From Caldanaerobius polysaccharolyticus DSM 13641 (GTDB lineage: Bacteria > Bacillota > Thermoanaerobacteria > Thermoanaerobacterales > Caldanaerobiaceae), in assembly GCF_000427425.1 (NCBI RefSeq), contig NZ_KE386494.1, positions 460,545-524,544 of the forward strand: a stretch of 64,000 bases of DNA. Reading direction: 5' to 3'. A model generated the notes under the pieces. The model made no database searches. It saw only the letters and a program-made list of their open reading frames with translations, and was not told where the DNA came from. The position numbers were made by a program, and so were the translations under genes. Shown one piece after another: positions 1-64,000 of this stretch. Position 1 is the first letter of the stretch. Every line of letters starts with the position of its first letter.

Positions 1-240
<240 letters not shown>

Positions 241-324
241 ACTCTTTTCTATCACTTAACACATTTGTATCCCGCTCACTGTTTAATTGGCAAGGTCCGT
301 TAGCCTCTCGGCTGACAGCTTCTT

Positions 325-478
325 ATTCTATCACCTGCGCCGCTTCCTGTCAAGTGCTTTTTTTTGCTCCCTCGCGACGCTTCTATAGCTTACCACCCTT
401 TTGACCTTTTGTCAAGGGGCTTCTTCTTTCGCCCCGTGTGGCTTTATTAATATACCACAGCTTTACACGTTATGTCAA
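325..478 (-). promoter_or_regulatory. Three tandem rrn promoters
   Basis: On the minus strand three sigma-A-type promoters precede the 16S gene. The nearest has TTGACA (348-353), 17 nt, TAGAAT (325-330). The middle one has TTGACA (410-415), 17 nt, TAAGCT (387-392). The farthest has TTGACA (473-478) with TATATT at 449-454 (18 nt) or GTATAT at 450-455 (17 nt). Exact -35 consensus in all three and the position just ahead of 16S fit a strongly expressed rRNA operon. Start sites are inferred from spacing only. Confidence 0.85.
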
Positions 479-587
479 GGGGTTTTTGCATAGGGGTGTT
501 GTATCAAGTATTTGTAGGCCAATTCTATTGTTATCACCAAGTACCTCACTGCTTTGCACAAGCTTTATCAAAAATATTAATATCATT

Positions 588-2000
588 CCATATATTGTGC
601 TATGGTCCAATTAAAGCGCACCCAAAAAGAGAAAGGTAGAAATAAATATTATTTCAATTCCACAATGGTCCGATTAAAATATGGAGAACCTTTGACGGAT
701 GAAGATAAAGATGATACTTTCAATTCCATAATGGTCCGATTAAAACGATGGATTATATACGTTTTAGAAAATTGTTTGTTAGCATTTCAATTCCATAATG
801 GTCCGATTAAAACTTTTCAGAGTGCCTTTATATTCTCCTGTTTGAAGAGATTTCAATTCCATAATGGTCCGATTTAAACCGGGGTCATGTAGAATTGTAT
901 TTAATAGATCAAAAAATTTCAATTCCATAATGGTCCGATTTAAACCTGGTACGACGCACCGAGTAAGACGCTTGAAGATTATTTCAATTCCATAATGGTC
1001 CGATTAAAACAGGCATAGCCGATATGCCTCAGATAAAAAAGTAAGGAATTTCAATTCCATAATGGTCCGATTAAAACCAAAGAGATGCGATCTGGGATTG
1101 GTATAGATTCGTATATTTCAATTCCATAATGGTCCGATTAAAACCAAAAACAAAAAAAGAATACGAAAAGCTGTGTGAAGATTTCAATTCCATAATGGTC
1201 CGATTAAAACGTCTTGTTTATCAGCAGGTTTTATGTCAAGCCTATATTTCAATTCCATAATGGTCCGATTAAAACCATCCCAGAGGACTTGATACCAAAG
1301 GATCCAAAAACATTTCAATTCCATAATGGTCCGATTAAAACCTTTCACTTGCTTTGTTTCAGCAGTTTCTCCAATCTATTTCAATTCCATAATGGTCCGA
1401 TTAAAACATGCGAGGTATACGAAATCGAATGGGAGTATGACCCATTTCAATTCCATAATGGTCCGATTAAAACTGCACGGTGATGTGTGCAGGGAAAGAT
1501 GACAGCATTATTTCAATTCCATAATGGTCCGATTAAAACGCACCAGATAGATGGTACCGTATATCCAGCTATCAGATTTCAATTCCATAATGGTCCGATT
1601 AAAACTGCAAATACAATTGTGTATAACAAAATATACTGGCCAATTTCAATTCCATAATGGTCCGATTAAAACATTGCTTTTGCAAGTATATCCCATGCCT
1701 GTACGCCTATTTCAATTCCATAATGGTCCGATTAAAACGGCATTAACAATGCTGCAATACTGACTCCGTCTAATTTCAATTCCATAATGGTCCGATTAAA
1801 ACTGTAGTCTGTGCGACTTCTCTTTTGCAATGCCTCTATTTCAATTCCATAATGGTCCGATTAAAACCCAAGTCTTCCACTCAAGTATGCGGCCATCTTT
1901 GCCGATTTCAATTCCATAATGGTCCGATTAAAACTACTCCAGTTTGTTCTGATAAAATTTATAAAACCCTATTTCAATTCCATAATGGTCCGATTAAAAC
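588..2000 (-). CRISPR. CRISPR array, 21 repeats plus one degenerate terminal repeat
   Basis: A 30-bp repeat recurs 21 times between 651 and 2000 with spacers of 34-37 nt. On the minus strand it starts GTTTTAATCGG and ends GGAATTGAAAT. That end resembles the 8-nt crRNA handle of type I-B repeats (ATTGAAAY), so transcription is inferred leftwards. Repeat starts on the plus strand: 651, 717, 784, 850, 916, 981, 1048, 1115, 1181, 1246, 1312, 1378, 1444, 1510, 1576, 1643, 1709, 1773, 1838, 1905, 1971. A heavily decayed copy at 588-617 ends the array after a 33-nt spacer. Copies at 651, 717, 850 and 916 carry substitutions, so decay clusters at the left (trailer) end while copies near 2000 are identical. 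Short open frames running through the array are artefacts of the repeat. No cas gene lies in the window. Confidence 0.97.
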
Positions 2001-2220
2001 CCAGAAAAAACACGCATAAAATCAGCACTTCTAATACCCTGTCCTGGTATAAATTTTTTGTCAACTTCAGATAATGCAAAAAGCTCCAGGCGTTGACAAA
2101 CTCAATATTTATTAAATTATATTTTACCACATTCGTACAATCAAGTAAACACCATGAATTGCATCGTTGTGATTATTATGTGATAATGTCATCTTGTTAA
2201 CTATTATGATAAAATATCAC
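2001..2220 (-). promoter_or_regulatory. CRISPR leader with probable promoter
   Basis: This AT-rich gene-free stretch abuts the perfect-repeat end of the array, where a leader is expected given the repeat orientation. On the minus strand it holds TTGATT (2139-2144), 17 nt, TATAAT (2116-2121), giving a transcript that would enter the array about 110 nt later. The promoter is read by eye. The leader's right limit is arbitrary and set before the transposase remnant. Confidence 0.7.
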
Positions 2221-2245
2221 TATGAAGAACAAGGGGCGTTATCTT

Positions 2246-2500
2246 ATGTCACAAGAACAACTAAAAAGATACACTGTCATTTCAAAAACTCTTGAAGGCA
2301 GTATGACCGTTAAACAAGCAGCAGAGGTTTTAGGCCTGAGTGTCCGCCAGGTAATACGCCTGAAAAAAGGAGTGAGGGAAAGCGGAGCTGCGGCACTTAT
2401 TCGCAAAAATCAAAACCGTAAACCTGCGCATGCTATCTCTGATGATATAAAACAAATGATCATTGATATTAAGACATTGTCTAACTTCTGTACTACATGA
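2246..2500 (+). pseudogene. Transposase remnant, N-terminal HTH part only
   Basis: The frame from ATG 2246 (preceded by AAGGGGCG) encodes about 84 residues. It holds a helix-turn-helix segment, TVKQAAEVLGLSVRQVIRLKK, then RKNQNRKPAHAI, like the N-terminus of ISNCY-type transposases that begin MSQEQLKRY. The similarity stops after about residue 75 and the frame ends at 2500, with none of the catalytic DDE core that such proteins (roughly 400+ residues) need. A related second remnant follows at 2711. This is a truncated insertion-sequence relic; the family name is from memory of the motif. Bases 2501-2710 hold nothing recognisable. Confidence 0.65.
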
Positions 2501-2710
2501 CGAATACAATTGAATAAATTCCAAGAAGCTGAGGATATCAAAAATCGTAATAGAGAGTATATAAAGCCGATGACATAGAAAGCTTTGAGTATATATGATG
2601 TTAAAAAGCAATTATAAAAAACGAGTAAAATAAGAGGGAAGAGTCAATAACAAGTAGATAAAATCTGTGACTATAATTACCAATAACAGTATGAGAGGGA
2701 ATGATATTAT

Positions 2711-3060
2711 ATGAATCAAAGGGAATTACAAAAACTAATTATTATCAGCAAAACTATTGATGGAATACTAACTGTCAAGGAAGCTGCGCAAGCTTTAGGC
2801 CTAAGTCAGCGTCAAATCTTTAGACTTAAAAAGGGAGTTAAGGAGCAAGGTGAATCTTTTGTCTAATTTCTCTCATTTCAGGGACCTCCTCGAGGAAAAG
2901 GAGGGTATTAAACTTAGCTACTCTTCTATCTATAGAATGTTGGTCTCTGCTGGTATGCAAAGCCCTAGAAAGCATCGTAAAACTCCTAGATAGAAAACAA
3001 GAATCTTTATGGCGCAATAGATGATGCTACAGACCTAAACATTGCCATTTATTTCACTTA
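2711..3060 (+). pseudogene. Second transposase remnant with internal deletions
   Basis: ATG 2711 opens a 51-codon frame (to 2866) with the same HTH segment as the remnant at 2246 (TVKEAAQALGLSQRQIFRLKK). Shifting to the next frame near 2850 gives NFSHFRDLLEEKEGI, SYSSIYRMLVSAGM and SPRKHRKTPR to a stop at 2991-2993. These are segments that lie further into the same transposase type. A third fragment, YGAIDDATD followed by IAIYF (about 3005-3055), resembles the start of the DDE core. Pieces are in order but joined by deletions and frameshifts, so this is a decayed element, not a working gene. Confidence 0.65.
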
Positions 3061-3065
3061 TAATA

Positions 3066-3185
3066 TTATTTTGTTTTTAATAGTCCGAAAATACATTGGA
3101 GATATTGCAATTAAAATTAAAGGTATTTCTCCTATAATCTAGCTATTATTTTTAAAGCTTCCATATTTCTATAAAAATTCAGCAA
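3066..3185 (-). pseudogene. Relic of the small membrane-protein gene found at 29817-30161
   Basis: The DNA here aligns by eye with the 3' part of the gene at 29817-30161 in the same orientation. Both contain TTATTTTG, TTTTTAAT, a shared AATTAAAGGTAT / AGTTAAAGGTAT block and CTCCTATAAT / CCCCTATAAT, with roughly 70 percent identity over about 110 nt. This copy has small deletions and no open frame. It shows a second locus of the same gene once existed beside the transposase remnants. Confidence 0.6.
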
Positions 3186-3723
3186 TATATATGAGCGAGA
3201 GTCATTTCAATTGGTATTGTTAATAAAAAGTTTATGTTTTATAGGTTTTATATTGTTTTTTGTTGATTATATCTTAGTTATAACGTATAATTGAATGAAA
3301 GTGTATAAGAATATTACATCAAGCAAACACTCTCTTAAACTATTTGCAAGCAAGTAATAAGGGGGATTTTGTATGCGTATCTAGAAAAACTAATACAAAA
3401 CAATGACAAACACCACTTAAAGTCACGCTACCAATGTTTTCTTAGGTACATCATAACCCACGTTTGTTTTGAACAATAAGAGGAAAAGACAAGCTAATCG
3501 AGTAACCTGCGACTCTGAAGCAGTTTATCATAATCAAATTAAAAAACGCTAAACATTAAATTCCCATTTGCTCCAATTAATATTATTATCTCATGAATAA
3601 GTAGCGATACAACAACAGGTGGCTTTTCAAGAATCAAACGTGATGTCTTTAACGTAAATGCATAAGCTTTTTGCTTCATTATTGTAGAATATCAAATATC
3701 GAAAGGAAGTGTAATTTTTCGCT
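3186..3723. other. Gene-free stretch with a promoter-like site and an aborted start
   Basis: No intact gene is visible. On the plus strand TTGATT (3263-3268), 17 nt, TATAAT (3286-3291) forms a good promoter. It is followed by a strong ribosome-binding sequence (AAGGGGGA, about 3359-3366) and ATG 3373, but the frame ends after three codons. Short decayed frames follow (for example one reading QNNDKHHLKSRYQCF around 3400), which I could not assign. The stretch looks like degraded accessory DNA. Confidence 0.4.
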
Positions 3724-4716
3724 ATGAAGATATGCATAATCGGCACAAGTGGTCATTATGTATACGCTTTAAGGGGAATCAAAGCTGATAAAAGCTCAGA
3801 GGTTGTGGGAATATCACCTGGTTGCGAAGGTGAGAATATCGAAAAACTCATCTCACAGGTTTGTGAGCTCGGGTTTAAACCAAAGGTATACGATAACTTT
3901 AGGGAAATGCTCGCTGAATTAAAGCCTGACATTGCCGTCATTAATACTTTCTTTTACAAAAATTCACAAATTGCCATTGACGCGATGTACAGAGGGATAA
4001 ATGTATACATTGAAAAACCCGTTGCCACGACTCTGCAAGATCTTAATAAGCTGATAGATGCATATCAAAAAACGAAGGTGAAGCTTTCAACGATGTTCGG
4101 AATAAGATACACTTCTCATTTTTGGACTGCCTATAACCTTGTCAAAGGCAACCAAATCGGCGAAGTAAGGCTTATCCACGCCCAAAAATCCTATAAGCTC
4201 GGCATAAGGCAGGATTTTTATAAAAGAAGGGAAACTTATGGAGGGACAATCCCATGGGTTGGCAGTCATGCTGTTGATTGGATTTATTGGTTTAGCGGTA
4301 AAAAATTTAAAAGCGTCTTTGCGACTCATTCTAAAATGTATAACAATCGACATGGCGACCTGGAGGTCTCAGCAACTTGCAGCTTCACCTTAGAAGATGA
4401 GGCCTTTGCCACAGTAAATATAGACTACTTGCGCCCTCAAAATGCGCCAACCCATGACGATGACAGAATTAGAATAGTCGGAACAAAAGGGATAGTCGAA
4501 GTCGTACACGGAAAGGTATTTATGCTAAATGAATCCGTAAATGGTTTGATTGAAGTCCCCCTTCAAGAAGGCCCTGTTACCTTTTATGATTTTATAAAAG
4601 AAGTAAGAGGAGAAGGGAACTGTTTGGTAAGCGCTGACGACGCATTTTATGTAACAAAGGCCTGTCTTTTGGCAAGGCAAGCGGCTGATGAAAACCGAAT
4701 AATAGAATTTGAATAA
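3724..4716 (+). CDS. Gfo/Idh/MocA-family dehydrogenase
   Basis: A 330-residue NAD(P)-dependent sugar or inositol dehydrogenase-like protein. The N-terminus (MKICIIGTSGHYVYALRGI) has the beta-alpha-beta start of a Rossmann fold. IEKPVATTLQDL (about residues 98-109) is the family's conserved EKP motif, whose Lys is catalytic. A C-terminal alpha/beta domain follows with GGTIPWVGSHAVDWIYW, which places the usual catalytic His. It stands alone on the plus strand, converging on the GH38 mannosidase gene with a shared terminator, so it could act on a sugar released there. The ATG has AAGGAAGTG about 12 nt upstream. The substrate cannot be told from sequence. Confidence 0.85.
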   Translation: MKICIIGTSGHYVYALRGIKADKSSEVVGISPGCEGENIEKLISQVCELGFKPKVYDNFREMLAELKPDIAVINTFFYKNSQIAIDAMYRGINVYIEKPVATTLQDLNKLIDAYQKTKVKLSTMFGIRYTSHFWTAYNLVKGNQIGEVRLIHAQKSYKLGIRQDFYKRRETYGGTIPWVGSHAVDWIYWFSGKKFKSVFATHSKMYNNRHGDLEVSATCSFTLEDEAFATVNIDYLRPQNAPTHDDDRIRIVGTKGIVEVVHGKVFMLNESVNGLIEVPLQEGPVTFYDFIKEVRGEGNCLVSADDAFYVTKACLLARQAADENRIIEFE

Positions 4717-4726
4717 AAATATTTGA

Positions 4727-4753
4727 GGAGGGGCTTTTAACCCCTCCAATTTT
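4727..4753. terminator. Bidirectional terminator between convergent genes
   Basis: GGAGGGG (4727-4733) pairs with CCCCTCC (4741-4747) around a 7-nt loop. TTTT follows on the plus side and AAAAATATTT precedes, giving a U-tract for the minus strand too. It lies between the convergent stop codons of the dehydrogenase and the mannosidase. Confidence 0.8.
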
Positions 4754-4755
4754 GG

Positions 4756-7700
4756 TTAATTAGATGTTATTTTTGTGGTTATTTTAAAAGTCTTTATCTC
4801 ATACGGCCTAATCTCAAAAGTAAAGGTATTGCCTTGGAAATCTTGATCTTTTATCTCGTTTTCCATGAGATCGCATTCAACAACCCTTTCAAAAGGTTTA
4901 AAGAATGTAAACTTAACTTTTGTCCTGGCATTGTAGCACTCATACATCCTGACTATTACATCATCACTATCTTCTGCCTTCTTTACCACCTCTACCACCA
5001 CATTGTTTTTGTCCACACCGAGCAACGAAAGCTCTGAAGGCAGTTTGCCTTGGTGGGGCATTTCTACCTTAGCGTACATGGGGCAATTGAGGTTGTAAGC
5101 CATGGACACCACATCAGCGGCCTTCCAATCCCCACTGTGAGGGTACAGCGAGTAGGTAAACTCGTGCAACTCCCTGTCCGCATCTTCATTGGGTTGGATT
5201 GCAGACTTGAGAAGCGTAATCCTCATCACCGAATCCTTAATGTCATGGCCGTACTTGCAGTCGTTTAACAAACTGACTCCATAGCCGCCCTCTGACAGGT
5301 CCACCCACCTATGAGCAGGAACTTCAAAGCGGGCATAATCCCAGCTCGTGTTCCAGTGAGTAGGCCTCTCTACGTTGCCGTACTGGATCTCATAGGTGGC
5401 CTTGTCAGCGTGTATATCTACAGGAAATGCCGCTTTGAGCAGGATCTGTTTTTCCTTCCAATCTATTTTGTTGGCAAAGTCTATCCTCGGTATGTCTTTA
5501 TAAATGTAAATGATCTGCTCTATAACAGAATCCATGAATTTTCTCTTTATTTTAAGGGCGGCTCTAACCGGACCTTGTTCCACCACATCGATGCTCTCTA
5601 CGCCATCAATCTCCCACATTTTTTCCTGATAGTATATATTTATATCCCACGCATCATAGTTATGGGGCTTATCTTCAAACGCCTGTAGCACATTCGCTCG
5701 ATGATTGGCTTTTAGCACTTCCCTATCATTTATTTTATCGTATATAGATACGATATTGCCGCTATCATCCAGCCGAATATCAAAGAACCTGTTCTCTAGC
5801 TCAGCCTTACTTGCCTTAAGCTCGCCATTGCGTTCATTGGGAGCCTCAGCTTTTTTTAATGTGTAAACCTTATAACCTTTTGAAGGAACTCTCTCTGCAA
5901 AGAATATTACCTTATTGCCCTCTACTACCTGCGACGGCAAAAGCCTATCCCCGTCGTAAATTAAGGCACTATCCCAACCCTCAGGCAGCTCAAATTTAAC
6001 TATGTCAGATCTTTCATAGCTTAGCTGATTAAACACCACCACAGAAATATCTTTAATGCCTATATTAGATGATATACTGCATATGGCTGTGTTCACTATA
6101 TCCCTACCTATGGCATTGACCCTCTCATACTGCACCTTGGAGTCCTCATAAACCTCTTTTATTGAAGATCCTGGAAGTATATCGTGAAACTGGTTTAACA
6201 GCGTGACTTCCCAGCACTTGTTGATCTCTTCCTGAGGGTATTTTCCTCCAAGCAAAACGCTGTTCATGGCCGAAAACAGTTCAGCCTCAATATTTAAAAA
6301 CTCTGTCTTCCTGTTGTATTTTTTATTCCGCGCCATGGAGGTATAAGTTCCCCTGTGGTACTCCAGGTACAACTCCCCTACCCACTTAGGAAGCTTTTTA
6401 TTCCCCTTGACCTTTTTATCTAAATTCCTAAAAAAATCAAGAGCTTTGCCCATCTTGACTTTAGGACATCCCGGTATACCCTTTTCCAGTCTCCTGGCAT
6501 TCTCCAGCATCTCCTTTGTAGGGCCACCGCCTCCATCTCCGTACCCAAAACAGTTCAAAACCTGATTGCTCAAATCCTTTTGCTGATATCTCTGCCAGCA
6601 ACCCATTACCTGCGACGGGTTTATAAATCCGTTGTAGGTAGTAAACCAGCCTTCAGGTTTACCTTTGGAATAATCTCTGGTGGATACAAAATGGGTCAAT
6701 ACCTCTGTTCCGTCTATTCCCCTCCACATAAACGTGTCGTAGGGCATCTGGTTGTACTCATTCCAGCTTATCTTAGTGGTCATAAAATAGTCTATGCCGC
6801 TCTTTTTAAGTATCTGCGGAAGGGCCGCACTGTACCCAAACACATCCGGCAACCACAATATTTTGCTTTCAACGCCTAACTCTTTTTTAAAGAAACGGGT
6901 TCCAAATAAAATCTGCCTTACAAGGGATTCCCCTGATGTAAGGTTACAATCGGCCTCAAGCCACATCGCCCCTTCAGCTTCCCATCTGCCTTGTTTGACC
7001 ATTTCCTTTATTTCTCTATACAGTTCTGGATGGTCTTCTTTGACAAATTTATATAACTGCGGTTGACTGGACATAAAAATGTACTCTGGGTACTGCTTCA
7101 TAAGGTTTATTACCGTGGCAAAACTCCTTGCCGCTTTTTCCCTTGTCTGGGCTAATGTCCAAAGCCATGCTACGTCTATATGGGTATGACCCACGCATAT
7201 CTCTACAACATCCTCGTTTCCGCAGTATTTACCGTAAAATTCCGTATCGAGATAATCGTTTGCCTCTTTTACAGAAGCAAAAAAGCTCTCACTAAAGGGC
7301 TTTCGCAGGTCTATTTTATTCACAGCCTCTGTCAAGTACTGGAGAATGCGAATCCTCCTGAGATCGTCTTCATCCAGCAATTTGGCTACATCCAGAGGAA
7401 CTTTCATATTATAATACAATCTTTCTACTTCTCTCTCCAGCACGGCTATACTGCAATTCAGCTCAACCAAGCCCTCACCCATACCGGCATATGCATACAA
7501 ATCTATGTTGTATACTTCTCCAACACTGGCATTTTCGCATAGCAACACTTCCCTGTGATTGACGTCCAATCCCTGGATCAACTTTTTGTTTATGTAAAGT
7601 AAAAACTGAGGATTTAAAGCATCCCAGCCACCTTCTCTGCCAGTAGACAGATTGTAAACTACTGTCTTGCCTCCAAATTTCTCCGGTATCTTTACGGCAG

Positions 7701-7914
7701 TTTTAAACCAAAAGTGCTTATCCCTTCCTCCCCACCTATCGCCTTTCAAAAAAGTATCCCAATCTGAACCATCGCTGTCCAGTAAATGATAATCCCCATA
7801 ACCACAAGGCTTCACTTTGTAGGACTCTATGGGAATCTTTTCTGAGTAAATATACTCTTTTAATTCCCGTAAAATTCGCTCTATCCTTTCAACCTCAAAA
7901 TACAATGCTTTCAC
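4756..7914 (-). CDS. Alpha-mannosidase, glycoside hydrolase family 38
   Basis: A 1052-residue cytoplasmic (no signal peptide) retaining alpha-mannosidase. GH38 signatures are clear: VGHTHIDVAW at about 241-250, with His245 and Asp247 as zinc ligands, and WLPDVFGYSAALPQI at about 354-368, with Asp357 the expected nucleophile. The order is an N-terminal accessory domain (1-230), the GH38 catalytic barrel (about 235-520), a helical middle domain, and beta-rich C-terminal domains ending near 1050. Length is typical for bacterial GH38 enzymes. It lies directly downstream of an AraC regulator on the same strand (93-nt gap), with TATAAT in that gap, so the regulator probably controls it. It likely trims alpha-linked mannose from imported oligosaccharides. 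Confidence 0.93.
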   Translation of the reverse strand: MKALYFEVERIERILRELKEYIYSEKIPIESYKVKPCGYGDYHLLDSDGSDWDTFLKGDRWGGRDKHFWFKTAVKIPEKFGGKTVVYNLSTGREGGWDALNPQFLLYINKKLIQGLDVNHREVLLCENASVGEVYNIDLYAYAGMGEGLVELNCSIAVLEREVERLYYNMKVPLDVAKLLDEDDLRRIRILQYLTEAVNKIDLRKPFSESFFASVKEANDYLDTEFYGKYCGNEDVVEICVGHTHIDVAWLWTLAQTREKAARSFATVINLMKQYPEYIFMSSQPQLYKFVKEDHPELYREIKEMVKQGRWEAEGAMWLEADCNLTSGESLVRQILFGTRFFKKELGVESKILWLPDVFGYSAALPQILKKSGIDYFMTTKISWNEYNQMPYDTFMWRGIDGTEVLTHFVSTRDYSKGKPEGWFTTYNGFINPSQVMGCWQRYQQKDLSNQVLNCFGYGDGGGGPTKEMLENARRLEKGIPGCPKVKMGKALDFFRNLDKKVKGNKKLPKWVGELYLEYHRGTYTSMARNKKYNRKTEFLNIEAELFSAMNSVLLGGKYPQEEINKCWEVTLLNQFHDILPGSSIKEVYEDSKVQYERVNAIGRDIVNTAICSISSNIGIKDISVVVFNQLSYERSDIVKFELPEGWDSALIYDGDRLLPSQVVEGNKVIFFAERVPSKGYKVYTLKKAEAPNERNGELKASKAELENRFFDIRLDDSGNIVSIYDKINDREVLKANHRANVLQAFEDKPHNYDAWDINIYYQEKMWEIDGVESIDVVEQGPVRAALKIKRKFMDSVIEQIIYIYKDIPRIDFANKIDWKEKQILLKAAFPVDIHADKATYEIQYGNVERPTHWNTSWDYARFEVPAHRWVDLSEGGYGVSLLNDCKYGHDIKDSVMRITLLKSAIQPNEDADRELHEFTYSLYPHSGDWKAADVVSMAYNLNCPMYAKVEMPHQGKLPSELSLLGVDKNNVVVEVVKKAEDSDDVIVRMYECYNARTKVKFTFFKPFERVVECDLMENEIKDQDFQGNTFTFEIRPYEIKTFKITTKITSN

Positions 7915-8007
7915 CCCTCATCGATAAATATTATCATGTCACCAACTTCAATTATACAGCAATGGCATTACATAAAAATTCAAATATCGGACTTATTTTT
8001 AAGATTT

Positions 8008-8892
8008 TTAGACATTTTTAATGTTGTTTCTATACACCCCAGGTGGGTACCCTTCTTTCCTTTTAAAAAATTGATTAAAATAATACTCACTGGAAAAACC
8101 TAATACACTGGCAATTTCCTTAATGCTCAGCCTTGTATCCTTTAATAGACTTTTGGCTCTATCGAGTTTTATGCGGTCAATCAGGTCTTTAGTAGAGCCT
8201 CCTGTTTTCCTCCTCACTATCCTGCACACCTGTTTATGGCTCAGATGCATGTAATTCGCTACATCCACTGTGGTAATATTATTGGCTATATTATCCTCAA
8301 TAAATTTCCTTATTATAGTAAACCTGTAGTCGTCTTCTTTCGCTTTAAGCGGTACATCGTACGTCGACTCATTGCCTTTACTTACAGCTCTTGCGGCCAT
8401 GGCTATTATTATAGCAGCCAAGCATTTTATATTGTTGTAAAAACCTATTTTTTGATGGTATGCCTCTTCCAGCGCTCGATAAAAATACTCTATAGCATTG
8501 TATATATCCTTCACAGGCATACATCTGGCAGATGACAATGCATCAAGAATACCGCAGGCTTCCGAAAACCCTTCATTTAATTTTTTAAAATCGCAATTTA
8601 TGCTGTATTCCACGTAATGACCATCGCCAACAGATCTCTGCTGGTGATACACGCCAGGCGCTGTTACATAAAACTCCCCAGCTTTAGCCACAAATCCTCC
8701 ACTGTCTAATACCACTTCGCAGGCGCCTGATGAGACAAAGTGAAATTCAAAGCTGGAGTGGGTATGCCTACTGATATTCCACATTCCGTCTAAAATCATC
8801 ACCCTAAACCATAAAATATCGACGACAATATTATCCATAGCGATCTGGATATCTAGCTCTGACAGCTTTTTTGATGCTTTGACAATATCCAT
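8008..8892 (-). CDS. AraC-family transcriptional regulator
   Basis: About 294 residues from the ATG at 8892 (MDIVKASKKL). I prefer it to longer starts because AAGGGGGA sits at the right distance only for this codon. An N-terminal cupin-like sensing half (SSFEFHFVSSGACEVVL and FYVTAPGVYHQQ) is followed by two helix-turn-helix motifs in the last 100 residues, ending in the AraC signature IKEIASVLGFSSEYYFNQFFKRKEG. The gene precedes the GH38 mannosidase on the same strand, so it is the likely sugar-responsive activator of that enzyme. It begins 56 nt after modC ends, and no clear terminator separates it from the molybdate genes. Confidence 0.88.
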   Translation of the reverse strand: MDIVKASKKLSELDIQIAMDNIVVDILWFRVMILDGMWNISRHTHSSFEFHFVSSGACEVVLDSGGFVAKAGEFYVTAPGVYHQQRSVGDGHYVEYSINCDFKKLNEGFSEACGILDALSSARCMPVKDIYNAIEYFYRALEEAYHQKIGFYNNIKCLAAIIIAMAARAVSKGNESTYDVPLKAKEDDYRFTIIRKFIEDNIANNITTVDVANYMHLSHKQVCRIVRRKTGGSTKDLIDRIKLDRAKSLLKDTRLSIKEIASVLGFSSEYYFNQFFKRKEGYPPGVYRNNIKNV

Positions 8893-8948
8893 AAGCATCC
8901 CCCTTAATTTAACATTATAACAAAAAACCGATTTAAGCAATTTATCTT

Positions 8949-10013
8949 TCAGCTTTGTCTAGAGAGCAGAACGATTTTATCAAAAGGAAAATGAAGATAA
9001 AAAGAACTGCTTTTTAAATTTCTTAGCTCCTGGCTTTTTTCCTTAGGCAATTCTACCTGAAATACCCACTCGCCGCACTTTACTAAAAAAGTCTCAGAGA
9101 AAATCCCTTTAATTACGTCCACAATGGCACACTCACAGGAGTTTTCCACGGGAGATGTAAAGATCTGCAGATGGTCATTTCTTATGCATACCATTACATC
9201 GCGGCTAATACATTCCTCTCTTTTGATTGCTCTTAACTGAAAAAAGTCCGTACTTATAACATAATAATACCTGGTTTCTTTTAATATTCGCGCTTTAAAA
9301 AAATTTTTATAGCCTGTTATCCTCGCTGCATTAATGCTAGTTGGGTATTCAAAAACTTCTCCTTTTTCTCCCGATTGAATCGTAGTACCTTCTGAAAAAA
9401 CTACCACTTTATCACATAATCTATAAGCTTCATCTATATTGTGAGTCACCATAAGAACGGTGCCATTAAAGTTCTGCCTGATAGCCTGAAAAAATTCCTG
9501 CTGTACCAGGTTTCTAATGTGATTGTCCAAAGCTGAAAAAGGTTCATCTAAAAGAAGCACCCGGGGTTGTGTTATTAAAGTCCTTGCCAAGGCAACCCTC
9601 TGCTGTTGGCCACCAGAAAGCTGAAATGGATAATGTTTTTCATACCCACACAATTTCATCTTTTCTATCATACTATTAACCTTTTCCTTCCTTATTTTCT
9701 TTGGCAATTTATAGAGACCAAACTCAATATTTTGCTCTACGGTCAAATGAGGAAAAAGGGCATAATTTTGAAACATATATCCGATATTTCTCTCCCTGGG
9801 AGGTACATTTACTTTTTTGCAAGAGTCAAAAACAGGTTTGCCGTCTACAACAATCTCGCCTTCATCAGGTTTTATCAATCCTGCTATACACCGAAGCGTC
9901 AAACTTTTTCCGCTCCCTGATGGTCCTAAAACGCCTACAATACCTTTATTCGCCTTTAAAACGACTGACAAACTAAAAGATCCCATGATCTTCTTTAAAA
10001 ATACTTCCAACAT
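8949..10013 (-). CDS. modC: Molybdate ABC transporter ATP-binding protein ModC
   Basis: A 354-residue ABC ATPase. Walker A GPSGSGKS is at 30-37, the Q-loop in FQNYALFPHL, the signature LSGGQQQR at about 132-139, Walker B VLLLDEP around 152-158, and the H-loop in VTHNIDEA. The C-terminal third (about 240-354) matches the regulatory MOP/TOBE extension of ModC. Its ATG directly abuts the modB stop codon, implying translational coupling. It is the last gene of the nif-mod unit and would power uptake of molybdate for the iron-molybdenum cofactor. Confidence 0.92.
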   Translation of the reverse strand: MLEVFLKKIMGSFSLSVVLKANKGIVGVLGPSGSGKSLTLRCIAGLIKPDEGEIVVDGKPVFDSCKKVNVPPRERNIGYMFQNYALFPHLTVEQNIEFGLYKLPKKIRKEKVNSMIEKMKLCGYEKHYPFQLSGGQQQRVALARTLITQPRVLLLDEPFSALDNHIRNLVQQEFFQAIRQNFNGTVLMVTHNIDEAYRLCDKVVVFSEGTTIQSGEKGEVFEYPTSINAARITGYKNFFKARILKETRYYYVISTDFFQLRAIKREECISRDVMVCIRNDHLQIFTSPVENSCECAIVDVIKGIFSETFLVKCGEWVFQVELPKEKSQELRNLKSSSFYLHFPFDKIVLLSRQS

Positions 10014-10691
10014 CTACTGTCTCCCCTTTATCGTTCTATTCTTTAAACCATTGAGCAAAAAAAGGAGAAACACTGCAGTCACTGTCATGATAATAACCAG
10101 TTTATTAGCAAGGTTTATATCTCCACCCTGTATAGCATCATAAACAGCAAGTGGCATCGTCCGCGTGTATCCAGGGATATCTCCTGATACCATAAGAGTA
10201 GTACCAAAATCCCCCAAAGCCCTTGCAAAAGCCATAATGATCGCTGTAGCAACCCCCCTCCACGCTATAGGAATAGCCACAGAGAAAAATATATTTATTT
10301 CACTTCTTCCTAACAACCTGGCCGCATCCAGTACGTCAGGATTTATTTCCGCAAAGGCCGATCTGGCATATCTGATTAGGAAAGGCACTGATACTATCAT
10401 AGAGGCGATTACCGCACCAGCAGGTGTAAAAACCAGTATTATCCCAAAATTATTTTCAAGAAATTTACCTATAAGACTCTGCCGACCTATAAAGATCAAC
10501 AAATAATACCCAAGGACAGTTGGTGGAAAAATCACCGGAAGAGTTGCAAGGGTATCAAAAGCATCGGCCAGCTGACTTTTTGACCTGCTCAAGCAATACG
10601 CTAGAGGAAGTCCCAGTATAATAGAAAAAAACGTGGCAATAGAAGCCACCTTTAATGATAAAAATAACGGGAATAGATCGATTCCTTGCAT
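10014..10691 (-). CDS. modB: Molybdate ABC transporter permease ModB
   Basis: A 225-residue integral membrane protein with five to six hydrophobic segments. The cytoplasmic EAA-type loop (DAARLLGRSEINIFFSVAIPIAWRG, about 121-145) contacts ModC. GDFGTTLMVSGDIPGYTRTMPLAVY is a typical ModB block. Length is normal for ModB. It lies 3 nt after modA and abuts modC. RBS GGGGAGGAAT precedes the ATG. Confidence 0.93.
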   Translation of the reverse strand: MQGIDLFPLFLSLKVASIATFFSIILGLPLAYCLSRSKSQLADAFDTLATLPVIFPPTVLGYYLLIFIGRQSLIGKFLENNFGIILVFTPAGAVIASMIVSVPFLIRYARSAFAEINPDVLDAARLLGRSEINIFFSVAIPIAWRGVATAIIMAFARALGDFGTTLMVSGDIPGYTRTMPLAVYDAIQGGDINLANKLVIIMTVTAVFLLFLLNGLKNRTIKGRQ

Positions 10692-10694
10692 ACT

Positions 10695-11498
10695 CTATTC
10701 CTCCCCAAACGCAAAGCCGTATTTCTTCAAAATACTTTTTCCTTCTCCACTCACTACATAACCCACAAACCTTTTCGCCAAGTCCTCCTCTTTTGCCCTT
10801 TTTATCACACCTATATATTGCTTCAAAGGTGTATAAAGGCTTTCATCTATAGGGTATAACTTAACTCTTTTACTGGCAATAGATACCGCAACTATACCTG
10901 CATCTGCATTCCCCGTTTCTACAAGGCTCAACGTATCTTCAACATTCTTTCCGTACACCAATTTGTCTTTTACTTTGTCCCATACCCCCGCTTTTTCTAG
11001 TGCTTGCTGTGCCGCAGCCCCATAAGGTGCATGTTCCGGATTTGCAATAGCAATCTTTTTTACTTCTTGATTTGTTAAATCATCCAGTTTTTCTACGCGT
11101 AAAGAGCCCTCAATCTTTGTCGCCAGGGCAATCCTACCCTGAGCATAGAGCTTCTTAGTACCATGAACCATTTTTCCTTTATCATCTAACTGGTCGATAT
11201 ATTTCAAATCAGCAGACGCAAACACGTCAAAAGGTGCACCGCTTTCAATTTGCTGCGCAAGCGTTCCAGAAGAACCTATAATCAATTGCACTTTACACCC
11301 ATTTTTTTCTTCAAACCTTTCACCAATTTCTTTAAAAGCCATGCTTAAATCCGCTGCAGCAGCAACCCTTAATACCTTATTCTCTGTAGAGGGCTGCTCT
11401 TTACTATTATCGCTTGATTCAATTGATTTGACGCTGCAACCTCCAAATACGATCAAGAAGGCCATTAAACAAATAAGGCCAATGCGTTTTATATCCAT
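10695..11498 (-). CDS. modA: Molybdate-binding lipoprotein ModA
   Basis: A 267-residue periplasmic-binding-type protein. The N-terminal signal peptide (MDIKRIGLICLMAFLIVFGGC) ends in a lipobox with the acylated Cys at residue 21. The mature part has the ModA motifs VAAAADLSMAF, IGSSGTLAQQIESGAPFDVFASAD and NPEHAPYGAAAQQAL, which hold the oxyanion. RBS AAAAGGAGC lies just before the ATG. It follows the NifX-like gene by 23 nt, placing molybdate uptake in the same transcript as nitrogenase. Confidence 0.95.
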   Translation of the reverse strand: MDIKRIGLICLMAFLIVFGGCSVKSIESSDNSKEQPSTENKVLRVAAAADLSMAFKEIGERFEEKNGCKVQLIIGSSGTLAQQIESGAPFDVFASADLKYIDQLDDKGKMVHGTKKLYAQGRIALATKIEGSLRVEKLDDLTNQEVKKIAIANPEHAPYGAAAQQALEKAGVWDKVKDKLVYGKNVEDTLSLVETGNADAGIVAVSIASKRVKLYPIDESLYTPLKQYIGVIKRAKEEDLAKRFVGYVVSGEGKSILKKYGFAFGEE

Positions 11499-11521
11499 TT
11501 AAACAGCTCCTTTTGATATCA

Positions 11522-11863
11522 TCACCTTTTAGCCACAAAATCGTTAAAAAACGCTTCAATTGCGTCTTTAATGTACCCAGGCATAACCAATGGTAAAATA
11601 CCTCTTTTCCTTAACCTATCCATCGAAGAAAAACCTATTCGGCTGACCATTACAGCATTGCAATCGCTTATAGCGCTTATTACCGTTTCCATCCGATCTT
11701 TACCATCGTCACCAAAACCACAGGCAGGTATGCAATCCCTTATCCCTACTACCTCATAATTACCGTCCTGGTAAATATCTATAATAAGAAAGTGTCTGGC
11801 ATGACCAAAATGTTCATTTACCATTTTGCCATCACTGGTAGCCACAGCTATCCTATGCACCAT
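11522..11863 (-). CDS. NifX/NifB-C-terminal-like FeMo-cofactor binding protein
   Basis: A 113-residue protein made almost entirely of the dinitrogenase iron-molybdenum cofactor domain (PF02579 type): IAVATSDGKMVNEHFGHARHF at the start, then DCIPACGFGDDGKDRM and CNAVMVSRIGFSSMDRLRKRGI. Start 11863 is chosen because AAGGGGG precedes it at proper spacing; a longer frame begins inside nifB. In many organisms this domain is the C-terminus of NifB. Here nifB stops before it and this separate gene follows at once, so it probably carries the NifB-cofactor or FeMo-co precursor. It could be named nifX, but the family is broad. Confidence 0.8.
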   Translation of the reverse strand: MVHRIAVATSDGKMVNEHFGHARHFLIIDIYQDGNYEVVGIRDCIPACGFGDDGKDRMETVISAISDCNAVMVSRIGFSSMDRLRKRGILPLVMPGYIKDAIEAFFNDFVAKR

Positions 11864-11876
11864 AGATTTCCCCCTT

Positions 11877-12674
11877 TTATTCAAGAAGACCTGACGCGTC
11901 AGCCCTGCATTGACGGCAATGGTACATTTGCTGAATGATAGACGAGCTCTCTTTCCTCATTTTGTCCAGTTGTTGACAATCCGGAGGCAAAATATTAGAA
12001 AAATCCCCCTGGGGAATAAGAGGCATTATATTCATTAATACCACCCCTAATTTTTTAACTGTTTTTGCTATATCGTGAACGTGATCTGTATTTACGCCGG
12101 GTATAGCAACGGTATTTATTTTAACTAAAAGTCCGTTATCTACCGCCGCTTTTATTCCCTCTAACTGCTTTTCTATCAGCAATTGAGCAGCTTGGTAACC
12201 GCGATACGTCTTGCCCTCGTACGCAACGTATTCGTATATCTTTTCTCCTATATAAGGATCTACAGCATTAATGGTTACTGTCAGGGTGCTAACGCCACAA
12301 TCCACTAAATTATAAATAGTATCGTATAGCAGCAAACCGTTGGTACTTAAACATAATATCATATCAGGAAACTCTTTTTTTATCAAGCGCAACATTTCAA
12401 AGGTTTCATAGTTATACAGCGGGTCCCCCGGACCTGCAATTCCCGTCACCGATATCCTCGGTTCTCTTTTTAATACATCAGACAAATAAGCCAATGCCTC
12501 ATCGGGCGACATAACCTTCGCCGCGAGACCAGGGCGATTTTCGTTAGCACAATGAGTTTTCCTATCGCAATACTTACATTTTATATTACAGCGTGGAGCC
12601 ACAGGAAGATGAACCCTACCATGGGTTTTTACTGTTCCCGGGTTAAAACACGGATGTCCAAAATCTCTATTCAT
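11877..12674 (-). CDS. nifB: NifB, radical SAM FeMo-cofactor synthase (short form)
   Basis: About 265 residues from the ATG at 12674 (a GTG 12 nt earlier is possible). HPCFNPGTVKTHGRVHLPVAP leads into the radical-SAM motif CNIKCKYC (Cys29, 33, 36), then NENRPG and the SAM-binding GPGDPLYN. NifB fuses two [4Fe-4S] clusters with a carbide to make NifB-co. The protein ends after the radical-SAM barrel with a Cys pair (YHCRQCRADASGLLE) and lacks the C-terminal NifX-like domain of long NifB proteins. That domain is encoded by the next gene. It starts 16 nt after nifN ends. Confidence 0.95.
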   Translation of the reverse strand: MNRDFGHPCFNPGTVKTHGRVHLPVAPRCNIKCKYCDRKTHCANENRPGLAAKVMSPDEALAYLSDVLKREPRISVTGIAGPGDPLYNYETFEMLRLIKKEFPDMILCLSTNGLLLYDTIYNLVDCGVSTLTVTINAVDPYIGEKIYEYVAYEGKTYRGYQAAQLLIEKQLEGIKAAVDNGLLVKINTVAIPGVNTDHVHDIAKTVKKLGVVLMNIMPLIPQGDFSNILPPDCQQLDKMRKESSSIIQQMYHCRQCRADASGLLE

Positions 12675-12689
12675 ACTACCACCCACCTT

Positions 12690-14081
12690 TCAAGCAGTGT
12701 AAAATTGTTTGTAAAGAGATTCTCTGTAATTCCTGTGTTTGCGCTCCAGAAGAGTATTGGTTATCCTATCCAGAAACATCATCGTACCCCTATACCCTAC
12801 CGACAGTATTCTTTGACCGCCTACCCTATCGTGAATGGGATAACCGTATCTTACCAGAGGTATTCCCTCGCGCTCGGTCAGATACCTGCCGTCGGAATGC
12901 CCTATTGCTATATTAACTCCCATTTCCCTGCATTTTTGCCTTATGGTAGTAAAATCTGTTTCACTTAAAATAGTTACATCATAAGGCGATTCATAAAGAA
13001 TATTTTTTAAGAGATTAAGCAATACGTTATTTTTACTACCCGTAGCAACCACTGCTGGATATACACCATTTTCCATGCACAACTTTGAAACGGCGTACAC
13101 GTTTTCAGGCTCTCCTATAATAGCGCAGCGCCCCTCGGAATTATACTTATGGGAATCTATCATGCAATCTATGAGTCTTCCTCTCTCTTTTTTTAAATCC
13201 TCTGGAATTTCATTCCCTGTAATCATTTTTAATGTATTTAAAAATAAATCTGTATTATCTATTCCTATAGGAATAGGAATATTATACAGAGGTATGCCAA
13301 AATCCTTCTGCAGATACTTGCCAGGAGATATTTTGTCATCTACGGTTACACCCATTTGTACGGTAGCTACACTTTCAGTCATAGAACATATATCCAGAAT
13401 TTTAGTACCGCCATCAGGTATTTTTTTATAAGGTCTACTAAAAGGGCTATCAAGGGTATCAGAATAGTCGGGAAAAAGTATATAATCAGCACCCATAGTA
13501 TCCAATAATCTCTTTATTTCCCTTATATCAGCAGGACTTATATGGGGTATAATTACGTTTATTCTAGGTTTTTCAGGCTTTTTCCTGTACTTTAAAGCAC
13601 TACCCTGCTTTATCATTTCCTCGATAATTCGCCTTGCCGTCATAAAATAGCCTTCACTGTGGGTTCCACCATACCCTGGAGTAGGAACCGTAATTATAAA
13701 TACATCATCCAATCCCCTCTCTTCACGGTACGAAGATACAATCCTATCTATGTCTTCACCTATAGTTTCAGTAAGGCAAGTAGTAAGTACGCCAATCACC
13801 GTAGGTACGTATACCTTCATCACGTTATCCAGCGCTTTTTTTAAATTCTTTTCACCGCCATATATGGTTTCTTTTTCGTTTAACGACGATGAGGCCACAT
13901 CGACAGGTTCATTGAAATGCTCAGAAATATGCCGTCGCATGTAAGTGCAGCAGCCCTGGGAGCCGTGGATTATAACCATGGATTTCTCTACGCCTTTAAA
14001 AGGTATAATCCCTCCCATGGGCATACACATGTTACAGGGATTTTCGTTTAATTGCCTGGCATAAGTATATTCACTGATCAC
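12690..14081 (-). CDS. nifN: NifN, FeMo-cofactor scaffold beta subunit
   Basis: A 463-residue paralogue of NifK. It has NPCNMCMPMGG, HGSQGCCTYMRRHISEHFNEP, GGEKNLKKAL and TTCLTETIGEDI, matching P-cluster-side motifs of the NifK/NifN family. The order nifE-nifN-nifB and a closer fit to NifN than to the NifK at 15463 give the assignment. With NifE it forms the scaffold on which NifB-co matures to FeMo-co. The start is GTG at 14081 with GGAGGAGG upstream. Confidence 0.9.
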   Translation of the reverse strand: MISEYTYARQLNENPCNMCMPMGGIIPFKGVEKSMVIIHGSQGCCTYMRRHISEHFNEPVDVASSSLNEKETIYGGEKNLKKALDNVMKVYVPTVIGVLTTCLTETIGEDIDRIVSSYREERGLDDVFIITVPTPGYGGTHSEGYFMTARRIIEEMIKQGSALKYRKKPEKPRINVIIPHISPADIREIKRLLDTMGADYILFPDYSDTLDSPFSRPYKKIPDGGTKILDICSMTESVATVQMGVTVDDKISPGKYLQKDFGIPLYNIPIPIGIDNTDLFLNTLKMITGNEIPEDLKKERGRLIDCMIDSHKYNSEGRCAIIGEPENVYAVSKLCMENGVYPAVVATGSKNNVLLNLLKNILYESPYDVTILSETDFTTIRQKCREMGVNIAIGHSDGRYLTEREGIPLVRYGYPIHDRVGGQRILSVGYRGTMMFLDRITNTLLERKHRNYRESLYKQFYTA

Positions 14082-14101
14082 AATATTATCCTCCTCCCGC
14101 C

Positions 14102-15451
14102 TTACAATTTAGTGTGTTTCCACACCGGCGAACACACCGTGGAATAAACCTCTTTGGCAAAATTAACCGCACCTACATACCCACTCAAGGGGTGTTTTCT
14201 ATCGTGGTTGTGATCTACAAAGGCGATACCTAATTTATAAGCCAGAGGCCTTTCTTTTACGCCGCCCACTAGCACATCAGCCCCTTTTTTCAGTATAAAT
14301 TTCTCTAACTCATCAGGGGTGGCGTCGTCAACTATTATCGTGCCTTCATCTGCTATCTCACTTATGACCTCGTATTCCTCTTTTCGGCCGGTCTGGGTTC
14401 CAACCATCACCACATTCATGCCCAGTTCCCTGAATTGTTTGATCAAAGAAATAGCTTTAAACCCACCGCCCACATAAATAGCAGCTCTTTTTCCTTTAAG
14501 CCTTTCCCTGTAGAAGCCTATCGTGCCAGCTATCTTTGATGTTTCTTCTCTTATCAATGCCTCCGCTTTCTCTATTGCATCACCGCCCCATATCCTAGCA
14601 ATAGCCCTTAATGATTCAGACGTGTCTTCTATTCCCAAAAAAGAAACTTTAATAAAAGGTATGCCGTACAATTCCTTCATGCGCTGGGCCAAATATACCA
14701 TAGAGCCGGTGCACTGAACAATGTTTAGAGAAGCATAAGGGGATTTCAACAGGCTATCACATGTAGAATCACCGGTAAATACCGTATTTACATTAATTCC
14801 TATTCTTTTTAAGTAGCTCTTAATTATCCACGCCTCTGCAGCCAGGTTAAAATCTCCTAGATAATTTATACTCCTTTCCTTTTTGACCTGATTCTTATTT
14901 TCAGGCTCAATTAACCTAAGAAGGGCATCACAGGCAGCTCTGTATCCCATAGCCTTATTGCCTGAAAAACCACTAGACTGCACAGGTATGACTTTGATGC
15001 CGTATTTCTTTGAAGCCGCTTTACATACAGCCTCTACGTCATCTCCTATTACCCCCACGATACACGTGCAGTAGACAAATATGAGCTTTGGATTATACCT
15101 CTCAACCAATTCATCGATGGCGAGAGAAAGTTTTTTCTCGCCACCGAATATGACATCGTGCTCCTTTAAATCCGTAGAGAAACTAAAACGATACAGCTCA
15201 CTACCGCTGCTTAAACTTCCCCTTATGTCCCAGGTATAGCTGGCACACCCTATGGGTCCGTGTATAAGGTGTATGGCATCGGTAATGGGATTTAAGACGA
15301 CCCTGGCTCCTGTAAAAACACACGCTCTCTGGCTTACACTGCCGGCAACGCTGTAGGTGTCACACTTTATGGCGCTCTTACGCCTGCCCTTTTTAGTTAT
15401 AAATTCTCTCCTTTCCACTATCGGTATTTCTTCAATATTCAATGCATCCAT
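14102..15451 (-). CDS. nifE: NifE, FeMo-cofactor scaffold alpha subunit
   Basis: About 449 residues from ATG 15451 (AGGAG 7 nt upstream; a GTG three codons earlier is less well placed). VSQRACVFTGARVVLNPITDAIHLIHGPIGCASYTWDIRG is the NifE counterpart of the NifD P-cluster region. IFGGEKKL, YCTCIVGVIGDD and GFSGNKAMGYRAAC follow. Together with NifN it makes the E2N2 scaffold. nifK ends 11 nt upstream and nifN starts 20 nt downstream, all in one operon. Confidence 0.93.
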   Translation of the reverse strand: MDALNIEEIPIVERREFITKKGRRKSAIKCDTYSVAGSVSQRACVFTGARVVLNPITDAIHLIHGPIGCASYTWDIRGSLSSGSELYRFSFSTDLKEHDVIFGGEKKLSLAIDELVERYNPKLIFVYCTCIVGVIGDDVEAVCKAASKKYGIKVIPVQSSGFSGNKAMGYRAACDALLRLIEPENKNQVKKERSINYLGDFNLAAEAWIIKSYLKRIGINVNTVFTGDSTCDSLLKSPYASLNIVQCTGSMVYLAQRMKELYGIPFIKVSFLGIEDTSESLRAIARIWGGDAIEKAEALIREETSKIAGTIGFYRERLKGKRAAIYVGGGFKAISLIKQFRELGMNVVMVGTQTGRKEEYEVISEIADEGTIIVDDATPDELEKFILKKGADVLVGGVKERPLAYKLGIAFVDHNHDRKHPLSGYVGAVNFAKEVYSTVCSPVWKHTKL

Positions 15452-15462
15452 ATACTTCACTC

Positions 15463-16821
15463 CTATAATATCAGCTCAAAGTAACTGTCATAGGCGTCTC
15501 TATCCACTCTATCAAGCAACGTATTTCCTATCCTTTCTACTAACCTGGCCGCTCCCATATATCCTACTATCGGGAAAAAGTGAAGATTAGCTCTATCAAA
15601 TATGGGAAATCCTATCCTTATAAAGGGTATATCCTCTGCTCTGGCAATATATTTCCCGTAAGTATTTCCCATCAGAAGATCCACTGGTCTATTCTTTATT
15701 TTCTGATGTAACAAGAACAGATCTCCTATAATAGCCTCGCAATCCGGAGCTATTTTATTTACTTCAGATATAAATTGTTTATCAGGGGTCCCTGTAAGGG
15801 CAAATACAGGTTCCATTCCCATGTCCGCCAACAGCCCCACAATCCCTACTACCACATCGGGATCTCCAAAGACCGCAACTTTTTTACCGTGGAAGTGGGG
15901 ATGGGCATCTGTCATCATGTCCACAAGTCGCCCTCTCTCGTCCTCTAGCTCCTGAGGTATCGGAACTCCCATTAAATCACTCACAGTCATAACAAATTTG
16001 TCAGTATTGGTAATTCCAATAGGAGTAGGACCTATTACCGCAGGAACACCAAAGCGGCTTTTTAAAACCATAGCACCCGATCCTCCAGCACACCTACCCA
16101 AAGCGATGGTAGCAACTGAATTAGCAATGTCTTCTAAATCAGGTATAGTAGTGCCCCCTGGAGGATAAATGCCACCTGAACCGGGTTTTAATGGGGCGTC
16201 AAAGACGTCGGTGGTGTCAGGAAATACGATATAACTGACTCCCATCATATTTAAAATTCTCTTTATTTCCCTAATGTCGCCGGGTTCTATAAATCCCGGT
16301 ATTATATTCAACTTACCATTTGGCGTTCTTTTCTTAGGAAAAGTCTCTGCAATAGACTTTACCACGTTATCGTAACCGGTTATATGTGAACCTACATAGC
16401 TGGGCGTATTGGATATTATGACCTTTATCTTGGGATCAAAGAATTCTTCTCCTTTGATTTCTTCCATAAAGCTGTAAACATCATCACCTATGGTTTCTGC
16501 CGAACAGGTGGTACTTATAGCTATTACATCAGGATGATAAAGTTTTATTACATTTTCTACAGCTTCTCTCAAGTTTTCTCTACCACCAAACACAACTGAA
16601 TCCTCAGTAAAAGAACTGGTAGCTGCTATAGAAGGCTCACGGTAATGCCTGGCTAATGCCATGCGTAAGTAAGATGAACAACCTTGAGAGCCGTGGGTCA
16701 GCGGCATACAATTGTGTATACCTTTTGCTGCCAAAACGGCCCCAATAGGCTGGCATATCTTAGCAGGATTTATGGTCAGTGCTTTCCTCTCTACAATCTC
16801 CTTAGGCGTATAATCAAGCAT
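15463..16821 (-). CDS. nifK: Nitrogenase MoFe protein beta chain NifK
   Basis: 452 residues, the short form without the N-terminal extension of Azotobacter-type NifK, as in clostridia. P-cluster ligands are Cys23 (PAKICQPIGA), Cys48 (HGSQGCSSYLR) and Cys106 (STTCSAETIGDD). TPSYVGSHITGYDN carries the Ser that can also ligate the cluster. It forms the alpha2-beta2 dinitrogenase with NifD. The ATG overlaps the end of nifD by 8 nt and has AAGGAGG upstream, so the two are translationally coupled. Confidence 0.97.
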   Translation of the reverse strand: MLDYTPKEIVERKALTINPAKICQPIGAVLAAKGIHNCMPLTHGSQGCSSYLRMALARHYREPSIAATSSFTEDSVVFGGRENLREAVENVIKLYHPDVIAISTTCSAETIGDDVYSFMEEIKGEEFFDPKIKVIISNTPSYVGSHITGYDNVVKSIAETFPKKRTPNGKLNIIPGFIEPGDIREIKRILNMMGVSYIVFPDTTDVFDAPLKPGSGGIYPPGGTTIPDLEDIANSVATIALGRCAGGSGAMVLKSRFGVPAVIGPTPIGITNTDKFVMTVSDLMGVPIPQELEDERGRLVDMMTDAHPHFHGKKVAVFGDPDVVVGIVGLLADMGMEPVFALTGTPDKQFISEVNKIAPDCEAIIGDLFLLHQKIKNRPVDLLMGNTYGKYIARAEDIPFIRIGFPIFDRANLHFFPIVGYMGAARLVERIGNTLLDRVDRDAYDSYFELIL

Positions 16822-18433
16822 TTTTTTCCTCCTTCCATGGTGGCGTAATAAAACTCCATGTAGGGCTGTTAACTGCCATGTCTACATCGCGGGCAAATTT
16901 TATAAAGCCATTAAAACCTGTATAAGGACCGCTGTAATCATAGGAATGCATCTGACGAGAAGGAATATGCATTTTTTGAAAAACATACTTGTCTTTTATC
17001 CCTGAACAGAAAAGATCTATTCCCAGTTCTTTGACCAGATATTCGCACTCGAAGTGATTATAATCGTCTACCATTATTTCCCCATCTTTCATATGGGGTC
17101 TCAATCCTTCGTAATCCATCAAACGAGGTATTTCTTCTTTCTTCATCTGAATGTACTCATCGTCGTAAGCCGAAACCACATTAGGATCTCTTTCGTAATG
17201 GATGTCCTCCAGTATCTTTGAACGGCCTGTGTGCACTATCTCAGGTATTATCTTTCTTCCCTCGTAGTCATCTCTATGAGCAAACTCGTAACCTGCCACC
17301 ACTACTTCCATACCCAATCGTTCAAACATGTTTTTAAAGTGATGGGTCCTGGAACCGCCGACTAAAAGCATTACTCTTTTACCCTGCAGCCTTTCCCTGT
17401 AATAATCTATGATAGGTATAATTCGCTCCAGTTCCCTGGCTATAACCTCCTCTGTCCTCCTTTTAAGTCCAGGATCATCAAAGAAATTGGCTATATCCCT
17501 GAGACTTTGTATAAGGTCGTCTATGCCTATATAGTTTACTTTCATCCACGGTACACCAAATTTTTCTTCCATCATCCTGTTGGTGTAATTTATAGATCTA
17601 TGACATAGAAGAATACTTAACTTGGCCCTATGGGATTTAGCAATATCGTGAAAAGAAGCATCACCAGTAAAAGAGCTTACTATACGGTATCCAATGTCTT
17701 CCAGAAGCCTCTTTATCTCCCAGTAATCTCCGCCTATATTGTATTCGCCGAATACATTGATATCAAAGGGCCCGGGATTTTCCAACTCCTCCGTACCTAT
17801 AAGGTGCTCCATAAGCGCATTAGAAGCAAGATGGTGTCCTGCCGATTGGCTTACGCCCCTATAACCTTCGCATCTCACAGGTATAACCTTTATACCCAGG
17901 TCCTGCTCAACTTTTTTAGCCACCATTTCAATATCATCGCCTATCAAACCTACAGGGCATGTAGCGTATATTCCTACACATTCGGGCTTAAATATAGCGT
18001 AAGCTTCTCGTATAGCCTGAGCTAATTTTTTTTCGCCCCCAAAAACTATATCCGTTTCCTGCATATCCGTTGTAAGGCAATAATTTATAAAGTTTTTTTG
18101 CCCTTCTTCAGCTTTAGCTAGATTGCGCCTTGTCAACCACGTATAATAGGCACAACCTACAGGACCGTGGGTTATGTGAAGCACGTCTTTTACAGGGCCA
18201 AACACAACCCCTTTACAGCCTGCATAAGCGCAACCGCGATTGGTTAAAACGCCAGGAATCGCCCTATCGTTGGCCTCGATTCTCTGTTTTTCCTTACTCT
18301 GATCAATTACTACTACGTGCCTTTTTCTAACTTCCTTTGTCTTATTAGGAAACTTGGTAAACATCTGGTCCACAATTTTCTGGCACTCTTCAATGCTCAC
18401 CCGTTTCTTTGCCGTCGTATTAAAAGACATCAT
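16814..18433 (-). CDS. nifD: Nitrogenase MoFe protein alpha chain NifD
   Basis: 539 residues. P-cluster cysteines are 68 (RGCAYAG), 94 (GPVGC) and 159 (ATCPVGLIGDD). FeMo-co ligands are Cys277 (ILLCHRSINY) and His496 (RQMHSYDYSGPY). Active-site Gln196 and His200 lie in GVSQSAGHH. Compared with Azotobacter NifD there is an extra segment of about 50 residues near 395-455 (ending in HMKDGEIMVDDYNHFE), a hallmark of Clostridium pasteurianum-type NifD, which explains the length. The ligand set indicates the molybdenum enzyme rather than the vanadium or iron-only forms. No nifV, nifU or nifS is in the window. It overlaps nifI2 and nifK. Confidence 0.97.
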   Translation of the reverse strand: MMSFNTTAKKRVSIEECQKIVDQMFTKFPNKTKEVRKRHVVVIDQSKEKQRIEANDRAIPGVLTNRGCAYAGCKGVVFGPVKDVLHITHGPVGCAYYTWLTRRNLAKAEEGQKNFINYCLTTDMQETDIVFGGEKKLAQAIREAYAIFKPECVGIYATCPVGLIGDDIEMVAKKVEQDLGIKVIPVRCEGYRGVSQSAGHHLASNALMEHLIGTEELENPGPFDINVFGEYNIGGDYWEIKRLLEDIGYRIVSSFTGDASFHDIAKSHRAKLSILLCHRSINYTNRMMEEKFGVPWMKVNYIGIDDLIQSLRDIANFFDDPGLKRRTEEVIARELERIIPIIDYYRERLQGKRVMLLVGGSRTHHFKNMFERLGMEVVVAGYEFAHRDDYEGRKIIPEIVHTGRSKILEDIHYERDPNVVSAYDDEYIQMKKEEIPRLMDYEGLRPHMKDGEIMVDDYNHFECEYLVKELGIDLFCSGIKDKYVFQKMHIPSRQMHSYDYSGPYTGFNGFIKFARDVDMAVNSPTWSFITPPWKEEKNA

Positions 18434-18789
18434 AGTGCCTCCTTTCCTCGTTCTGCTGTTCTGATCCTTACGGCATCATCTATAGGACATACAAATATCT
18501 TGCCGTCTCCTATATTACCCGTCCTGTTTATCCTCATAAGCACAGCTACCACCGCTGGTACAAATTCATCCTCTACCACTATGGAGATCATCCGCTTGGG
18601 GATAAACTTCATTTTTTTGTCTTTAATCTCTTCTTCGGTATACTGAGGAGGATATGGAATCTGCAGGCCCTTTTGCTTGCCCCGTCCAAGTACTCTGTAT
18701 GCCACAAACGACGGAAATCCTGTGGCAGCAAGGGCCTCTTTTGTATCTTCCATCTTGTTCATCCTTATGATAGCGATAATTTCTTTCAT
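18430..18789 (-). CDS. nifI2: NifI2, nitrogenase PII-like regulator
   Basis: A 119-residue PII-family protein: KEIIAIIRMNKMEDTKEALAATGFPSF, VLGRGKQKG, then a longer T-loop region than GlnB (PYPPQYTEEEIKDKKMKF) and the C-terminal TGNIGDGKIFVCPIDDAVRIRT. NifI1 and NifI2 encoded between nifH and nifD are known from methanogens and clostridia, where their complex binds and inhibits dinitrogenase when 2-oxoglutarate is low. The gene begins right at the nifI1 stop and overlaps nifD by 4 nt. Confidence 0.95.
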   Translation of the reverse strand: MKEIIAIIRMNKMEDTKEALAATGFPSFVAYRVLGRGKQKGLQIPYPPQYTEEEIKDKKMKFIPKRMISIVVEDEFVPAVVAVLMRINRTGNIGDGKIFVCPIDDAVRIRTAERGKEAL

Positions 18790-20124
<1,335 letters not shown>

Positions 20125-20142
20125 TTGTTTTACTTGAATCTA

Positions 20143-20171
20143 ATTATATAAGCAATTTGATGATCTGTCAA
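20143..20171 (-). promoter_or_regulatory. nifH promoter, full sigma-A consensus
   Basis: TTGACA (20166-20171), 17 nt, TATAAT (20143-20148) on the minus strand: exact consensus at both boxes with ideal spacing. The start site should be near 20136. Such a strong housekeeping promoter ahead of nitrogenase implies that control happens after initiation (the leader) or by a repressor. No sigma-54 type GG-N10-GC site is seen here. Confidence 0.85.
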
Positions 20172-20241
20172 TAGGTTTTAGAAAATTTTTTATAATGAAT
20201 TTTTGCGATTATAAAATTTCATCTTACACAGCTTTTGTTTA

Positions 20242-21450
20242 TTATGCTATATATAATGCTTTTCTACTACATATATGTGTACAAAGTGAGCATCCGTCAC
20301 ATTTGTTTTTATCTATAATGAGGCCCCTATCAGGATTTAGTGTAAGTGCGTTGTAACCGGCATCGCGGCAAACTTTGACGCATTCTCCACAGTTTATACA
20401 CCAATCTTTCTTAATTTCTACTGTTTTAGTTTCGACCTTTAGCATAGAATAATCCGTAACACGCTCTATAGACCGACCAATCAATTTTTTAAGAGAATCG
20501 ACCTCTTTCCTCATCAAATAATTCTCCAAACCTTTAATTAAACCATGTATGATGCTAAAGCCTTTTATCATAACGGCAGTACATAGCTGTACACATGAGG
20601 CTCCCAGTAGCATGTACTCCAGCGCGTGCTCCCATGAAGTTATCCCACCAATACCCGATATCGGTAGATCTGTATACTTGGCCAGCTGAGCCACCGTTCT
20701 CAAACCTATAGGTTTTACCGCCAAACCTGAATATCCTCCATAGGTAGAATACCCGTTTACAGACGGCAAAGGCTCCAGCGTATCCAGATCCACACCTATC
20801 AGATATTGTACAGTGTTTATCGCTGCAAGGCCATCAGCCCCACCGTTCTTTGCGGCCTTTGCGATCGCCGTTATGTCAGTGACATTAGGAGTAAGTTTTA
20901 CGATAACGGGGACATTCACTGCTTCTTTAACCCATCGCGTTATTTCCTCCGTCAGTTGCGCATCCTGGCCTATAGCAGCCCCTACCCCTTTTTCCGGCAT
21001 TCCGTGGGGACATGAGAAATTAAGTTCTACAGCATCAATCCCTGCTTCTTCCACTTTAGAGGCCAATTCTTGCCAGCTTTTCTTTTCAACCTCAGCCATT
21101 ATACTGGCAATTAAAACTCGGTCAGGGTATTCTCTCTTGATCTCTTTTATTTCCTCAAGCCATACACTAAGAGATCGTTTTGTCACCAACTCTATATTCT
21201 GAAAACCAACTATCTCTCCATGACCCGTTTTAATCACAGAAAAGCGCGGTTTAACATACTCTATGTCCATGTCATCGGGTTTTAGTGTCTTTAATACCGC
21301 TCCACCCCATCCCATTTTAAATGCCCTTTTTATCATTGAACCGTAAGCTGTAGGTGGTCCTGATGCCAGCACAAAGGGATTGGGAAACTTTAATCCACAG
21401 AATTCCATTGTTATGTCGACTTTAGAATTCTCTATGTTATTTAATGGCAT
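20242..21450 (-). CDS. preA: NAD-dependent dihydropyrimidine dehydrogenase, PreA-like
   Basis: A 402-residue flavin TIM-barrel of the dihydroorotate/dihydropyrimidine dehydrogenase family. FPNPFVLASGPPT is at the start, ELNFSCPHGMPEKGVGAAIGQD is the active-site loop, and GIGGITSWEHALEYMLLGAS binds FMN. The C-terminal 60 residues hold two [4Fe-4S] motifs (CINCGECVKVC and CDGCSLCTHIC), as in E. coli PreA, which works with PreT to reduce uracil or thymine. No preT-like gene is adjacent, so the electron partner is unknown. It is the last gene of the pyrimidine cluster. A second protein of this architecture is at 47768. Confidence 0.85.
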   Translation of the reverse strand: MPLNNIENSKVDITMEFCGLKFPNPFVLASGPPTAYGSMIKRAFKMGWGGAVLKTLKPDDMDIEYVKPRFSVIKTGHGEIVGFQNIELVTKRSLSVWLEEIKEIKREYPDRVLIASIMAEVEKKSWQELASKVEEAGIDAVELNFSCPHGMPEKGVGAAIGQDAQLTEEITRWVKEAVNVPVIVKLTPNVTDITAIAKAAKNGGADGLAAINTVQYLIGVDLDTLEPLPSVNGYSTYGGYSGLAVKPIGLRTVAQLAKYTDLPISGIGGITSWEHALEYMLLGASCVQLCTAVMIKGFSIIHGLIKGLENYLMRKEVDSLKKLIGRSIERVTDYSMLKVETKTVEIKKDWCINCGECVKVCRDAGYNALTLNPDRGLIIDKNKCDGCSLCTHICSRKALYIA

Positions 21451-21478
21451 ATCCTGAAATCACCTCACTTCAATTGCC

Positions 21479-22699
21479 TCAACCTGCAATTTTGTAGGCT
21501 ATAGCGGCATTCCCTGCCACAGATTTAACCAGGTTATCTATACTTACTCTGTCATAAGGCGTATGGGCGTATTTTTCTTCCATAGGTGAATAACCGATTG
21601 TCGGTATGCCCAGCACCCCTGTCACATAACTAGCGTCAGTACCAAAATCCCATTTGCCAAAACCCGGATTCTGTCCAATTTCTTTTAACGCTTGAACCGC
21701 TTCGATAACAAAAGGATGGTCTTTTTCTACTATCCATGGATCCATCTTCTTTTCACATTCTTCTGAGTACCCTTTATAGGAAGTTTCCACTACCTTTCTA
21801 ATCTTCACTTCAGCGTTGAAACTCGGATTGGACTTTTTTATCTTATCTAAAATCTCCTGTATCTGCTCTACGGCCATCTCCGCAGTCTCCCCTGGTATGA
21901 GTCTCCTATCCAGCGAAACAGTGCATATATCAGGAATTATAGACAGTCGGCCGGGGCTACAGCTTATTATAGTCAATGCCAGAGTAGACTTGCCGAGAAA
22001 AGGATGTTCAGGCAACGTTTCAGCCAGTTTCTTAACCTCCTCTATGACGGGCATCATAAGGTACACGGCGTTTATACCTCTCCACGGTGCACTACCGTGG
22101 CTGGTGCGCCCTTTTGTAGTAACTTCCAGTTCCACCCTGCCGCGGTGTCCTAAAAACAGGTTCATGGACGTAGCTTCAGAGGTTATCATAAGGTCAAACT
22201 TTATACCTTTTTGTGGGAAAGTCCTATCGCACAGGTATTTCATGCCAAACATCTCCGCAGGCTCTTCTTGGACAACGCCGGTGTATATGAAGTCGCCCTT
22301 TAATTTTATGCCTGCTTTTTTCAAAAGCGCACCTGCGTAAATCTGAGATGCCATACCTCCTTTTACGTCACTGGCAGCCCTGCCGTGAATGTAACCATCG
22401 GCTATAACTCCCCCGTAGGGAGGATATTGCCAGTTGCTTTCATCCCCTGGATCCACATGATCCATGTGGGAATTATACATGATATTAGGTCCACCTCCTG
22501 AACCTTTTATTATACCCACTACATTTCCTATATCGTCTATAAACACCTCATCATAACCCAACTCCCTCATCTTATCGACGCAAATCTTTGCCAATTCCTC
22601 TTCGCTGCCACTGGTACTGGGCGTCTGAATGAGCTTTTGAGCAAATGCAATGACATCATCTTTCATTTTTTCCGTATAATCCATAATCCTGTCGTACAT
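21479..22699 (-). CDS. M20-family metallohydrolase, YgeY-like
   Basis: A 406-residue zinc hydrolase of the ArgE/DapE/YgeY group. Metal and catalytic residues are visible: His78 and Asp80 (NSHMDHVDPG), Asp111 (GRAASDVKGG), the Glu pair 145-146 (VVQEEPAE), and a closing His (EEKYAHTPYDRVS). YgeY-type enzymes are often noted as selenium-metabolism-linked hydrolases of unknown substrate. Here, between a PreA-like dehydrogenase and a dihydropyrimidinase, the best inference is hydrolysis of an N-carbamoyl amino acid such as N-carbamoyl-beta-alanine. That assignment rests on context. RBS AAGGAGGAG precedes the ATG. Confidence 0.8.
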   Translation of the reverse strand: MYDRIMDYTEKMKDDVIAFAQKLIQTPSTSGSEEELAKICVDKMRELGYDEVFIDDIGNVVGIIKGSGGGPNIMYNSHMDHVDPGDESNWQYPPYGGVIADGYIHGRAASDVKGGMASQIYAGALLKKAGIKLKGDFIYTGVVQEEPAEMFGMKYLCDRTFPQKGIKFDLMITSEATSMNLFLGHRGRVELEVTTKGRTSHGSAPWRGINAVYLMMPVIEEVKKLAETLPEHPFLGKSTLALTIISCSPGRLSIIPDICTVSLDRRLIPGETAEMAVEQIQEILDKIKKSNPSFNAEVKIRKVVETSYKGYSEECEKKMDPWIVEKDHPFVIEAVQALKEIGQNPGFGKWDFGTDASYVTGVLGIPTIGYSPMEEKYAHTPYDRVSIDNLVKSVAGNAAIAYKIAG

Positions 22700-22730
22700 A
22701 ATATCTCCTCCTTAAATGATATTTTTATAT

Positions 22731-24119
22731 TTACAGCAAAATTGGCGACTGACGCCTTATAAATTTTCCTGCACCTTTTTGACCTACAAAGTGATTTTCT
22801 TCCACGATAACTTTTCCCCTTAAAATGGTCATAACAGGATATCCAGTCATCTCAAAACCTTCGTACGGGGTATAATCCACATTTTCATGAAGCTCACTTT
22901 TTTCTACCCTCTTCTTCACATTAGGATCAAACAAGACCATATCAGCATCGCTTCCCACAGCTATGGTGCCTTTTGAGGGGTATAGTCCGAAAATCTTAGC
23001 TGGATTGGTAGCTGTAACCTCTACAAATCGCTGAAGGCTTAATTTCCCCGTGCCAACTCCATTAGTGTATAAAAGTGCCATCCTCGCTTCAATTCCTGGG
23101 GCACCATTGGGTATTTTGTTAAAAGATTCCCGCCCCAGTTCTTTTTGTCCTTTTAAAAAGAACGGGCAATGGTCAGTTGACACCACCTGTATATCTCCTC
23201 GAGCGATACCGTCCCACAAGGGCTCTAAATTGTCTTTTGACCTTAAAGGCGGTGACATGACGTATTTTGCTCCCATGAAATCAGACTCCTCATATCTCTC
23301 CTCGGATAGCAGCAGATATTGCGGGCAGGTTTCCGCCATAACCGGCAATCCCTGGGCTCTTGCCCTTGCAAGTTCTATCAGAGACTCTTTGCAGCTTAAA
23401 TGCACTATATAAAGTGGAGCATCTGCAAGGCTCGCTATTTTTATAGCGCGGCTTACAGCTTCTGCTTCTGCCACCGTCGGTCGACTTAGCGCATGGTATT
23501 TTGGCTCTACCTTGCCTTCTTTAAGAAATTTTTTTACAAGGTAGTTGATTATATAGTAATTTTCAGCGTGAACGCATATCAATCCACCATTTTCTTTTGC
23601 CATAATCAAGGCCTTTAACAACACATCATCATTTACCCTCAAACCATCATAGGTCATGAAAAGCTTGAAGCTGGAATAGCCATTTTTTATAGCCTTAGGC
23701 ATCTCATTTAATATATCCTCATTCATATCGGTAATAGCTATATGAAACCCATAATCGATAACCGCTTTGCCATCAGCCTTTTTATGCCACGTTTCTGCGG
23801 TTTGCTCCAACGACTGGCCTTTTGCTTGCACGGCAAAATCAATTATAGTGGTAGTACCACCGCAGGCAGCTGCGATGGTACCCGTGGTAAAATCATCACT
23901 GGAGACAGTGCCCCCGAAGGGCATCTCCAGATGGGTATGAACATCAATCCCGCCGGGAAACACATATTTGCCCTCAGCATCGATCGTATCTGCGCCATCA
24001 TCTTTTAAATTATTACCCAATGCCACAATAACCCCGTTTTTCACACCCACATCCGCTTTGAATACATCGGATGCTGTTACAATCGTGCCGTTCTTTATAA
24101 TCATGTCGTACATTTTCAT
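22731..24119 (-). CDS. hydA: Dihydropyrimidinase / D-hydantoinase
   Basis: A 462-residue cyclic amidohydrolase that opens dihydrouracil, dihydrothymine or hydantoin rings. Metal ligands are His61 and His63 (GIDVHTHLEMPFGG). Lys152 in SSFKLFMTYDG is the residue normally carbamylated to bridge two zincs. Further His residues lie in ICVHAEN and IVHLSCKES, and the Asp in STDHCPF. Length and motifs fit the hydantoinase/dihydropyrimidinase family well. RBS GGAGG precedes the ATG. It is flanked by the M20 hydrolase and the NCS1 permease on the same strand. Confidence 0.93.
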   Translation of the reverse strand: MKMYDMIIKNGTIVTASDVFKADVGVKNGVIVALGNNLKDDGADTIDAEGKYVFPGGIDVHTHLEMPFGGTVSSDDFTTGTIAAACGGTTTIIDFAVQAKGQSLEQTAETWHKKADGKAVIDYGFHIAITDMNEDILNEMPKAIKNGYSSFKLFMTYDGLRVNDDVLLKALIMAKENGGLICVHAENYYIINYLVKKFLKEGKVEPKYHALSRPTVAEAEAVSRAIKIASLADAPLYIVHLSCKESLIELARARAQGLPVMAETCPQYLLLSEERYEESDFMGAKYVMSPPLRSKDNLEPLWDGIARGDIQVVSTDHCPFFLKGQKELGRESFNKIPNGAPGIEARMALLYTNGVGTGKLSLQRFVEVTATNPAKIFGLYPSKGTIAVGSDADMVLFDPNVKKRVEKSELHENVDYTPYEGFEMTGYPVMTILRGKVIVEENHFVGQKGAGKFIRRQSPILL

Positions 24120-24143
24120 CTTTGCACCTCCAAATTTTTAAAT

Positions 24144-25574
24144 TCAATCGTTAGATGTTTCCGCTGTAGTATACGAACCAACATCTAATGAATACTTCAT
24201 CAACACGTAGTAGAGTATACTTGAAGCAAAAAATCCTACAAACCATGCATAATTGTATAGTACAGCTAGCGACGGCACCACCTTGCCTATAAGGCCCAAT
24301 ACGATGCCGAACACCAATGAGCCGACTGCTTTCCAGTTATAGCCATTTGAGAAGCTATACCTGCCATTTAACCTGTAAAGGTCATGAACAGCCAGATCAC
24401 ACTTTCTTACGAGGTAGTAATCGGTTATAAGTATGCCTGCGATAGGGCCTAAAAAGGCCGAATATCCTACCAGCCAGTTGTTGATATAAGTACTGTAGTC
24501 AGCTAGTAATTTCCACGGCATCATTATAATGCCGATAATTCCTGTTATAGTAGCACCCCTTTTAAAATCCACCCATTTAGGAAATAAATTTGTAAAATCA
24601 TAAGCCGGTGATACGACGTTCGCAGCGATGTTTGTGGTAAGCGTAACAATGCTAACTACAATTACACCGATTATCGCAACGAGAGGGTTATTAAACTTAG
24701 ATATCAGTACCACCGGATCCCATATGGCCTCGCCAAAAACGATCATGGTTGCTGACGCCGTAAACATCCCTACCAGCGAGAAAAAGACCATTGAAGCAGG
24801 AAGACCTATGGACTGCCCTACAATTTGTTCTCTTTGATTTTTAGAAAATCGTGTAAAGTCAGGTATGTTCAATGACAATGTAGCCCAAAAACCTATTACG
24901 CCAGTTAATGAAGGAATAAAAAACGCGAAAAACTCACCGAAAGTCTTGAACTTGCTGGGCTGCGCCACTATGGGGCCAAGTCCATGAGCCGAGTATATCG
25001 CCCAGCCCAGTAACACTAAAGAAGATACGATCAGTATAGGTGAAGAAATTCCCTCGAACTTTTTTACCATTTCCATTCCATGCCAGACGATCCACATATT
25101 CATAAACCAGAATATCGCAAAACTGATCCAGATACCTAACGAAAAGTCAGACCAGCCAGGAATTATTTTAATTATCAGAGAATTTATAGCCTCCCCGCCA
25201 ATCCAAGTCTGAATCCCAAACCAACCGCAGGCTACAATAGCCCTCATAATCGCAGGGATATTGGCGCCCCGGACCCCAAAAGACGAACGAGCAAAGACAG
25301 GAAAATTGATACCGTATTTAGTGCCCGGATGTCCATTGAGAATCATAGGGATAAGCACGATTAGATTACCCAGAAAAATCGTAAATATAGCTTGCTTCCA
25401 GTTCATGCCACCTGCTATCAAACCCGCTGCCATCATGTATGTGGGAATGCATATGCTCATTCCCAACCATAAAGCCATGTAATTATAGGATGTCCACGTC
25501 CTCTCTTTTTCATCAGTTGGAGCCAGATCCTTATTGTAGAGCTCTCTGTCACACATTTCCGCCTTAAATTCCAT
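24144..25574 (-). CDS. NCS1-family nucleobase/allantoin/hydantoin permease
   Basis: A 476-residue membrane protein with about 12 hydrophobic segments and the NCS1 markers: N-terminal cytoplasmic ERTWTSYNYMALWLGMSICIPTYM, then NGHPGTKYGINFPVFARSSFGVRG, ACGWFGIQTWIGG and LNIPDFTRFSKNQ. These proteins import uracil, allantoin, hydantoins or thiamine with Na+ or H+. In this cluster a pyrimidine or hydantoin is the likely substrate. It has its own leader with a terminator hairpin (25604-25665), so its expression may be set separately from the upstream genes. RBS AAAGGAGG precedes the ATG. Confidence 0.9.
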   Translation of the reverse strand: MEFKAEMCDRELYNKDLAPTDEKERTWTSYNYMALWLGMSICIPTYMMAAGLIAGGMNWKQAIFTIFLGNLIVLIPMILNGHPGTKYGINFPVFARSSFGVRGANIPAIMRAIVACGWFGIQTWIGGEAINSLIIKIIPGWSDFSLGIWISFAIFWFMNMWIVWHGMEMVKKFEGISSPILIVSSLVLLGWAIYSAHGLGPIVAQPSKFKTFGEFFAFFIPSLTGVIGFWATLSLNIPDFTRFSKNQREQIVGQSIGLPASMVFFSLVGMFTASATMIVFGEAIWDPVVLISKFNNPLVAIIGVIVVSIVTLTTNIAANVVSPAYDFTNLFPKWVDFKRGATITGIIGIIMMPWKLLADYSTYINNWLVGYSAFLGPIAGILITDYYLVRKCDLAVHDLYRLNGRYSFSNGYNWKAVGSLVFGIVLGLIGKVVPSLAVLYNYAWFVGFFASSILYYVLMKYSLDVGSYTTAETSND

Positions 25575-25603
25575 TTCAAAAAACCTCCTTTCAATAATAA
25601 AAC

Positions 25604-25665
25604 GGCGCTAATATGAGGATAAACCTCAAAATCAGCGCCATCGCTACCCAGAACCACATGGTTCT
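25604..25665 (-). promoter_or_regulatory. Leader with hairpin pair and terminator before the permease
   Basis: On the minus strand a first hairpin, AGAAC-CATGTG-GTTCT (25650-25665), is followed after 3-4 nt by TAGC-GATGGC-GCT. The 3' side of that second hairpin is also the 5' arm of a longer hairpin (GGCGCT... with AGCGCC, arms 25634-25639 and 25604-25609, inner TGAGG/CCTCA) ending in GTTTTATT. The architecture is nearly identical to the leader at 27112-27174, so it is conserved within this cluster and suggests terminator/antiterminator control. Confidence 0.65.
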
Positions 25666-25688
25666 CTTCCCTTTATCAAATATATTTA

Positions 25689-25702
25689 TTGTCTTCGTAC
25701 AA
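25689..25702. promoter_or_regulatory. Operator-like inverted repeat TTGT-N6-ACAA
   Basis: TTGTCTTCGTACAA on the plus strand. The same sequence with one change (TTGTCTTCCTACAA) overlaps the -35 region of the aminotransferase promoter at 27222-27235, and flanking bases ATTG...ACAAA are also shared. Two copies upstream of two transcription units of one catabolic cluster suggest a binding site, perhaps for the PucR-family regulator encoded alongside. Confidence 0.55.
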
Positions 25703-25730
25703 ATAGCAGCAACGTTTTACTTCTTTTTTC

Positions 25731-27086
25731 TCAAGTCTGTTGAACTCTTAAAATGGCTTTATCTACATAATCCAGTACTTCATCAAGGATCGCTAATGCT
25801 TCCTTAAGTTCTTTTTCCTTTATAATAAGCGGTGGTGCTACTATAATCATGTTTTCATGAGAATAAGTAGCAAAACCTTTCTGCTTTAACATACCCACTA
25901 TACCTGGCATGATCTTATCAGGATCCTTACCATAAGGAACCAGAGGCTCTTTTGTGGCTTTATCCTTAACCAGCTCTACCGCTGAAAGTAATCCAATATA
26001 CCTTACATCACCCACACAGGGGTGTTTTTCTTTTAAAGCTTCTAGTTGCTCACCTAGAACCTTGCCCACGGTTTTAACATTTTGAAGTATTCCTTCTTCT
26101 TCGTAAACATCTAATGTAGCACAGCCTGCTGCACAACCTAAAGGGTGTCCACTATAAGTTAAACCACATTGAAGTATATGATCATCGAAATACTCCGCTA
26201 TCTTTTTATCTACAATCACTCCTCCTAAAGGAGCATAACCACAAGTTATTCCCTTAGCAAAAGTAATCATATCAGGCTTTACATTCCAATTATTGATTGC
26301 AAAATATTTACCTGTCCTTCCCCAACCCACCATTACCTCGTCGCAGATCATCATTATTCCAAACTCATCACAAATTTTTCTTACACCTTCTAAATAACCC
26401 TTAGGCGGTATTATTACTCCATTGCTTCCCGTTACCGTTTCCAGCACTATTGCTGCAATGCTGCTTGGATCTTCGTAAATTATCTGTTCTCTCAATTTAT
26501 CTACATAGTACCTGGACGCCTCTTCTTCGCTAGAAAAATCAATTCCAGATCTATAAAGATATGGATCAAAAAACTTTACATAACCCACCAACCCCGGCTC
26601 ACAAGCAAATCTCCTTGGCTCTCCAGTGATATTTCCCGCTCCCATGGTCGAACCATGATAGGATCTGTACCTCGAAAATACCTTATACCTTCCAGTATAC
26701 ATCCTGGCCATCTTTACAGCATTTTCATTTGCATCTGCGCCACCAAGGGTAAAAAATACTTTTCCCATATTATCTGGTGCTATTTCTACTATTCTCCTGG
26801 CGAGTTCAGACCTTACATCTACGGCGTAACTTGGGGCTATATAAGCTAATCTTTCTGCTTGAGTTTTTATGGCCTCAATAACTTTTTTGTTTCCATGGCC
26901 TATATTGGAATTTACGAGCTGTGAAGACATATCAAAATACCTTTTGCCATCGGCATCCCAGAAATATATCCCCTCTGCCTTAGTTATCACCAATGGATCC
27001 AGATTTCCATTGGCTGACCAGGAATGAAGATTGTATTTCCTGTCATAATCCTTAATTTGTTCCTTTGTCAATTCATAAGCTCTCAT
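25731..27086 (-). CDS. Class-III PLP aminotransferase (beta-alanine/taurine:pyruvate-type)
   Basis: A 451-residue fold-type I aminotransferase. ADGKRYFDMSSQLVNSNIGHG is at the N-terminus, FTLGGADANENAVKMAR binds the cofactor phosphate, the catalytic region is ICDEVMVGWGRTG, and the PLP Lys is in TFAKGITCGYAPLGG. Family members use beta-alanine, taurine or 4-aminobutyrate. Placed with dihydropyrimidine-degrading genes, the likely reaction is beta-alanine plus an oxoacid giving malonate semialdehyde, which the Fe-alcohol dehydrogenase at 28542 could reduce. Substrate is inferred from context. It has its own promoter, operator-like site and attenuator leader upstream. RBS TAGGAGGG precedes the ATG. 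Confidence 0.85.
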   Translation of the reverse strand: MRAYELTKEQIKDYDRKYNLHSWSANGNLDPLVITKAEGIYFWDADGKRYFDMSSQLVNSNIGHGNKKVIEAIKTQAERLAYIAPSYAVDVRSELARRIVEIAPDNMGKVFFTLGGADANENAVKMARMYTGRYKVFSRYRSYHGSTMGAGNITGEPRRFACEPGLVGYVKFFDPYLYRSGIDFSSEEEASRYYVDKLREQIIYEDPSSIAAIVLETVTGSNGVIIPPKGYLEGVRKICDEFGIMMICDEVMVGWGRTGKYFAINNWNVKPDMITFAKGITCGYAPLGGVIVDKKIAEYFDDHILQCGLTYSGHPLGCAAGCATLDVYEEEGILQNVKTVGKVLGEQLEALKEKHPCVGDVRYIGLLSAVELVKDKATKEPLVPYGKDPDKIMPGIVGMLKQKGFATYSHENMIIVAPPLIIKEKELKEALAILDEVLDYVDKAILRVQQT

Positions 27087-27111
27087 AATTTCAGCCCTCC
27101 TATTATAAAAA

Positions 27112-27174
27112 ATGGCGCTAATTTGAGAGAAAACCTCAAAACTAGCGCCATCGCTATATCGAACTACGCTGTTC
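27112..27174 (-). promoter_or_regulatory. Leader with hairpin pair and terminator before the aminotransferase
   Basis: On the minus strand: hairpin GAAC-AGCGTA-GTTC (27161-27174), 4 nt, hairpin TAGC-GATGGC-GCTA (27143-27156), then a terminator in which ATGGCGCTA (27143-27151) pairs with TAGCGCCAT (27112-27120), with an inner TTTGAG/CTCAAA stem, followed by TTTTTT. The second small hairpin and the terminator share bases, so only one can form at a time. Near-duplicate of the leader at 25604-25665. Confidence 0.68.
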
Positions 27175-27207
27175 TCTATGCTTTTCTAATTTTGTTTCAA
27201 TTATAGC

Positions 27208-27236
27208 ATTATATCTTCATATTGTCTTCCTACAAA
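27208..27236 (-). promoter_or_regulatory. Aminotransferase promoter
   Basis: TTTGTA (27231-27236), 17 nt, TATAAT (27208-27213) on the minus strand. The TTGT-N6-ACAA inverted repeat at 27222-27235 covers the -35 box and part of the spacer, so a bound protein would directly affect polymerase. Transcription would begin just before the hairpin leader at 27112-27174. Confidence 0.65.
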
Positions 27237-27264
27237 AAGTATTAATATTTCTTTCTTTTTTCCT

Positions 27265-28485
27265 CTAATTCGCCGAATCCAAAAACTTGCCTATCATCAG
27301 CGCTACCTTTAAATTAAACCTATTGTCACCATCGGAAAGATCTATTTTAAGTATATCCTGAATTCTCTGCAACCTGTAATTTAGCGTACTCCTGTGTATA
27401 AACAACTCCCCTGCGGTCTTAACCATATTGCCATTCTCCCGCAAAAACGCCTCCAGCGTGTTTAACAATTCTGTTCCGTTTGCTTCGTCATAATCCCTTA
27501 GCGGCCCCAGTATATCATCATAAAACGCCTTTAATTCCCCATGGTCCTGTACTTCAAAGAGCAATCTAAACAAACCCATTTCATTGTAATGGGAAAACGC
27601 ATCTTTGCCCATTACTCTATTCACAAATTTTATAGCCCTTTCAGCTTCCTTCAAACTTTTGCCCATTTCTTTTAAATCTCTATAGCATCTACCTATACCT
27701 ACACTGACAGTTAAAGGAGCTAACTCGTGCGCTACACACTGCCTTATATCTTCTGCAACATTTTTTATCATATATTTATCTTTCGAGCTTTTACATGGCC
27801 ACATAAATATAACAGAATCCCGCATTAACATAGAAAGAACCTTTTTACCGTATTTTTCAAAAATGTTAAGTATTATTTGATGAAGATGTGATTTTATCTC
27901 TACGATATTTTTTTCGTCTCTTATATTTTCCCTTTTTAAATATTCTCCAAACCCGTCTATATCCACAACGCAGACACAATGGGGACAATTGAGATTATAA
28001 CCGTAATACTCCGCCTCTTTTAATATAACCTCTGTAGATTTAAAATTGCCAAACAATATATTATTTAGCAGTTCACTTACAGACTTTTCCTCTGCCTGTT
28101 TTTTTATAATATAATTACAGATAGACTGGGTTACATCCACCAATTTTATTTCCCATGGGAGCTCGAAAACCGGGAAATCGAGAGAATCTGCAAGATCTTT
28201 TACTTCATGGGGTATATGGCTTATATACGGTCCTACATTGATAACCAGCCCTGCCAGGTTTTTTTCACTTATATCCTTTATCAACTGTAACCACGACCAT
28301 ACGTCTTCTCTTATGCTCATCCCCGTAGTAAACAGCAATTCCCCTCCATGAACCCATTGGGTAATTTTCGGCACATCGGATACATGTACCCACCTTAAAA
28401 TCCTATCCAGTCCACCCATTCCCGCGACAATTTTCATATCCTTTAAAGCTGGCAACGCTAGTATATCCCTGCATCTAACACTCAT
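27265..28485 (-). CDS. PucR-family transcriptional regulator
   Basis: A 406-residue protein. The N-terminal PucR ligand-sensing domain spans about 1-125 (VRCRDILALPALKDMKIVAGMGGLDRILRWVHVSDVP, ELLFTTG, GLVINVG). A central GGDEF-like domain follows (about 165-295, VCVVDIDGFGEYL, SVGIG). The C-terminal helix-turn-helix of the PucR/CdaR type is near 350-400 (NMVKTAGELFIHRSTLNYRLQRIQDIL). Such regulators control purine, allantoin or other nitrogen-compound catabolism. It sits inside the pyrimidine cluster, between the Fe-alcohol dehydrogenase and the aminotransferase, and is the natural candidate regulator for it. RBS AGGGGGC precedes the ATG. Confidence 0.9.
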   Translation of the reverse strand: MSVRCRDILALPALKDMKIVAGMGGLDRILRWVHVSDVPKITQWVHGGELLFTTGMSIREDVWSWLQLIKDISEKNLAGLVINVGPYISHIPHEVKDLADSLDFPVFELPWEIKLVDVTQSICNYIIKKQAEEKSVSELLNNILFGNFKSTEVILKEAEYYGYNLNCPHCVCVVDIDGFGEYLKRENIRDEKNIVEIKSHLHQIILNIFEKYGKKVLSMLMRDSVIFMWPCKSSKDKYMIKNVAEDIRQCVAHELAPLTVSVGIGRCYRDLKEMGKSLKEAERAIKFVNRVMGKDAFSHYNEMGLFRLLFEVQDHGELKAFYDDILGPLRDYDEANGTELLNTLEAFLRENGNMVKTAGELFIHRSTLNYRLQRIQDILKIDLSDGDNRFNLKVALMIGKFLDSAN

Positions 28486-28541
28486 AATATTTGCCCCCTA
28501 CAAAAACAGAAACCAAAAACCCCACCGTTTTAAAGCCTTGA

Positions 28542-29654
28542 TCAGATCTCCATCAAACTGCTCTTATAAATCTTAAATAAATCCTCCTGTGTAACAACTT
28601 TTTTATTGTTAGCGATATTGGGAGCTTTTATGGCAATTGATGCGTAATGAGCCATCTCGCTCTCAGATATATCCGGTCTTTTGTCAACCCTTTGGAGAAG
28701 GCCACTTACAATGCTCCGCAATCCCTCAATATCTCTTATATTAAGTAAGTTCAAAATGTGCTCTACCTTATCCCCATCGGTTTCGCAGTTGAATTTAAGG
28801 TAATCTGCCAAAAGCATACCGTTAGCCCTGCCGTGAGGTATGTCTTTGTAGTACGTCAAAGAATATCCCATAGCGTGAACCATAGAGGTACCAGTATGTG
28901 CTATCAACATCCCGCCTAACAGCGATGAATTTAATAATACCTCTCTTGCTTTCAGGTCCAGCTGGCCATCCATGACACTTTTGTAACTTTCGCTAAACCC
29001 TTTAAGGCCTTTTTCCACCATCCAAAAGTAAAAGTCACCGTACTTCACTGATAAATATCCCTCAATTAGATGGGATAGTGCGTCAAGCATGGTATCTACA
29101 GTGACGCTATATGGAAGGTTTATGGTGTATCTGGCATCGAGAAAAGCTACCTGAGGGAAAATATAGGGACTTGCAAAATTCTTTTTAGAGCCTATCCTGT
29201 CGTATGTCAATATAGAATAGGGAGTAACCTCACTTCCTGTGCCAGCTGTAGTGGGAACAGCTATAATCGGCAAGGGTTTATTTTTAAATGTCTTGCTAAA
29301 AAGCTCTTCCGCATCCATCATGGGATTTGCAGCTAATACAGCAATGGCCTTTGAAGCATCCAGAGGCGACCCGCCTCCTATACCGATTACAAAATCCACA
29401 TCTGCTCTCCTTGCTACGTTAGCACCTTCTGAAACATTTTCCAGATCTGGATTAGACTTTACTCTGTCAAATATTTCATATTTTATCCCGTGGCTCTCCA
29501 GTGCTGATACTACATCATCAAGGGAACCATTATTTCTGGAACTCTTTCCTGTGACGATAAGGGCCTTATGGCCTATAGCCATGTGATCACTGTTCTCTTT
29601 TATACAATTTTCTCCAAAAATAATCCTGGTAGGTATAAAATAGTTATATTTCAT
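28542..29654 (-). CDS. Iron-containing alcohol dehydrogenase
   Basis: About 370 residues from ATG 29654 (AAGGAGTG upstream; a GTG 9 nt earlier is possible). Group III alcohol dehydrogenase features: FGENCIKENSDHM, NAD-binding GIGGGSPLDASKAIAVL, PTTAGTGSEVTPYSI, and metal-ligand region DALSHLIEGYLS with HAMGYSLTYYKDIPHGRANGMLL. In a reductive uracil pathway the natural role is malonate semialdehyde to 3-hydroxypropionate using NAD(P)H, making room for more electron disposal. Sulfoacetaldehyde reduction is an alternative for relatives. It opens the pyrimidine cluster and has a short attenuator leader. Confidence 0.88.
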   Translation of the reverse strand: MKYNYFIPTRIIFGENCIKENSDHMAIGHKALIVTGKSSRNNGSLDDVVSALESHGIKYEIFDRVKSNPDLENVSEGANVARRADVDFVIGIGGGSPLDASKAIAVLAANPMMDAEELFSKTFKNKPLPIIAVPTTAGTGSEVTPYSILTYDRIGSKKNFASPYIFPQVAFLDARYTINLPYSVTVDTMLDALSHLIEGYLSVKYGDFYFWMVEKGLKGFSESYKSVMDGQLDLKAREVLLNSSLLGGMLIAHTGTSMVHAMGYSLTYYKDIPHGRANGMLLADYLKFNCETDGDKVEHILNLLNIRDIEGLRSIVSGLLQRVDKRPDISESEMAHYASIAIKAPNIANNKKVVTQEDLFKIYKSSLMEI

Positions 29655-29689
29655 ACTGGTCACTCCTTTTATAAAAATATATAAAAATA

Positions 29690-29724
29690 AAAGGCGCTAT
29701 TATAAATAATAGCACCTTTGCTAT
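29690..29724 (-). promoter_or_regulatory. Short attenuator leader before the Fe-alcohol dehydrogenase
   Basis: On the minus strand ATAGC-AAAGGT-GCTAT (29709-29724) can form a hairpin with a six-base loop. Its loop and 3' arm are also the 5' arm of AAAGGTGCTAT / ATAGCGCCTTT (29709-29719 with 29690-29700), which is followed by TATTTTTAT, a terminator shape. Same logic and similar bases as the leaders at 25604, 27112 and the first unit of the nifH leader. Confidence 0.6.
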
Positions 29725-29733
29725 GTTATAAAA

Positions 29734-29763
29734 ATTATATCAAATCCTAAATGCTTATGACAA
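29734..29763 (-). promoter_or_regulatory. Promoter of the Fe-alcohol dehydrogenase unit
   Basis: TTGTCA (29758-29763), 18 nt, TATAAT (29734-29739) on the minus strand, placed just upstream of the attenuator hairpin at 29690-29724. Confidence 0.6.
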
Positions 29764-29816
29764 GTCTCCCGCTCCAAAATAGGGACCGTTATATTATTTT
29801 TATTTTTGTATAGATA

Positions 29817-30161
29817 TTATTTTGCTTTTAATGCGCCAAAAATAAAAGAGATAATCATTAGAGACATTACAATAAAAGTTAAAGGTATCTCCCCTATAAT
29901 TTTACTATTATTTTGAGCCGCATCCCTATAATTTAATAGAACAAGTATAAAACCAATTAAAGCCAAAGGAACAGCCAGATATATAGCTAACGTATAAAGA
30001 ATAGCTATTACTTCAAGCAAACGAAACGCAAAGAGTCCTTTTGGAGAAGGACTAAATCGCAAAATGATAAATAAAATGAATGTTAAGTAAACAAGGCTTA
30101 ATAGAAGCAAGAGATATTTCTTTTTTATAGCGGTATTATTTTCTCTGAATTTGTTATCCAT
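29817..30161 (-). CDS. Small membrane protein of unknown function
   Basis: A 114-residue protein with three predicted membrane segments: about 17-37 (LLLLLSLVYLTFILFIIL), 48-78 (VIAILYTLAIYLAVPLALIGF...) and 92-111 (PLTFIVMSLMIISFIFGAL). There is a charged N-terminus and no enzymatic motif. I do not recognise the family. A decayed copy lies at 3066-3185. Divergent from it is a secreted-protein pseudogene (30386-31201), so the two may once have been a module. The ATG follows AGGGGAGTACT at reasonable spacing. Confidence 0.7.
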   Translation of the reverse strand: MDNKFRENNTAIKKKYLLLLLSLVYLTFILFIILRFSPSPKGLFAFRLLEVIAILYTLAIYLAVPLALIGFILVLLNYRDAAQNNSKIIGEIPLTFIVMSLMIISFIFGALKAK

Positions 30162-30324
30162 AAAAGTACTCCCCTATATATTTTCATCATTTTCATCCTG
30201 CTTTAATATTTTTATTTAATAATCTATCAGAATATTATGCATATTTATTAATTATATATACGAATAAATATTAGCATATGTATTACTATATTTCAACAAA
30301 TTTATGATTATTTTGTAATTTATG

Positions 30325-30353
30325 TTGACTTTTCTATTCGTGTATAATATAAT
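30325..30353 (+). promoter_or_regulatory. Promoter of the secreted-protein pseudogene
   Basis: TTGACT (30325-30330), 17 nt, TATAAT (30348-30353), 32 nt upstream of the ATG at 30386. Near-consensus, so the broken gene may still be transcribed. Confidence 0.7.
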
Positions 30354-30385
30354 ACAATTGTAAAAAATGTAAAAGCAGGGTTAAT

Positions 30386-31201
30386 ATGAAAAAATTATTA
30401 GCATCTTGTTAGTTACTATAATTACAATAGGCGTCATCACGCCCGTATACGCTTAAATAATATGTCACCCGAATATGCAAATAAATATAAAGAGTTATCT
30501 GGGAAAGTTTTATCAAAGGATACAAAGTTTATAAAAATAACAAAAACATTTGATCCCGCGACTAACAACTATAAAGTAACGATAGCAGAAGAGTCAGAAA
30601 ATCAGGCTATGATTGAAGTTGAAAATGCTAAAAACTCTGTATCAGCAACTGGAAATTATGATTACCAGCAAAACTCGTGGATAAAGTTAGAAACTTGGTT
30701 ATCATCTCTCGGTGGTGGTGGTGAATACCTTTACAAGACGAGTTTTACTTGGTTAACACAACCTCTTGAGAATATTGGAGAGTATATCGCTACAGGTTAT
30801 GGAACAAATACTTCAGTAATTTCAGGTTCGGAATATCTTCAGGTAACATATAATCGTCAGGATGTAATATTACAAGGTTATACTTGGACATGGGGCCCGA
30901 CGTATTTAAATACAGACTACTATTGGACAGCAAACATTAAGAGTAATACAGGGTACGGTTTTAGCTTTCAAATATGTGACGATCCAACCAGCAGGTTTAG
31001 TAATGTTAGAGGTACCATGGCTTTTAGAGTACGACCTAATATATCAGGTGCAATAATACTTGATGCATAGGTAGCTATGGTCATAAATATTTAACTGTAT
31101 CGCCAAGTGTAACCATTTCGTCTTCAGGAATACTGTCATTTACTCCAAGCTTTGGAGTTTGGACAGTACCTAATACTCATGCACAGTACACTATTATATA
31201 A
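30386..31201 (+). pseudogene. Secreted protein gene broken by frameshifts
   Basis: ATG 30386 (AGCAGGG upstream) starts MKKLLAS, then the frame must shift to read LVTIITIGVITPVYA, together a signal peptide with a VYA cleavage site. A second shift leads into the long open frame NNMSPEYANKYKELSG... that ends at 31070. A third shift at about 31071 restores GHKYLTVSPSVTISSSGIL and FTPSFGVWTVPNTH to a stop at 31199-31201. All parts read as one exported protein of roughly 265 residues rich in Tyr, Ser, Thr and Trp. I do not recognise its family. The long middle frame (30462-31070, 202 residues) could be expressed alone, but it lacks the signal peptide and a good ribosome-binding site. Confidence 0.7.
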
Positions 31202-31272
31202 GCAAACATATCAAGGAGTGATACTTTTTAAAATTTGAAGCATTTTTGGTCAGAGTAGCGTTTAAAATATGG

Positions 31273-31515
31273 CTATTGGATCCTCCAATAGCCTCTTCTT
31301 GTATTTGCCTACTCCCAGACTAATTATTTCTATTCTAAACTTCTTGATATCTTCAATGTTAGATTGTTACCTTCTTCCAATGTTTCCATATACACATCAT
31401 CCTTATTTCTCTTATACATTTGTTTACTCGTCTCATAAACCTTTTTTGCGTCTGCTAATTATATATTTTCCTTCCAGCATCTTCTGCCCTCTGGCCTATC
31501 TAGGTCGCATGCACT
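31273..31515 (-). pseudogene. Relic of a group II intron maturase C-terminus
   Basis: The minus strand, read with frameshifts and internal stops, gives RVNKCIREIRMMCIWKHWKKV (31368-31439 region) and then WE-stop-ANTRRGYWRI (31279-31317 region). This pair is characteristic of the C-terminal X/DNA-binding part of group II intron reverse transcriptases (IRMCIWKQWKK ... YEWANTRKGYWR). No intron domain V or intact frame was found. The rest of 31202-31530 holds no gene. A perfect 10-bp palindrome inside the relic (GGCTATTGGA / TCCAATAGCC, 31271-31293) could by chance act as a hairpin. Confidence 0.6.
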
Positions 31516-31524
31516 GGTGCGCAC

Positions 31525-31553
31525 AAAAAAGGTGCTATATAGATAATAGCACC
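31525..31553 (-). terminator. Terminator of the sulfate operon
   Basis: On the minus strand GGTGCTAT (31546-31553) pairs with ATAGCACC (31531-31538) around a 7-nt loop, followed by TTTTTT (31525-31530). It begins 2 nt after the sat stop codon. Confidence 0.88.
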
Positions 31554-31555
31554 GC

Positions 31556-32710
31556 TCATCTAGATCTATAATAATCCATTAAAATTTCAGCGACCTCTTT
31601 TCTGGTAAACTCCTCAGGCGGCATAATTCCATTGGCCAGCATCTCCCTGACCTTGGTGCCGCTTAATATGATGTGCTGGTCATCCCCATGGGGACATGTC
31701 TTAAAGGAAGCCATGCCATGGCATGCTTTGCAATAAAAGCTATGCTCAAAAGGTAAGATGGTTATACCTATCTCCTCAGGCTCAAACTCATCAAATATGC
31801 GCTGGGCATCGTAAGTACCGTAATAATTTCCTACCCCTGCGTGATCACGCCCTACTATAAAGTGAGTGGCTCCGTAATTTTTCCTTATCAGGGCGTGAAA
31901 AATAGCTTCCCTTGGACCTGCATACCTCATGGAAGCCGGAAATGCAGACATAAACGTCCTGTCTTTTGGATAATATTTCTCAAGAAGCACTTTATAACAC
32001 TTAATCCTTACATCTGCTGGAATGTCATCGCTCTTGGTCTGCCCTACTAGTGGATTTAAAAACAAGCCGTCGCAGATCTCCAGGGCCACTTTTTGTATGT
32101 ACTCGTGGGCTCTGTGTATAGGATTTCTGGTCTGAAAAGCGACGATTTTCTTCCAGCCTTTTTGTTCAAAAATCCTACGGGTCTCTGAAGGATTCAGGTA
32201 CAGTTCTTTAAAATCTTCGTGTTCAATCGCATTTAACAACAGTATATCTCCGCCAAGCAGCACATCACCTCTTTGGAAAAGCTGCTTTACGCCAGGGTGG
32301 GCCATATCTGATGTCTTAAATACCTTTTCTGCTTCGCGGTATTTATCGTACCTGTACTTTTCCTCCACGCACATTATGCCTAAAATCCTGCCTTTTGAGT
32401 CAGTTAAGGCCAGCTCTTTATCTACTTCTATGGTCTTGGCTTCTTCTTCAGTAACTCCCAGCACTACAGGAATGCTCCATACAGTGCCATCGGCTAATCT
32501 CATATTCTCTACCACGCTGTCATAATCCGCCTTTTTCATAAAACCTGTCAAAGGGCTGTATCCTCCATTGGCGATAAGCTCCAGGTCAGAAATCTGGAAG
32601 TCATCCAACGCCAGCTTCTTTAAACCCATGGCCTTTTCAAGAAGGCTTTCCCTTTTGCTGCCTGTAACAAATCTATCAATCAGCTGTCCTCCGTGAGGTC
32701 TTATAGACAT
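31556..32710 (-). CDS. sat: Sulfate adenylyltransferase (ATP sulfurylase)
   Basis: About 384 residues from ATG 32710 (GGAGAGGAG upstream; the open frame begins earlier at a TTG). Makes adenosine 5'-phosphosulfate (APS) from sulfate and ATP. Motifs are [15 protein letters not shown] (ATP-binding, HxxH type) and [17 protein letters not shown], plus a zinc-type patch [15 protein letters not shown] near the C-terminus, as in dissimilatory-type, homo-oligomeric Sat. It is the final gene of the operon and lies 27 nt after aprB. The presence of both Sat and AprBA means APS is reduced directly. Confidence 0.96.
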
Positions 32711-32737
32711 ACGCACTCTCCTCTCCAAAATTTCAAC

Positions 32738-33061
32738 TTACACAATTTTATGAGCTTGTATCTCGATGACTTCTTGTGTGCCCTCTACCGTTTTTAACGT
32801 CCATATGATTTTCTCTTTGTCTTTTTTAGCTTTTAACGTAGAACCTCGTCCCCCTATCTGGGCAGGTAAGTACATCTCAATAGCTTGCCTAGGACATTCT
32901 TTAAGACATGCTGCGCAATCCCAGCAGTCCCTTATGTCTCGAATAGCCGCTTTTCCGCCGGAATCCTTATATAATAAGTCACCAGGGCAAATCCTGACAC
33001 ATAACGGCTCCTGCATCTTCCCGCAACCGTTACATAACTGCCTGTCAATCCTTATAGCCAT
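32738..33061 (-). CDS. aprB: Adenylylsulfate reductase beta subunit (ferredoxin-type)
   Basis: A 107-residue iron-sulfur protein with two [4Fe-4S] motifs: CNGCGKMQEPLCVRICPGDLLY, with the insertion between the first cysteines typical of AprB, and CWDCAACLKECPRQAIEMYLP. It passes electrons to AprA. It is shorter than AprB of sulfate reducers (about 150-165 residues), lacking the long C-terminal tail that wraps AprA. This short form fits assimilatory AprBA. It lies between aprA (22 nt) and sat (27 nt). Confidence 0.92.
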   Translation of the reverse strand: MAIRIDRQLCNGCGKMQEPLCVRICPGDLLYKDSGGKAAIRDIRDCWDCAACLKECPRQAIEMYLPAQIGGRGSTLKAKKDKEKIIWTLKTVEGTQEVIEIQAHKIV

Positions 33062-33083
33062 TTATACCACCTCTTAAGGTCCT

Positions 33084-34784
33084 TCAATAATCTACTTCAG
33101 CATCATAGGGACGTTCTATTATCTTTATTTCGTTTTCTACAGGATCGTAGACAGAGTTTACAAATTTTAACCAGTTCTCATCATCCCTAAAGGGGTAATC
33201 AACCCTCTCCTGGTAGCACCTCCACCGGGTTTCTTTTCTGTACAAAAGGTGTTCCACCACTGCCCTGGCTACCAGAACCCTGTCCGCCACTTCGTGATAT
33301 TTCATAAGATCGTGCAAGTCCTCAGCATATCCTTTGCTCAAATCCCTTTGCAGGTCCTTTAACAATTTCTTCGCTATATTTAACCTTTCCTCGTATACTT
33401 CATAATAGGAAGATATGCCGCCGGCATATTCATCCATTATCTTCTGTAATCTCTCTTCTAATTCATCAGGGCCAAATCTCAAGCCTTCATACTTATCCCT
33501 GGCAAACAACGGTGCATAAACCCTTTTAACCTCTTCTTCTATAAGGCCTTCATCCACTGGCTCAAGATTTACACCTTTTATGTATTCCACCGCATCTTCT
33601 GCTGCTATCTCCCCTTCTGCCATGCTGCCTGTGACGTATTTCTTGGGAGAACCTCCCGCCACATCGCCGGCTGCATACAGGCCCTCAAGCGTAGTCCTGC
33701 GCTTTTTGTCCACCCAGTAACCAGCTAGCCCATGGCCGCCAACGATATAAGGCTCTGATCCGCATATCTCCACGGGCCTATCCGTAGGTTGTATTCCCTC
33801 GTCAGCCCATTTTAAAACGATACCGGGTGACATGTTAAGATAGGCTTCTTTTAATACCCTGTTGTAGTCTTCACTAAGGCCGGTTATATCCAGGTAACAC
33901 GGGCCCCTTCCTTCTCGATCTTCTTTAATTGTGGCATAAAGCCTCATATACGTAGATCTATCGCTGTAATTTTTTAAATAAGCCTCGCCTTTGGCGTTTA
34001 TCTGTGGAGCGTGTACACCCTGGGCTATGGTACCTGTAGGCGAAAGCACATCTTTAATCCTCAGAGCAATAAACCTCATCTCAAAGCTGGTCATTTCAGC
34101 CCCGGCCCTCAGCCCCATGGCAAATCCCGCACCTGTGTTAAAAGGAGGGTACCACATCTTATGCCTAGCTGAGCCGTCATTATTGGGCTTATATAGCCCT
34201 GCTGCACCACCTGTGGCGCATATAACGGCCTTTGCCCTTATAACATAAAACTTATTTTCTCTAACCGAAAAAGCAAAAGCACCTATCACCTTTGTGCCTT
34301 TGACAATATAATCGACGGCTACCACCCTGTTGAGCACTACAGCTCCCGATTTTTTTAAGGCTTCAGCCATAATCGGCTTTATCCTCTCGCCGTTTATCCT
34401 GACGCTTCTCCTACCCCTGGGAACGTAGTCGCCTTTTTCGTCTTTTAAGTATGGAAGCCCCCATTCTTCTAATCGCTTGGCACACCTATTCAATCTCTCT
34501 CCTATGGTATAAGTTAAATCTTCCCTTATAAGACCTGCTGTATCTTTTTTAACATAATCCACATAAGAGGCCGGTGTTTCTCCGGGGTTTAGATAGGCAT
34601 TGATGGCATTAACTCCCGCTGCAAGACAACCGCTGCGTTCCACATGAGCTTTCTCAATTACAACTACTTTTAATCCGCTGTTTTTTTCCCTTGCCGTTAT
34701 AGCAGCTTGACAGCCGGCTGCCCCACCGCCGATTATAAGCACATCTGCATCTAACACTGTAATATCCGGTTTCAATGCGTGCAT
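33084..34784 (-). CDS. aprA: Adenylylsulfate reductase alpha subunit (flavoprotein)
   Basis: A 566-residue FAD protein of the fumarate-reductase/AprA family. FAD-binding GGGAAGCQAAITAREK is near residue 18, KAHVERSGCLAAGVNAINAYL and RRSVRINGERIKP are typical of AprA, and ATGGAAGLYKPNNDGSARHKMWYPPFNTGAGFAMGLRAGAEM matches its substrate region. It reduces APS to sulfite plus AMP. The operon has no dsrAB or qmo genes, so the role is assimilation rather than respiration. RBS GAGGAGGAGAG precedes the ATG. Confidence 0.94.
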   Translation of the reverse strand: MHALKPDITVLDADVLIIGGGAAGCQAAITAREKNSGLKVVVIEKAHVERSGCLAAGVNAINAYLNPGETPASYVDYVKKDTAGLIREDLTYTIGERLNRCAKRLEEWGLPYLKDEKGDYVPRGRRSVRINGERIKPIMAEALKKSGAVVLNRVVAVDYIVKGTKVIGAFAFSVRENKFYVIRAKAVICATGGAAGLYKPNNDGSARHKMWYPPFNTGAGFAMGLRAGAEMTSFEMRFIALRIKDVLSPTGTIAQGVHAPQINAKGEAYLKNYSDRSTYMRLYATIKEDREGRGPCYLDITGLSEDYNRVLKEAYLNMSPGIVLKWADEGIQPTDRPVEICGSEPYIVGGHGLAGYWVDKKRRTTLEGLYAAGDVAGGSPKKYVTGSMAEGEIAAEDAVEYIKGVNLEPVDEGLIEEEVKRVYAPLFARDKYEGLRFGPDELEERLQKIMDEYAGGISSYYEVYEERLNIAKKLLKDLQRDLSKGYAEDLHDLMKYHEVADRVLVARAVVEHLLYRKETRWRCYQERVDYPFRDDENWLKFVNSVYDPVENEIKIIERPYDAEVDY

Positions 34785-34807
34785 TGACTCTCCTCCTCAA
34801 TTAGCTA

Positions 34808-35413
34808 TCATATTATCCCCTTTTCCCTCAAATAATCCAGTAGAAGTTTTACCGATTCATCCAGTGATAGTTCATCGGTGTTTATCACCAGTTCCGGATT
34901 TACAGGGGGTTCATAGGGAGCTGAAATCCCGGTAAATTCCTTTATCTCTCCTGCCCTAGCTCTTTTGTAAAGCCCTTTCACATCTCGCTCTTCGCATTTC
35001 TCCAGAGGGCACTTTACGTACACCTCCAGAAATTTGCCTTCGGGCAGCAATTTCCTGGCATTGTCTCTATCTTCTCTGTAAGGCGAAATAAATGCAGTGA
35101 TAGTTATTACACCAGCATCAGCGAAGAGCTTTGCCACCTCTCCGATTCTCCTAATGTTTTCCTTACGGTCTTCGGCGGAAAAACCTAGATTTTTATTAAG
35201 GCCATGCCTTATATTGTCGCCATCAAGCACATAACACAGATGCCCCATATCATAAAGCCTTTTTTCCAGTTCTCTAGCTATAGTGGACTTGCCCGCACCT
35301 GAAAGCCCTGTAAGCCATATAACCACGCCTTTTTGCTTCAGCAACTTTTCTCTATCCTCAGCGCTGACCATGCCCTCATGCCAAGTTATGTTGGTAGCTT
35401 TGATCTCAGACAT
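34808..35413 (-). CDS. cysC: Adenylylsulfate kinase
   Basis: About 201 residues from ATG 35413 (GGAGGAATTG upstream). P-loop GLSGAGKST (about 34-42), [34 protein letters not shown], and [16 protein letters not shown] are the APS-kinase hallmarks. It phosphorylates APS to PAPS. Finding it beside AprBA is notable because AprBA uses APS directly. PAPS may serve sulfation, or the kinase may tune APS levels. Spacing to aprA is 23 nt. Confidence 0.95.
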
Positions 35414-35439
35414 CCACAATTCCTCCTCGACATCATTTT

Positions 35440-36573
35440 TCAGTTATTAAAGTACTTGTGCATACTGAGATACCTTTCTCCTGTATCAGGCAATACCGTC
35501 ACAACCCTTTTGCCCTTACCCAGCTGTTGTGCCACTTGAATAGCGGCAAGAGCGTTAGCACCTGAAGATATGCCACACAGTATGCCTTCTTCTCTCGCCA
35601 GCATCAAAGACATCTCAAACGCCTTCTGATCGTTTACCTTTATAATCCCATCTAACACGCTCCTGTCTAACGTATCAGGTATAAAGCCAGCCCCTATGCC
35701 TTGAATTCTGTGCGGCCCGGGTTTTTCACCGGACAAAACAGCAGAAGTCTCAGGCTCTACGGCATACACCTTAACATTGCTGTTGGACCTTTTCAAGACC
35801 CTGCCAACGCCTGATATGGTACCTCCTGTTCCCACTCCAGCCACAAAAGCATCCAATCGTCCCTCAGTAGCATCGAGTATTTCCTGACCGGTGGTTAGCT
35901 CGTGTATCTCGGGATTGGCTGGATTCTCAAATTGGTTTAGCATTATGTAATCATCGTGGCCTTCTAAGAGCTCCTCTACCTTTTTAAGAGCTCCCTTCAT
36001 CCCCTCAATGCCTGGCGTCAATATAAGTTCAGCCCCGTACGAGGCCAACAAGTTTCTCCGCTCAACACTCATAGTATCAGGCATTACCAGTATAAGGCGA
36101 TAACCTTTGACAGCGCACACCATCGCTAAACCAATGCCGGTATTGCCGCTGGTAGGCTCCACGATAGTCATACCTTTTTTTAATTTTCCTGACTCTTCGG
36201 CACGCCTCACCATATTATAGGCTATCCTGTCTTTTACACTGCCCCCTGGATTAAAAGACTCCAATTTAACCAGTATTTCTGCTCCACCTTCTGGCACTAC
36301 CTTGTTTAGCCTTACCATAGGGGTCCTTCCTATCAGCTCTACTATGTTGTCGTATACCCTTTTCCCGCCAGAACCCCCTCCCATAAAGTACATTAAATTT
36401 ACCTCATCGCCATCCTTTATGACGGCTGTAGCATATTGTTCTCTCTTTAATACCACATCATTTAACTCCACACTTACGACCTGTTCGTCTATGTCGTTAA
36501 GTTTTAAAAATTCCGAAACCGTCAGCTCTCTATCGTAGCTTTGCTTTTCTCCGTTATAAATTATGGTAATCAT
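35440..36573 (-). CDS. ThiS-like sulfur carrier fused to cysteine synthase
   Basis: A 377-residue two-domain protein. Residues 1-70 form a ThiS/MoaD-type beta-grasp ([23 protein letters not shown] ... [11 protein letters not shown]) ending in GGGSGG at 65-70, the place where free carriers end in a Gly-Gly tail. Residues 72-377 are a complete O-acetylserine sulfhydrylase-type enzyme: [15 protein letters not shown] Lys114 (GGSVKDR), [24 protein letters not shown] and [11 protein letters not shown]. The next genes encode a JAMM protease and a ThiF-like activating enzyme, so the carrier half may be cut free, charged as thiocarboxylate and used as sulfur donor for cysteine. Fusion is in one frame with no internal stop. 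Processing is inferred. Confidence 0.9.
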
Positions 36574-36574
36574 A

Positions 36575-36973
36575 TTATTCCTCCTCCACCAAGATACCTT
36601 CTTCTATAACCTGTCCACCTTTTATCTTATAAGCTCTCACGTCAACGCCATCTTTTAAGGAGACGATAATATAGTATATATCCTCGTAATGGGCCATTTC
36701 TATGTCTTTATCAGAAGGATAAGCACGGCTTACGGGATGGGAATGGTACACCGCCAGCATCTTCTGGCCTTTTTTCCTTATATCCTTGATGACCTTAAAC
36801 TGCTCCTCAGGGACCATCAAAAAAAAGTCCTCCCTATGGGCTCCATTGGTCATAGGGTACACGCTCATTACCTCATCGTCAATGCCTGACAATATTCCGC
36901 ATCCTTCATAAGGCGCTTCTCTGCGCAATTGATCCAGCATTTGATTTAACTGGCTCTTTTTAATTTTAAGCAT
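36575..36973 (-). CDS. JAMM/Mov34 metalloprotease (Mec/HcyD-like)
   Basis: 132 residues from ATG 36973 (AGGGGGAACG upstream; the longer frame from 37006 overlaps the previous gene too far). JAMM zinc-site residues are Glu23 (APYEGCG), His77 and His79 (YHSHP), and Ser87/Asp90 (PSDKD). In Mycobacterium, Mec removes cysteine from the CysO carrier. In Wolinella, HcyD trims the HcyS tail to expose Gly-Gly. Here it lies 1 nt from the ThiS-CysK fusion and overlaps the thiF-like gene. It may therefore cleave the fusion after the glycines, release charged cysteine, or both. Confidence 0.9.
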
Positions 36974-37778
36974 TGGCGTTCCCCCTAAGATCGCACTCAA
37001 GTTCATATTCCCTTAATTCTTTAATAGTAGGATTATCGCCGCAAACTGGACATTCCTTCTTTTTAGACCATTTGACTTCTCTAAATGTACCTTCCAGTGC
37101 GTTAAATGTAAGTATTCTTCCTTTTAAAGGCTTCCCCACACCCAACAATACCTTTACTGCTTCCACAGCCTGTAGAGTACCAATAACTCCTGCTACTGCT
37201 CCCAAAACACCTGCCTGAGAACACGTAGGAACAGCTCCTTGTACCGGAGGCTCAGGAAATACGCACCTATAGCACGGGCCTTCTCCGGGGATAATCGTCA
37301 TGATCATTCCTTCGAATCTCAAAATCCCTGCCTCTATAAGGGGTTTACGTGAAAAGACACAAGCGTCGTTTAAAAGATACCTTGCCGGGAAATTGTCTAC
37401 TCCGTCAATTACCACATCGTAATCTTTTATAAGATCCATGACGTTATCAGATGACAACCTTTCTTCGTATACAACCACATTCACGTCAGGATTAAGCGCC
37501 TTGAGCTTTTCCTGAGCTGACTTCACTTTAGGTACCCCAACATCCTGCGTCCTATGTAGTATCTGCCTCTGTAAGTTGGACAAATCAACCCTGTCATAGT
37601 CTACCAACCCTATGGTGCCCACTCCCGCTGCTGTCAGGTAATAAGCCGAAGGAGATCCCAGACCTCCTGCCCCCACGATGAGGACTTTTGAGTTAAGGAG
37701 TTTTTCCTGCCCCTTGCCCCCTATTTCTTTCAATATTATGTTCCTCGAATACCTTAACACCTGCTCTTCTGTCAACAT
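36966..37778 (-). CDS. ThiF/MoeB-family carrier-activating enzyme
   Basis: A 270-residue E1-like adenylyltransferase. Nucleotide-binding GAGGLGSPSAYYLTAAGVG is near 35-53, DYDRVDLSNLQRQILH follows, and DGVDNFPARYLLNDAC comes next. Two zinc CxxC pairs are CYRC and CPVC. It would adenylate the C-terminal Gly of a ThiS-like carrier so that sulfur can be added. No free carrier gene exists nearby; the only beta-grasp carrier is the N-terminus of the ThiS-CysK fusion. It ends inside the JAMM protease start (8-nt overlap). Confidence 0.92.
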   Translation of the reverse strand: MLTEEQVLRYSRNIILKEIGGKGQEKLLNSKVLIVGAGGLGSPSAYYLTAAGVGTIGLVDYDRVDLSNLQRQILHRTQDVGVPKVKSAQEKLKALNPDVNVVVYEERLSSDNVMDLIKDYDVVIDGVDNFPARYLLNDACVFSRKPLIEAGILRFEGMIMTIIPGEGPCYRCVFPEPPVQGAVPTCSQAGVLGAVAGVIGTLQAVEAVKVLLGVGKPLKGRILTFNALEGTFREVKWSKKKECPVCGDNPTIKELREYELECDLRGNANA

Positions 37779-37787
37779 ACAATCACC

Positions 37788-38024
37788 TCATGCCTTTTGT
37801 ATCCATAATTTAAACTTATCGCCAACCCTTTCCACATTTAATATCTTGTGGCCTTCGTCTTTTACGCTCCTGGGCACGTTTTTTATAGGCTCTCCATCAT
37901 CCAAGATCACTTCCAGCACATCGCCGCTTTTCATCTGTTCTAATTTTAATTTCACTTTAACAAAATTAATAGGGCATACCACGCCTTCTAGATTTAATTT
38001 TTCGTCAACCTTATTTATTTCCAA
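37788..38024 (-). CDS. TusA-family sulfur transfer protein
   Basis: A 78-residue SirA/TusA-like protein: NLEGVVCPINFVKVKLKLEQM, with the reactive Cys in the CP motif, then GDVLEVILDDGEPIKNVPRSVKDEGHKI. These small proteins relay persulfide sulfur. The start is a TTG at 38024, overlapping the sulfite reductase stop by 14 nt, with a moderate AGGGTG upstream. It could shuttle sulfide-derived sulfur to the ThiF/ThiS-CysK system. Confidence 0.85.
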   Translation of the reverse strand: MEINKVDEKLNLEGVVCPINFVKVKLKLEQMKSGDVLEVILDDGEPIKNVPRSVKDEGHKILNVERVGDKFKLWIQKA

Positions 38025-38880
38025 TGCCTAACACCCTTTCTTTATATTGATCAATTCCTACCCTGTCAATGGTATCAATAAGCCTTTCTTTCTTAATGCC
38101 TTCCTTCTTGTAAAACTCCATAGTTTTCCTTATAACATCTGGAATATCTTCTACAGCGACCAAATCCGCCACATGGTAACCAAATCGAGGTTTTTTGCCA
38201 AACTTGCCTCCCACAAAAACCGCAACACCTGTTCTCTTAGCCTTCCACGCGTCCATAGGGCATACCCTTATACAGCTACCACAGTACACGCATTTATCAA
38301 CATCTCTTACGGCTATCTTGTCCTGGTTTATAACAATAGCTTTGCTATCGCAGGCTTCTGCGCACAAACCACATCCTGTGCACAAATTCGCGTCCAGCTC
38401 AGGCTCCACCTGGCCTTGAAAGCCTAGATCATTAAACTGAGGCTTGGAGCAGTTATTGGGGCAACCTGATATGCCCATTTTAAATTTGTGCGGAAACCCA
38501 GGCATGGGGAAAAATTCATCGTCTAATTTTTGCGCCAACCCCTGGGTATCAATCAGCCCATAAGGACATACGGTTCCCTTGCAAGCAACTATAGGTCTCA
38601 CCCGTGGTCCGCATCCCGCCAAGGCTAGCCCTATACTTTCTATCTCCTGCTTTATCTCTTGCAGTTTTGTATAGTGAACCCATGGAATCTCAATGCCAAG
38701 TCTTACAGTAAATGTTACATAGCCCTTACCATATTTTTCGGCGAGATAAGAGACTTTTCTCATCTGTTCGGCCGTGATATTGCCAGCGACAACCCTTATT
38801 CTCACAGAATAATAATCTTTCTGCTTCTGCTTTATAAATCCGCCGTCTTTAAGGGCAGCTATCAACTCCTGATTTTCCAT
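38011..38880 (-). CDS. Small siroheme sulfite reductase with ferredoxin domain
   Basis: 289 residues. An N-terminal sulfite/nitrite reductase half (YYSVRIRVVAGNITAEQMRKVS ... FTVRLGIEIPWVH) leads to the siroheme-[4Fe-4S] ligands CKGTVC and SGCPNNC (about 130-170). A ferredoxin insert with two clusters follows (CTGCGLCAEACDSKAI and CVYCGSCIRVCPMDAW), then a C-terminal siroheme-domain tail. It is about half the length of assimilatory hemoprotein CysI and resembles low-molecular-mass clostridial or archaeal sulfite reductases. It should reduce sulfite to sulfide. First gene of the operon, with RBS AGGGGGAT. Confidence 0.88.
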   Translation of the reverse strand: MENQELIAALKDGGFIKQKQKDYYSVRIRVVAGNITAEQMRKVSYLAEKYGKGYVTFTVRLGIEIPWVHYTKLQEIKQEIESIGLALAGCGPRVRPIVACKGTVCPYGLIDTQGLAQKLDDEFFPMPGFPHKFKMGISGCPNNCSKPQFNDLGFQGQVEPELDANLCTGCGLCAEACDSKAIVINQDKIAVRDVDKCVYCGSCIRVCPMDAWKAKRTGVAVFVGGKFGKKPRFGYHVADLVAVEDIPDVIRKTMEFYKKEGIKKERLIDTIDRVGIDQYKERVLGIGNK

Positions 38881-38906
38881 TGCAATCCCCCTAAATTCAT
38901 AGTATA

Positions 38907-39050
38907 TTGATTGGAATTTATATATTTTGTTTTTATTAAAATATCACACACCGTAAAAAATGTCAATAAAAATATTTGTATTGACTTTTATATAAATTTA
39001 TGTTAGTTTAATTTAAACTAATACTTAAATTCCTATCAATTAACTATAAT
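38907..39050. promoter_or_regulatory. Divergent control region of the sulfate and Cys/Met operons
   Basis: The minus-strand promoter TTGACA (38961-38966), 17 nt, TATTTT (38938-38943) drives the sulfate operon. On the plus strand TATAAT (39045-39050) has only a weak -35; a second option is TTGACT (38981-38986) with TAGTTT (39004-39009). A matching box occurs once per direction: TTGATTGGAATTTATA (38907-38922, plus) and TTGATAGGAATTTAAG (39024-39039, minus). It resembles CymR-type sites with a GGAATT core. Between them TTAGTTTAATTTAAACTAA (39003-39021) is a perfect 9-bp inverted repeat. Coordinated repression by a sulfur regulator is likely. Confidence 0.65.
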
Positions 39051-39104
39051 ATAGCGGGCTTATATTAACAAATTCAAGGGATTAAGAGAAAGGAGTAGCG
39101 ACAA

Positions 39105-40265
39105 GTGAAATTATCTACGCTGCTGGTCAGATCAGGGATAAATAAACAAGATGCCACAGGGGCGATATCCACTCCTATTTATCACTCTGCTACTTTTATG
39201 CACAGAGGGCTTGGTTTATCAACCGGTTTTGACTATTCCAGAACGCAAAATCCTACAAGGCTACAGCTGGAAAAAGCTATAACGCAATTAGAAGGAGGAG
39301 TAGATTCCCTGGCTTTTTCTTCAGGGATGGCCGCCATAACAGCCATACTCACTCTGTTTAATCCAGGAGATCACATAATAATCTCAGATGACGTCTACGG
39401 GGGAACATACAGGGTTTTTGATCATGTTTTTTCTAAATATCAATTAGCCTTTGACTGTGTGGATATAAGCGATACAGAAAATATTTTAAAAGCCTTAAAA
39501 CCTAATACCGCTGCGATATTCATAGAAACTCCCACAAATCCTATGATGAAGATAGCCGATGTTAAAAAGATAGTGGATATATGTAAACGCCATAATCTAA
39601 TATGTATATTTGACAATACCTTTTTGTCTGTTTACCTGTTTCGCCCTCTGGAGATAGGCGTGGACATAGTTATAGAAAGCGCCACGAAATACCTCTCAGG
39701 TCACAATGATGTTTTGGCTGGCATTGTTTCCACTGCCAGGGAGGACCTCGCCGAAAAGCTCAGGTTTATACAAAACACCACAGGGGCTGTCCTGTCACCC
39801 ACTGACAGCTGGCTACTTCTAAGAGGATTAAAGACTTTAGGCATAAGACTTGACAGGCAACAGTATAACGCCATGAAAATCGCCCAGTGGCTCGCGAAAA
39901 GGCCGGAAATAACCCGAGTGCTGTACCCTGGTTTACCTCAACACCCCGGTCACCACATCCTCAAGGACCTAGCCAGGGGATTCGGGGCCATGATATCTTT
40001 TGAAGTCAAGGATAAAACTATGGTTAAAACGGTGCTGGAAAACCTGAAAATCATATCTTTTGCAGAAAGCCTAGGAGGTGTGGAATCCCTCATAACGTAC
40101 CCCATAGAGCAGACCCACAAAGACGTACCTGATGAGTTAAGGAAAAAAATAGGGCTCAATGATAGGCTGCTAAGGCTATCCGTCGGAATCGAAGATTCAG
40201 AGGACTTAATAATGGATTTACAGCAGGCACTCCAGTGCAAACCATCACATACACAGGAGGTGTAG
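39105..40265 (+). CDS. Cys/Met-metabolism PLP enzyme (cystathionine gamma-synthase-like)
   Basis: A 386-residue fold-type I PLP enzyme starting at GTG 39105 with AAAGGAG 9 nt upstream. FDYSRTQNPTRLQLEKAI and [11 protein letters not shown] are the family's substrate and phosphate regions. The PLP Lys is 195 (ESATKYLSGHNDVLAG). SLGGVESLITYP near 330 is typical of gamma-synthases, gamma-lyases and beta-lyases, which cannot be separated reliably by eye. Divergent from the sulfate operon and 3 nt before a paralogue. The pair probably performs transsulfuration (homoserine ester plus cysteine to cystathionine, then to homocysteine), or direct sulfide capture. Confidence 0.88.
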   Translation: MKLSTLLVRSGINKQDATGAISTPIYHSATFMHRGLGLSTGFDYSRTQNPTRLQLEKAITQLEGGVDSLAFSSGMAAITAILTLFNPGDHIIISDDVYGGTYRVFDHVFSKYQLAFDCVDISDTENILKALKPNTAAIFIETPTNPMMKIADVKKIVDICKRHNLICIFDNTFLSVYLFRPLEIGVDIVIESATKYLSGHNDVLAGIVSTAREDLAEKLRFIQNTTGAVLSPTDSWLLLRGLKTLGIRLDRQQYNAMKIAQWLAKRPEITRVLYPGLPQHPGHHILKDLARGFGAMISFEVKDKTMVKTVLENLKIISFAESLGGVESLITYPIEQTHKDVPDELRKKIGLNDRLLRLSVGIEDSEDLIMDLQQALQCKPSHTQEV

Positions 40266-40268
40266 AAT

Positions 40269-41405
40269 ATGAAATACGCCACAAAACTGCTTCACACCGG
40301 GAACGAAATTGACGAACAAACAGGTGCTTTAAGCGTACCCATTTACCAAGCCTCTACTTTCAAACAGGACGACGTGGACAATCCACCTCAATACGATTAC
40401 AGCCGCTCAGGAAACCCCACCAGAGCCGCTTTGGAAAACGCTATGGCTGTTTTAGAAAACGGCACAAATGCCTACGCCTTTTCTTCTGGCATGGCCGCCA
40501 TATCAGCTGTACTGTCTTTACTTAAAGCAGGAGATCACGTTATCGCTGCCCAAGACATATACGGAGGCACGTACAGAGCCCTCACAAGGCATTTTTTTAA
40601 ATACAATATCGATGTGAGCTTCGTGGACGCTACCGATATAAACAAAATAGAAGAAGCCATAAGGCCAAATTCAAGGATGTTAGTGCTAGAAACGCCCTCT
40701 AACCCGTTACTTAAGATCACCGACTTGAGAGCTTGCGCACAGCTGGCTAAAAAACACAACATTATAACTGTCGTGGACAATACCTTTATGTCGCCTTATC
40801 TTCAAAGGCCTTTGGAACTGGGCATAGACGTAGTAGTCCACAGCGCCACCAAGTTCATCGGCGGTCATAGTGACGTGCTGGGCGGTATAGTAGCCGTAAA
40901 AGACAAAAACCTGGCAAAGCATATTTATTTTATTCAAAATACCATGGGGGCAGTCTTAAATCCTCATGACTGCTGGCTTCTATTAAGAGGCATAAAAACG
41001 CTGAAAGTAAGGTTAGATGCAGAACAGCAGGGGGCAATGTATCTAGCGCAATGGCTGAAAAAGCAAGATTTTGTCAAAAGGGTTTATTACCCGGGGCTTG
41101 AAGAGCATCCCGGCCATAGCTTGCACTTTAGACAAGCGTACGGCGCAGGGGCGGTTTTGTCTTTTGAGGCTAAAGGCGTAGCAACAGCCAAGAAAATAGC
41201 AGCAAATGTAAAGCTGTTTTTTACAGCGGTGAGCCTGGGAGGCGTCGAAAGCATACTCTCTTACCCTGTTAAAATGTCCCACGCCTCAATCCCTCAAGAA
41301 GAAAGAAAAAAATTGGGCATAACCGATGAACTGTTGAGGTTGTCCATAGGATTGGAAGATCCTGAAGATCTAGCAATGGATATATTAAACGCAGTTAAAC
41401 AGTAG
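40269..41405 (+). CDS. Cys/Met-metabolism PLP enzyme (cystathionine lyase-like)
   Basis: 378 residues, homologous along its length to the preceding gene: [33 protein letters not shown] Lys195 ([16 protein letters not shown]), [21 protein letters not shown]. Tandem metI-metC-type pairs in Firmicutes encode cystathionine gamma-synthase and beta-lyase; the order here suggests the second gene is the lyase. The start ATG 40269 has GGAGGTGT upstream. The stop is directly followed by the pdxST promoter. Confidence 0.88.
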
Positions 41406-41406
41406 A

Positions 41407-41435
41407 TTGACATACATTTTTCATACATATATAAT
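41407..41435 (+). promoter_or_regulatory. pdxST promoter
   Basis: TTGACA (41407-41412), 17 nt, TATAAT (41430-41435), exact consensus, starting one base after the stop codon of the upstream PLP enzyme gene. It yields a transcript with a leader of about 50 nt to the pdxS ATG at 41491. Confidence 0.85.
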
Positions 41436-41490
41436 TGTATTGATACATTTTATTTTGTACTACTTTTTTTATAATTGGGGGGAAATTTTA

Positions 41491-42393
41491 ATGATAACAA
41501 ACACGGAGCACAATATCTCCGAAAGGTATGAGCTTAATAAAAATTTGGCTCAGATGTTAAAAGGCGGCGTAATTATGGACGTCACTACTCCGGAACAAGC
41601 GGTGATAGCAGAAAAAGCCGGAGCAGTAGCTGTAATGGCACTGGAACGGGTTCCTGCTGATATAAGAAAACACGGCGGCGTGGCAAGAATGTCAGATCCC
41701 AAAATCATCAAAGCCATAAAAGCTGCCGTTTCCATCCCTGTAATGGCCAAGGTAAGGATAGGCCATTTTGTGGAAGCTCAGATACTTGAAGCCCTGGGTA
41801 TTGACTACATAGACGAAAGCGAAGTTTTGACACCTGCTGATGAGATGTACCATATAAACAAGTGGGAATTTAAAATACCTTTTGTATGCGGCGCCAGAAA
41901 CCTAGGGGAAGCCTTAAGGAGGATAGGCGAAGGCGCTTCTATGATAAGGACTAAGGGCGAAGCTGGAACAGGCAATGTGGTGGAAGCAGTAAGGCACATG
42001 AGGACCATGATGTCTGAAATAAGGCGACTTCAGAACATGAGGGACGATGAGCTCATGGCCGCTGCTAAAGAAATGCAAGCACCTTACGAACTGGTAAAAT
42101 ACGTGGCGCAAAACGGAAGGCTCCCTGTGGTCAACTTTGCCGCCGGCGGTATTGCCACACCAGCAGATGCCGCATTGATGATGCAGCTGGGAGCTGACGG
42201 GGTATTTGTCGGTTCAGGCATTTTTAAATCATCCAATCCTGAGAAAAGAGCCGCGGCCATAGTAAAGGCAACCACTTATTACAATGATCCAAAAGTATTA
42301 GCAGAGGTATCTGAAGACCTGGGCGAACCTATGGAAGGAATAGATATAAGCAAAATTGACAAAGAAGATCTGTATGCGCAGCGGGGCTGGTAA
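41491..42393 (+). CDS. pdxS: Pyridoxal 5'-phosphate synthase subunit PdxS
   Basis: About 300 residues from ATG 41491, chosen over an upstream in-frame ATG because GGGGGG lies 8 nt before it and the protein then starts like other PdxS. The TIM barrel makes PLP from ribose 5-phosphate, glyceraldehyde 3-phosphate and ammonia. Highly conserved blocks: [91 protein letters not shown], and [23 protein letters not shown]. Followed by pdxT. It supplies the cofactor used by several neighbouring enzymes. Confidence 0.98.
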
Positions 42394-42396
42394 CAC

Positions 42397-43011
42397 ATGA
42401 CAAATACAAGTTATTCAACACCCAGAGACATCCGCATCGGAGTGCTGGCCGTCCAGGGGTCGGTTATAGAACACGTAAATACCCTTAAACAAATCCAAGG
42501 AGTAACGCCTGTAGAAATAAAAGCTCCTCAACAGATTAAGGACATCGACGGCCTCATATTGCCTGGCGGCGAAAGCACTACTATTGGAAAGCTAATTCAG
42601 GATTTTAATTTAAAAGACGCCATAATTGAAAGAGCTAAAAAAGGCATGCCTGTATGGGGTACATGTGCAGGTATGATACTGATGGCAAAAAAAATAACCG
42701 GTCAAGATAACACTTATTTAAACCTCATGGACATCGTGGTCAAAAGAAACGCCTATGGCGGCCAGTTAGACAGTTTTGCCACATGGCAGGTGATACCCGC
42801 TGTATCCGACAAACCGTTAAAACTGGTATTTATAAGGGCACCCTACGTAGAAAAAGCAGGTAAAGAAGTCCAGGTGTTAACGCGAGTAGGTGAAAATATA
42901 GTCGCCGTAAAACAGGGCAATATGTTAGCTACAGCTTTTCACCCTGAGCTCACCGACGACACCACTTTTCACGAGTACTTTATACAAATAGTCAGAGAAT
43001 CCCTTCAATGA
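42397..43011 (+). CDS. pdxT: PLP synthase glutaminase subunit PdxT
   Basis: A 204-residue class-I glutamine amidotransferase that feeds ammonia to PdxS. GVLAVQGSVIEHVNTL starts the fold, LPGGESTTIGKLI precedes the catalytic Cys in WGTCAGMI, and the His/Glu pair is in AFHPELTDD. It starts 3 nt after the pdxS stop. Its last codons form the left arm of a terminator shared with the convergent aldolase gene. Confidence 0.97.
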   Translation: MTNTSYSTPRDIRIGVLAVQGSVIEHVNTLKQIQGVTPVEIKAPQQIKDIDGLILPGGESTTIGKLIQDFNLKDAIIERAKKGMPVWGTCAGMILMAKKITGQDNTYLNLMDIVVKRNAYGGQLDSFATWQVIPAVSDKPLKLVFIRAPYVEKAGKEVQVLTRVGENIVAVKQGNMLATAFHPELTDDTTFHEYFIQIVRESLQ

Positions 43012-43025
43012 TCCTCTGACTATTT
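42986..43025. terminator. Bidirectional terminator overlapping the pdxT end
   Basis: AAATAGTCAGAG (42986-42997) pairs perfectly with CTCTGACTATTT (43014-43025), a 12-bp stem. The left arm is inside pdxT coding sequence and the right arm is after the stop (43009-43011). TTTCCTTT follows on the plus side and AAA precedes for the minus strand. It separates convergent transcription units. Confidence 0.75.
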
Positions 43026-43042
43026 CCTTTGCATATCTGCGC

Positions 43043-43663
43043 TTACTTAAGGGCGTTTTGTAACTGGCGTATCCTTTCTCCAACCAAATCGAGGTTGTCA
43101 AAATCCACACCTTTTGTCAGATAACCACCCACTCCTACTGCATAAGCTCCGCTGTCAAACCACTCCTTTATATTTTTGTCGTTAACGCCGCCAGTAGGCA
43201 TTATTTCTATAAACGGGAAAGGGCCTTTTAATGCTTTTATCGCCGCAGGTCCGTAAAGCTCTCCCGGAAACAGCTTTACTATGTCCACACCTAACCTATA
43301 TGCGCGAAACACCTCTGTAGGCGTAACTCCAGCCATAGAGCACAAAACGCCTTTATTGCTTATAAATTCCGCCACCTCACTTATTATACAAGGCGAAACC
43401 ACAAAATCAGCTCCGCTTTCCACCGCCTCCTTCGCCTGCTGTACATTAATGACAGTGCCGGCCCCAATTATCTTATCAGGATATTGGGCTTTCAATCTTT
43501 TTATAAGCTCACCAGCGCCTTTAACCGTATACGTCACTTCCACTGCTCCAATTCCGTTTTCAATAGCTTCACGGCAAATATTCCATGCTAGCTCCTGATC
43601 ATCGCACCTTATCACTGCGATGATCTTTCCTTTTAATTGCTTTTTTACCGTTAACTTATCCAC
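43043..43663 (-). CDS. eda: KDPG/KHG aldolase
   Basis: About 206 residues from GTG 43663 (AGGGGAAGG upstream). A class-I aldolase TIM barrel: KIIAVIRCDD, AIENGIGAVEVTYTVKG, IGAGTVINVQQAKEAVESGADFVVSP, and VDIVKLFPGELYGP with the Schiff-base Lys. It cleaves 2-keto-3-deoxy-6-phosphogluconate or 2-keto-4-hydroxyglutarate to pyruvate plus an aldehyde. As the last gene of the 43-54 kb sugar locus, it suggests the pathway passes through a 2-keto-3-deoxy acid. It overlaps the previous gene by 8 nt. Confidence 0.92.
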   Translation of the reverse strand: MDKLTVKKQLKGKIIAVIRCDDQELAWNICREAIENGIGAVEVTYTVKGAGELIKRLKAQYPDKIIGAGTVINVQQAKEAVESGADFVVSPCIISEVAEFISNKGVLCSMAGVTPTEVFRAYRLGVDIVKLFPGELYGPAAIKALKGPFPFIEIMPTGGVNDKNIKEWFDSGAYAVGVGGYLTKGVDFDNLDLVGERIRQLQNALK

Positions 43664-44885
43664 GGCTGTCACCTTCCCCTCCGTATTTCCTGAACTCCCT
43701 ATAACCACTCAACTTAAAAGGCTTAGACCTTACAGCCCATGAAACCCCGATTTCAGAAAACAACTTTTTCTCAGAGCTTGCTTTATCTATTATTTCTTCT
43801 ATGTCTTTTATGTAGGTAACTACGCTTTCCCCTTCTCTCTGGACTATTATACAATCATCGGGAATTTCGACAACGCTGTCACAGGATTCAAAAGCCCCGT
43901 TGGATGCCAAGACAAAATTGCGCGTAATATCAACCGGACAATAGAGTTGTTCTCTTTCAAATAGAGATTTTACCATATTTACATACATATTTTCAAATAA
44001 ATCTTCATATCCGAAATTAAAGCTTTCCTCGTTGCCATCCGAAAATTTTACCTTCAACACATTACTGTAATCCCAATACGCTTCGCCTTCAGTTCCCTTA
44101 AGGAGTATAAACGGAGTCTCCTGTTGAGGGTTACACAATGTGGTATAGTACATAACCTCAATGCCTGCCTGCGTGATAATGCGCACGCATGCCGTATCTT
44201 CGCTCTCTATCCTGTGACCGTGGTACAATTCAGCAGTCACCTCTTCTGGCACCCCGCCGCCATCAGTGGAGGCAGCAGCCAGTATGAGCAGGTTATTGAG
44301 AAGATGGGACAGCGGGTTGTTTATAGTGCCGTCGAGAACATAATGGCCGTTAAACTTAAGCTTGCCAGCCCAAGGTGTTCTCTGGTAATACGCTTCATCC
44401 CTTTTCCACTTCCCTACACCCACCAGGCTTTTAAGTCTTCCAAAGCGCCCTTCAGTCACATAATCTACAAGTCTTCTAAACGCCTTTCCTGAAGTGTTTT
44501 GAAAATCCACAGCGCAGATCCTACCTGTTTTTTTGCTGACGTCAATGATCTTATCCACATCTTGAATCGTTACAGAAGGCGGCTTTTCTAAAAGCACATT
44601 AAATCCTTTTTCCATAGCGTGAACAGCCATAGGGCTGTGCAAATGAATAGGAGTGGATAGCACTACAAAATCCAGATCGCTCTCCTTGTCCAACATCTCC
44701 TGGTAATCCACGTAATAACGAGCGCCTTTTGACTTTAATCGCTCTATCTCATCTTTGTTTTTCTCATAGTTTATCTCTGAAAAAGCTTTAAATTCAATAT
44801 ATCTACCCTCCAACTTTTGGATAGTTTTCAAATGAGTCTTTCCAAAGCCACTGATGCCAACCAGACCAATCCTCGCCACTTTCAT
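43656..44885 (-). CDS. Gfo/Idh/MocA-family dehydrogenase
   Basis: 409 residues. Rossmann start RIGLVGISGFGKTHLKTI, then VLLEKPPSVTIQDVDKIID with the family's EKP Lys (about residue 98), and a C-terminal domain with GHYVLDGTINNPLSHLLNNLL, where a catalytic His is expected. It oxidises or reduces a sugar-type hydroxyl using NAD(P). It differs from the 330-residue relative at 3724. Neighbours on both sides (aldolase, Zn-alcohol dehydrogenase) suggest consecutive steps on one substrate. RBS AGGGGGAAC precedes the ATG. Confidence 0.85.
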   Translation of the reverse strand: MKVARIGLVGISGFGKTHLKTIQKLEGRYIEFKAFSEINYEKNKDEIERLKSKGARYYVDYQEMLDKESDLDFVVLSTPIHLHSPMAVHAMEKGFNVLLEKPPSVTIQDVDKIIDVSKKTGRICAVDFQNTSGKAFRRLVDYVTEGRFGRLKSLVGVGKWKRDEAYYQRTPWAGKLKFNGHYVLDGTINNPLSHLLNNLLILAAASTDGGGVPEEVTAELYHGHRIESEDTACVRIITQAGIEVMYYTTLCNPQQETPFILLKGTEGEAYWDYSNVLKVKFSDGNEESFNFGYEDLFENMYVNMVKSLFEREQLYCPVDITRNFVLASNGAFESCDSVVEIPDDCIIVQREGESVVTYIKDIEEIIDKASSEKKLFSEIGVSWAVRSKPFKLSGYREFRKYGGEGDSRG

Positions 44886-44902
44886 TTCAGTTCCCCCTTT
44901 GT

Positions 44903-45991
44903 CTATGGTATTAACACTGATTTAATGGTCTCCCTATTCTCCATGGCGCTCAAAGCTTTATTTGCATCCTCAAGATCGTACCTGTCTGTAACCAACAGCT
45001 CAAACTTTTCAATGTTACTCAACACCATATTTACGGCCATATTAAGGTGCTTTGTATCGCTCACCCATACACCCTGGTACCTCAGGTTTTTTCTCACGAT
45101 GTCATAATAACAGTCAATGGTCACCGTCCCATTAGGATCTCCAAAACCCACTGAAAGGTACGTACCACCATTCCTCACCAGTTTTATACCTTCCTGAACC
45201 GCTAATGGGTGCCCTACTGCTTCTACAGCCACGTCAACGCCCCTGCCTGACGTGATGTCTAATATCAGTTGTCTGCGCTCTTCTTGAGTGGTACTATACC
45301 TATCCAGCACCACATCGGCGCCAAATACCCTACACATATCTAAGCGTTCCTTTGTACCGCCTATTACTATGACCTTTCTCGCCCCCCTAGCTTTTGCAAA
45401 GGCGACGGCAAACAGCCCTATAGGACCAGGCCCTTGAACCAATACGCTGTCGCCTATATCAGGCGATAACATGTCAAAAGCGTGAGCTGTAGTCGCACCT
45501 GAGCAGGACGCTGATACCAAAACGGCCGGATCAACTTTATCCTTTATTTTTATAACCTTAGTCCCTGGGGCCAGATACACGTACTGAGAATAACACCCTC
45601 TCAAGTAGGGCATCTCTTTACATGTGGTGCTTATACCATACGTCCAGCGGTTTTCGCATAAGGCCGGCTCTCTTTTTACGGCGCAATAATAACACTTCCC
45701 GCACGTAACACCTCTATCCCATATGACCACATCTCCCTCTTTAATCGCTTCTCCGTTTACATCCACCCACGGCTCTGATAATTCGACCACCTGCCCTACC
45801 CCTTCGTGGCCTAGTATCATGGGAAGGTTCAACCGCGGGTCATTGCCTTTCCACATGTGCACGTCAGAACCACAAACACCAGCAGCTAAAATTTTAACAA
45901 GCATTTCTCCGCGGGGCGGATCCACAACGTCAAATTCCCTTTTTACCAATGGCTTATTGTACTCTTCTAAAACCATAGCATATGCTTTCAT
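44903..45991 (-). CDS. Zinc-dependent medium-chain alcohol dehydrogenase
   Basis: 362 residues of the sorbitol/threonine dehydrogenase-like group. Catalytic zinc region CGSDVHMWKG and GHEGVGQVVE, structural zinc cysteines CGKCYYCAVKREPALC, NAD-binding GPGPIGLFAVAFAKARGA. It likely oxidises a secondary alcohol of a sugar or sugar acid. The ATG overlaps the flavoprotein stop by 4 nt (ATGA) and has AGGAGGTGG upstream, indicating coupling. The substrate is not recognisable. Confidence 0.88.
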   Translation of the reverse strand: MKAYAMVLEEYNKPLVKREFDVVDPPRGEMLVKILAAGVCGSDVHMWKGNDPRLNLPMILGHEGVGQVVELSEPWVDVNGEAIKEGDVVIWDRGVTCGKCYYCAVKREPALCENRWTYGISTTCKEMPYLRGCYSQYVYLAPGTKVIKIKDKVDPAVLVSASCSGATTAHAFDMLSPDIGDSVLVQGPGPIGLFAVAFAKARGARKVIVIGGTKERLDMCRVFGADVVLDRYSTTQEERRQLILDITSGRGVDVAVEAVGHPLAVQEGIKLVRNGGTYLSVGFGDPNGTVTIDCYYDIVRKNLRYQGVWVSDTKHLNMAVNMVLSNIEKFELLVTDRYDLEDANKALSAMENRETIKSVLIP

Positions 45992-47760
45992 AGAACCACC
46001 TCCTTTGGCCTTATAGGCTGCTTTTCCTCTACAACTACTTGATCATTGCAAACATCGTATCTACATACAAAATAACCTCTCAATCCTTTATCCCTTGGCA
46101 AAGGATCTGAATTAAAATCGTTAAAGCAAAGATGAGGTCCTCTGCTTTCTTTTCTATGCAGTGCAGACTTTAACACAGCCTCTGCGGTAAGCAACATGTT
46201 TTTAAACCCAACGACATCTTTTGCAGTTTGTGCCCTAAGCTTTTGCCGTTTTAAGTACGCCACGCGGTCTAATGCCTCTTCCAAGCCCTTTTCTGTCCTT
46301 ATGACACTACAGCACCTGTCCATAACTTCTCTGAGCTCCCTTACAGCTTCTTCAACAATAAGGCCTCTTTCTGACAACCAATTGTTATAGGAACTAAAGA
46401 TGTTTTTGGCTATATTTATGGCATTTTCAGAGTAACAACAATCGATTGCATAATCTGCTGCACTCTCCCCTGAAATTTTGCCGAATACCTGGCAGTCTAA
46501 AAGGGAATTCCCGCCAGGGCGATTAGCTCCATGTTGCCCCCCAGCGCATTCTCCCGCTGCAAATAAACCCTTTATATTTGTTTCGGCTTTGCAGCGAATT
46601 TTTATACCGCCTTGGAAATGTTGAATAGCAGGAGCTATTTCAAGCCAATCCCTTTTTATGTCAACACCTCTTGCCTTTAACCATCTGATTGACTGGGGAT
46701 TAATCTCTTCAAGCCTATCGTACGGGCATAAACGGCCAACAACAGCTTTGACTTCCTGCTCATACCTGTGTTTAAAATCCTCTCTCAAAAGATCAAAGCT
46801 AAATCCTTCAGGGTCTCGGGTGAAGTCCAGGTACACCTTATGGCCTCGATGTATTTCTCGGTAAACCGCTATATCTATTATGCTGGTCTTGTGTTCGGCG
46901 CTCACAGGCCACGTAGAACCTTTCTCAAAAATGTCGTTAAAGCCCACATGATACTCCTTAAGAAATTCCTCTCCTCTTTCATTGACAAATCGGGGGACCG
47001 CCCTCATCATACTCCCAGAGCAGGCAAGACCTGTGTCCACCGATGAAAGCCCTATCTGTATAAATTCCATATTTACCAGCTCGGCACCGGCTCTTAAAGC
47101 CATAGCGTACCCATCGCCTGTCATACCAGGAGGGAAAACATTGACTTTATACACACTCCCTCCTCCTCCTGTGGCCATCACTACAGATTTTGCCTTTATT
47201 ATGATCTCTTCGCCTCCAGCATAGCCTACAGCACCGTACACCTGTCCGTCATCCACTATCAAGTCGGTAATCATGGTGTTTTGCAACACAGTTACATCTG
47301 TTTCCTCCAGTTTTTTTATAAGGGCCTGTTCTATGTGTATCGCCGTCTCAGGGCCTGTAAAACAAGCTCTGGGATAAGCCGAGCCATCAGTGATAAACTG
47401 AACAGGTACGCCGTTCTCTTTTACAAACGGCACACCCAATCGGTCAAGATAATAAAACGCCTCAGCTGAGTTTCGCGCCAGTATCTCCGCGAGATCGTAA
47501 TCAGATACAAACCCTCCTATCTCATATATGTCCTTAGCATGGTACTTCCAGTTGTCCGGTCCCCCGGGAAAGGTGGTAGGAAGGGTAGCGTGAAAAGCCA
47601 TCCTGTCAGAACAGGCCAATGCCGTGGTACCGCAATACCCCAGTTTGCCTTTGACAGCCATTATTACCTTAACCCCGCGATGCCTTTCATGGGCTGCCAG
47701 AGCACTTCTCAAGGCCGCCCCACCTCCACCTATCACAAGTACATCCGTGTCGTATACCAT
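45988..47760 (-). CDS. Fumarate-reductase/succinate-dehydrogenase-like flavoprotein
   Basis: About 590 residues from ATG 47760 (GGAGG upstream; a longer frame starts inside the previous gene). FAD-binding VLVIGGGGAALRSALAAHE, then KLGYCGTTALACSDRMAFH, VVMATGGGGSVYKVNVFPPGMTGDGYAMALRAGAELVNMEFIQ, and GLFAAGECAGGQHGANRPGGNSLLDCQVFG, the class signature around the covalent or tightly bound FAD. No SdhB or SdhC genes accompany it. Instead it follows a ferredoxin-containing DHOD-like protein by 7 nt, a plausible electron partner. It may reduce or oxidise a C-C bond of a sugar-derived acid. AprA in this window is a distant relative. Confidence 0.85.
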   Translation of the reverse strand: MVYDTDVLVIGGGGAALRSALAAHERHRGVKVIMAVKGKLGYCGTTALACSDRMAFHATLPTTFPGGPDNWKYHAKDIYEIGGFVSDYDLAEILARNSAEAFYYLDRLGVPFVKENGVPVQFITDGSAYPRACFTGPETAIHIEQALIKKLEETDVTVLQNTMITDLIVDDGQVYGAVGYAGGEEIIIKAKSVVMATGGGGSVYKVNVFPPGMTGDGYAMALRAGAELVNMEFIQIGLSSVDTGLACSGSMMRAVPRFVNERGEEFLKEYHVGFNDIFEKGSTWPVSAEHKTSIIDIAVYREIHRGHKVYLDFTRDPEGFSFDLLREDFKHRYEQEVKAVVGRLCPYDRLEEINPQSIRWLKARGVDIKRDWLEIAPAIQHFQGGIKIRCKAETNIKGLFAAGECAGGQHGANRPGGNSLLDCQVFGKISGESAADYAIDCCYSENAINIAKNIFSSYNNWLSERGLIVEEAVRELREVMDRCCSVIRTEKGLEEALDRVAYLKRQKLRAQTAKDVVGFKNMLLTAEAVLKSALHRKESRGPHLCFNDFNSDPLPRDKGLRGYFVCRYDVCNDQVVVEEKQPIRPKEVVL

Positions 47761-47767
47761 ACCTTTT

Positions 47768-48901
47768 CTACCTCCTGACCATAGAGATGGCTTTAGCAGG
47801 ACAGATTTCGGCGCACAGTCCACACCCGTCGCACTTATCGTTTACGGAGTACTTTTCATCTGCGTCAATCCCATCGTAAATACATACCCGCGCGCAGAGC
47901 CCGCAGGAAGTACACCTGATCATGTCGATTTCTGCCTTTGCCCACTGAGTTCTATCCACCTCATCCATGCTCTTAATCCTGCTACATATTTTACCTTTAA
48001 ACTCGCTTATAGAGCTGTAACCTTTGCTCTCCATGAACTTTTCAATCCCTTTATTGATCCTGTTGATTACCTGATAACCATTCAGTATTATCACACTGCA
48101 GATTTGCACAGTTCCTGCCCCAGCCAGGATATACTTTACTGCATCCTCCCCGTTCATAACGCCACCACTACCGCTTATATCACATCTTATGTGAGGGGAT
48201 ACCGCGCTAATCCAGCGCAAAGAAAACATTATAGACCATGGGCCCCCGTGTCCGGCATAGCCGCCATGCAGTACAGGGACTTCTTTTTCCACGTCTATGT
48301 CAAGGCCCGTAAACCTGTTAAACATCACCAGCCCATCAGCACCAGCCTGATCAAGCCTTAAAGCATCTGAGCCTGGATTGGTTGACTGGGGAGTCATCTT
48401 GGGTATAACAGGTATCTTAACGGCGTTTTTCATAAGTTTGGTGGTGGCAACCATGGACTTTATTACGTCTATACCCGACATTAAGTGTACGCCGTGAGGA
48501 CAAGATAGGTTAAGTTCAATAGCGTCAGCTCCAGCCTGTTCCACGAGCTTGCCGTACTTTATCCAGGCCTCATCTGTATAGCAGTTAATACTGGCTATAA
48601 CCGGAATACTCAGCTGGCTTTTAGCCCTGTAAATGAACTCAGCGTATTCTTCCGGGCCGTACTCGCTGGCTTGTTCATAAGAATAAAGGGTCGTAGAACC
48701 GCTGTGCTTTATAACTTTAAATCTCGGCGTAGGTGAAACCCTGCATATCTCTTTTTGAAAAAGGCTCTTTGTGACTACAGCCCCTATGCCGTTGTCTTCC
48801 GCCTTTTTTAGCCTCTCTACCGTCCCTGTAATACCAGCTGCAGCGGCAATCAAAGGCGATCTCAGTTTTAACCCCGCGTATGTCGTCGACAAATCGACCA
48901 T
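47768..48901 (-). CDS. Dihydroorotate/dihydropyrimidine dehydrogenase-like iron-sulfur flavoprotein
   Basis: 377 residues: an FMN barrel (LRSPLIAAAAGITGTVERLKKAEDNGIGAVVTKSL, ELNLSCPHGVHLMSGIDVIKSM, DISGSGGVMNGEDAVKYILAGAG) and a C-terminal pair of [4Fe-4S] motifs (CTSCGLCARVC, CDGCGLCAEICPAKAI). Same domain order as the PreA-like protein at 20242 but clearly divergent, and in a sugar rather than pyrimidine context. A pyrimidine substrate is therefore doubtful; it may feed electrons to the adjacent flavoprotein. RBS AAGGGGGAAG precedes the ATG. Confidence 0.82.
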   Translation of the reverse strand: MVDLSTTYAGLKLRSPLIAAAAGITGTVERLKKAEDNGIGAVVTKSLFQKEICRVSPTPRFKVIKHSGSTTLYSYEQASEYGPEEYAEFIYRAKSQLSIPVIASINCYTDEAWIKYGKLVEQAGADAIELNLSCPHGVHLMSGIDVIKSMVATTKLMKNAVKIPVIPKMTPQSTNPGSDALRLDQAGADGLVMFNRFTGLDIDVEKEVPVLHGGYAGHGGPWSIMFSLRWISAVSPHIRCDISGSGGVMNGEDAVKYILAGAGTVQICSVIILNGYQVINRINKGIEKFMESKGYSSISEFKGKICSRIKSMDEVDRTQWAKAEIDMIRCTSCGLCARVCIYDGIDADEKYSVNDKCDGCGLCAEICPAKAISMVRR

Positions 48902-48925
48902 ATTGCCTTCCCCCTTTTAACGTTT

Positions 48926-49906
48926 CTACCTTACAGACTTTCTTATAACCAGCTCAGGCTTTATTACCCTTGGACGCACGCTTTCCCTGTTAATGAGCTT
49001 TAAAAGCATGGAAAATGCTTCAGCGCCCATTTCACGCACAGGTTGGGAAACCGTCGTAAGAGGCGGATCCACGTATGCCGCCATATCCAGGTCGTCAAAT
49101 CCCATAATCGATATATCCTCTGGCACTCTAAACCCCCTACTTTTTACAGCCCTCATCGCTGCTATGGCCATGGGGTCACTGGCGGCAAATATGGCATCCG
49201 GCCTGTCACCGTCCAGCAAACTGTACAAAGTTTTTTCTGCTTCCTCCATTGTATTTATGTTCTCTATCGCCCTCCCGCAATTACAATCTATACCACGTTG
49301 TTTCACAGCGTCCAGATACCCGGAAAGCCTATCGCTATACAGGCTTAAGCGAGTATCGCCGCACAGAAACCATATTCGCCTGTGCCCTCTCTGCCATAAG
49401 TATTCTACAGCCATTTTCGCGCCTTCATAGTTGTCCAGCGTGACGCTGTGTAGGGCATTGGGATATTTTCTGACCAGCAACACAACAGGGAATCTACTTT
49501 TTTCCAAATCCTCAATGTGATCATAACGGTCCTTTACCGTAGCAAAAATTAATCCATCAACCCACCTTTCCTTTAATTTTTCTACATAGTCCATCTCTAT
49601 AGATAGGTTCTCGTCGGTATTGCAGAGAAAAACGGTATAGCCATTTTTTCTAGCCTCATCTTCCACACCTTTTGCAATAGCTGGAAACAAAGGATTGCAT
49701 ATATTGGGTATTATCAACCCTACTGTATTGGTCTTACCTTCTTTAAGCCCTTTGGCAAGGATATTGGGTTTAAAGTCAAGCTCCTTTATCGCTTCCATAA
49801 TCCTCTGCTTGGTCTCAAACTTAACAGGAGCCCTGCCGCTTAGAGCTCTTGATACAGTGCTGGGCGAAACACCTGCTCTTTTGGCTACATCAATAATCGT
49901 GGGCAC
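48926..49906 (-). CDS. LacI-family transcriptional regulator
   Basis: 326 residues from GTG 49906. The N-terminal helix-turn-helix TIIDVAKRAGVSPSTVSRALSG is followed by the hinge helix and a periplasmic-binding-like sensor domain (TVGLIIPNICNPLFPAIAKGVEDEARKNGY, DGLIFATVKD, ISIMGFDDLDMAAYVDPPLTTVSQP). It probably represses the sugar genes around it, and an exact-type operator lies 36 nt upstream of its start (49942-49955), implying autoregulation. Confidence 0.92.
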   Translation of the reverse strand: MPTIIDVAKRAGVSPSTVSRALSGRAPVKFETKQRIMEAIKELDFKPNILAKGLKEGKTNTVGLIIPNICNPLFPAIAKGVEDEARKNGYTVFLCNTDENLSIEMDYVEKLKERWVDGLIFATVKDRYDHIEDLEKSRFPVVLLVRKYPNALHSVTLDNYEGAKMAVEYLWQRGHRRIWFLCGDTRLSLYSDRLSGYLDAVKQRGIDCNCGRAIENINTMEEAEKTLYSLLDGDRPDAIFAASDPMAIAAMRAVKSRGFRVPEDISIMGFDDLDMAAYVDPPLTTVSQPVREMGAEAFSMLLKLINRESVRPRVIKPELVIRKSVR

Positions 49907-49941
49907 ATCCTCACCCCCATCCTATTATTGACTCAACTTTT

Positions 49942-49955
49942 TACAATCGATTGCA
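49942..49955. promoter_or_regulatory. LacI-type operator
   Basis: TACAATCGATTGCA, a 14-bp near-palindrome with central CG, the layout bound by LacI/GalR/CcpA-class proteins. It lies in the 54-nt gap between the glycosidase-like gene and the lacI-type gene, so it can control the regulator and the five genes downstream. Confidence 0.7.
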
Positions 49956-49960
49956 TTTTA

Positions 49961-52900
49961 TTAAAATATATCACAATACGCATTTTTATCATAATCAAAA
50001 TATTGGCCTTCAAAAAGTCCCAATAGAGTCGTAGTGACCACAAGCTCCACCGTATTCTTGCCTTCCTTAAGCCAACTTTTATTCACATCCCATATATACG
50101 GATGCCAGCTCTTTGCGCCAGCCCAGTGGCCGTTTATATAAAGGGATGCTGAAGCCTGAAATCTCTCATCCTCTATGCAAATAACCATATTCGACAGTTC
50201 ACCGGCGCTTAATTCCACTCCCTTCCTATACACCACATCCCCTGCGTAAAAGGGAATTCCACAGGCTTTCAGGTCGCCTATTTTCCCCTGGGGCTGAGCA
50301 TCTTTTAAAACAAAGAGATCATCTAGTTTAAAGACTCCAAAATCTCCAAAAATGTACAAAGGATTGACGAGCCCATCGCTGGTCTTTTGGGTTTTTACCT
50401 TGACAGTAATCTCATTGATCCCCTTGCGCACACAGGATGTTATATCCGCAGCCATGTTTGTAGGAAGGTAAAAAAACGCCTTATTAAAATCCTGCGGTCT
50501 TATCGCATTGCCATTTACTCCAATTTCCCATTGACCCATTATGCTCCCCGGTTCCATCACCAAGAATAGCTTTACATCTTTCTCTAACTTAAATCTATGC
50601 TTATACATAACCTCTAATGACGGAAACCTGAGCTTGCTAGGGCAGCCAAACGCCTCGGAAGTGTAGATAGGCAGTCTTGCTCTGCACATACCTATCTGAT
50701 CAATAATGGGCATACACCCCACGTTAAAAGGACCGCATCTAAGCTCTTGGCCTTCTACTTTTTCAATGTACATATCCCATTTATTCATAAGAAGGGCATT
50801 TTCACTTTTGACTTCCACTTCCCACATCTCGTCGATGTCAATGACTTTTACATTCCTCTTTACACATTCTTTTGCAAACTCAGCCGAGCTTTGCTGTGCA
50901 CCCTCTTTAAGCACAAATAATTTTGATTCAAAGGGCGACATCTCTACATTGTAACGAATAACACCCCCTTTTTCGTCACATTTTAACTGTATAAATTTCT
51001 CAAATCCTATATCAAATTCCCAAACCCCTGGAGTGGAATACCTTTCGTTTCTTACGCTTACGCCTGCTTTTATTTTTTTATCCGACGTGTTGATGACAAA
51101 ATAGCAGTCTTCGCCTCTATACAAAAGGTGCAGTGCTTTAATCTCCCTTATTATTTGACCATCAGATGTAATCTCTATGTCCCTTTCAACGATTTTTTCT
51201 AAAACAGAAGGCACTTTTTCCACATCTTTTACAAAATAAACGGTGCCTCTTTCTAAAATATCAGGTACTTTCTCCTGACCGAGCACGTAGCTATCGTAGA
51301 TCTTCTTGGCCTCAAAGCCCACCATGGCGCTAAATCTCTTATCTAAATCATTCATATTCCCTACTTTCTCAATAGGCATACATCCCGCTGTTATTAAAAT
51401 GCCCCTCTGTTCAGTGTACTCAAGGATCTTTTTAACCGCTTCCTCTTCCAGATTAAGCATAGGCGGGAGTATTATCACATCAAATTTATCTTCGTTAATC
51501 AAAATTTCGCCATCCTTCACATCGCCCTCGGCCAGCAGCTGTGGATCGATTATGTAAAAATCATAAAAATTATCCATGAGAACATTTTGCAGCTTTGAAA
51601 AGTCTTCTTTTAACCGCTCTTTAGTATCCCCTTTGTCTGCCGATGCTGTCCACTGACTCGTCACCGGATCAACCAACAGTATTCTGACGACTCTTTTTGC
51701 GTCGCCTATAAGCTTGCCAAGGGCTTTGACATAATTTGATAGAGCTGCGCCGTGTTTCCACCAGGGCATTTGATAAAACGACGAAGGCGGTGCGTCGTGT
51801 TTTTTAAGGCTGTCCGTGGTGTAGAAAAAAGCATGAGGTACAAAGAAATTTATACCTTGAAAACCAAGCCAATCATACGTCCACTTCATGTCCTGAATAG
51901 TCATTCCCCAGCCAATGCTGTGAAAGCATTCACACAGCGCTCTTTCTTTCCCATAAAAGTGCGCAGCAGAAGAAACCAGTTTAGCATTTGCCCGGTAGTT
52001 TGAATTGGCCAGATCAGGTTTGCACCCCGCTTTCAAATGACCTGTATCGATACCCGGTATGTCAATATACTTAAGCTGGCTGCTCCTGAGAATGGGCTTC
52101 TCCGCCACATACAAAAGATTATTATCGTGGCACCATCTCTGTATCTGGACATCATAGTTTTGTATAAACGTATTGACCACTGTATTCCAATAATCAAATC
52201 GCACCTTGTCAGCATGCTCTCCTCTTCCATCTACCAGTACAGGCAATACGTCCACAAGGGAATAACCGTAATTTTTATAAAAAATATCAGGGAGCACAGG
52301 CGACCAAGGATACTTGCCTATAAGGCCTATTTCATCAGAAAATATTCCTTTTATCGTCTTGCCAAATTCATCTCCCAGGTATTTTTTATACCTCTCGTGG
52401 GTCTCCTGTATAAAGTACACCACAGCATCGCGATTTAGCGGATCTATAAAAGTGTCGTAGTATTTAAAATTGTGAATGACTTCTTCTGTGAAAACATAAA
52501 GTTTATAAGATCCTGGTGGAACTTTCCACACCAGCTTATTTGAACAATCCCCTGCGAAATACCTTTTCCTATTGTAAGCAGTAAGCCCGCTCATCTGAAA
52601 AATATCTTCTCTGCGAACAATACCTATGGATTCCGAAAGGTCAATTTTTGCGCTAAAGTCAACTTTCCCGCCAACCATCGGATAGGCACCTGCACTTATA
52701 ACCCTTCCCCACCCCAGTTCTAACTCCACCGTATCAGGACCTGTGATTTCTAACACCTTAACTTTTAACTCTTTTGCTGTAACCTCCGGATGATTGAGCA
52801 TAACTACACCCCCTGCGGCGCCGCTGGGATATGGATATTCGTCGTACAGCCATACCTCGAGATTTTCTTTTTTAGCTTCTTCTACAGCCACAGATACTTT

Positions 52901-53083
52901 ATAAAACCATTCGCTCGACAGATAAGGGATAGTAAGGCCCTGCCTAGGATGTATAAAAAAACCTCCAACACCCTTATCAGCCATTTCCCGTACCTGCCTC
53001 TTTATCTCGCTATCATCCATATCGCCGTTCCAAAACCAGAAAGGTTTATAACCATAATTAATCAACATCTTTCTGCTATTCAC
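49961..53083 (-). CDS. Large glycoside-hydrolase-like protein (GH106-like, tentative)
   Basis: 1040 residues, start GTG 53083 (AAAGGGGTAG upstream), no signal peptide. The N-terminus (KPFWFWNGDMDDSEIKRQV, GGFFIHPRQGLTIPYLS, VWLYDEYPYPSGAAGG) resembles the TIM-barrel start of large bacterial proteins related to GH106 alpha-L-rhamnosidases. FSDEIGL near 250 offers an acidic candidate. The C-terminal 250 residues look like a beta-sandwich sugar-binding domain (MEPGSIMGQWEIGVNGNAI, LYINGHWAGAKSW). Family placement is from memory of the motifs and unsure. It likely removes a terminal sugar from imported oligosaccharide. Confidence 0.65.
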   Translation of the reverse strand: MNSRKMLINYGYKPFWFWNGDMDDSEIKRQVREMADKGVGGFFIHPRQGLTIPYLSSEWFYKVSVAVEEAKKENLEVWLYDEYPYPSGAAGGVVMLNHPEVTAKELKVKVLEITGPDTVELELGWGRVISAGAYPMVGGKVDFSAKIDLSESIGIVRREDIFQMSGLTAYNRKRYFAGDCSNKLVWKVPPGSYKLYVFTEEVIHNFKYYDTFIDPLNRDAVVYFIQETHERYKKYLGDEFGKTIKGIFSDEIGLIGKYPWSPVLPDIFYKNYGYSLVDVLPVLVDGRGEHADKVRFDYWNTVVNTFIQNYDVQIQRWCHDNNLLYVAEKPILRSSQLKYIDIPGIDTGHLKAGCKPDLANSNYRANAKLVSSAAHFYGKERALCECFHSIGWGMTIQDMKWTYDWLGFQGINFFVPHAFFYTTDSLKKHDAPPSSFYQMPWWKHGAALSNYVKALGKLIGDAKRVVRILLVDPVTSQWTASADKGDTKERLKEDFSKLQNVLMDNFYDFYIIDPQLLAEGDVKDGEILINEDKFDVIILPPMLNLEEEAVKKILEYTEQRGILITAGCMPIEKVGNMNDLDKRFSAMVGFEAKKIYDSYVLGQEKVPDILERGTVYFVKDVEKVPSVLEKIVERDIEITSDGQIIREIKALHLLYRGEDCYFVINTSDKKIKAGVSVRNERYSTPGVWEFDIGFEKFIQLKCDEKGGVIRYNVEMSPFESKLFVLKEGAQQSSAEFAKECVKRNVKVIDIDEMWEVEVKSENALLMNKWDMYIEKVEGQELRCGPFNVGCMPIIDQIGMCRARLPIYTSEAFGCPSKLRFPSLEVMYKHRFKLEKDVKLFLVMEPGSIMGQWEIGVNGNAIRPQDFNKAFFYLPTNMAADITSCVRKGINEITVKVKTQKTSDGLVNPLYIFGDFGVFKLDDLFVLKDAQPQGKIGDLKACGIPFYAGDVVYRKGVELSAGELSNMVICIEDERFQASASLYINGHWAGAKSWHPYIWDVNKSWLKEGKNTVELVVTTTLLGLFEGQYFDYDKNAYCDIF

Positions 53084-53116
53084 CTGATTTTTCTACCCCT
53101 TTCTCTTTAAATGCAA

Positions 53117-53155
53117 TTTTGTCATAGAAGCCCTCTAAAGACCTCTATGACAAAA
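53117..53155. repeat. 12-bp perfect inverted repeat before the glycosidase gene
   Basis: TTTTGTCATAGA (53117-53128) and TCTATGACAAAA (53144-53155) form a perfect stem with a 15-nt loop between the isomerase stop (53177) and the glycosidase start (53083), both on the minus strand. A run of T (TCGTTTTTT) follows only on the plus strand. For minus-strand transcription it is a hairpin without a clean U-tract, so it may be an mRNA-stability element, weak terminator or operator. Confidence 0.6.
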
Positions 53156-53176
53156 TCGTTTTTTATAAACACACTG

Positions 53177-53998
53177 TCATGATTTCAAGTTTGCAAAATA
53201 TTTTTTTGCATAACGTATATATTCTTCTAATGCTATTTTAGGTTCTTCCAGCTCAGGATGCCATTTTTTCTCCCACTCAAGGGATAGCCAGCCTTCATAC
53301 CCATTTTGACTCAACAATTCAACGCATCTAGTCACAGGCACATCCCCTTTTCCTACCATGCACAATCTGGCATCTCTTCCCCATCCTAAAGAATCCTTTA
53401 TATGGGTATGTTTAATGTAGCCCTTAAGCCTCGCATAAGTTTGTTCTACCGGCTCTTTAAATGTCTTGTAAGGATGGTTTATATCCCAAAGCACCCCAAC
53501 AGAATCACAATCCACTTTTTCCAGGACTTTAAGTAATCTATCTGTGCGCGCAAAATCCCCGTGAGTCTCTATAAGCACGCTCACCCCCTTGTCCTTTGCG
53601 TAAACGCCCAATTCAGACAAGGCATCGGCTACCATGTCAATTATTTCACTTTCATCCTGCCCCTCAGGCACGTTATTGCCAAATACCCTTATATAAGGCA
53701 CTTCCATCTGGTAGGCCAGATCTACGGCATCCTTGCCTTCCTGCAAATATGTGCTGTATGTGGATCTATCGTGAAATACACACGAAGTGTCAAGGCAACA
53801 TATCGCCAGACCTCTTTCTTTTAACAATCGCTTTGTATGGGAAAGATTGTGAGGCAGAAAAGGTCTGGCCCTGTTCAGGTACATCTCTCCTTCTACTCCT
53901 CTTATTTCTATACCGTCGTATCCTAGCCGCGAGGCCTCATCTAAAATCCTTTCCCAGGGCCAATCGGGACATGAAAGAGTCGTAAAGGATATTTTCAT
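53177..53998 (-). CDS. Sugar phosphate isomerase/epimerase-like TIM-barrel protein
   Basis: 273 residues of the xylose-isomerase-like (AP endonuclease 2) family: FTTLSCPDWPWERILDEASRLGYDGIEIRG, then metal-ligand positions in VLIETHGDF, VGVLWDINHPYKT, YIKHTHIKDSLG and WLSLEWEKKWHPELEEP. Members include hydroxypyruvate isomerase, inosose dehydratase and ketose 3-epimerases. Together with the Gfo/Idh dehydrogenases of this locus it suggests oxidation and epimerisation of a sugar. It lies between the solute-binding protein and the glycosidase. Confidence 0.85.
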   Translation of the reverse strand: MKISFTTLSCPDWPWERILDEASRLGYDGIEIRGVEGEMYLNRARPFLPHNLSHTKRLLKERGLAICCLDTSCVFHDRSTYSTYLQEGKDAVDLAYQMEVPYIRVFGNNVPEGQDESEIIDMVADALSELGVYAKDKGVSVLIETHGDFARTDRLLKVLEKVDCDSVGVLWDINHPYKTFKEPVEQTYARLKGYIKHTHIKDSLGWGRDARLCMVGKGDVPVTRCVELLSQNGYEGWLSLEWEKKWHPELEEPKIALEEYIRYAKKYFANLKS

Positions 53999-54029
53999 CT
54001 TGACAAAATCCCACCTTGTATTTGCTCTA

Positions 54030-55679
54030 CTATGGCCTCTTATTGTACCTTTCCAGTGCTGCGTTCTCTATCTTTATTGCTTCATCAATGCCCATGCCTT
54101 TTATCGTATTAACGTACTTGTTCCATGTGCTGTCATTGATAGGCTCTTTGCCCATTATAAATTTAGCCATCATTTCTTGTTGATACGTGTTAATCTGATT
54201 CATTATAGATGCCAACCTTTGGCTTTCCTCTTGAGTGGGCGTTATAGGCGGTATACAAAGGGAAGGATCTGCATTTAACCAGGTATTGAACGCTGCATCT
54301 TTCTGCTGCTGATATGTCAACATTTGTTCAAAGTACCTCTTATCTTGATTAAACGCTGCATTAACAGGTGCGGGAGCCCATTGAGCCAGAGCCTGATCTT
54401 GAGATAATCCATTTGGATTTTTAAAAATTATATCTGTATACTTAGGATAACCATTAACCATTTTATAGCTCTGCCCTTCAATGCCAAAATTCAGTAGCAT
54501 ATGGCCTTCTTCGCTGTACCCGTAATCAAGCCATTGCACTGTCTCTTTTACGTGCTTATTCTTGGAACTTATGGCAACACCCTCACCATACGCAGATTTG
54601 CGATTTAAATCCGTAGTAGTATATTGTTTACCTGCTGGGCCAATAGGCCATGGCGCACCTACAAGATCAAAATTTGGTTGCTTTGGTTTCATCAAATTTA
54701 AATATCTACCCATATTACCTATAATTAAACCAAAATACGAACCAGCTAAATTATTCGTGACTTTATAATCAAAAGCTTTTCCATCAGTTGTAGCTATATC
54801 CTGGTCTATCAGCTTCTCTTTATACCACTGAGCCATAGTCTTTAGAAAATCCCTGTAAGCTGGTTGCATAGGTCCGTAATTGACCTTTCCATTGTCCATG
54901 TAAAAGCCATTTAATATTCCCCAGGCAGCAGCAAAATTGCCCAAAGTCGATATGCCAGTTCCCGTAAACGGCACTTCATCTCTTTTCCCATTTCCATTAG
55001 GGTCTTTATCCCTGAATACCACCAACACATTGTGCCAATCCTCTATAGTCTTTGGCACCTGCAATCCTAACTTGTCCAGCCAGTCTTTTCTTAACTGTGG
55101 CCCATAATTAGAATTCATTATAGCTCCGTCGGTACGTATGAAAGGAAACATATATAATGTTCCATCGTCTAACTCCACTTGTTTCCTTACATCAGGATTT
55201 TCTTCTAGTATCTTTTTGAGATTTGGAGCATACTTATCAATTAAATCATTTAATTTTATAATTGAACCATCATTTATCGCTTTTGCCGGCCCTCCAGGAA
55301 TACCCTGCCAGCCATAGTATATCATATCCGGTAAATCATTGGACGCCATCATTAAATTGAATTGCTCATTTTCCTGACCCATTGGAGGATGTAAAAATTT
55401 TATGTGTATTCCTGTACGCCTTTCCATTTCTTGATAAGCTTTTTCCTCACCAAAATCTTTCATAGTAGCTGCCCTTTTGGGATCCATAGGTGCCCAATAC
55501 GTCAATGTAATAGGCTCTTTAACTATGGGAAGCTTTATCTCTGTTATCCTATCGCTTTCACCGCTCTTAGCAGAAGGGCTTTTCTCACCGCTCGATGACT
55601 GCTTGCTGCCACACGCCGTAAAAACTGAAAGGGTGAACACAAAACATAATAGTACAATTAAAATCTTTTTCAATCTCAT
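54030..55679 (-). CDS. ABC transporter solute-binding lipoprotein (second copy)
   Basis: About 549 residues from ATG 55679 (AAAGGAG upstream; the longer frame starts 8 codons earlier). The signal peptide ends in VFTAC, a lipobox. The mature part has LTYWAPMDPKRAATMKDFGEEKAYQEMERRTGIHIKF, the shape of the large LplA-type oligosaccharide-binding proteins used with YtcP/LplB/LplC-type permeases. It is closely similar along its whole length to the adjacent protein at 55726 (nearly identical C-terminus INTYQQEMMAKFIMGKEPIND), so the pair is a tandem duplication. Confidence 0.9.
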   Translation of the reverse strand: MRLKKILIVLLCFVFTLSVFTACGSKQSSSGEKSPSAKSGESDRITEIKLPIVKEPITLTYWAPMDPKRAATMKDFGEEKAYQEMERRTGIHIKFLHPPMGQENEQFNLMMASNDLPDMIYYGWQGIPGGPAKAINDGSIIKLNDLIDKYAPNLKKILEENPDVRKQVELDDGTLYMFPFIRTDGAIMNSNYGPQLRKDWLDKLGLQVPKTIEDWHNVLVVFRDKDPNGNGKRDEVPFTGTGISTLGNFAAAWGILNGFYMDNGKVNYGPMQPAYRDFLKTMAQWYKEKLIDQDIATTDGKAFDYKVTNNLAGSYFGLIIGNMGRYLNLMKPKQPNFDLVGAPWPIGPAGKQYTTTDLNRKSAYGEGVAISSKNKHVKETVQWLDYGYSEEGHMLLNFGIEGQSYKMVNGYPKYTDIIFKNPNGLSQDQALAQWAPAPVNAAFNQDKRYFEQMLTYQQQKDAAFNTWLNADPSLCIPPITPTQEESQRLASIMNQINTYQQEMMAKFIMGKEPINDSTWNKYVNTIKGMGIDEAIKIENAALERYNKRP

Positions 55680-55725
55680 ATGGTATCTCTCCTTTATGTG
55701 CATTATTACTATTTATCCATAATTT

Positions 55726-57387
55726 TTATGGCCTCTTATTGTACCTTTCCAGTGCTGCGTTCTCGATTTTTATTGCTTCATCTATGCCCATGCCTTTTAT
55801 CGTGTTTACGTATTTACTCCATGTGCTGTCATTAATCGTCTCTTTGCCCATTATAAACTTACCCATCATTTCCTGTTGATACGTGTTGATTTGATTCATT
55901 ATGGAAGCAAGTCTTTGACTTTCTTCTTGAGTAGGCATTATGGGCGGTAATGCAAGAGACGTATCTACATTTAACCATGCATTCATCGCTGCATCTTTCT
56001 GTTGTTGAGTTCTTAACATCTGCTCATAGTACCTCTTATCCTGATCCATAGGACCGTTGGATATTGAAATAGCCCATTGTGCTAAAGCCTGATCAGGAGC
56101 CAAACCATCGGGATTTTTAAAAATTACATCTGTAAAGGTAGGATAACCATTGACCATTTTATAGCTCTGTCCCTCAATACCAAAATTAAGGAGCATATGG
56201 CCTTCTTCGCTGTACCCGTAATCAAGCCATTGCACTGTCTCTTTTAAATGCTTATTCTTGGAACTTATGGCAGCTCCGTAGCTAAACCCTTTAATGTCTA
56301 AATACGCAGTAGTATAAGCTTTACCCGCAGGGCCCACAGGCCATGGAGCACCGACCAGATCAAAAGTTGGCTGTTTTTGCTTCATAAGAGACAGGTACCT
56401 GCCCATGTTGCCCATAACCGCACCAAAATACGAACCTGCAAGATTATTTGTAATCTTATAATCAAAAGCCTTATTGTCGTTGGTAGCTATATCCTGGTCT
56501 ATGAGCTTTTCCTTATACCACTGAGCCATAGTCTTTAGAAAATCCCTGTAAGCTGGTTGTATAGGCCCGTAATTGACCTTTCCATTGTCCATGTAAAAGC
56601 CATTTAATATACCCCAAGCTGGCGCAAAATTGCCCAAATCCATTATACCCTGACCATTAGAGCCTCTACCTGTGAAAGGTATCTCGTCCTTTTTCCCATT
56701 GCCATTGGGATCTTTATCTCTAAATGCTACCAGCACGTTGTACCAATCATCTATGGTCTTGGGGACCTGTAGACTCAACTTGTCCAGCCAGTCTTTTCTA
56801 AACTGCGGGCCTGAATTAGCATTTATCGGAGCACCTGCACTGCGTATATATGGAAACGCGTATATCGTGCCATCGTCCAGCTCCACCTGCTTTCTTATAT
56901 CAGGGTTTTCTTGAAGTATCTTTCTGAGATTAGGGGCATATTTCTCTATGAGATCATTTAATTTTATAATGGAGCCATCGTTTAGAGCCTTTGCCGGTCC
57001 TCCAGAAACACTGCCCCAGTTGTAATATATGATATCTGGCAGATCGTTGGACGCCATCATCAAATTAAACTGATCGCTTTCCTGACCTATTGGTGGATGC
57101 AAAAACTTTATGTGAATCCCTGTACGCTTTTCTATCTCCTGATAAGCTTTTATTCCATTATAATCCTTCATAGTAGCTGACATCTTTGCATCCATAGGCA
57201 CCCAATACGTCAACGTAAGCGGCTCTTTAACTATTGGAAGCTTTATCTCCGTTATCTTATCGCTTTCACCGCTCTTGGCAGAAGAGCTCTTACCGCCGCT
57301 TGATGACTGCTTGCTGCTACACGCCGTAAACACTGAAAGTGTGAAAATTACACACAACGCTATAATTAACGCTCTTTTAATCTTCAT
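55726..57387 (-). CDS. ABC transporter solute-binding lipoprotein (first copy)
   Basis: About 553 residues from ATG 57387 (AGGGGGAGA upstream; a GTG two codons earlier is too close to it). Lipobox VFTAC follows the signal peptide. It binds an oligosaccharide outside the cell for the permease pair just upstream. The differences from the second copy cluster in the middle (for example SAGAPINANSGPQFRKDW against TDGAIMNSNYGPQLRKDW), so the two may prefer different glycans. No ATPase gene is present; a shared MsmX-type ATPase elsewhere is likely. Confidence 0.9.
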   Translation of the reverse strand: MKIKRALIIALCVIFTLSVFTACSSKQSSSGGKSSSAKSGESDKITEIKLPIVKEPLTLTYWVPMDAKMSATMKDYNGIKAYQEIEKRTGIHIKFLHPPIGQESDQFNLMMASNDLPDIIYYNWGSVSGGPAKALNDGSIIKLNDLIEKYAPNLRKILQENPDIRKQVELDDGTIYAFPYIRSAGAPINANSGPQFRKDWLDKLSLQVPKTIDDWYNVLVAFRDKDPNGNGKKDEIPFTGRGSNGQGIMDLGNFAPAWGILNGFYMDNGKVNYGPIQPAYRDFLKTMAQWYKEKLIDQDIATNDNKAFDYKITNNLAGSYFGAVMGNMGRYLSLMKQKQPTFDLVGAPWPVGPAGKAYTTAYLDIKGFSYGAAISSKNKHLKETVQWLDYGYSEEGHMLLNFGIEGQSYKMVNGYPTFTDVIFKNPDGLAPDQALAQWAISISNGPMDQDKRYYEQMLRTQQQKDAAMNAWLNVDTSLALPPIMPTQEESQRLASIMNQINTYQQEMMGKFIMGKETINDSTWSKYVNTIKGMGIDEAIKIENAALERYNKRP

Positions 57388-57417
57388 TTGCACATCTCCC
57401 CCTCTTTGCTTTTTTCT

Positions 57418-58296
57418 TTACTCTTTTATCGCTCCTATCATTACTCCCTTTACGAAGTACTTCTGTATAAACGGGTATATCAGCAATATAGGTACTGTTG
57501 ATACAACCACCGTAGCGTACTTCACGTTCTCGCTGATCGGCAGTGTATCCTGCACTATACCCGTCGTCATGGAATCCGTGCTATTGGCTATAAGTATGTC
57601 CCTCAACACCAGCTGTATGGGATATAAGCTCTTATCCCTCAGGTATATCAGCGCATTGAAAAAGTTGTTCCAGTGCCCTACACCGTAAAACAGTATCATC
57701 ACCGCTACCACCGGCATGGACAGCGGTATCACTATCCTGAACAATATGGTAAAGTCGTTGGCTCCGTCTAACCTCGCCGACTCTATCAGGCTGTCAGGTA
57801 TACCCTGAAACGCCGTCCTCATTATTATCAGGTTCCACACGCTTATGGCTCCGGGTATTATCATCGCCCACATGGTGTTCACCATGTTCAGGCTTTTTAC
57901 CAGCAAAAACGTAGGTATCAACCCACCATGAAAGAACATAGTAAAAGCTATTATAAACATGAATACGTCTCTTCCGTACAGGTCTTTCCTGGATAAGGCA
58001 TACGCACCTAACGACGTCAGCAATATGTTTAATGTGGTACCCGCTACCACGTATATGAGGGTATTCTTGTACCCTATCGCTATCATCTCGTTCTTGAACA
58101 CCATCCCGTATGCCCCTAATTGAAAGCCTTTGGGCCACAAGAGTATGGACCCGCTCTGCATGACTTTTACGGGATCACTCACTGACGCAAATACCACGTA
58201 CAGAAAGGGATACAACGTAACTACCGTGATTATAAATAATATCAACGCATTCACCGCATCAAATATTGTCTCCCCCACACTCTGCTTTATCTTCAA
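57418..58296 (-). CDS. Carbohydrate ABC transporter permease (LplC/YtcP-like)
   Basis: A 292-residue membrane protein with six hydrophobic segments. The EAA-type loop (SARLDGANDFTILFRIVIPLSMPVVAVM, about 185-212) contacts the ATPase. The ending FIQKYFVKGVMIGAIKE is typical of this permease family. The start is a TTG at 58296 with GAGGGGGTG upstream. It pairs with the permease gene 12 nt upstream. Confidence 0.92.
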   Translation of the reverse strand: MKIKQSVGETIFDAVNALILFIITVVTLYPFLYVVFASVSDPVKVMQSGSILLWPKGFQLGAYGMVFKNEMIAIGYKNTLIYVVAGTTLNILLTSLGAYALSRKDLYGRDVFMFIIAFTMFFHGGLIPTFLLVKSLNMVNTMWAMIIPGAISVWNLIIMRTAFQGIPDSLIESARLDGANDFTILFRIVIPLSMPVVAVMILFYGVGHWNNFFNALIYLRDKSLYPIQLVLRDILIANSTDSMTTGIVQDTLPISENVKYATVVVSTVPILLIYPFIQKYFVKGVMIGAIKE

Positions 58297-58308
58297 GCTT
58301 TCACCCCC

Positions 58309-59262
58309 TCACCACAGGCTGTTCTCGGTCAGCATCCTGCTTATCTTGTTGACCACGATAACTAAAATAAAGCTTATCACTGAGTTAAACAGACCCACTG
58401 CTGTGGAGTAGCTGTAGTCCATCATCAGTATTCCTTGCCTGTACACAAAAGTGGATATCACGTCTGCCGTGTCGTAAATAGTAGGATTGTATATGAGGAT
58501 GATTTTCTGGAAATCCGCTGACATTATGGCGCCAAACCTCAGTATGAGCATTATAACTATCGTGGGCAGTATACCAGGCAGTGTGACGTGTATCATCTGT
58601 TTCCACCTTCCTGCCCCGTCTATCTTAGCCGCTTCATAAAGCTGGGGATCTATGTTGGACAGTGCTGCCAGGTATATTATTGAGCCCCATCCTACACCCT
58701 GCCATATACCTGACCCTACGTATATGGTCCTGAACCACTGGGGCATGGTCATAAAGGGTATTCTCTGCAATCCCAGCATGGCCAGTATATCGTTTATCAG
58801 TCCATCCCTGGATGTAAACTCCAGTATTATGCCTGCTATTACCACGATGGATATGAAATGGGGCAGATAGCTTATGGTCTGCACCGTGCGCTTGTAGATC
58901 TGGTTTTTTACTTCGTTTAGGAGCAAGGCCAGTATTATAGGTGCAGGAAAGCCAAATATAATATCGTACACGTTAAGCAAGATGGTGTTTCGCAAAAGCC
59001 TCCAAAAGTAATAGCTGTGGAAGAACGCATTGAAATGGCTAAAGCCAGCCCAGGGACTTCCCAGTATGCCTTTTGCAGGGCTGAAGTTTTTAAAGGCGAT
59101 TATAGCACCGTACATGGGGACGTAATTGAATATGATGAAGTAAGTCAATACCGGCAGCAGCATAATGTAGACGTATTTGTTTTTGTACCACTGCTTTTTG
59201 AGGAACTTCAGGCGCTGGGCTGTTGTAACAGACTGCTTAGTTGTGGAAACCTTTGCCTCCAT
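58309..59262 (-). CDS. Carbohydrate ABC transporter permease (LplB-like)
   Basis: 317 residues. The N-terminal basic segment (LKKQWYKNKYVYIMLLPVLTYFIIFNYVPMYG) is typical of LplB-type permeases, followed by about six membrane segments and the EAA loop (AAKIDGAGRWKQMIHVTLPGILPTIVIMLIL). First gene of the transporter operon, RBS GAGAGGAGGT. The preceding gap holds a promoter and a small hairpin. Confidence 0.92.
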   Translation of the reverse strand: MEAKVSTTKQSVTTAQRLKFLKKQWYKNKYVYIMLLPVLTYFIIFNYVPMYGAIIAFKNFSPAKGILGSPWAGFSHFNAFFHSYYFWRLLRNTILLNVYDIIFGFPAPIILALLLNEVKNQIYKRTVQTISYLPHFISIVVIAGIILEFTSRDGLINDILAMLGLQRIPFMTMPQWFRTIYVGSGIWQGVGWGSIIYLAALSNIDPQLYEAAKIDGAGRWKQMIHVTLPGILPTIVIMLILRFGAIMSADFQKIILIYNPTIYDTADVISTFVYRQGILMMDYSYSTAVGLFNSVISFILVIVVNKISRMLTENSLW

Positions 59263-59354
59263 TAAATACCTCCTCTCTTTGTTGTAAAATAATAAAAATA
59301 TAACACCTCCTCACATAAATTATGTGGTTTTTTCATTGTTCATTTGTAATTTTT

Positions 59355-59383
59355 ATTGTATTCTTTCATTTATTTTTTGTAAA
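59355..59383 (-). promoter_or_regulatory. Promoter of the transporter operon
   Basis: TTTACA (59378-59383), 17 nt, TACAAT (59355-59360) on the minus strand, about 90 nt before the permease ATG. Downstream in the leader CACATAATTTATGTG (59313-59327) forms a 7-bp hairpin. The AraC-type regulator gene ends 78 nt upstream. Confidence 0.6.
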
Positions 59384-59461
59384 TCAATATTTTTTCACAT
59401 CCATATTATAAATTTAACAGTGTAAAAACGATTTCTCTTAAATAAAAAATGGACAGAAAGC

Positions 59462-61735
59462 CTATAGACTGGCTCTAAACTGTCCAGGAGTGATGCCTTC
59501 GTATTTTTTAAAGACTTTTATAAACGTATTAACATTCTCGAAGCCTGATTTATACGCTACATCTTTAATCCTGCAATTACTATTTGAGAGGAGACTTTTA
59601 GCTCTTTCAATGCGCTTTTTGTTCAGATAATCTATGTAGTTAAATCCAGCATGTTCCTTGAAAAACCGGCTCAGATACTGACTGGATAAATTAAAATGTT
59701 CTGCTACCTTGTCAAGGCTTATGTCGATATCTGTAAAATTACCGTCGATATAGCTGATTATCTCTTCAAAAAGCTTTTTGTTTCCTTTTTTACGGCTATT
59801 TACATTTATACAAATGTTCTCAACAAGAGCTTTTATTTTTTCTATAGAGCATTTTATGCTACCGCATATTAAAAAATCGCTATGGGTATCAAAAATATTA
59901 TACATGCCAAATGCGTTTATCTCATAAGCTGCTTTTAATACCGTGCTATAGATATCGTAAACAAAATACTTCATCATCTGCAGAGAAAGGCGCTTTTCAC
60001 ATATATTTTCCCTATACAGTTCATCTATAATCTGCATTGCGTGAATATCGTCTCCAGCTTTTATACAATTGGTCAGGGATATCTCTTTTTGAACAGGAAA
60101 ATCATATATAACATTTTCTACTTTTATATCTTCATAAAATAAAATATCCATTCCTTTTAATATAGCATAATCAAGGGCAATCCTGGCTTCTTCGTATGAT
60201 GTTGCTATGTTTTTATAATCGAGGTATATATTCCCTACGCCGATATTTACTTTAAAATGCAGTTCTGATTCCACAAATTCTTTAACTTCTTGAGAGAAAA
60301 CGCCTAAATCCCCTCTACATGCCTCTACGTCACCGTCTTGGGTGAAAATTACCCCTATCAATCCACCGCTTAGTTCCATTATATAACCTGCACCAATGCG
60401 GTTAAGCGCATCTTCTATATTCCTCATAACGGTAAGCCTCAGCAATCCCATTTCTACATCTGTTCCTTGGGAGGCATCTTTAAAATTCAAATTTACCAAA
60501 ATCACTGAAAAAAGATCAAAATTTAAATCTATATCAGTATTTTTTGACAGCTCTTCCAATGGCACATTTAAAATAGAGCCATTCAATAATCTCATAAGCA
60601 AATCCTGCCTAAACACAGGTTTATATTTTTTTATTTCCTCTTTATAAGCTGCAATATCGCTATAGGATTTTCGTATAACACTGTATATGGTTTTATAATC
60701 ATCGTATTTATCGTCTGGCAACACACTTAACCTATCGCTATTTATATAAGAAAGTATTTCTTTTACAGGTTTATAACTTTTACCGGCAATGTAATACGAT
60801 ATAATGAGGCCGATAAATGCACAAAATAACACCAGACCTACAGTAAATTCCTTTACCCCTTTGACCTGTTTCATAAATACATTCAACGGCGTAATTGTAA
60901 TATACTTCCATTTATTGTATGACGATGTAACGTATGAAATAACCGCGTTATTTCTAACATAATCAATAGTCTGAGAAGCGTTTGCAGTACCAGTGTTCCC
61001 ATCAATAACCCTTGCGTAAATACCTCTTTTGTCATTAGTACTTATAACGTTTCCTTGAGAATCTAAAATGTAATAGTAACCCTTGCTGTCTTTTACTAGT
61101 CGGGACATCAAGGTAGAATATTGATTCTCGCCTATAAAAACTATTAATGAACCGAATTCATTGCTTTCATTCTGTGGAAGTGACTGTAAATATGTGATCT
61201 CTTTGCTGTTCCTGCTATCCACCGCAATATCTTGCGAAGGCACATAATGCTTATAATGATATTGATCTAACAACTGCTTCCACTCTTTATACGACATGCC
61301 TTTGTATTTATATACGGCGTTGTAAAACATATAAGGCGTGTACATTCCACTGCTGGATACGATAACTCCATTTTTCTTGGAATAAATAAAAATATCGTCT
61401 AAAAAATTATTAGGAGCTCTATACACAGCTAAATCCTTGATAACATCCATAATCAACAAGCGGGTGTCCACGTCCATAGGACCGCTATTGTATAAAAAGC
61501 TCCTTATCCTGGGATTGGACGACAACTCAAACGAAAGTTTATCTAACTCTTTTGCCCTCACGTCTATGACGTCAGCTGCTTGTCGCAGCATCGTCATATT
61601 TTCTCTCTTAACAGCTGTTTCCACGATGCTCGAAGTCTTTATATAATTGATGGTACCTATTATAGATATAGGGATGATCAAGATCAAGACGTAAGAAAAA
61701 AATATCTTGTAAAAAGTTTTTATCTTCCGAGTCAT
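59462..61735 (-). CDS. Membrane-anchored AraC-family regulator
   Basis: 757 residues. A first membrane helix (about 11-30, FFSYVLILIIPISIIGTINYI) and a second (about 300-320, GLVLFCAFIGLIISYYIAG) flank an extracellular Cache-like sensor of about 270 residues. A cytoplasmic linker with a degenerate cyclase-like region follows. The C-terminus is an AraC helix-turn-helix pair (ISLDKVAEHFNLSSQYLSRFFKEHAGFNYIDYLNKKRIERAKSLL, VAYKSGFENVNTFIKVFKKYEG). This one-component design is common beside LplABC-type transporters, so it probably activates the adjacent operon in response to an external glycan or its binding protein. Confidence 0.9.
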   Translation of the reverse strand: MTRKIKTFYKIFFSYVLILIIPISIIGTINYIKTSSIVETAVKRENMTMLRQAADVIDVRAKELDKLSFELSSNPRIRSFLYNSGPMDVDTRLLIMDVIKDLAVYRAPNNFLDDIFIYSKKNGVIVSSSGMYTPYMFYNAVYKYKGMSYKEWKQLLDQYHYKHYVPSQDIAVDSRNSKEITYLQSLPQNESNEFGSLIVFIGENQYSTLMSRLVKDSKGYYYILDSQGNVISTNDKRGIYARVIDGNTGTANASQTIDYVRNNAVISYVTSSYNKWKYITITPLNVFMKQVKGVKEFTVGLVLFCAFIGLIISYYIAGKSYKPVKEILSYINSDRLSVLPDDKYDDYKTIYSVIRKSYSDIAAYKEEIKKYKPVFRQDLLMRLLNGSILNVPLEELSKNTDIDLNFDLFSVILVNLNFKDASQGTDVEMGLLRLTVMRNIEDALNRIGAGYIMELSGGLIGVIFTQDGDVEACRGDLGVFSQEVKEFVESELHFKVNIGVGNIYLDYKNIATSYEEARIALDYAILKGMDILFYEDIKVENVIYDFPVQKEISLTNCIKAGDDIHAMQIIDELYRENICEKRLSLQMMKYFVYDIYSTVLKAAYEINAFGMYNIFDTHSDFLICGSIKCSIEKIKALVENICINVNSRKKGNKKLFEEIISYIDGNFTDIDISLDKVAEHFNLSSQYLSRFFKEHAGFNYIDYLNKKRIERAKSLLSNSNCRIKDVAYKSGFENVNTFIKVFKKYEGITPGQFRASL

Positions 61736-61800
61736 ACCTTTCCGATTCCCCCTTTTGGCATGTCGCCCGTTGACGGAAAAACTATTTTCTCTATTTATCT

Positions 61801-62523
61801 CTATTTATTATTATAAAAAAAATCTATAGCCTTCTGATGCGCCATATTTTCCACTTCATCATCTAGGGGTATAAGTTCATTTATTCCATGCCTGGCTAAA
61901 GCGCGAGAAATCAGCATATCAGTCAGCACAGGGTTTTTAGGAAGTAATGGGCCATGTATATAAGTCCCAAAAACATTTTTGTAAACAGCACCTTCATACC
62001 CATCAATGCCATTGTTGCCATTACCTACTAATACCTTCCCTAGCGGCTTTACCTTATCTCCTAGATACGTCCTACCCGAATGATTTTCAAAACCCACTAT
62101 CATCTCCCCGGAATCCAGTTGTACCACCACATTGCCTACAAGGCGATCTTTCCCACTCTCTGTATATACATCTAATAATCCCATTCCAGGTATTACAGTG
62201 CCATTCTGAGCTCTATAATAATTACCTAATAATTGATATGAACCGCAAACAGCCAGTATGACAACCCCGTTCTCCGCAGCATCTTTAAGGGAAGGGGCTT
62301 TGACGTTAAGAAGATCTTCTGACATAAGGTTTTGCTCCTTATCCTGCCCCCCTCCCATAAATACTATATCATAGTCATTGAAATCCACATTATCTCCAAT
62401 GCCCACCTTATCAACTAATACATCTATTCCTCTCCATTGGCAACGTTTTTCAATGGCTATCACGTTTCCTCTATCGCCGTACAGGTTCATGAGGTCAGGA
62501 TATAGATAGCATAATTTTAACAA
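61801..62523 (-). CDS. gatD: GatD, lipid II isoglutaminyl synthase glutaminase subunit
   Basis: About 240 residues from TTG 62523 (GGGAGG 6-7 nt upstream, 2 nt after the murT stop). The longer frame would start inside murT. Class-I amidotransferase of the CobQ-like type: YPDLMNLYGDRGNV, DYDIVFMGGGQDKEQNLMSEDL, catalytic Cys in VILAVCGSYQLLGNYY, and His in GTYIHGPLLPKNP. It supplies ammonia to MurT for amidation of the D-Glu alpha-carboxyl of lipid II. Confidence 0.9.
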   Translation of the reverse strand: MLKLCYLYPDLMNLYGDRGNVIAIEKRCQWRGIDVLVDKVGIGDNVDFNDYDIVFMGGGQDKEQNLMSEDLLNVKAPSLKDAAENGVVILAVCGSYQLLGNYYRAQNGTVIPGMGLLDVYTESGKDRLVGNVVVQLDSGEMIVGFENHSGRTYLGDKVKPLGKVLVGNGNNGIDGYEGAVYKNVFGTYIHGPLLPKNPVLTDMLISRALARHGINELIPLDDEVENMAHQKAIDFFYNNK

Positions 62524-62525
62524 AT

Positions 62526-63908
62526 CTATCCCTCCCAAAAGGGTTTCGCGTAACCGGATTTTTCCAACATTCTCCTTAACTCCAACATACAGGTGTAAGT
62601 AGGCAATACAAACAACACATCTCCCTCAGGGACTCTTGAAATAGCTTCTCTCAAAGCCTTTTCCATATCGTTTATAGTAATTACCTCGCTCTCCACTTCC
62701 GCGTACTTAAGCCTAAGGGTCAATTCCTGAGCCCTCCTGCCAGTAGTGACAATCTCTTTGAGACCCTTCATAAGCGCTAGTTCCTCAAAATCTACATCCC
62801 ATATCCATGACACATCCGTTCCGTCAGCGTACTTATCGTTCAACGCCAACAACAGATGTTTATTCCCTTCCAAGGAGGCTATAGTGTTTATTACCTGATT
62901 GTAACCAGCGGGATTTTTTACCAGAAAAAACATCACTCTTTTATTGCCTACCTCAACAATTTCTCCGCGCCCAAAAGACGTTTTGTTCTGGGCCAAGCCA
63001 TCTCTGATCACTTCAGGCTCTACTTGGAACACACTAGCTACCGCCACAGCTGCCAACGCATTGTATACATTGTACATCCCCACCATGGGTACGTAAATGT
63101 CCAAGTCTTTTTTAAAACACTTTACAGCTAAATGAGAACCTGATATATCTCTGTCCACCAGTTTTAATAGGGATACATCAGGTTCTGGCCTGCTATGGCC
63201 ACACTCTGGACATTTGTACTCTCCTAAATGAGAGTACACATACCTTATGTATATATACTCCGAACCGCAATTGTCACATATCTGAACGTCCAGATCTTCT
63301 CTTTGCCCCTCAGAAATATCCCTATCGTCTACCCCAAAGAATATGCTATTGGCGTGATACCTGCTCAACCCTGCTACCCTAGGGTCATCGGCGTTTAGTA
63401 CGATTTTACATTCCCTTGATAGCTTTTTTAAACCTTTATCTATTAGATATAATGTCCTATCGATCTCAGTATACCTGTCCAATTGATCTCTAAAGAGGTT
63501 TGTCACAACTACCGCATGGGGTTTAATCTCTTTACACGCTAGGGGCATAGTGGCTTCATCCACTTCTAATAGCAATATGTCACCTTTAGGTTTCCCTAAA
63601 AAGCTACAGCCATTCAATACCGACGTAGTCAAACCCGATATAAGGTTAGCACCGCTCACATTATTTAGCACTTTATATCCATTTCTCTCAAATATGCTTT
63701 TGATCATCCTGCAGGTAGTAGTTTTACCATTGGTTCCCGTCACAATAATGCGACCTTTGGTAAACCTGCCTGCCAGCTTTTCCAATAGATGCGGATCTAT
63801 TTTTCGCACTATTTTCCCTGGCAGACTAGTGCCACCACGTCCTATAGCCCTGAGAAATCTTTGAGTGAACTTTCCAACTATAATAGCAAAAATAAGCCTC
63901 AGATCCAC
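62526..63908 (-). CDS. murT: MurT, lipid II isoglutaminyl synthase ligase subunit
   Basis: About 460 residues from GTG 63908 (TATGGAG upstream), preferred because it restores the usual MurT start LRLIFAIIVGKFTQRFLRAIGRGGTSLPGK; an ATG at 63983 would add 25 hydrophobic residues. Mur-ligase P-loop VTGTNGKTTT, a zinc ribbon of two Cys pairs (CDNC and CPEC) characteristic of MurT, and a C-terminal DUF1727-type domain (LFVLPTYTCMLELRRML). With GatD it converts D-Glu to D-iGln in lipid II, needed for efficient cross-linking. A plausible AT-rich promoter lies in 63915-63960. Confidence 0.9.
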   Translation of the reverse strand: MDLRLIFAIIVGKFTQRFLRAIGRGGTSLPGKIVRKIDPHLLEKLAGRFTKGRIIVTGTNGKTTTCRMIKSIFERNGYKVLNNVSGANLISGLTTSVLNGCSFLGKPKGDILLLEVDEATMPLACKEIKPHAVVVTNLFRDQLDRYTEIDRTLYLIDKGLKKLSRECKIVLNADDPRVAGLSRYHANSIFFGVDDRDISEGQREDLDVQICDNCGSEYIYIRYVYSHLGEYKCPECGHSRPEPDVSLLKLVDRDISGSHLAVKCFKKDLDIYVPMVGMYNVYNALAAVAVASVFQVEPEVIRDGLAQNKTSFGRGEIVEVGNKRVMFFLVKNPAGYNQVINTIASLEGNKHLLLALNDKYADGTDVSWIWDVDFEELALMKGLKEIVTTGRRAQELTLRLKYAEVESEVITINDMEKALREAISRVPEGDVLFVLPTYTCMLELRRMLEKSGYAKPFWEG

Positions 63909-64000
63909 TGGGTTTACATCTCCATACAAAAATAATATATATATATTCAAAACAATGTTAATCGCTATAAAATATGATAACATAAATGAGTTAAAAAAAA

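Follow-up and report, generated by a model that had tools for sequence, protein, structure and literature searches.

Within the window analysed here (the whole 64,000-nucleotide stretch of Caldanaerobius polysaccharolyticus DNA), a preliminary description had assigned a minus-strand locus of eight genes to a sugar pathway that could not be named. All eight genes are present, and Pfam and NCBIfam profile searches back each assignment (Table 1). Upstream, the cluster extends into a sugar ABC transporter with two solute-binding proteins and two permeases, and then into an AraC-type regulator. For the FrdA-like gene, the start codon is ATG 47760 and the longer open reading frame beginning at 47823 is not used; since the DHOD-like gene stops at 47768, this start gives the 7-nt gap described between the two. 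The most likely start of the aldolase gene is GTG 43663. The proposed LacI operator is indeed a perfect palindrome match, which precedes lacI; with up to two mismatches allowed, the palindrome has five matches in the window, against 0.57 expected, and LacI homologs (44–56%) are found in Old-Yellow-Enzyme-type (OYE-type) clusters. Elsewhere, the window contains a separate PreA-like cluster with a hydantoinase (20242–29663); the true PreA-like gene (20242–21450) is distinct from the DHOD-like gene of the flavoprotein pair.

Table 1. Genes and sequence elements of the cluster and its upstream neighbours (window coordinates).
Feature	Position	Strand	Basis
KDPG/KHG-type aldolase (kdgA)	43043..43663	-	PF01081, E 1e-43; TIGR01182 above cut-off
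Gfo/Idh/MocA oxidoreductase	43656..44885	-	PF01408
Zn-dependent alcohol dehydrogenase (Zn-ADH; threonine/idonate/inosose dehydrogenase group), core gene	44903..45991	-	PF08240/PF00107
FrdA-like FAD protein	45988..47760	-	PF00890/PF02910 (FAD_binding_2 + Succ_DH_flav_C)
Operator-like palindrome, 1 mismatch, within FrdA-like gene	46437..46450		sequence match
DHOD/PreA-like FMN TIM barrel, C-terminal 2x[4Fe-4S] domain	47768..48901	-	PF01180 + Fer4
LacI-family regulator	48926..49906	-	PF00356/PF13377
LacI-type operator (by sequence), near-perfect palindrome	49942..49955		perfect match to TGCAATCGATTGTA
GH106-like glycoside hydrolase, putative alpha-L-rhamnosidase	49961..53083	-	PF17132, E 2e-22
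AP_endonuc_2 TIM barrel, sugar isomerase/epimerase-like	53177..53998	-	PF01261, E 6e-37
Sugar ABC transporter, whole set	54030..59262	-	ORFs; identified by sequence
Two similar solute-binding lipoproteins of the transporter	54030-55703, 55726-57393	-	by sequence
Two permeases of the transporter	57418-58296, 58309-59262	-	by sequence
AraC-type membrane regulator, lying upstream of the ABC transporter genes	59462..61735	-	ORF; by sequence

The flavoprotein pair and its FMN partners

In a sample of 299 genomes of the phylum, seven encode a close homolog of the DHOD-like protein (full-length identity of at least 55%), in every case next to the FrdA-like gene. The preliminary description had staked its reading on the two flavoproteins co-occurring in other genomes; they do, which supports the DHOD-like and FrdA-like proteins being a real, recurrent functional unit. 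The core of DHOD-like, FrdA-like and Zn-ADH genes also occurs in Thermoanaerobacterium, Mahella-like bacteria, Pseudothermotoga and Dictyoglomus, and the order DHOD–FrdA–ADH–Gfo, with Gfo as the fourth gene, is kept across related genomes of the class (in the same-genus locus, the contig ends after ADH). Spacing is tight: DHOD lies within 150 nt of FrdA in 21 of 23 DHOD loci, and ADH does so in 40 of 55 loci.

The identity of the FMN partner varies. In Moorella, Caldicoprobacter and deltaproteobacteria the DHOD-like protein is swapped for an OYE-type protein with a 4Fe-4S motif, as is the case in about half of the paired clusters, and in Aerophobetes the partner is a DHOD–PreT fusion; partner type changes at least four times on the FrdA tree. 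The motif CxxCxxC-x11-12-C is found in every OYE partner (28/28), and two CxxCxxCxxxC motifs in 21 of 23 DHODs. By sequence and context, the FMN partner is interchangeable, yet carries an Fe-S site. The 80 named FrdA loci comprise ADH (45), OYE (24), DHOD (13) and the DHOD–PreT fusion (4), along with KdgK (27), LacI (20) and KdgA (18). KdgK and KdgA recur, whereas in most FrdA clusters Gfo and the TIM barrel are variable or lacking; around many FrdA homologs from Chloroflexi and Planctomycetes there is no partner and there are no KDG genes. Of the gene set listed in the initial view, the TIM barrel, GH106 and Gfo are accessory genes outside the core.

The AF2 model of the FrdA-like protein (pLDDT 88) has E. 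coli FrdA as its top PDB match (TM 0.80). The catalytic residues of E. coli FrdA are His232, Arg287, His355 and Arg390, to which is added the histidine that binds FAD covalently. In a survey of 83 homologs of the FrdA-like protein, the sole catalytic residue clearly retained was the equivalent of Arg390 (R414), which binds the carboxylate. His232/233 and His355/356 are replaced by Gly237 and Gln380 in all 83; the covalent-FAD histidine is absent from the FrdA-like protein, an arginine lies near the Glu245 position, and the 83 homologs share a distinct signature (R53, H57, D125, R253, K280 and W284). An ordinary fumarate reductase or aspartate oxidase was ruled out because of these missing catalytic residues.

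As for the DHOD-like protein, its top Foldseek match is DPD, and alignments that included E. coli PreA showed that the catalytic cysteine is retained (NLSCPHG). This residue is the proton donor of C=C reductases, in keeping with the C=C chemistry proposed at the outset. The suggestion that electrons pass to or from ferredoxin stands in part: transfer through Fe-S clusters is plausible, but a soluble ferredoxin is not required, because the Fe-S sites of the FMN partners could feed the FrdA-like FAD directly. Pyrimidine metabolism was ruled out, since the binding residues differ and the window has its separate PreA-like/hydantoinase cluster.

Uronate and KDG genes around the trio

Gene content places the recurrent trio of FMN protein, FrdA-like protein and Zn-ADH in a uronate/2-keto-3-deoxygluconate (KDG) setting. 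UxaC lies near FrdA at four loci, one of which also has a GH4 gene and another a GPH transporter; GH4 is found in six FrdA clusters, PL1 (pectate lyase) in two and the GPH transporter in two, and KdgA is present in the window's cluster. In Dictyoglomus, the order ABC–GH4–x–KdgK–IclR–DHOD–FrdA–ADH matches the D. turgidum genes from Dtur_0440, an alpha-galacturonidase, to Dtur_0445 (FrdA). The latter was labelled 'succinate dehydrogenase' in a study of D. turgidum whose authors found no galacturonate route (PMC5167688). The TIM barrel, which has only distant PDB relatives and has a different TIM barrel as its counterpart in the same-genus genome, is a candidate non-orthologous uronate isomerase, or eliminase. 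The GH106-like protein, a putative alpha-L-rhamnosidase by Pfam match only, gave no solved relative in a PDB sequence search; its homologs (41–71%) lie beside the same core operon at four loci. A rhamnose oxidation pathway was rejected, no lactonase, rhamnonate dehydratase or L-KDR enzymes being recognised in the cluster, and GH106 was retained as a supplier only.

The classical enzymes are patchily distributed. The window's genome has no UxaC (PF02614), UxaA or KduI; the same-genus genome lacks UxaC and gave no full match to UxaA or UxuA, and neither it nor two Dictyoglomus MAGs has any of the five classical families tested. In D. turgidum, a search covering 86% of the genome found no UxaC, UxaB/UxuB or UxuA. 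Several observations count against a flavin branch, however. D. turgidum has a split pair of UxaA-like genes and, adjoining kdgA, a weak KduI-like one, so that pectate-lyase products may take another path. The window's genome has a UxuB–UxuA pair elsewhere, which means that the classical route partly exists there, and KdgK was not located in it. Other genomes of the class with the trio also have UxaC and UxuA, and some FrdA clusters carry TRAP, Tct or Liv transporters, which are no proof of uronate. As some genomes have both, the trio is not supported as a simple replacement for UxaC everywhere.

A tentative hexuronate branch and its alternatives

We tentatively favour the reading that the trio is an uncharacterised, flavin-based hexuronate branch that acts on sugar acids of plant cell walls and ends in KDG, and, with the same reserve, that it stands in for, or works beside, UxaC–UxaB–UxaA/UxuA. 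The preliminary description had proposed an unsaturated or keto-deoxy sugar acid as substrate. A hexuronate (galacturonate, glucuronate, possibly O-methylated) fits better than an unspecified deoxy sugar, and the exit is through KDG/KDPG. A C2-keto uronate would be made by UxaC where present, or else by an isomerase such as the TIM barrel, and would be oxidised by the FrdA-like FAD at C5/C4, next to the carboxylate. A beta-elimination would expel the C4 hydroxyl (or O-methyl) group, and the DHOD-like (or OYE-like) enzyme would use its FMN to reduce the ene-dione with the electrons taken by the FrdA-like FAD, returned via 4Fe-4S clusters. Zn-ADH would then reduce 2,5-diketo-3-deoxygluconate to KDG, which KdgK and then KdgA would split, while GH106 and the ABC transporter would supply rhamnose–uronate oligosaccharides. 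That the two flavoproteins form a complex performing a redox-neutral 'dehydration' of hexuronates, the FMN ene-reductase (DHOD-, OYE- or DPD-like) returning the same two electrons, is a stricter proposal that we consider rather unlikely; if true, one pathway would serve galacturonate, glucuronate and 4-O-methylglucuronate, whatever the configuration or substituent at C4.

It seems unlikely that the same machinery serves O-methylated uronates exclusively, chiefly the 4-O-methylglucuronate of glucuronoxylan and arabinogalactan, with a redox detour that would expel a methoxy group beyond the reach of UxuA-type dehydratases. URO-D-family proteins, which have the methylcobamide methyltransferase fold, are encoded in or beside ten loci (three times at the same-genus locus) and directly after GH67 in a Dictyoglomus genome, and one further locus has a corrinoid protein, a RACo activator and a MetH-like protein; GH67 is present in the window's genome, Caldicoprobacter and Dictyoglomus, all without UxaC. 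However, URO-D-like proteins are absent from most clusters, and most of those checked do not have the HxC zinc motif that methyltransferases carry, which weakens the case for them as demethylases. Moreover, GH67 also occurs in related genomes without the trio, and the Dictyoglomus operon adjoins a galacturonidase.

Action of the trio on another sugar acid or a cyclitol (keto-gluconate, idonate, quinate-like), with redox epimerisation before KDG, is improbable. Two clusters do add an IlvD-type dehydratase, an SDR, a second ADH, an AroE homolog and a TRAP transporter, and deltaproteobacterial clusters have LarA-like and D-2-hydroxyacid dehydrogenase genes, but this would leave UxaC, GH4, PL1, GH106 and the ABC oligosaccharide transporters unexplained, and the key FrdA residues are invariant across all cluster types, which suggests one substrate class.

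Improbable, too, is a deglycosylation by oxidation, elimination, hydration and reduction, in which Gfo would oxidise a uronide or rhamnoside at C3, the TIM barrel would eliminate the aglycone, and the flavoproteins and ADH would reduce enone products. Pathways of this kind typically include Gfo proteins and AP_endonuc_2 TIM barrels (PMC7676230, PMC10628242), and the closest solved relatives of Gfo include 3q2i and a glucuronide-3-dehydrogenase (8tdi). Nevertheless, such deglycosylation needs no FrdA-like protein, and Gfo and the TIM barrel, although together in the window, are not conserved together with the core elsewhere. Finally, a bifurcating or redox-balancing device attached to sugar metabolism, with no substrate-transforming step, is very improbable: FAD, FMN and two 4Fe-4S clusters do meet in one predicted complex, but substrate-side residues are conserved in both flavoproteins and there is no conserved NAD(H)-binding subunit, hydrogenase or ferredoxin partner.

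The hexuronate branch, if real, would supply a step that is missing in degraders of plant biomass that are anaerobic and often thermophilic (Dictyoglomus, Caldicoprobacter and the window's lineage) and that carry uronidases yet lack textbook uronate enzymes. It would offer a single operon in which to test what becomes of galacturonate and 4-O-methylglucuronate in anaerobes. Genes that now bear the annotation succinate dehydrogenase or dihydroorotate dehydrogenase would be accounted for as well; the gene set is widespread and uncharacterised, and its paired flavin enzymes are often given respiratory or pyrimidine labels in error. The swaps of FMN partner around one FAD protein would then illustrate clearly how flavoenzymes can evolve by modules.

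Comparison with known systems

A literature search, made with limited access to subscription journals so that absence is not proof, found no report of a flavin-based hexuronate route and no characterised pathway that fits; in a review of hexuronate catabolism, no word begins with flavo or fumarate. The levoglucosan and 3-keto-glycoside pathways share with the window's cluster a Gfo/Idh/MocA protein and a sugar-isomerase-like TIM barrel, but have neither flavoprotein pair nor KDG exit. Fumarate reductase, L-aspartate oxidase and APS reductase flavoproteins share fold, FAD domain and carboxylate-binding arginine with the FrdA-like protein, next to which there is no FrdB-type iron-sulfur partner but a DHOD-like or OYE-like FMN protein.

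PreA–PreT and DPD resemble the DHOD-like protein in their DHOD-type FMN barrel, two 4Fe-4S clusters and NxSCP catalytic cysteine, and the flavoprotein pair in their electron relay to an FAD module; some homologs are also fusions with a PreT-like module. By contrast with DPD, the pyrimidine-binding Asn–Thr pair is replaced in the DHOD-like protein by Asn–Arg (NR[FL]TGL), a GGYAGHGG loop is present instead, and the FAD partner is not PreT but an FrdA-like protein without an NAD site. Similarly, the OYE partners share the enone reductase fold and CxxCxxC-x11-12-C motif of the 4Fe-4S OYE family (2,4-dienoyl-CoA reductase, BaiCD type), but not its fused FAD/NAD domain, and their FAD may come from the FrdA-like protein. 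Lastly, the isomerase pathway (UxaC, UxaB/UxuB, UxaA/UxuA, KdgK, KdgA) has in common with the trio clusters uronate input, KDG output, the KdgK/KdgA exit, LacI/IclR-type regulation, and uronidases and transporters nearby; in the trio clusters, two flavoproteins and a Zn-ADH would replace or accompany its isomerase, reductase and dehydratase.

The DHOD-FrdA-ADH locus and its conservation

The eight genes that the preliminary description had joined into one sugar locus (TIM barrel, GH106-like, LacI, DHOD-like, FrdA-like, Zn-ADH, Gfo/Idh and KDPG aldolase) all lie on the minus strand and encode the domains expected of them, and the 7-nt gap noted between the two flavoprotein genes was confirmed (FrdA-like ATG at 47760, DHOD-like stop at 47768). 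The window covers positions 460545-524544 of a 2.5-Mb genome; upstream of the TIM-barrel gene lie the genes for a sugar ABC transporter and for an AraC-type regulator.

The flavoprotein pairing recurs in other genomes: seven genomes in a 299-genome sample of the phylum encode a close relative of the DHOD-like protein, and in each of them an FrdA-like gene adjoins it. The FrdA-like gene is present in 12 of 37 genomes of the class, where the loci read show the order DHOD-FrdA-ADH-Gfo. The contig of the same-genus locus stops after ADH, one class genome has two copies, and in T. saccharolyticum NTOU1 a frameshift or a sequencing error interrupts one DHOD copy. A genome-wide scan gave 80 named FrdA-like loci for a neighbour tally: Zn-ADH homologs were found at 45, KDG (2-keto-3-deoxygluconate) kinase at 27, an OYE-type protein at 24, a related LacI at 20, KDPG aldolase at 18, DHOD at 13 and a DHOD-PreT fusion at 4. 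Within 150 nt of FrdA lie 21 of 23 DHOD genes.

Coordinates of features in the window and in loci of other genomes (L-numbers)
Sequence	Positions	Feature	Setting
Window	3724-4716	Gfo/Idh gene	Beside GH38 alpha-mannosidase, ~40 kb from the DHOD-FrdA operon; close relatives adjoin that operon in L041-L043
Window	8949-19928	Nitrogenase-like set: nifH/D/K-like pairs, NifB-like radical SAM protein	With molybdate-type ABC transporter; host a plant-polymer degrader
Window	20242-21450	Second PreA/DHOD-like ferredoxin protein	Within the next feature
Window	20242-29663	Classic gene cluster for pyrimidine/hydantoin degradation	Hydantoinase, amidohydrolase, NCS1 permease, aminotransferase, PucR-type regulator
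Window	33084-34784	APS-reductase-like flavoprotein gene	Flanked by the genes for ATP sulfurylase and APS kinase; indicates sulfate assimilation through an AprA-type enzyme
Window	46437-46450	Copy of the palindrome below, one mismatch	
Window	49942-49955	LacI-type palindrome	
L095	8474-11359	Distant DHOD (32%) and FrdA-like (36%) pair	Neighbours UbiD-like and RraA-like; suggests that the pairing also serves other substrates
L123 (bacterium BMS3Bbin03)	2718-11809	Corrinoid protein, RACo activator, MetH-like protein	Adjoining genes: ADH, FrdA-like
L187 (Dictyoglomus genome)	2430-5036	URO-D-family gene	Directly 3' of GH67 alpha-glucuronidase gene; possible link to 4-O-methylglucuronate

Active sites and the exchangeable FMN partner

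Compared with E. coli FrdA and NadB, the FrdA-like family is devoid of the covalent-FAD His and of the catalytic His residues (Gly237 and Gln380 in the family). Arg253 lies near the position of Glu245 of E. coli FrdA, and the carboxylate-binding Arg (R414) is retained as in FrdA. R53, H57, D125, R253, K280, W284 and Q380 are invariant among 83 homologs. The AF2 model has a pLDDT of 88 and resembles E. coli FrdA at a TM of 0.80. The DHOD-like protein, whose lower-confidence model (68) matches DPD, shares with DPD the catalytic Cys and the FMN Lys and lacks the pyrimidine-binding Asn-Thr. Judged from these residues and models, both flavoproteins appear to be C=C / C-H redox enzymes that would act on a carboxylated, oxygenated substrate.

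The FrdA-like protein is paired with one of three kinds of partner: DHOD-like, OYE-family (PF00724) or a DPD-like DHOD-PreT fusion. A CxxCxxC-x11-12-C motif is present in all 28 OYE partners, and two CxxCxxCxxxC motifs in 21 of 23 DHOD partners, the exceptions being a truncated gene and one with a single motif. The FrdA tree, a quick one whose deep forks are unsure, implies at least four changes of partner type among paired members. The invariant set is thus an FMN barrel, Fe-S and an FrdA-type FAD, usually with ADH added; this constancy argues for functional coupling of the two flavins.

Uronate context and the classical enzymes

The genes neighbouring the FrdA-like loci, several of them assigned by eye from sequence, point to uronates as the substrate class. 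Near the FrdA-like gene were found UxaC (L119, L132, L130, L085), GH4 (L085, L151, L154, L159, L199, L200), pectate lyase (L149, L159) and GPH-type transporters (L130, L140), and the class-level operons are surrounded by GH106, PL26-like and GH2 genes.

Two complete genomes taken as Dictyoglomus share the order ABC transporter-GH4-x-KdgK-IclR-DHOD-FrdA-ADH, with which the published D. turgidum numbers agree gene by gene (GH4, Dtur_0440; 'succinate dehydrogenase', Dtur_0445; threonine aldolase, Dtur_0449; CE4, Dtur_0450; GH16, Dtur_0451; PMC5167688); from gene order we infer that genome G345 is D. turgidum. Dtur_0445 is the FrdA-like protein, which was therefore counted as respiratory, and for galacturonate the authors could offer only UDP-sugar epimerases (PMC5167688).

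HMM searches of the window's genome (assembly 96% complete) found no UxaC, UxaA or KduI; GH67 and a UxuB-UxuA pair are present, and KdgK was not located in this genome. In the same type of search, all five classical families tested were missing from two Dictyoglomus MAGs and from the genome of the same genus. Of the 1.856-Mb D. turgidum genome 1.6 Mb was covered, with no UxaC, UxuA or UxaB/UxuB found; a split UxaA-like pair lies there in an unrelated gene setting, and kdgA is adjoined by a weak KduI-like gene. Since UxaC and UxuA accompany the DHOD-FrdA-ADH trio in other class genomes, the trio is an addition there.

A candidate route to KDG

A keto-uronate would be oxidised next to its carboxylate and then lose its C4 substituent, electrons returning through the Fe-S clusters to the new C=C. 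The dehydration product would be 2,5-diketo-3-deoxygluconate, the known product of KduI, which the alcohol dehydrogenase could reduce to KDG. Such a route would account for the presence of two flavins, an Fe-S relay, an ADH and a KDG exit, and a uronate O-methylated at C4 could also pass through it. The searched literature, of partial coverage, placed no DHOD-like, FrdA-like or Zn-ADH enzymes in hexuronate conversion to KDG. This kind of pathway is already known; the novelty, as far as that literature shows, lies in the enzymes proposed here to carry it out.
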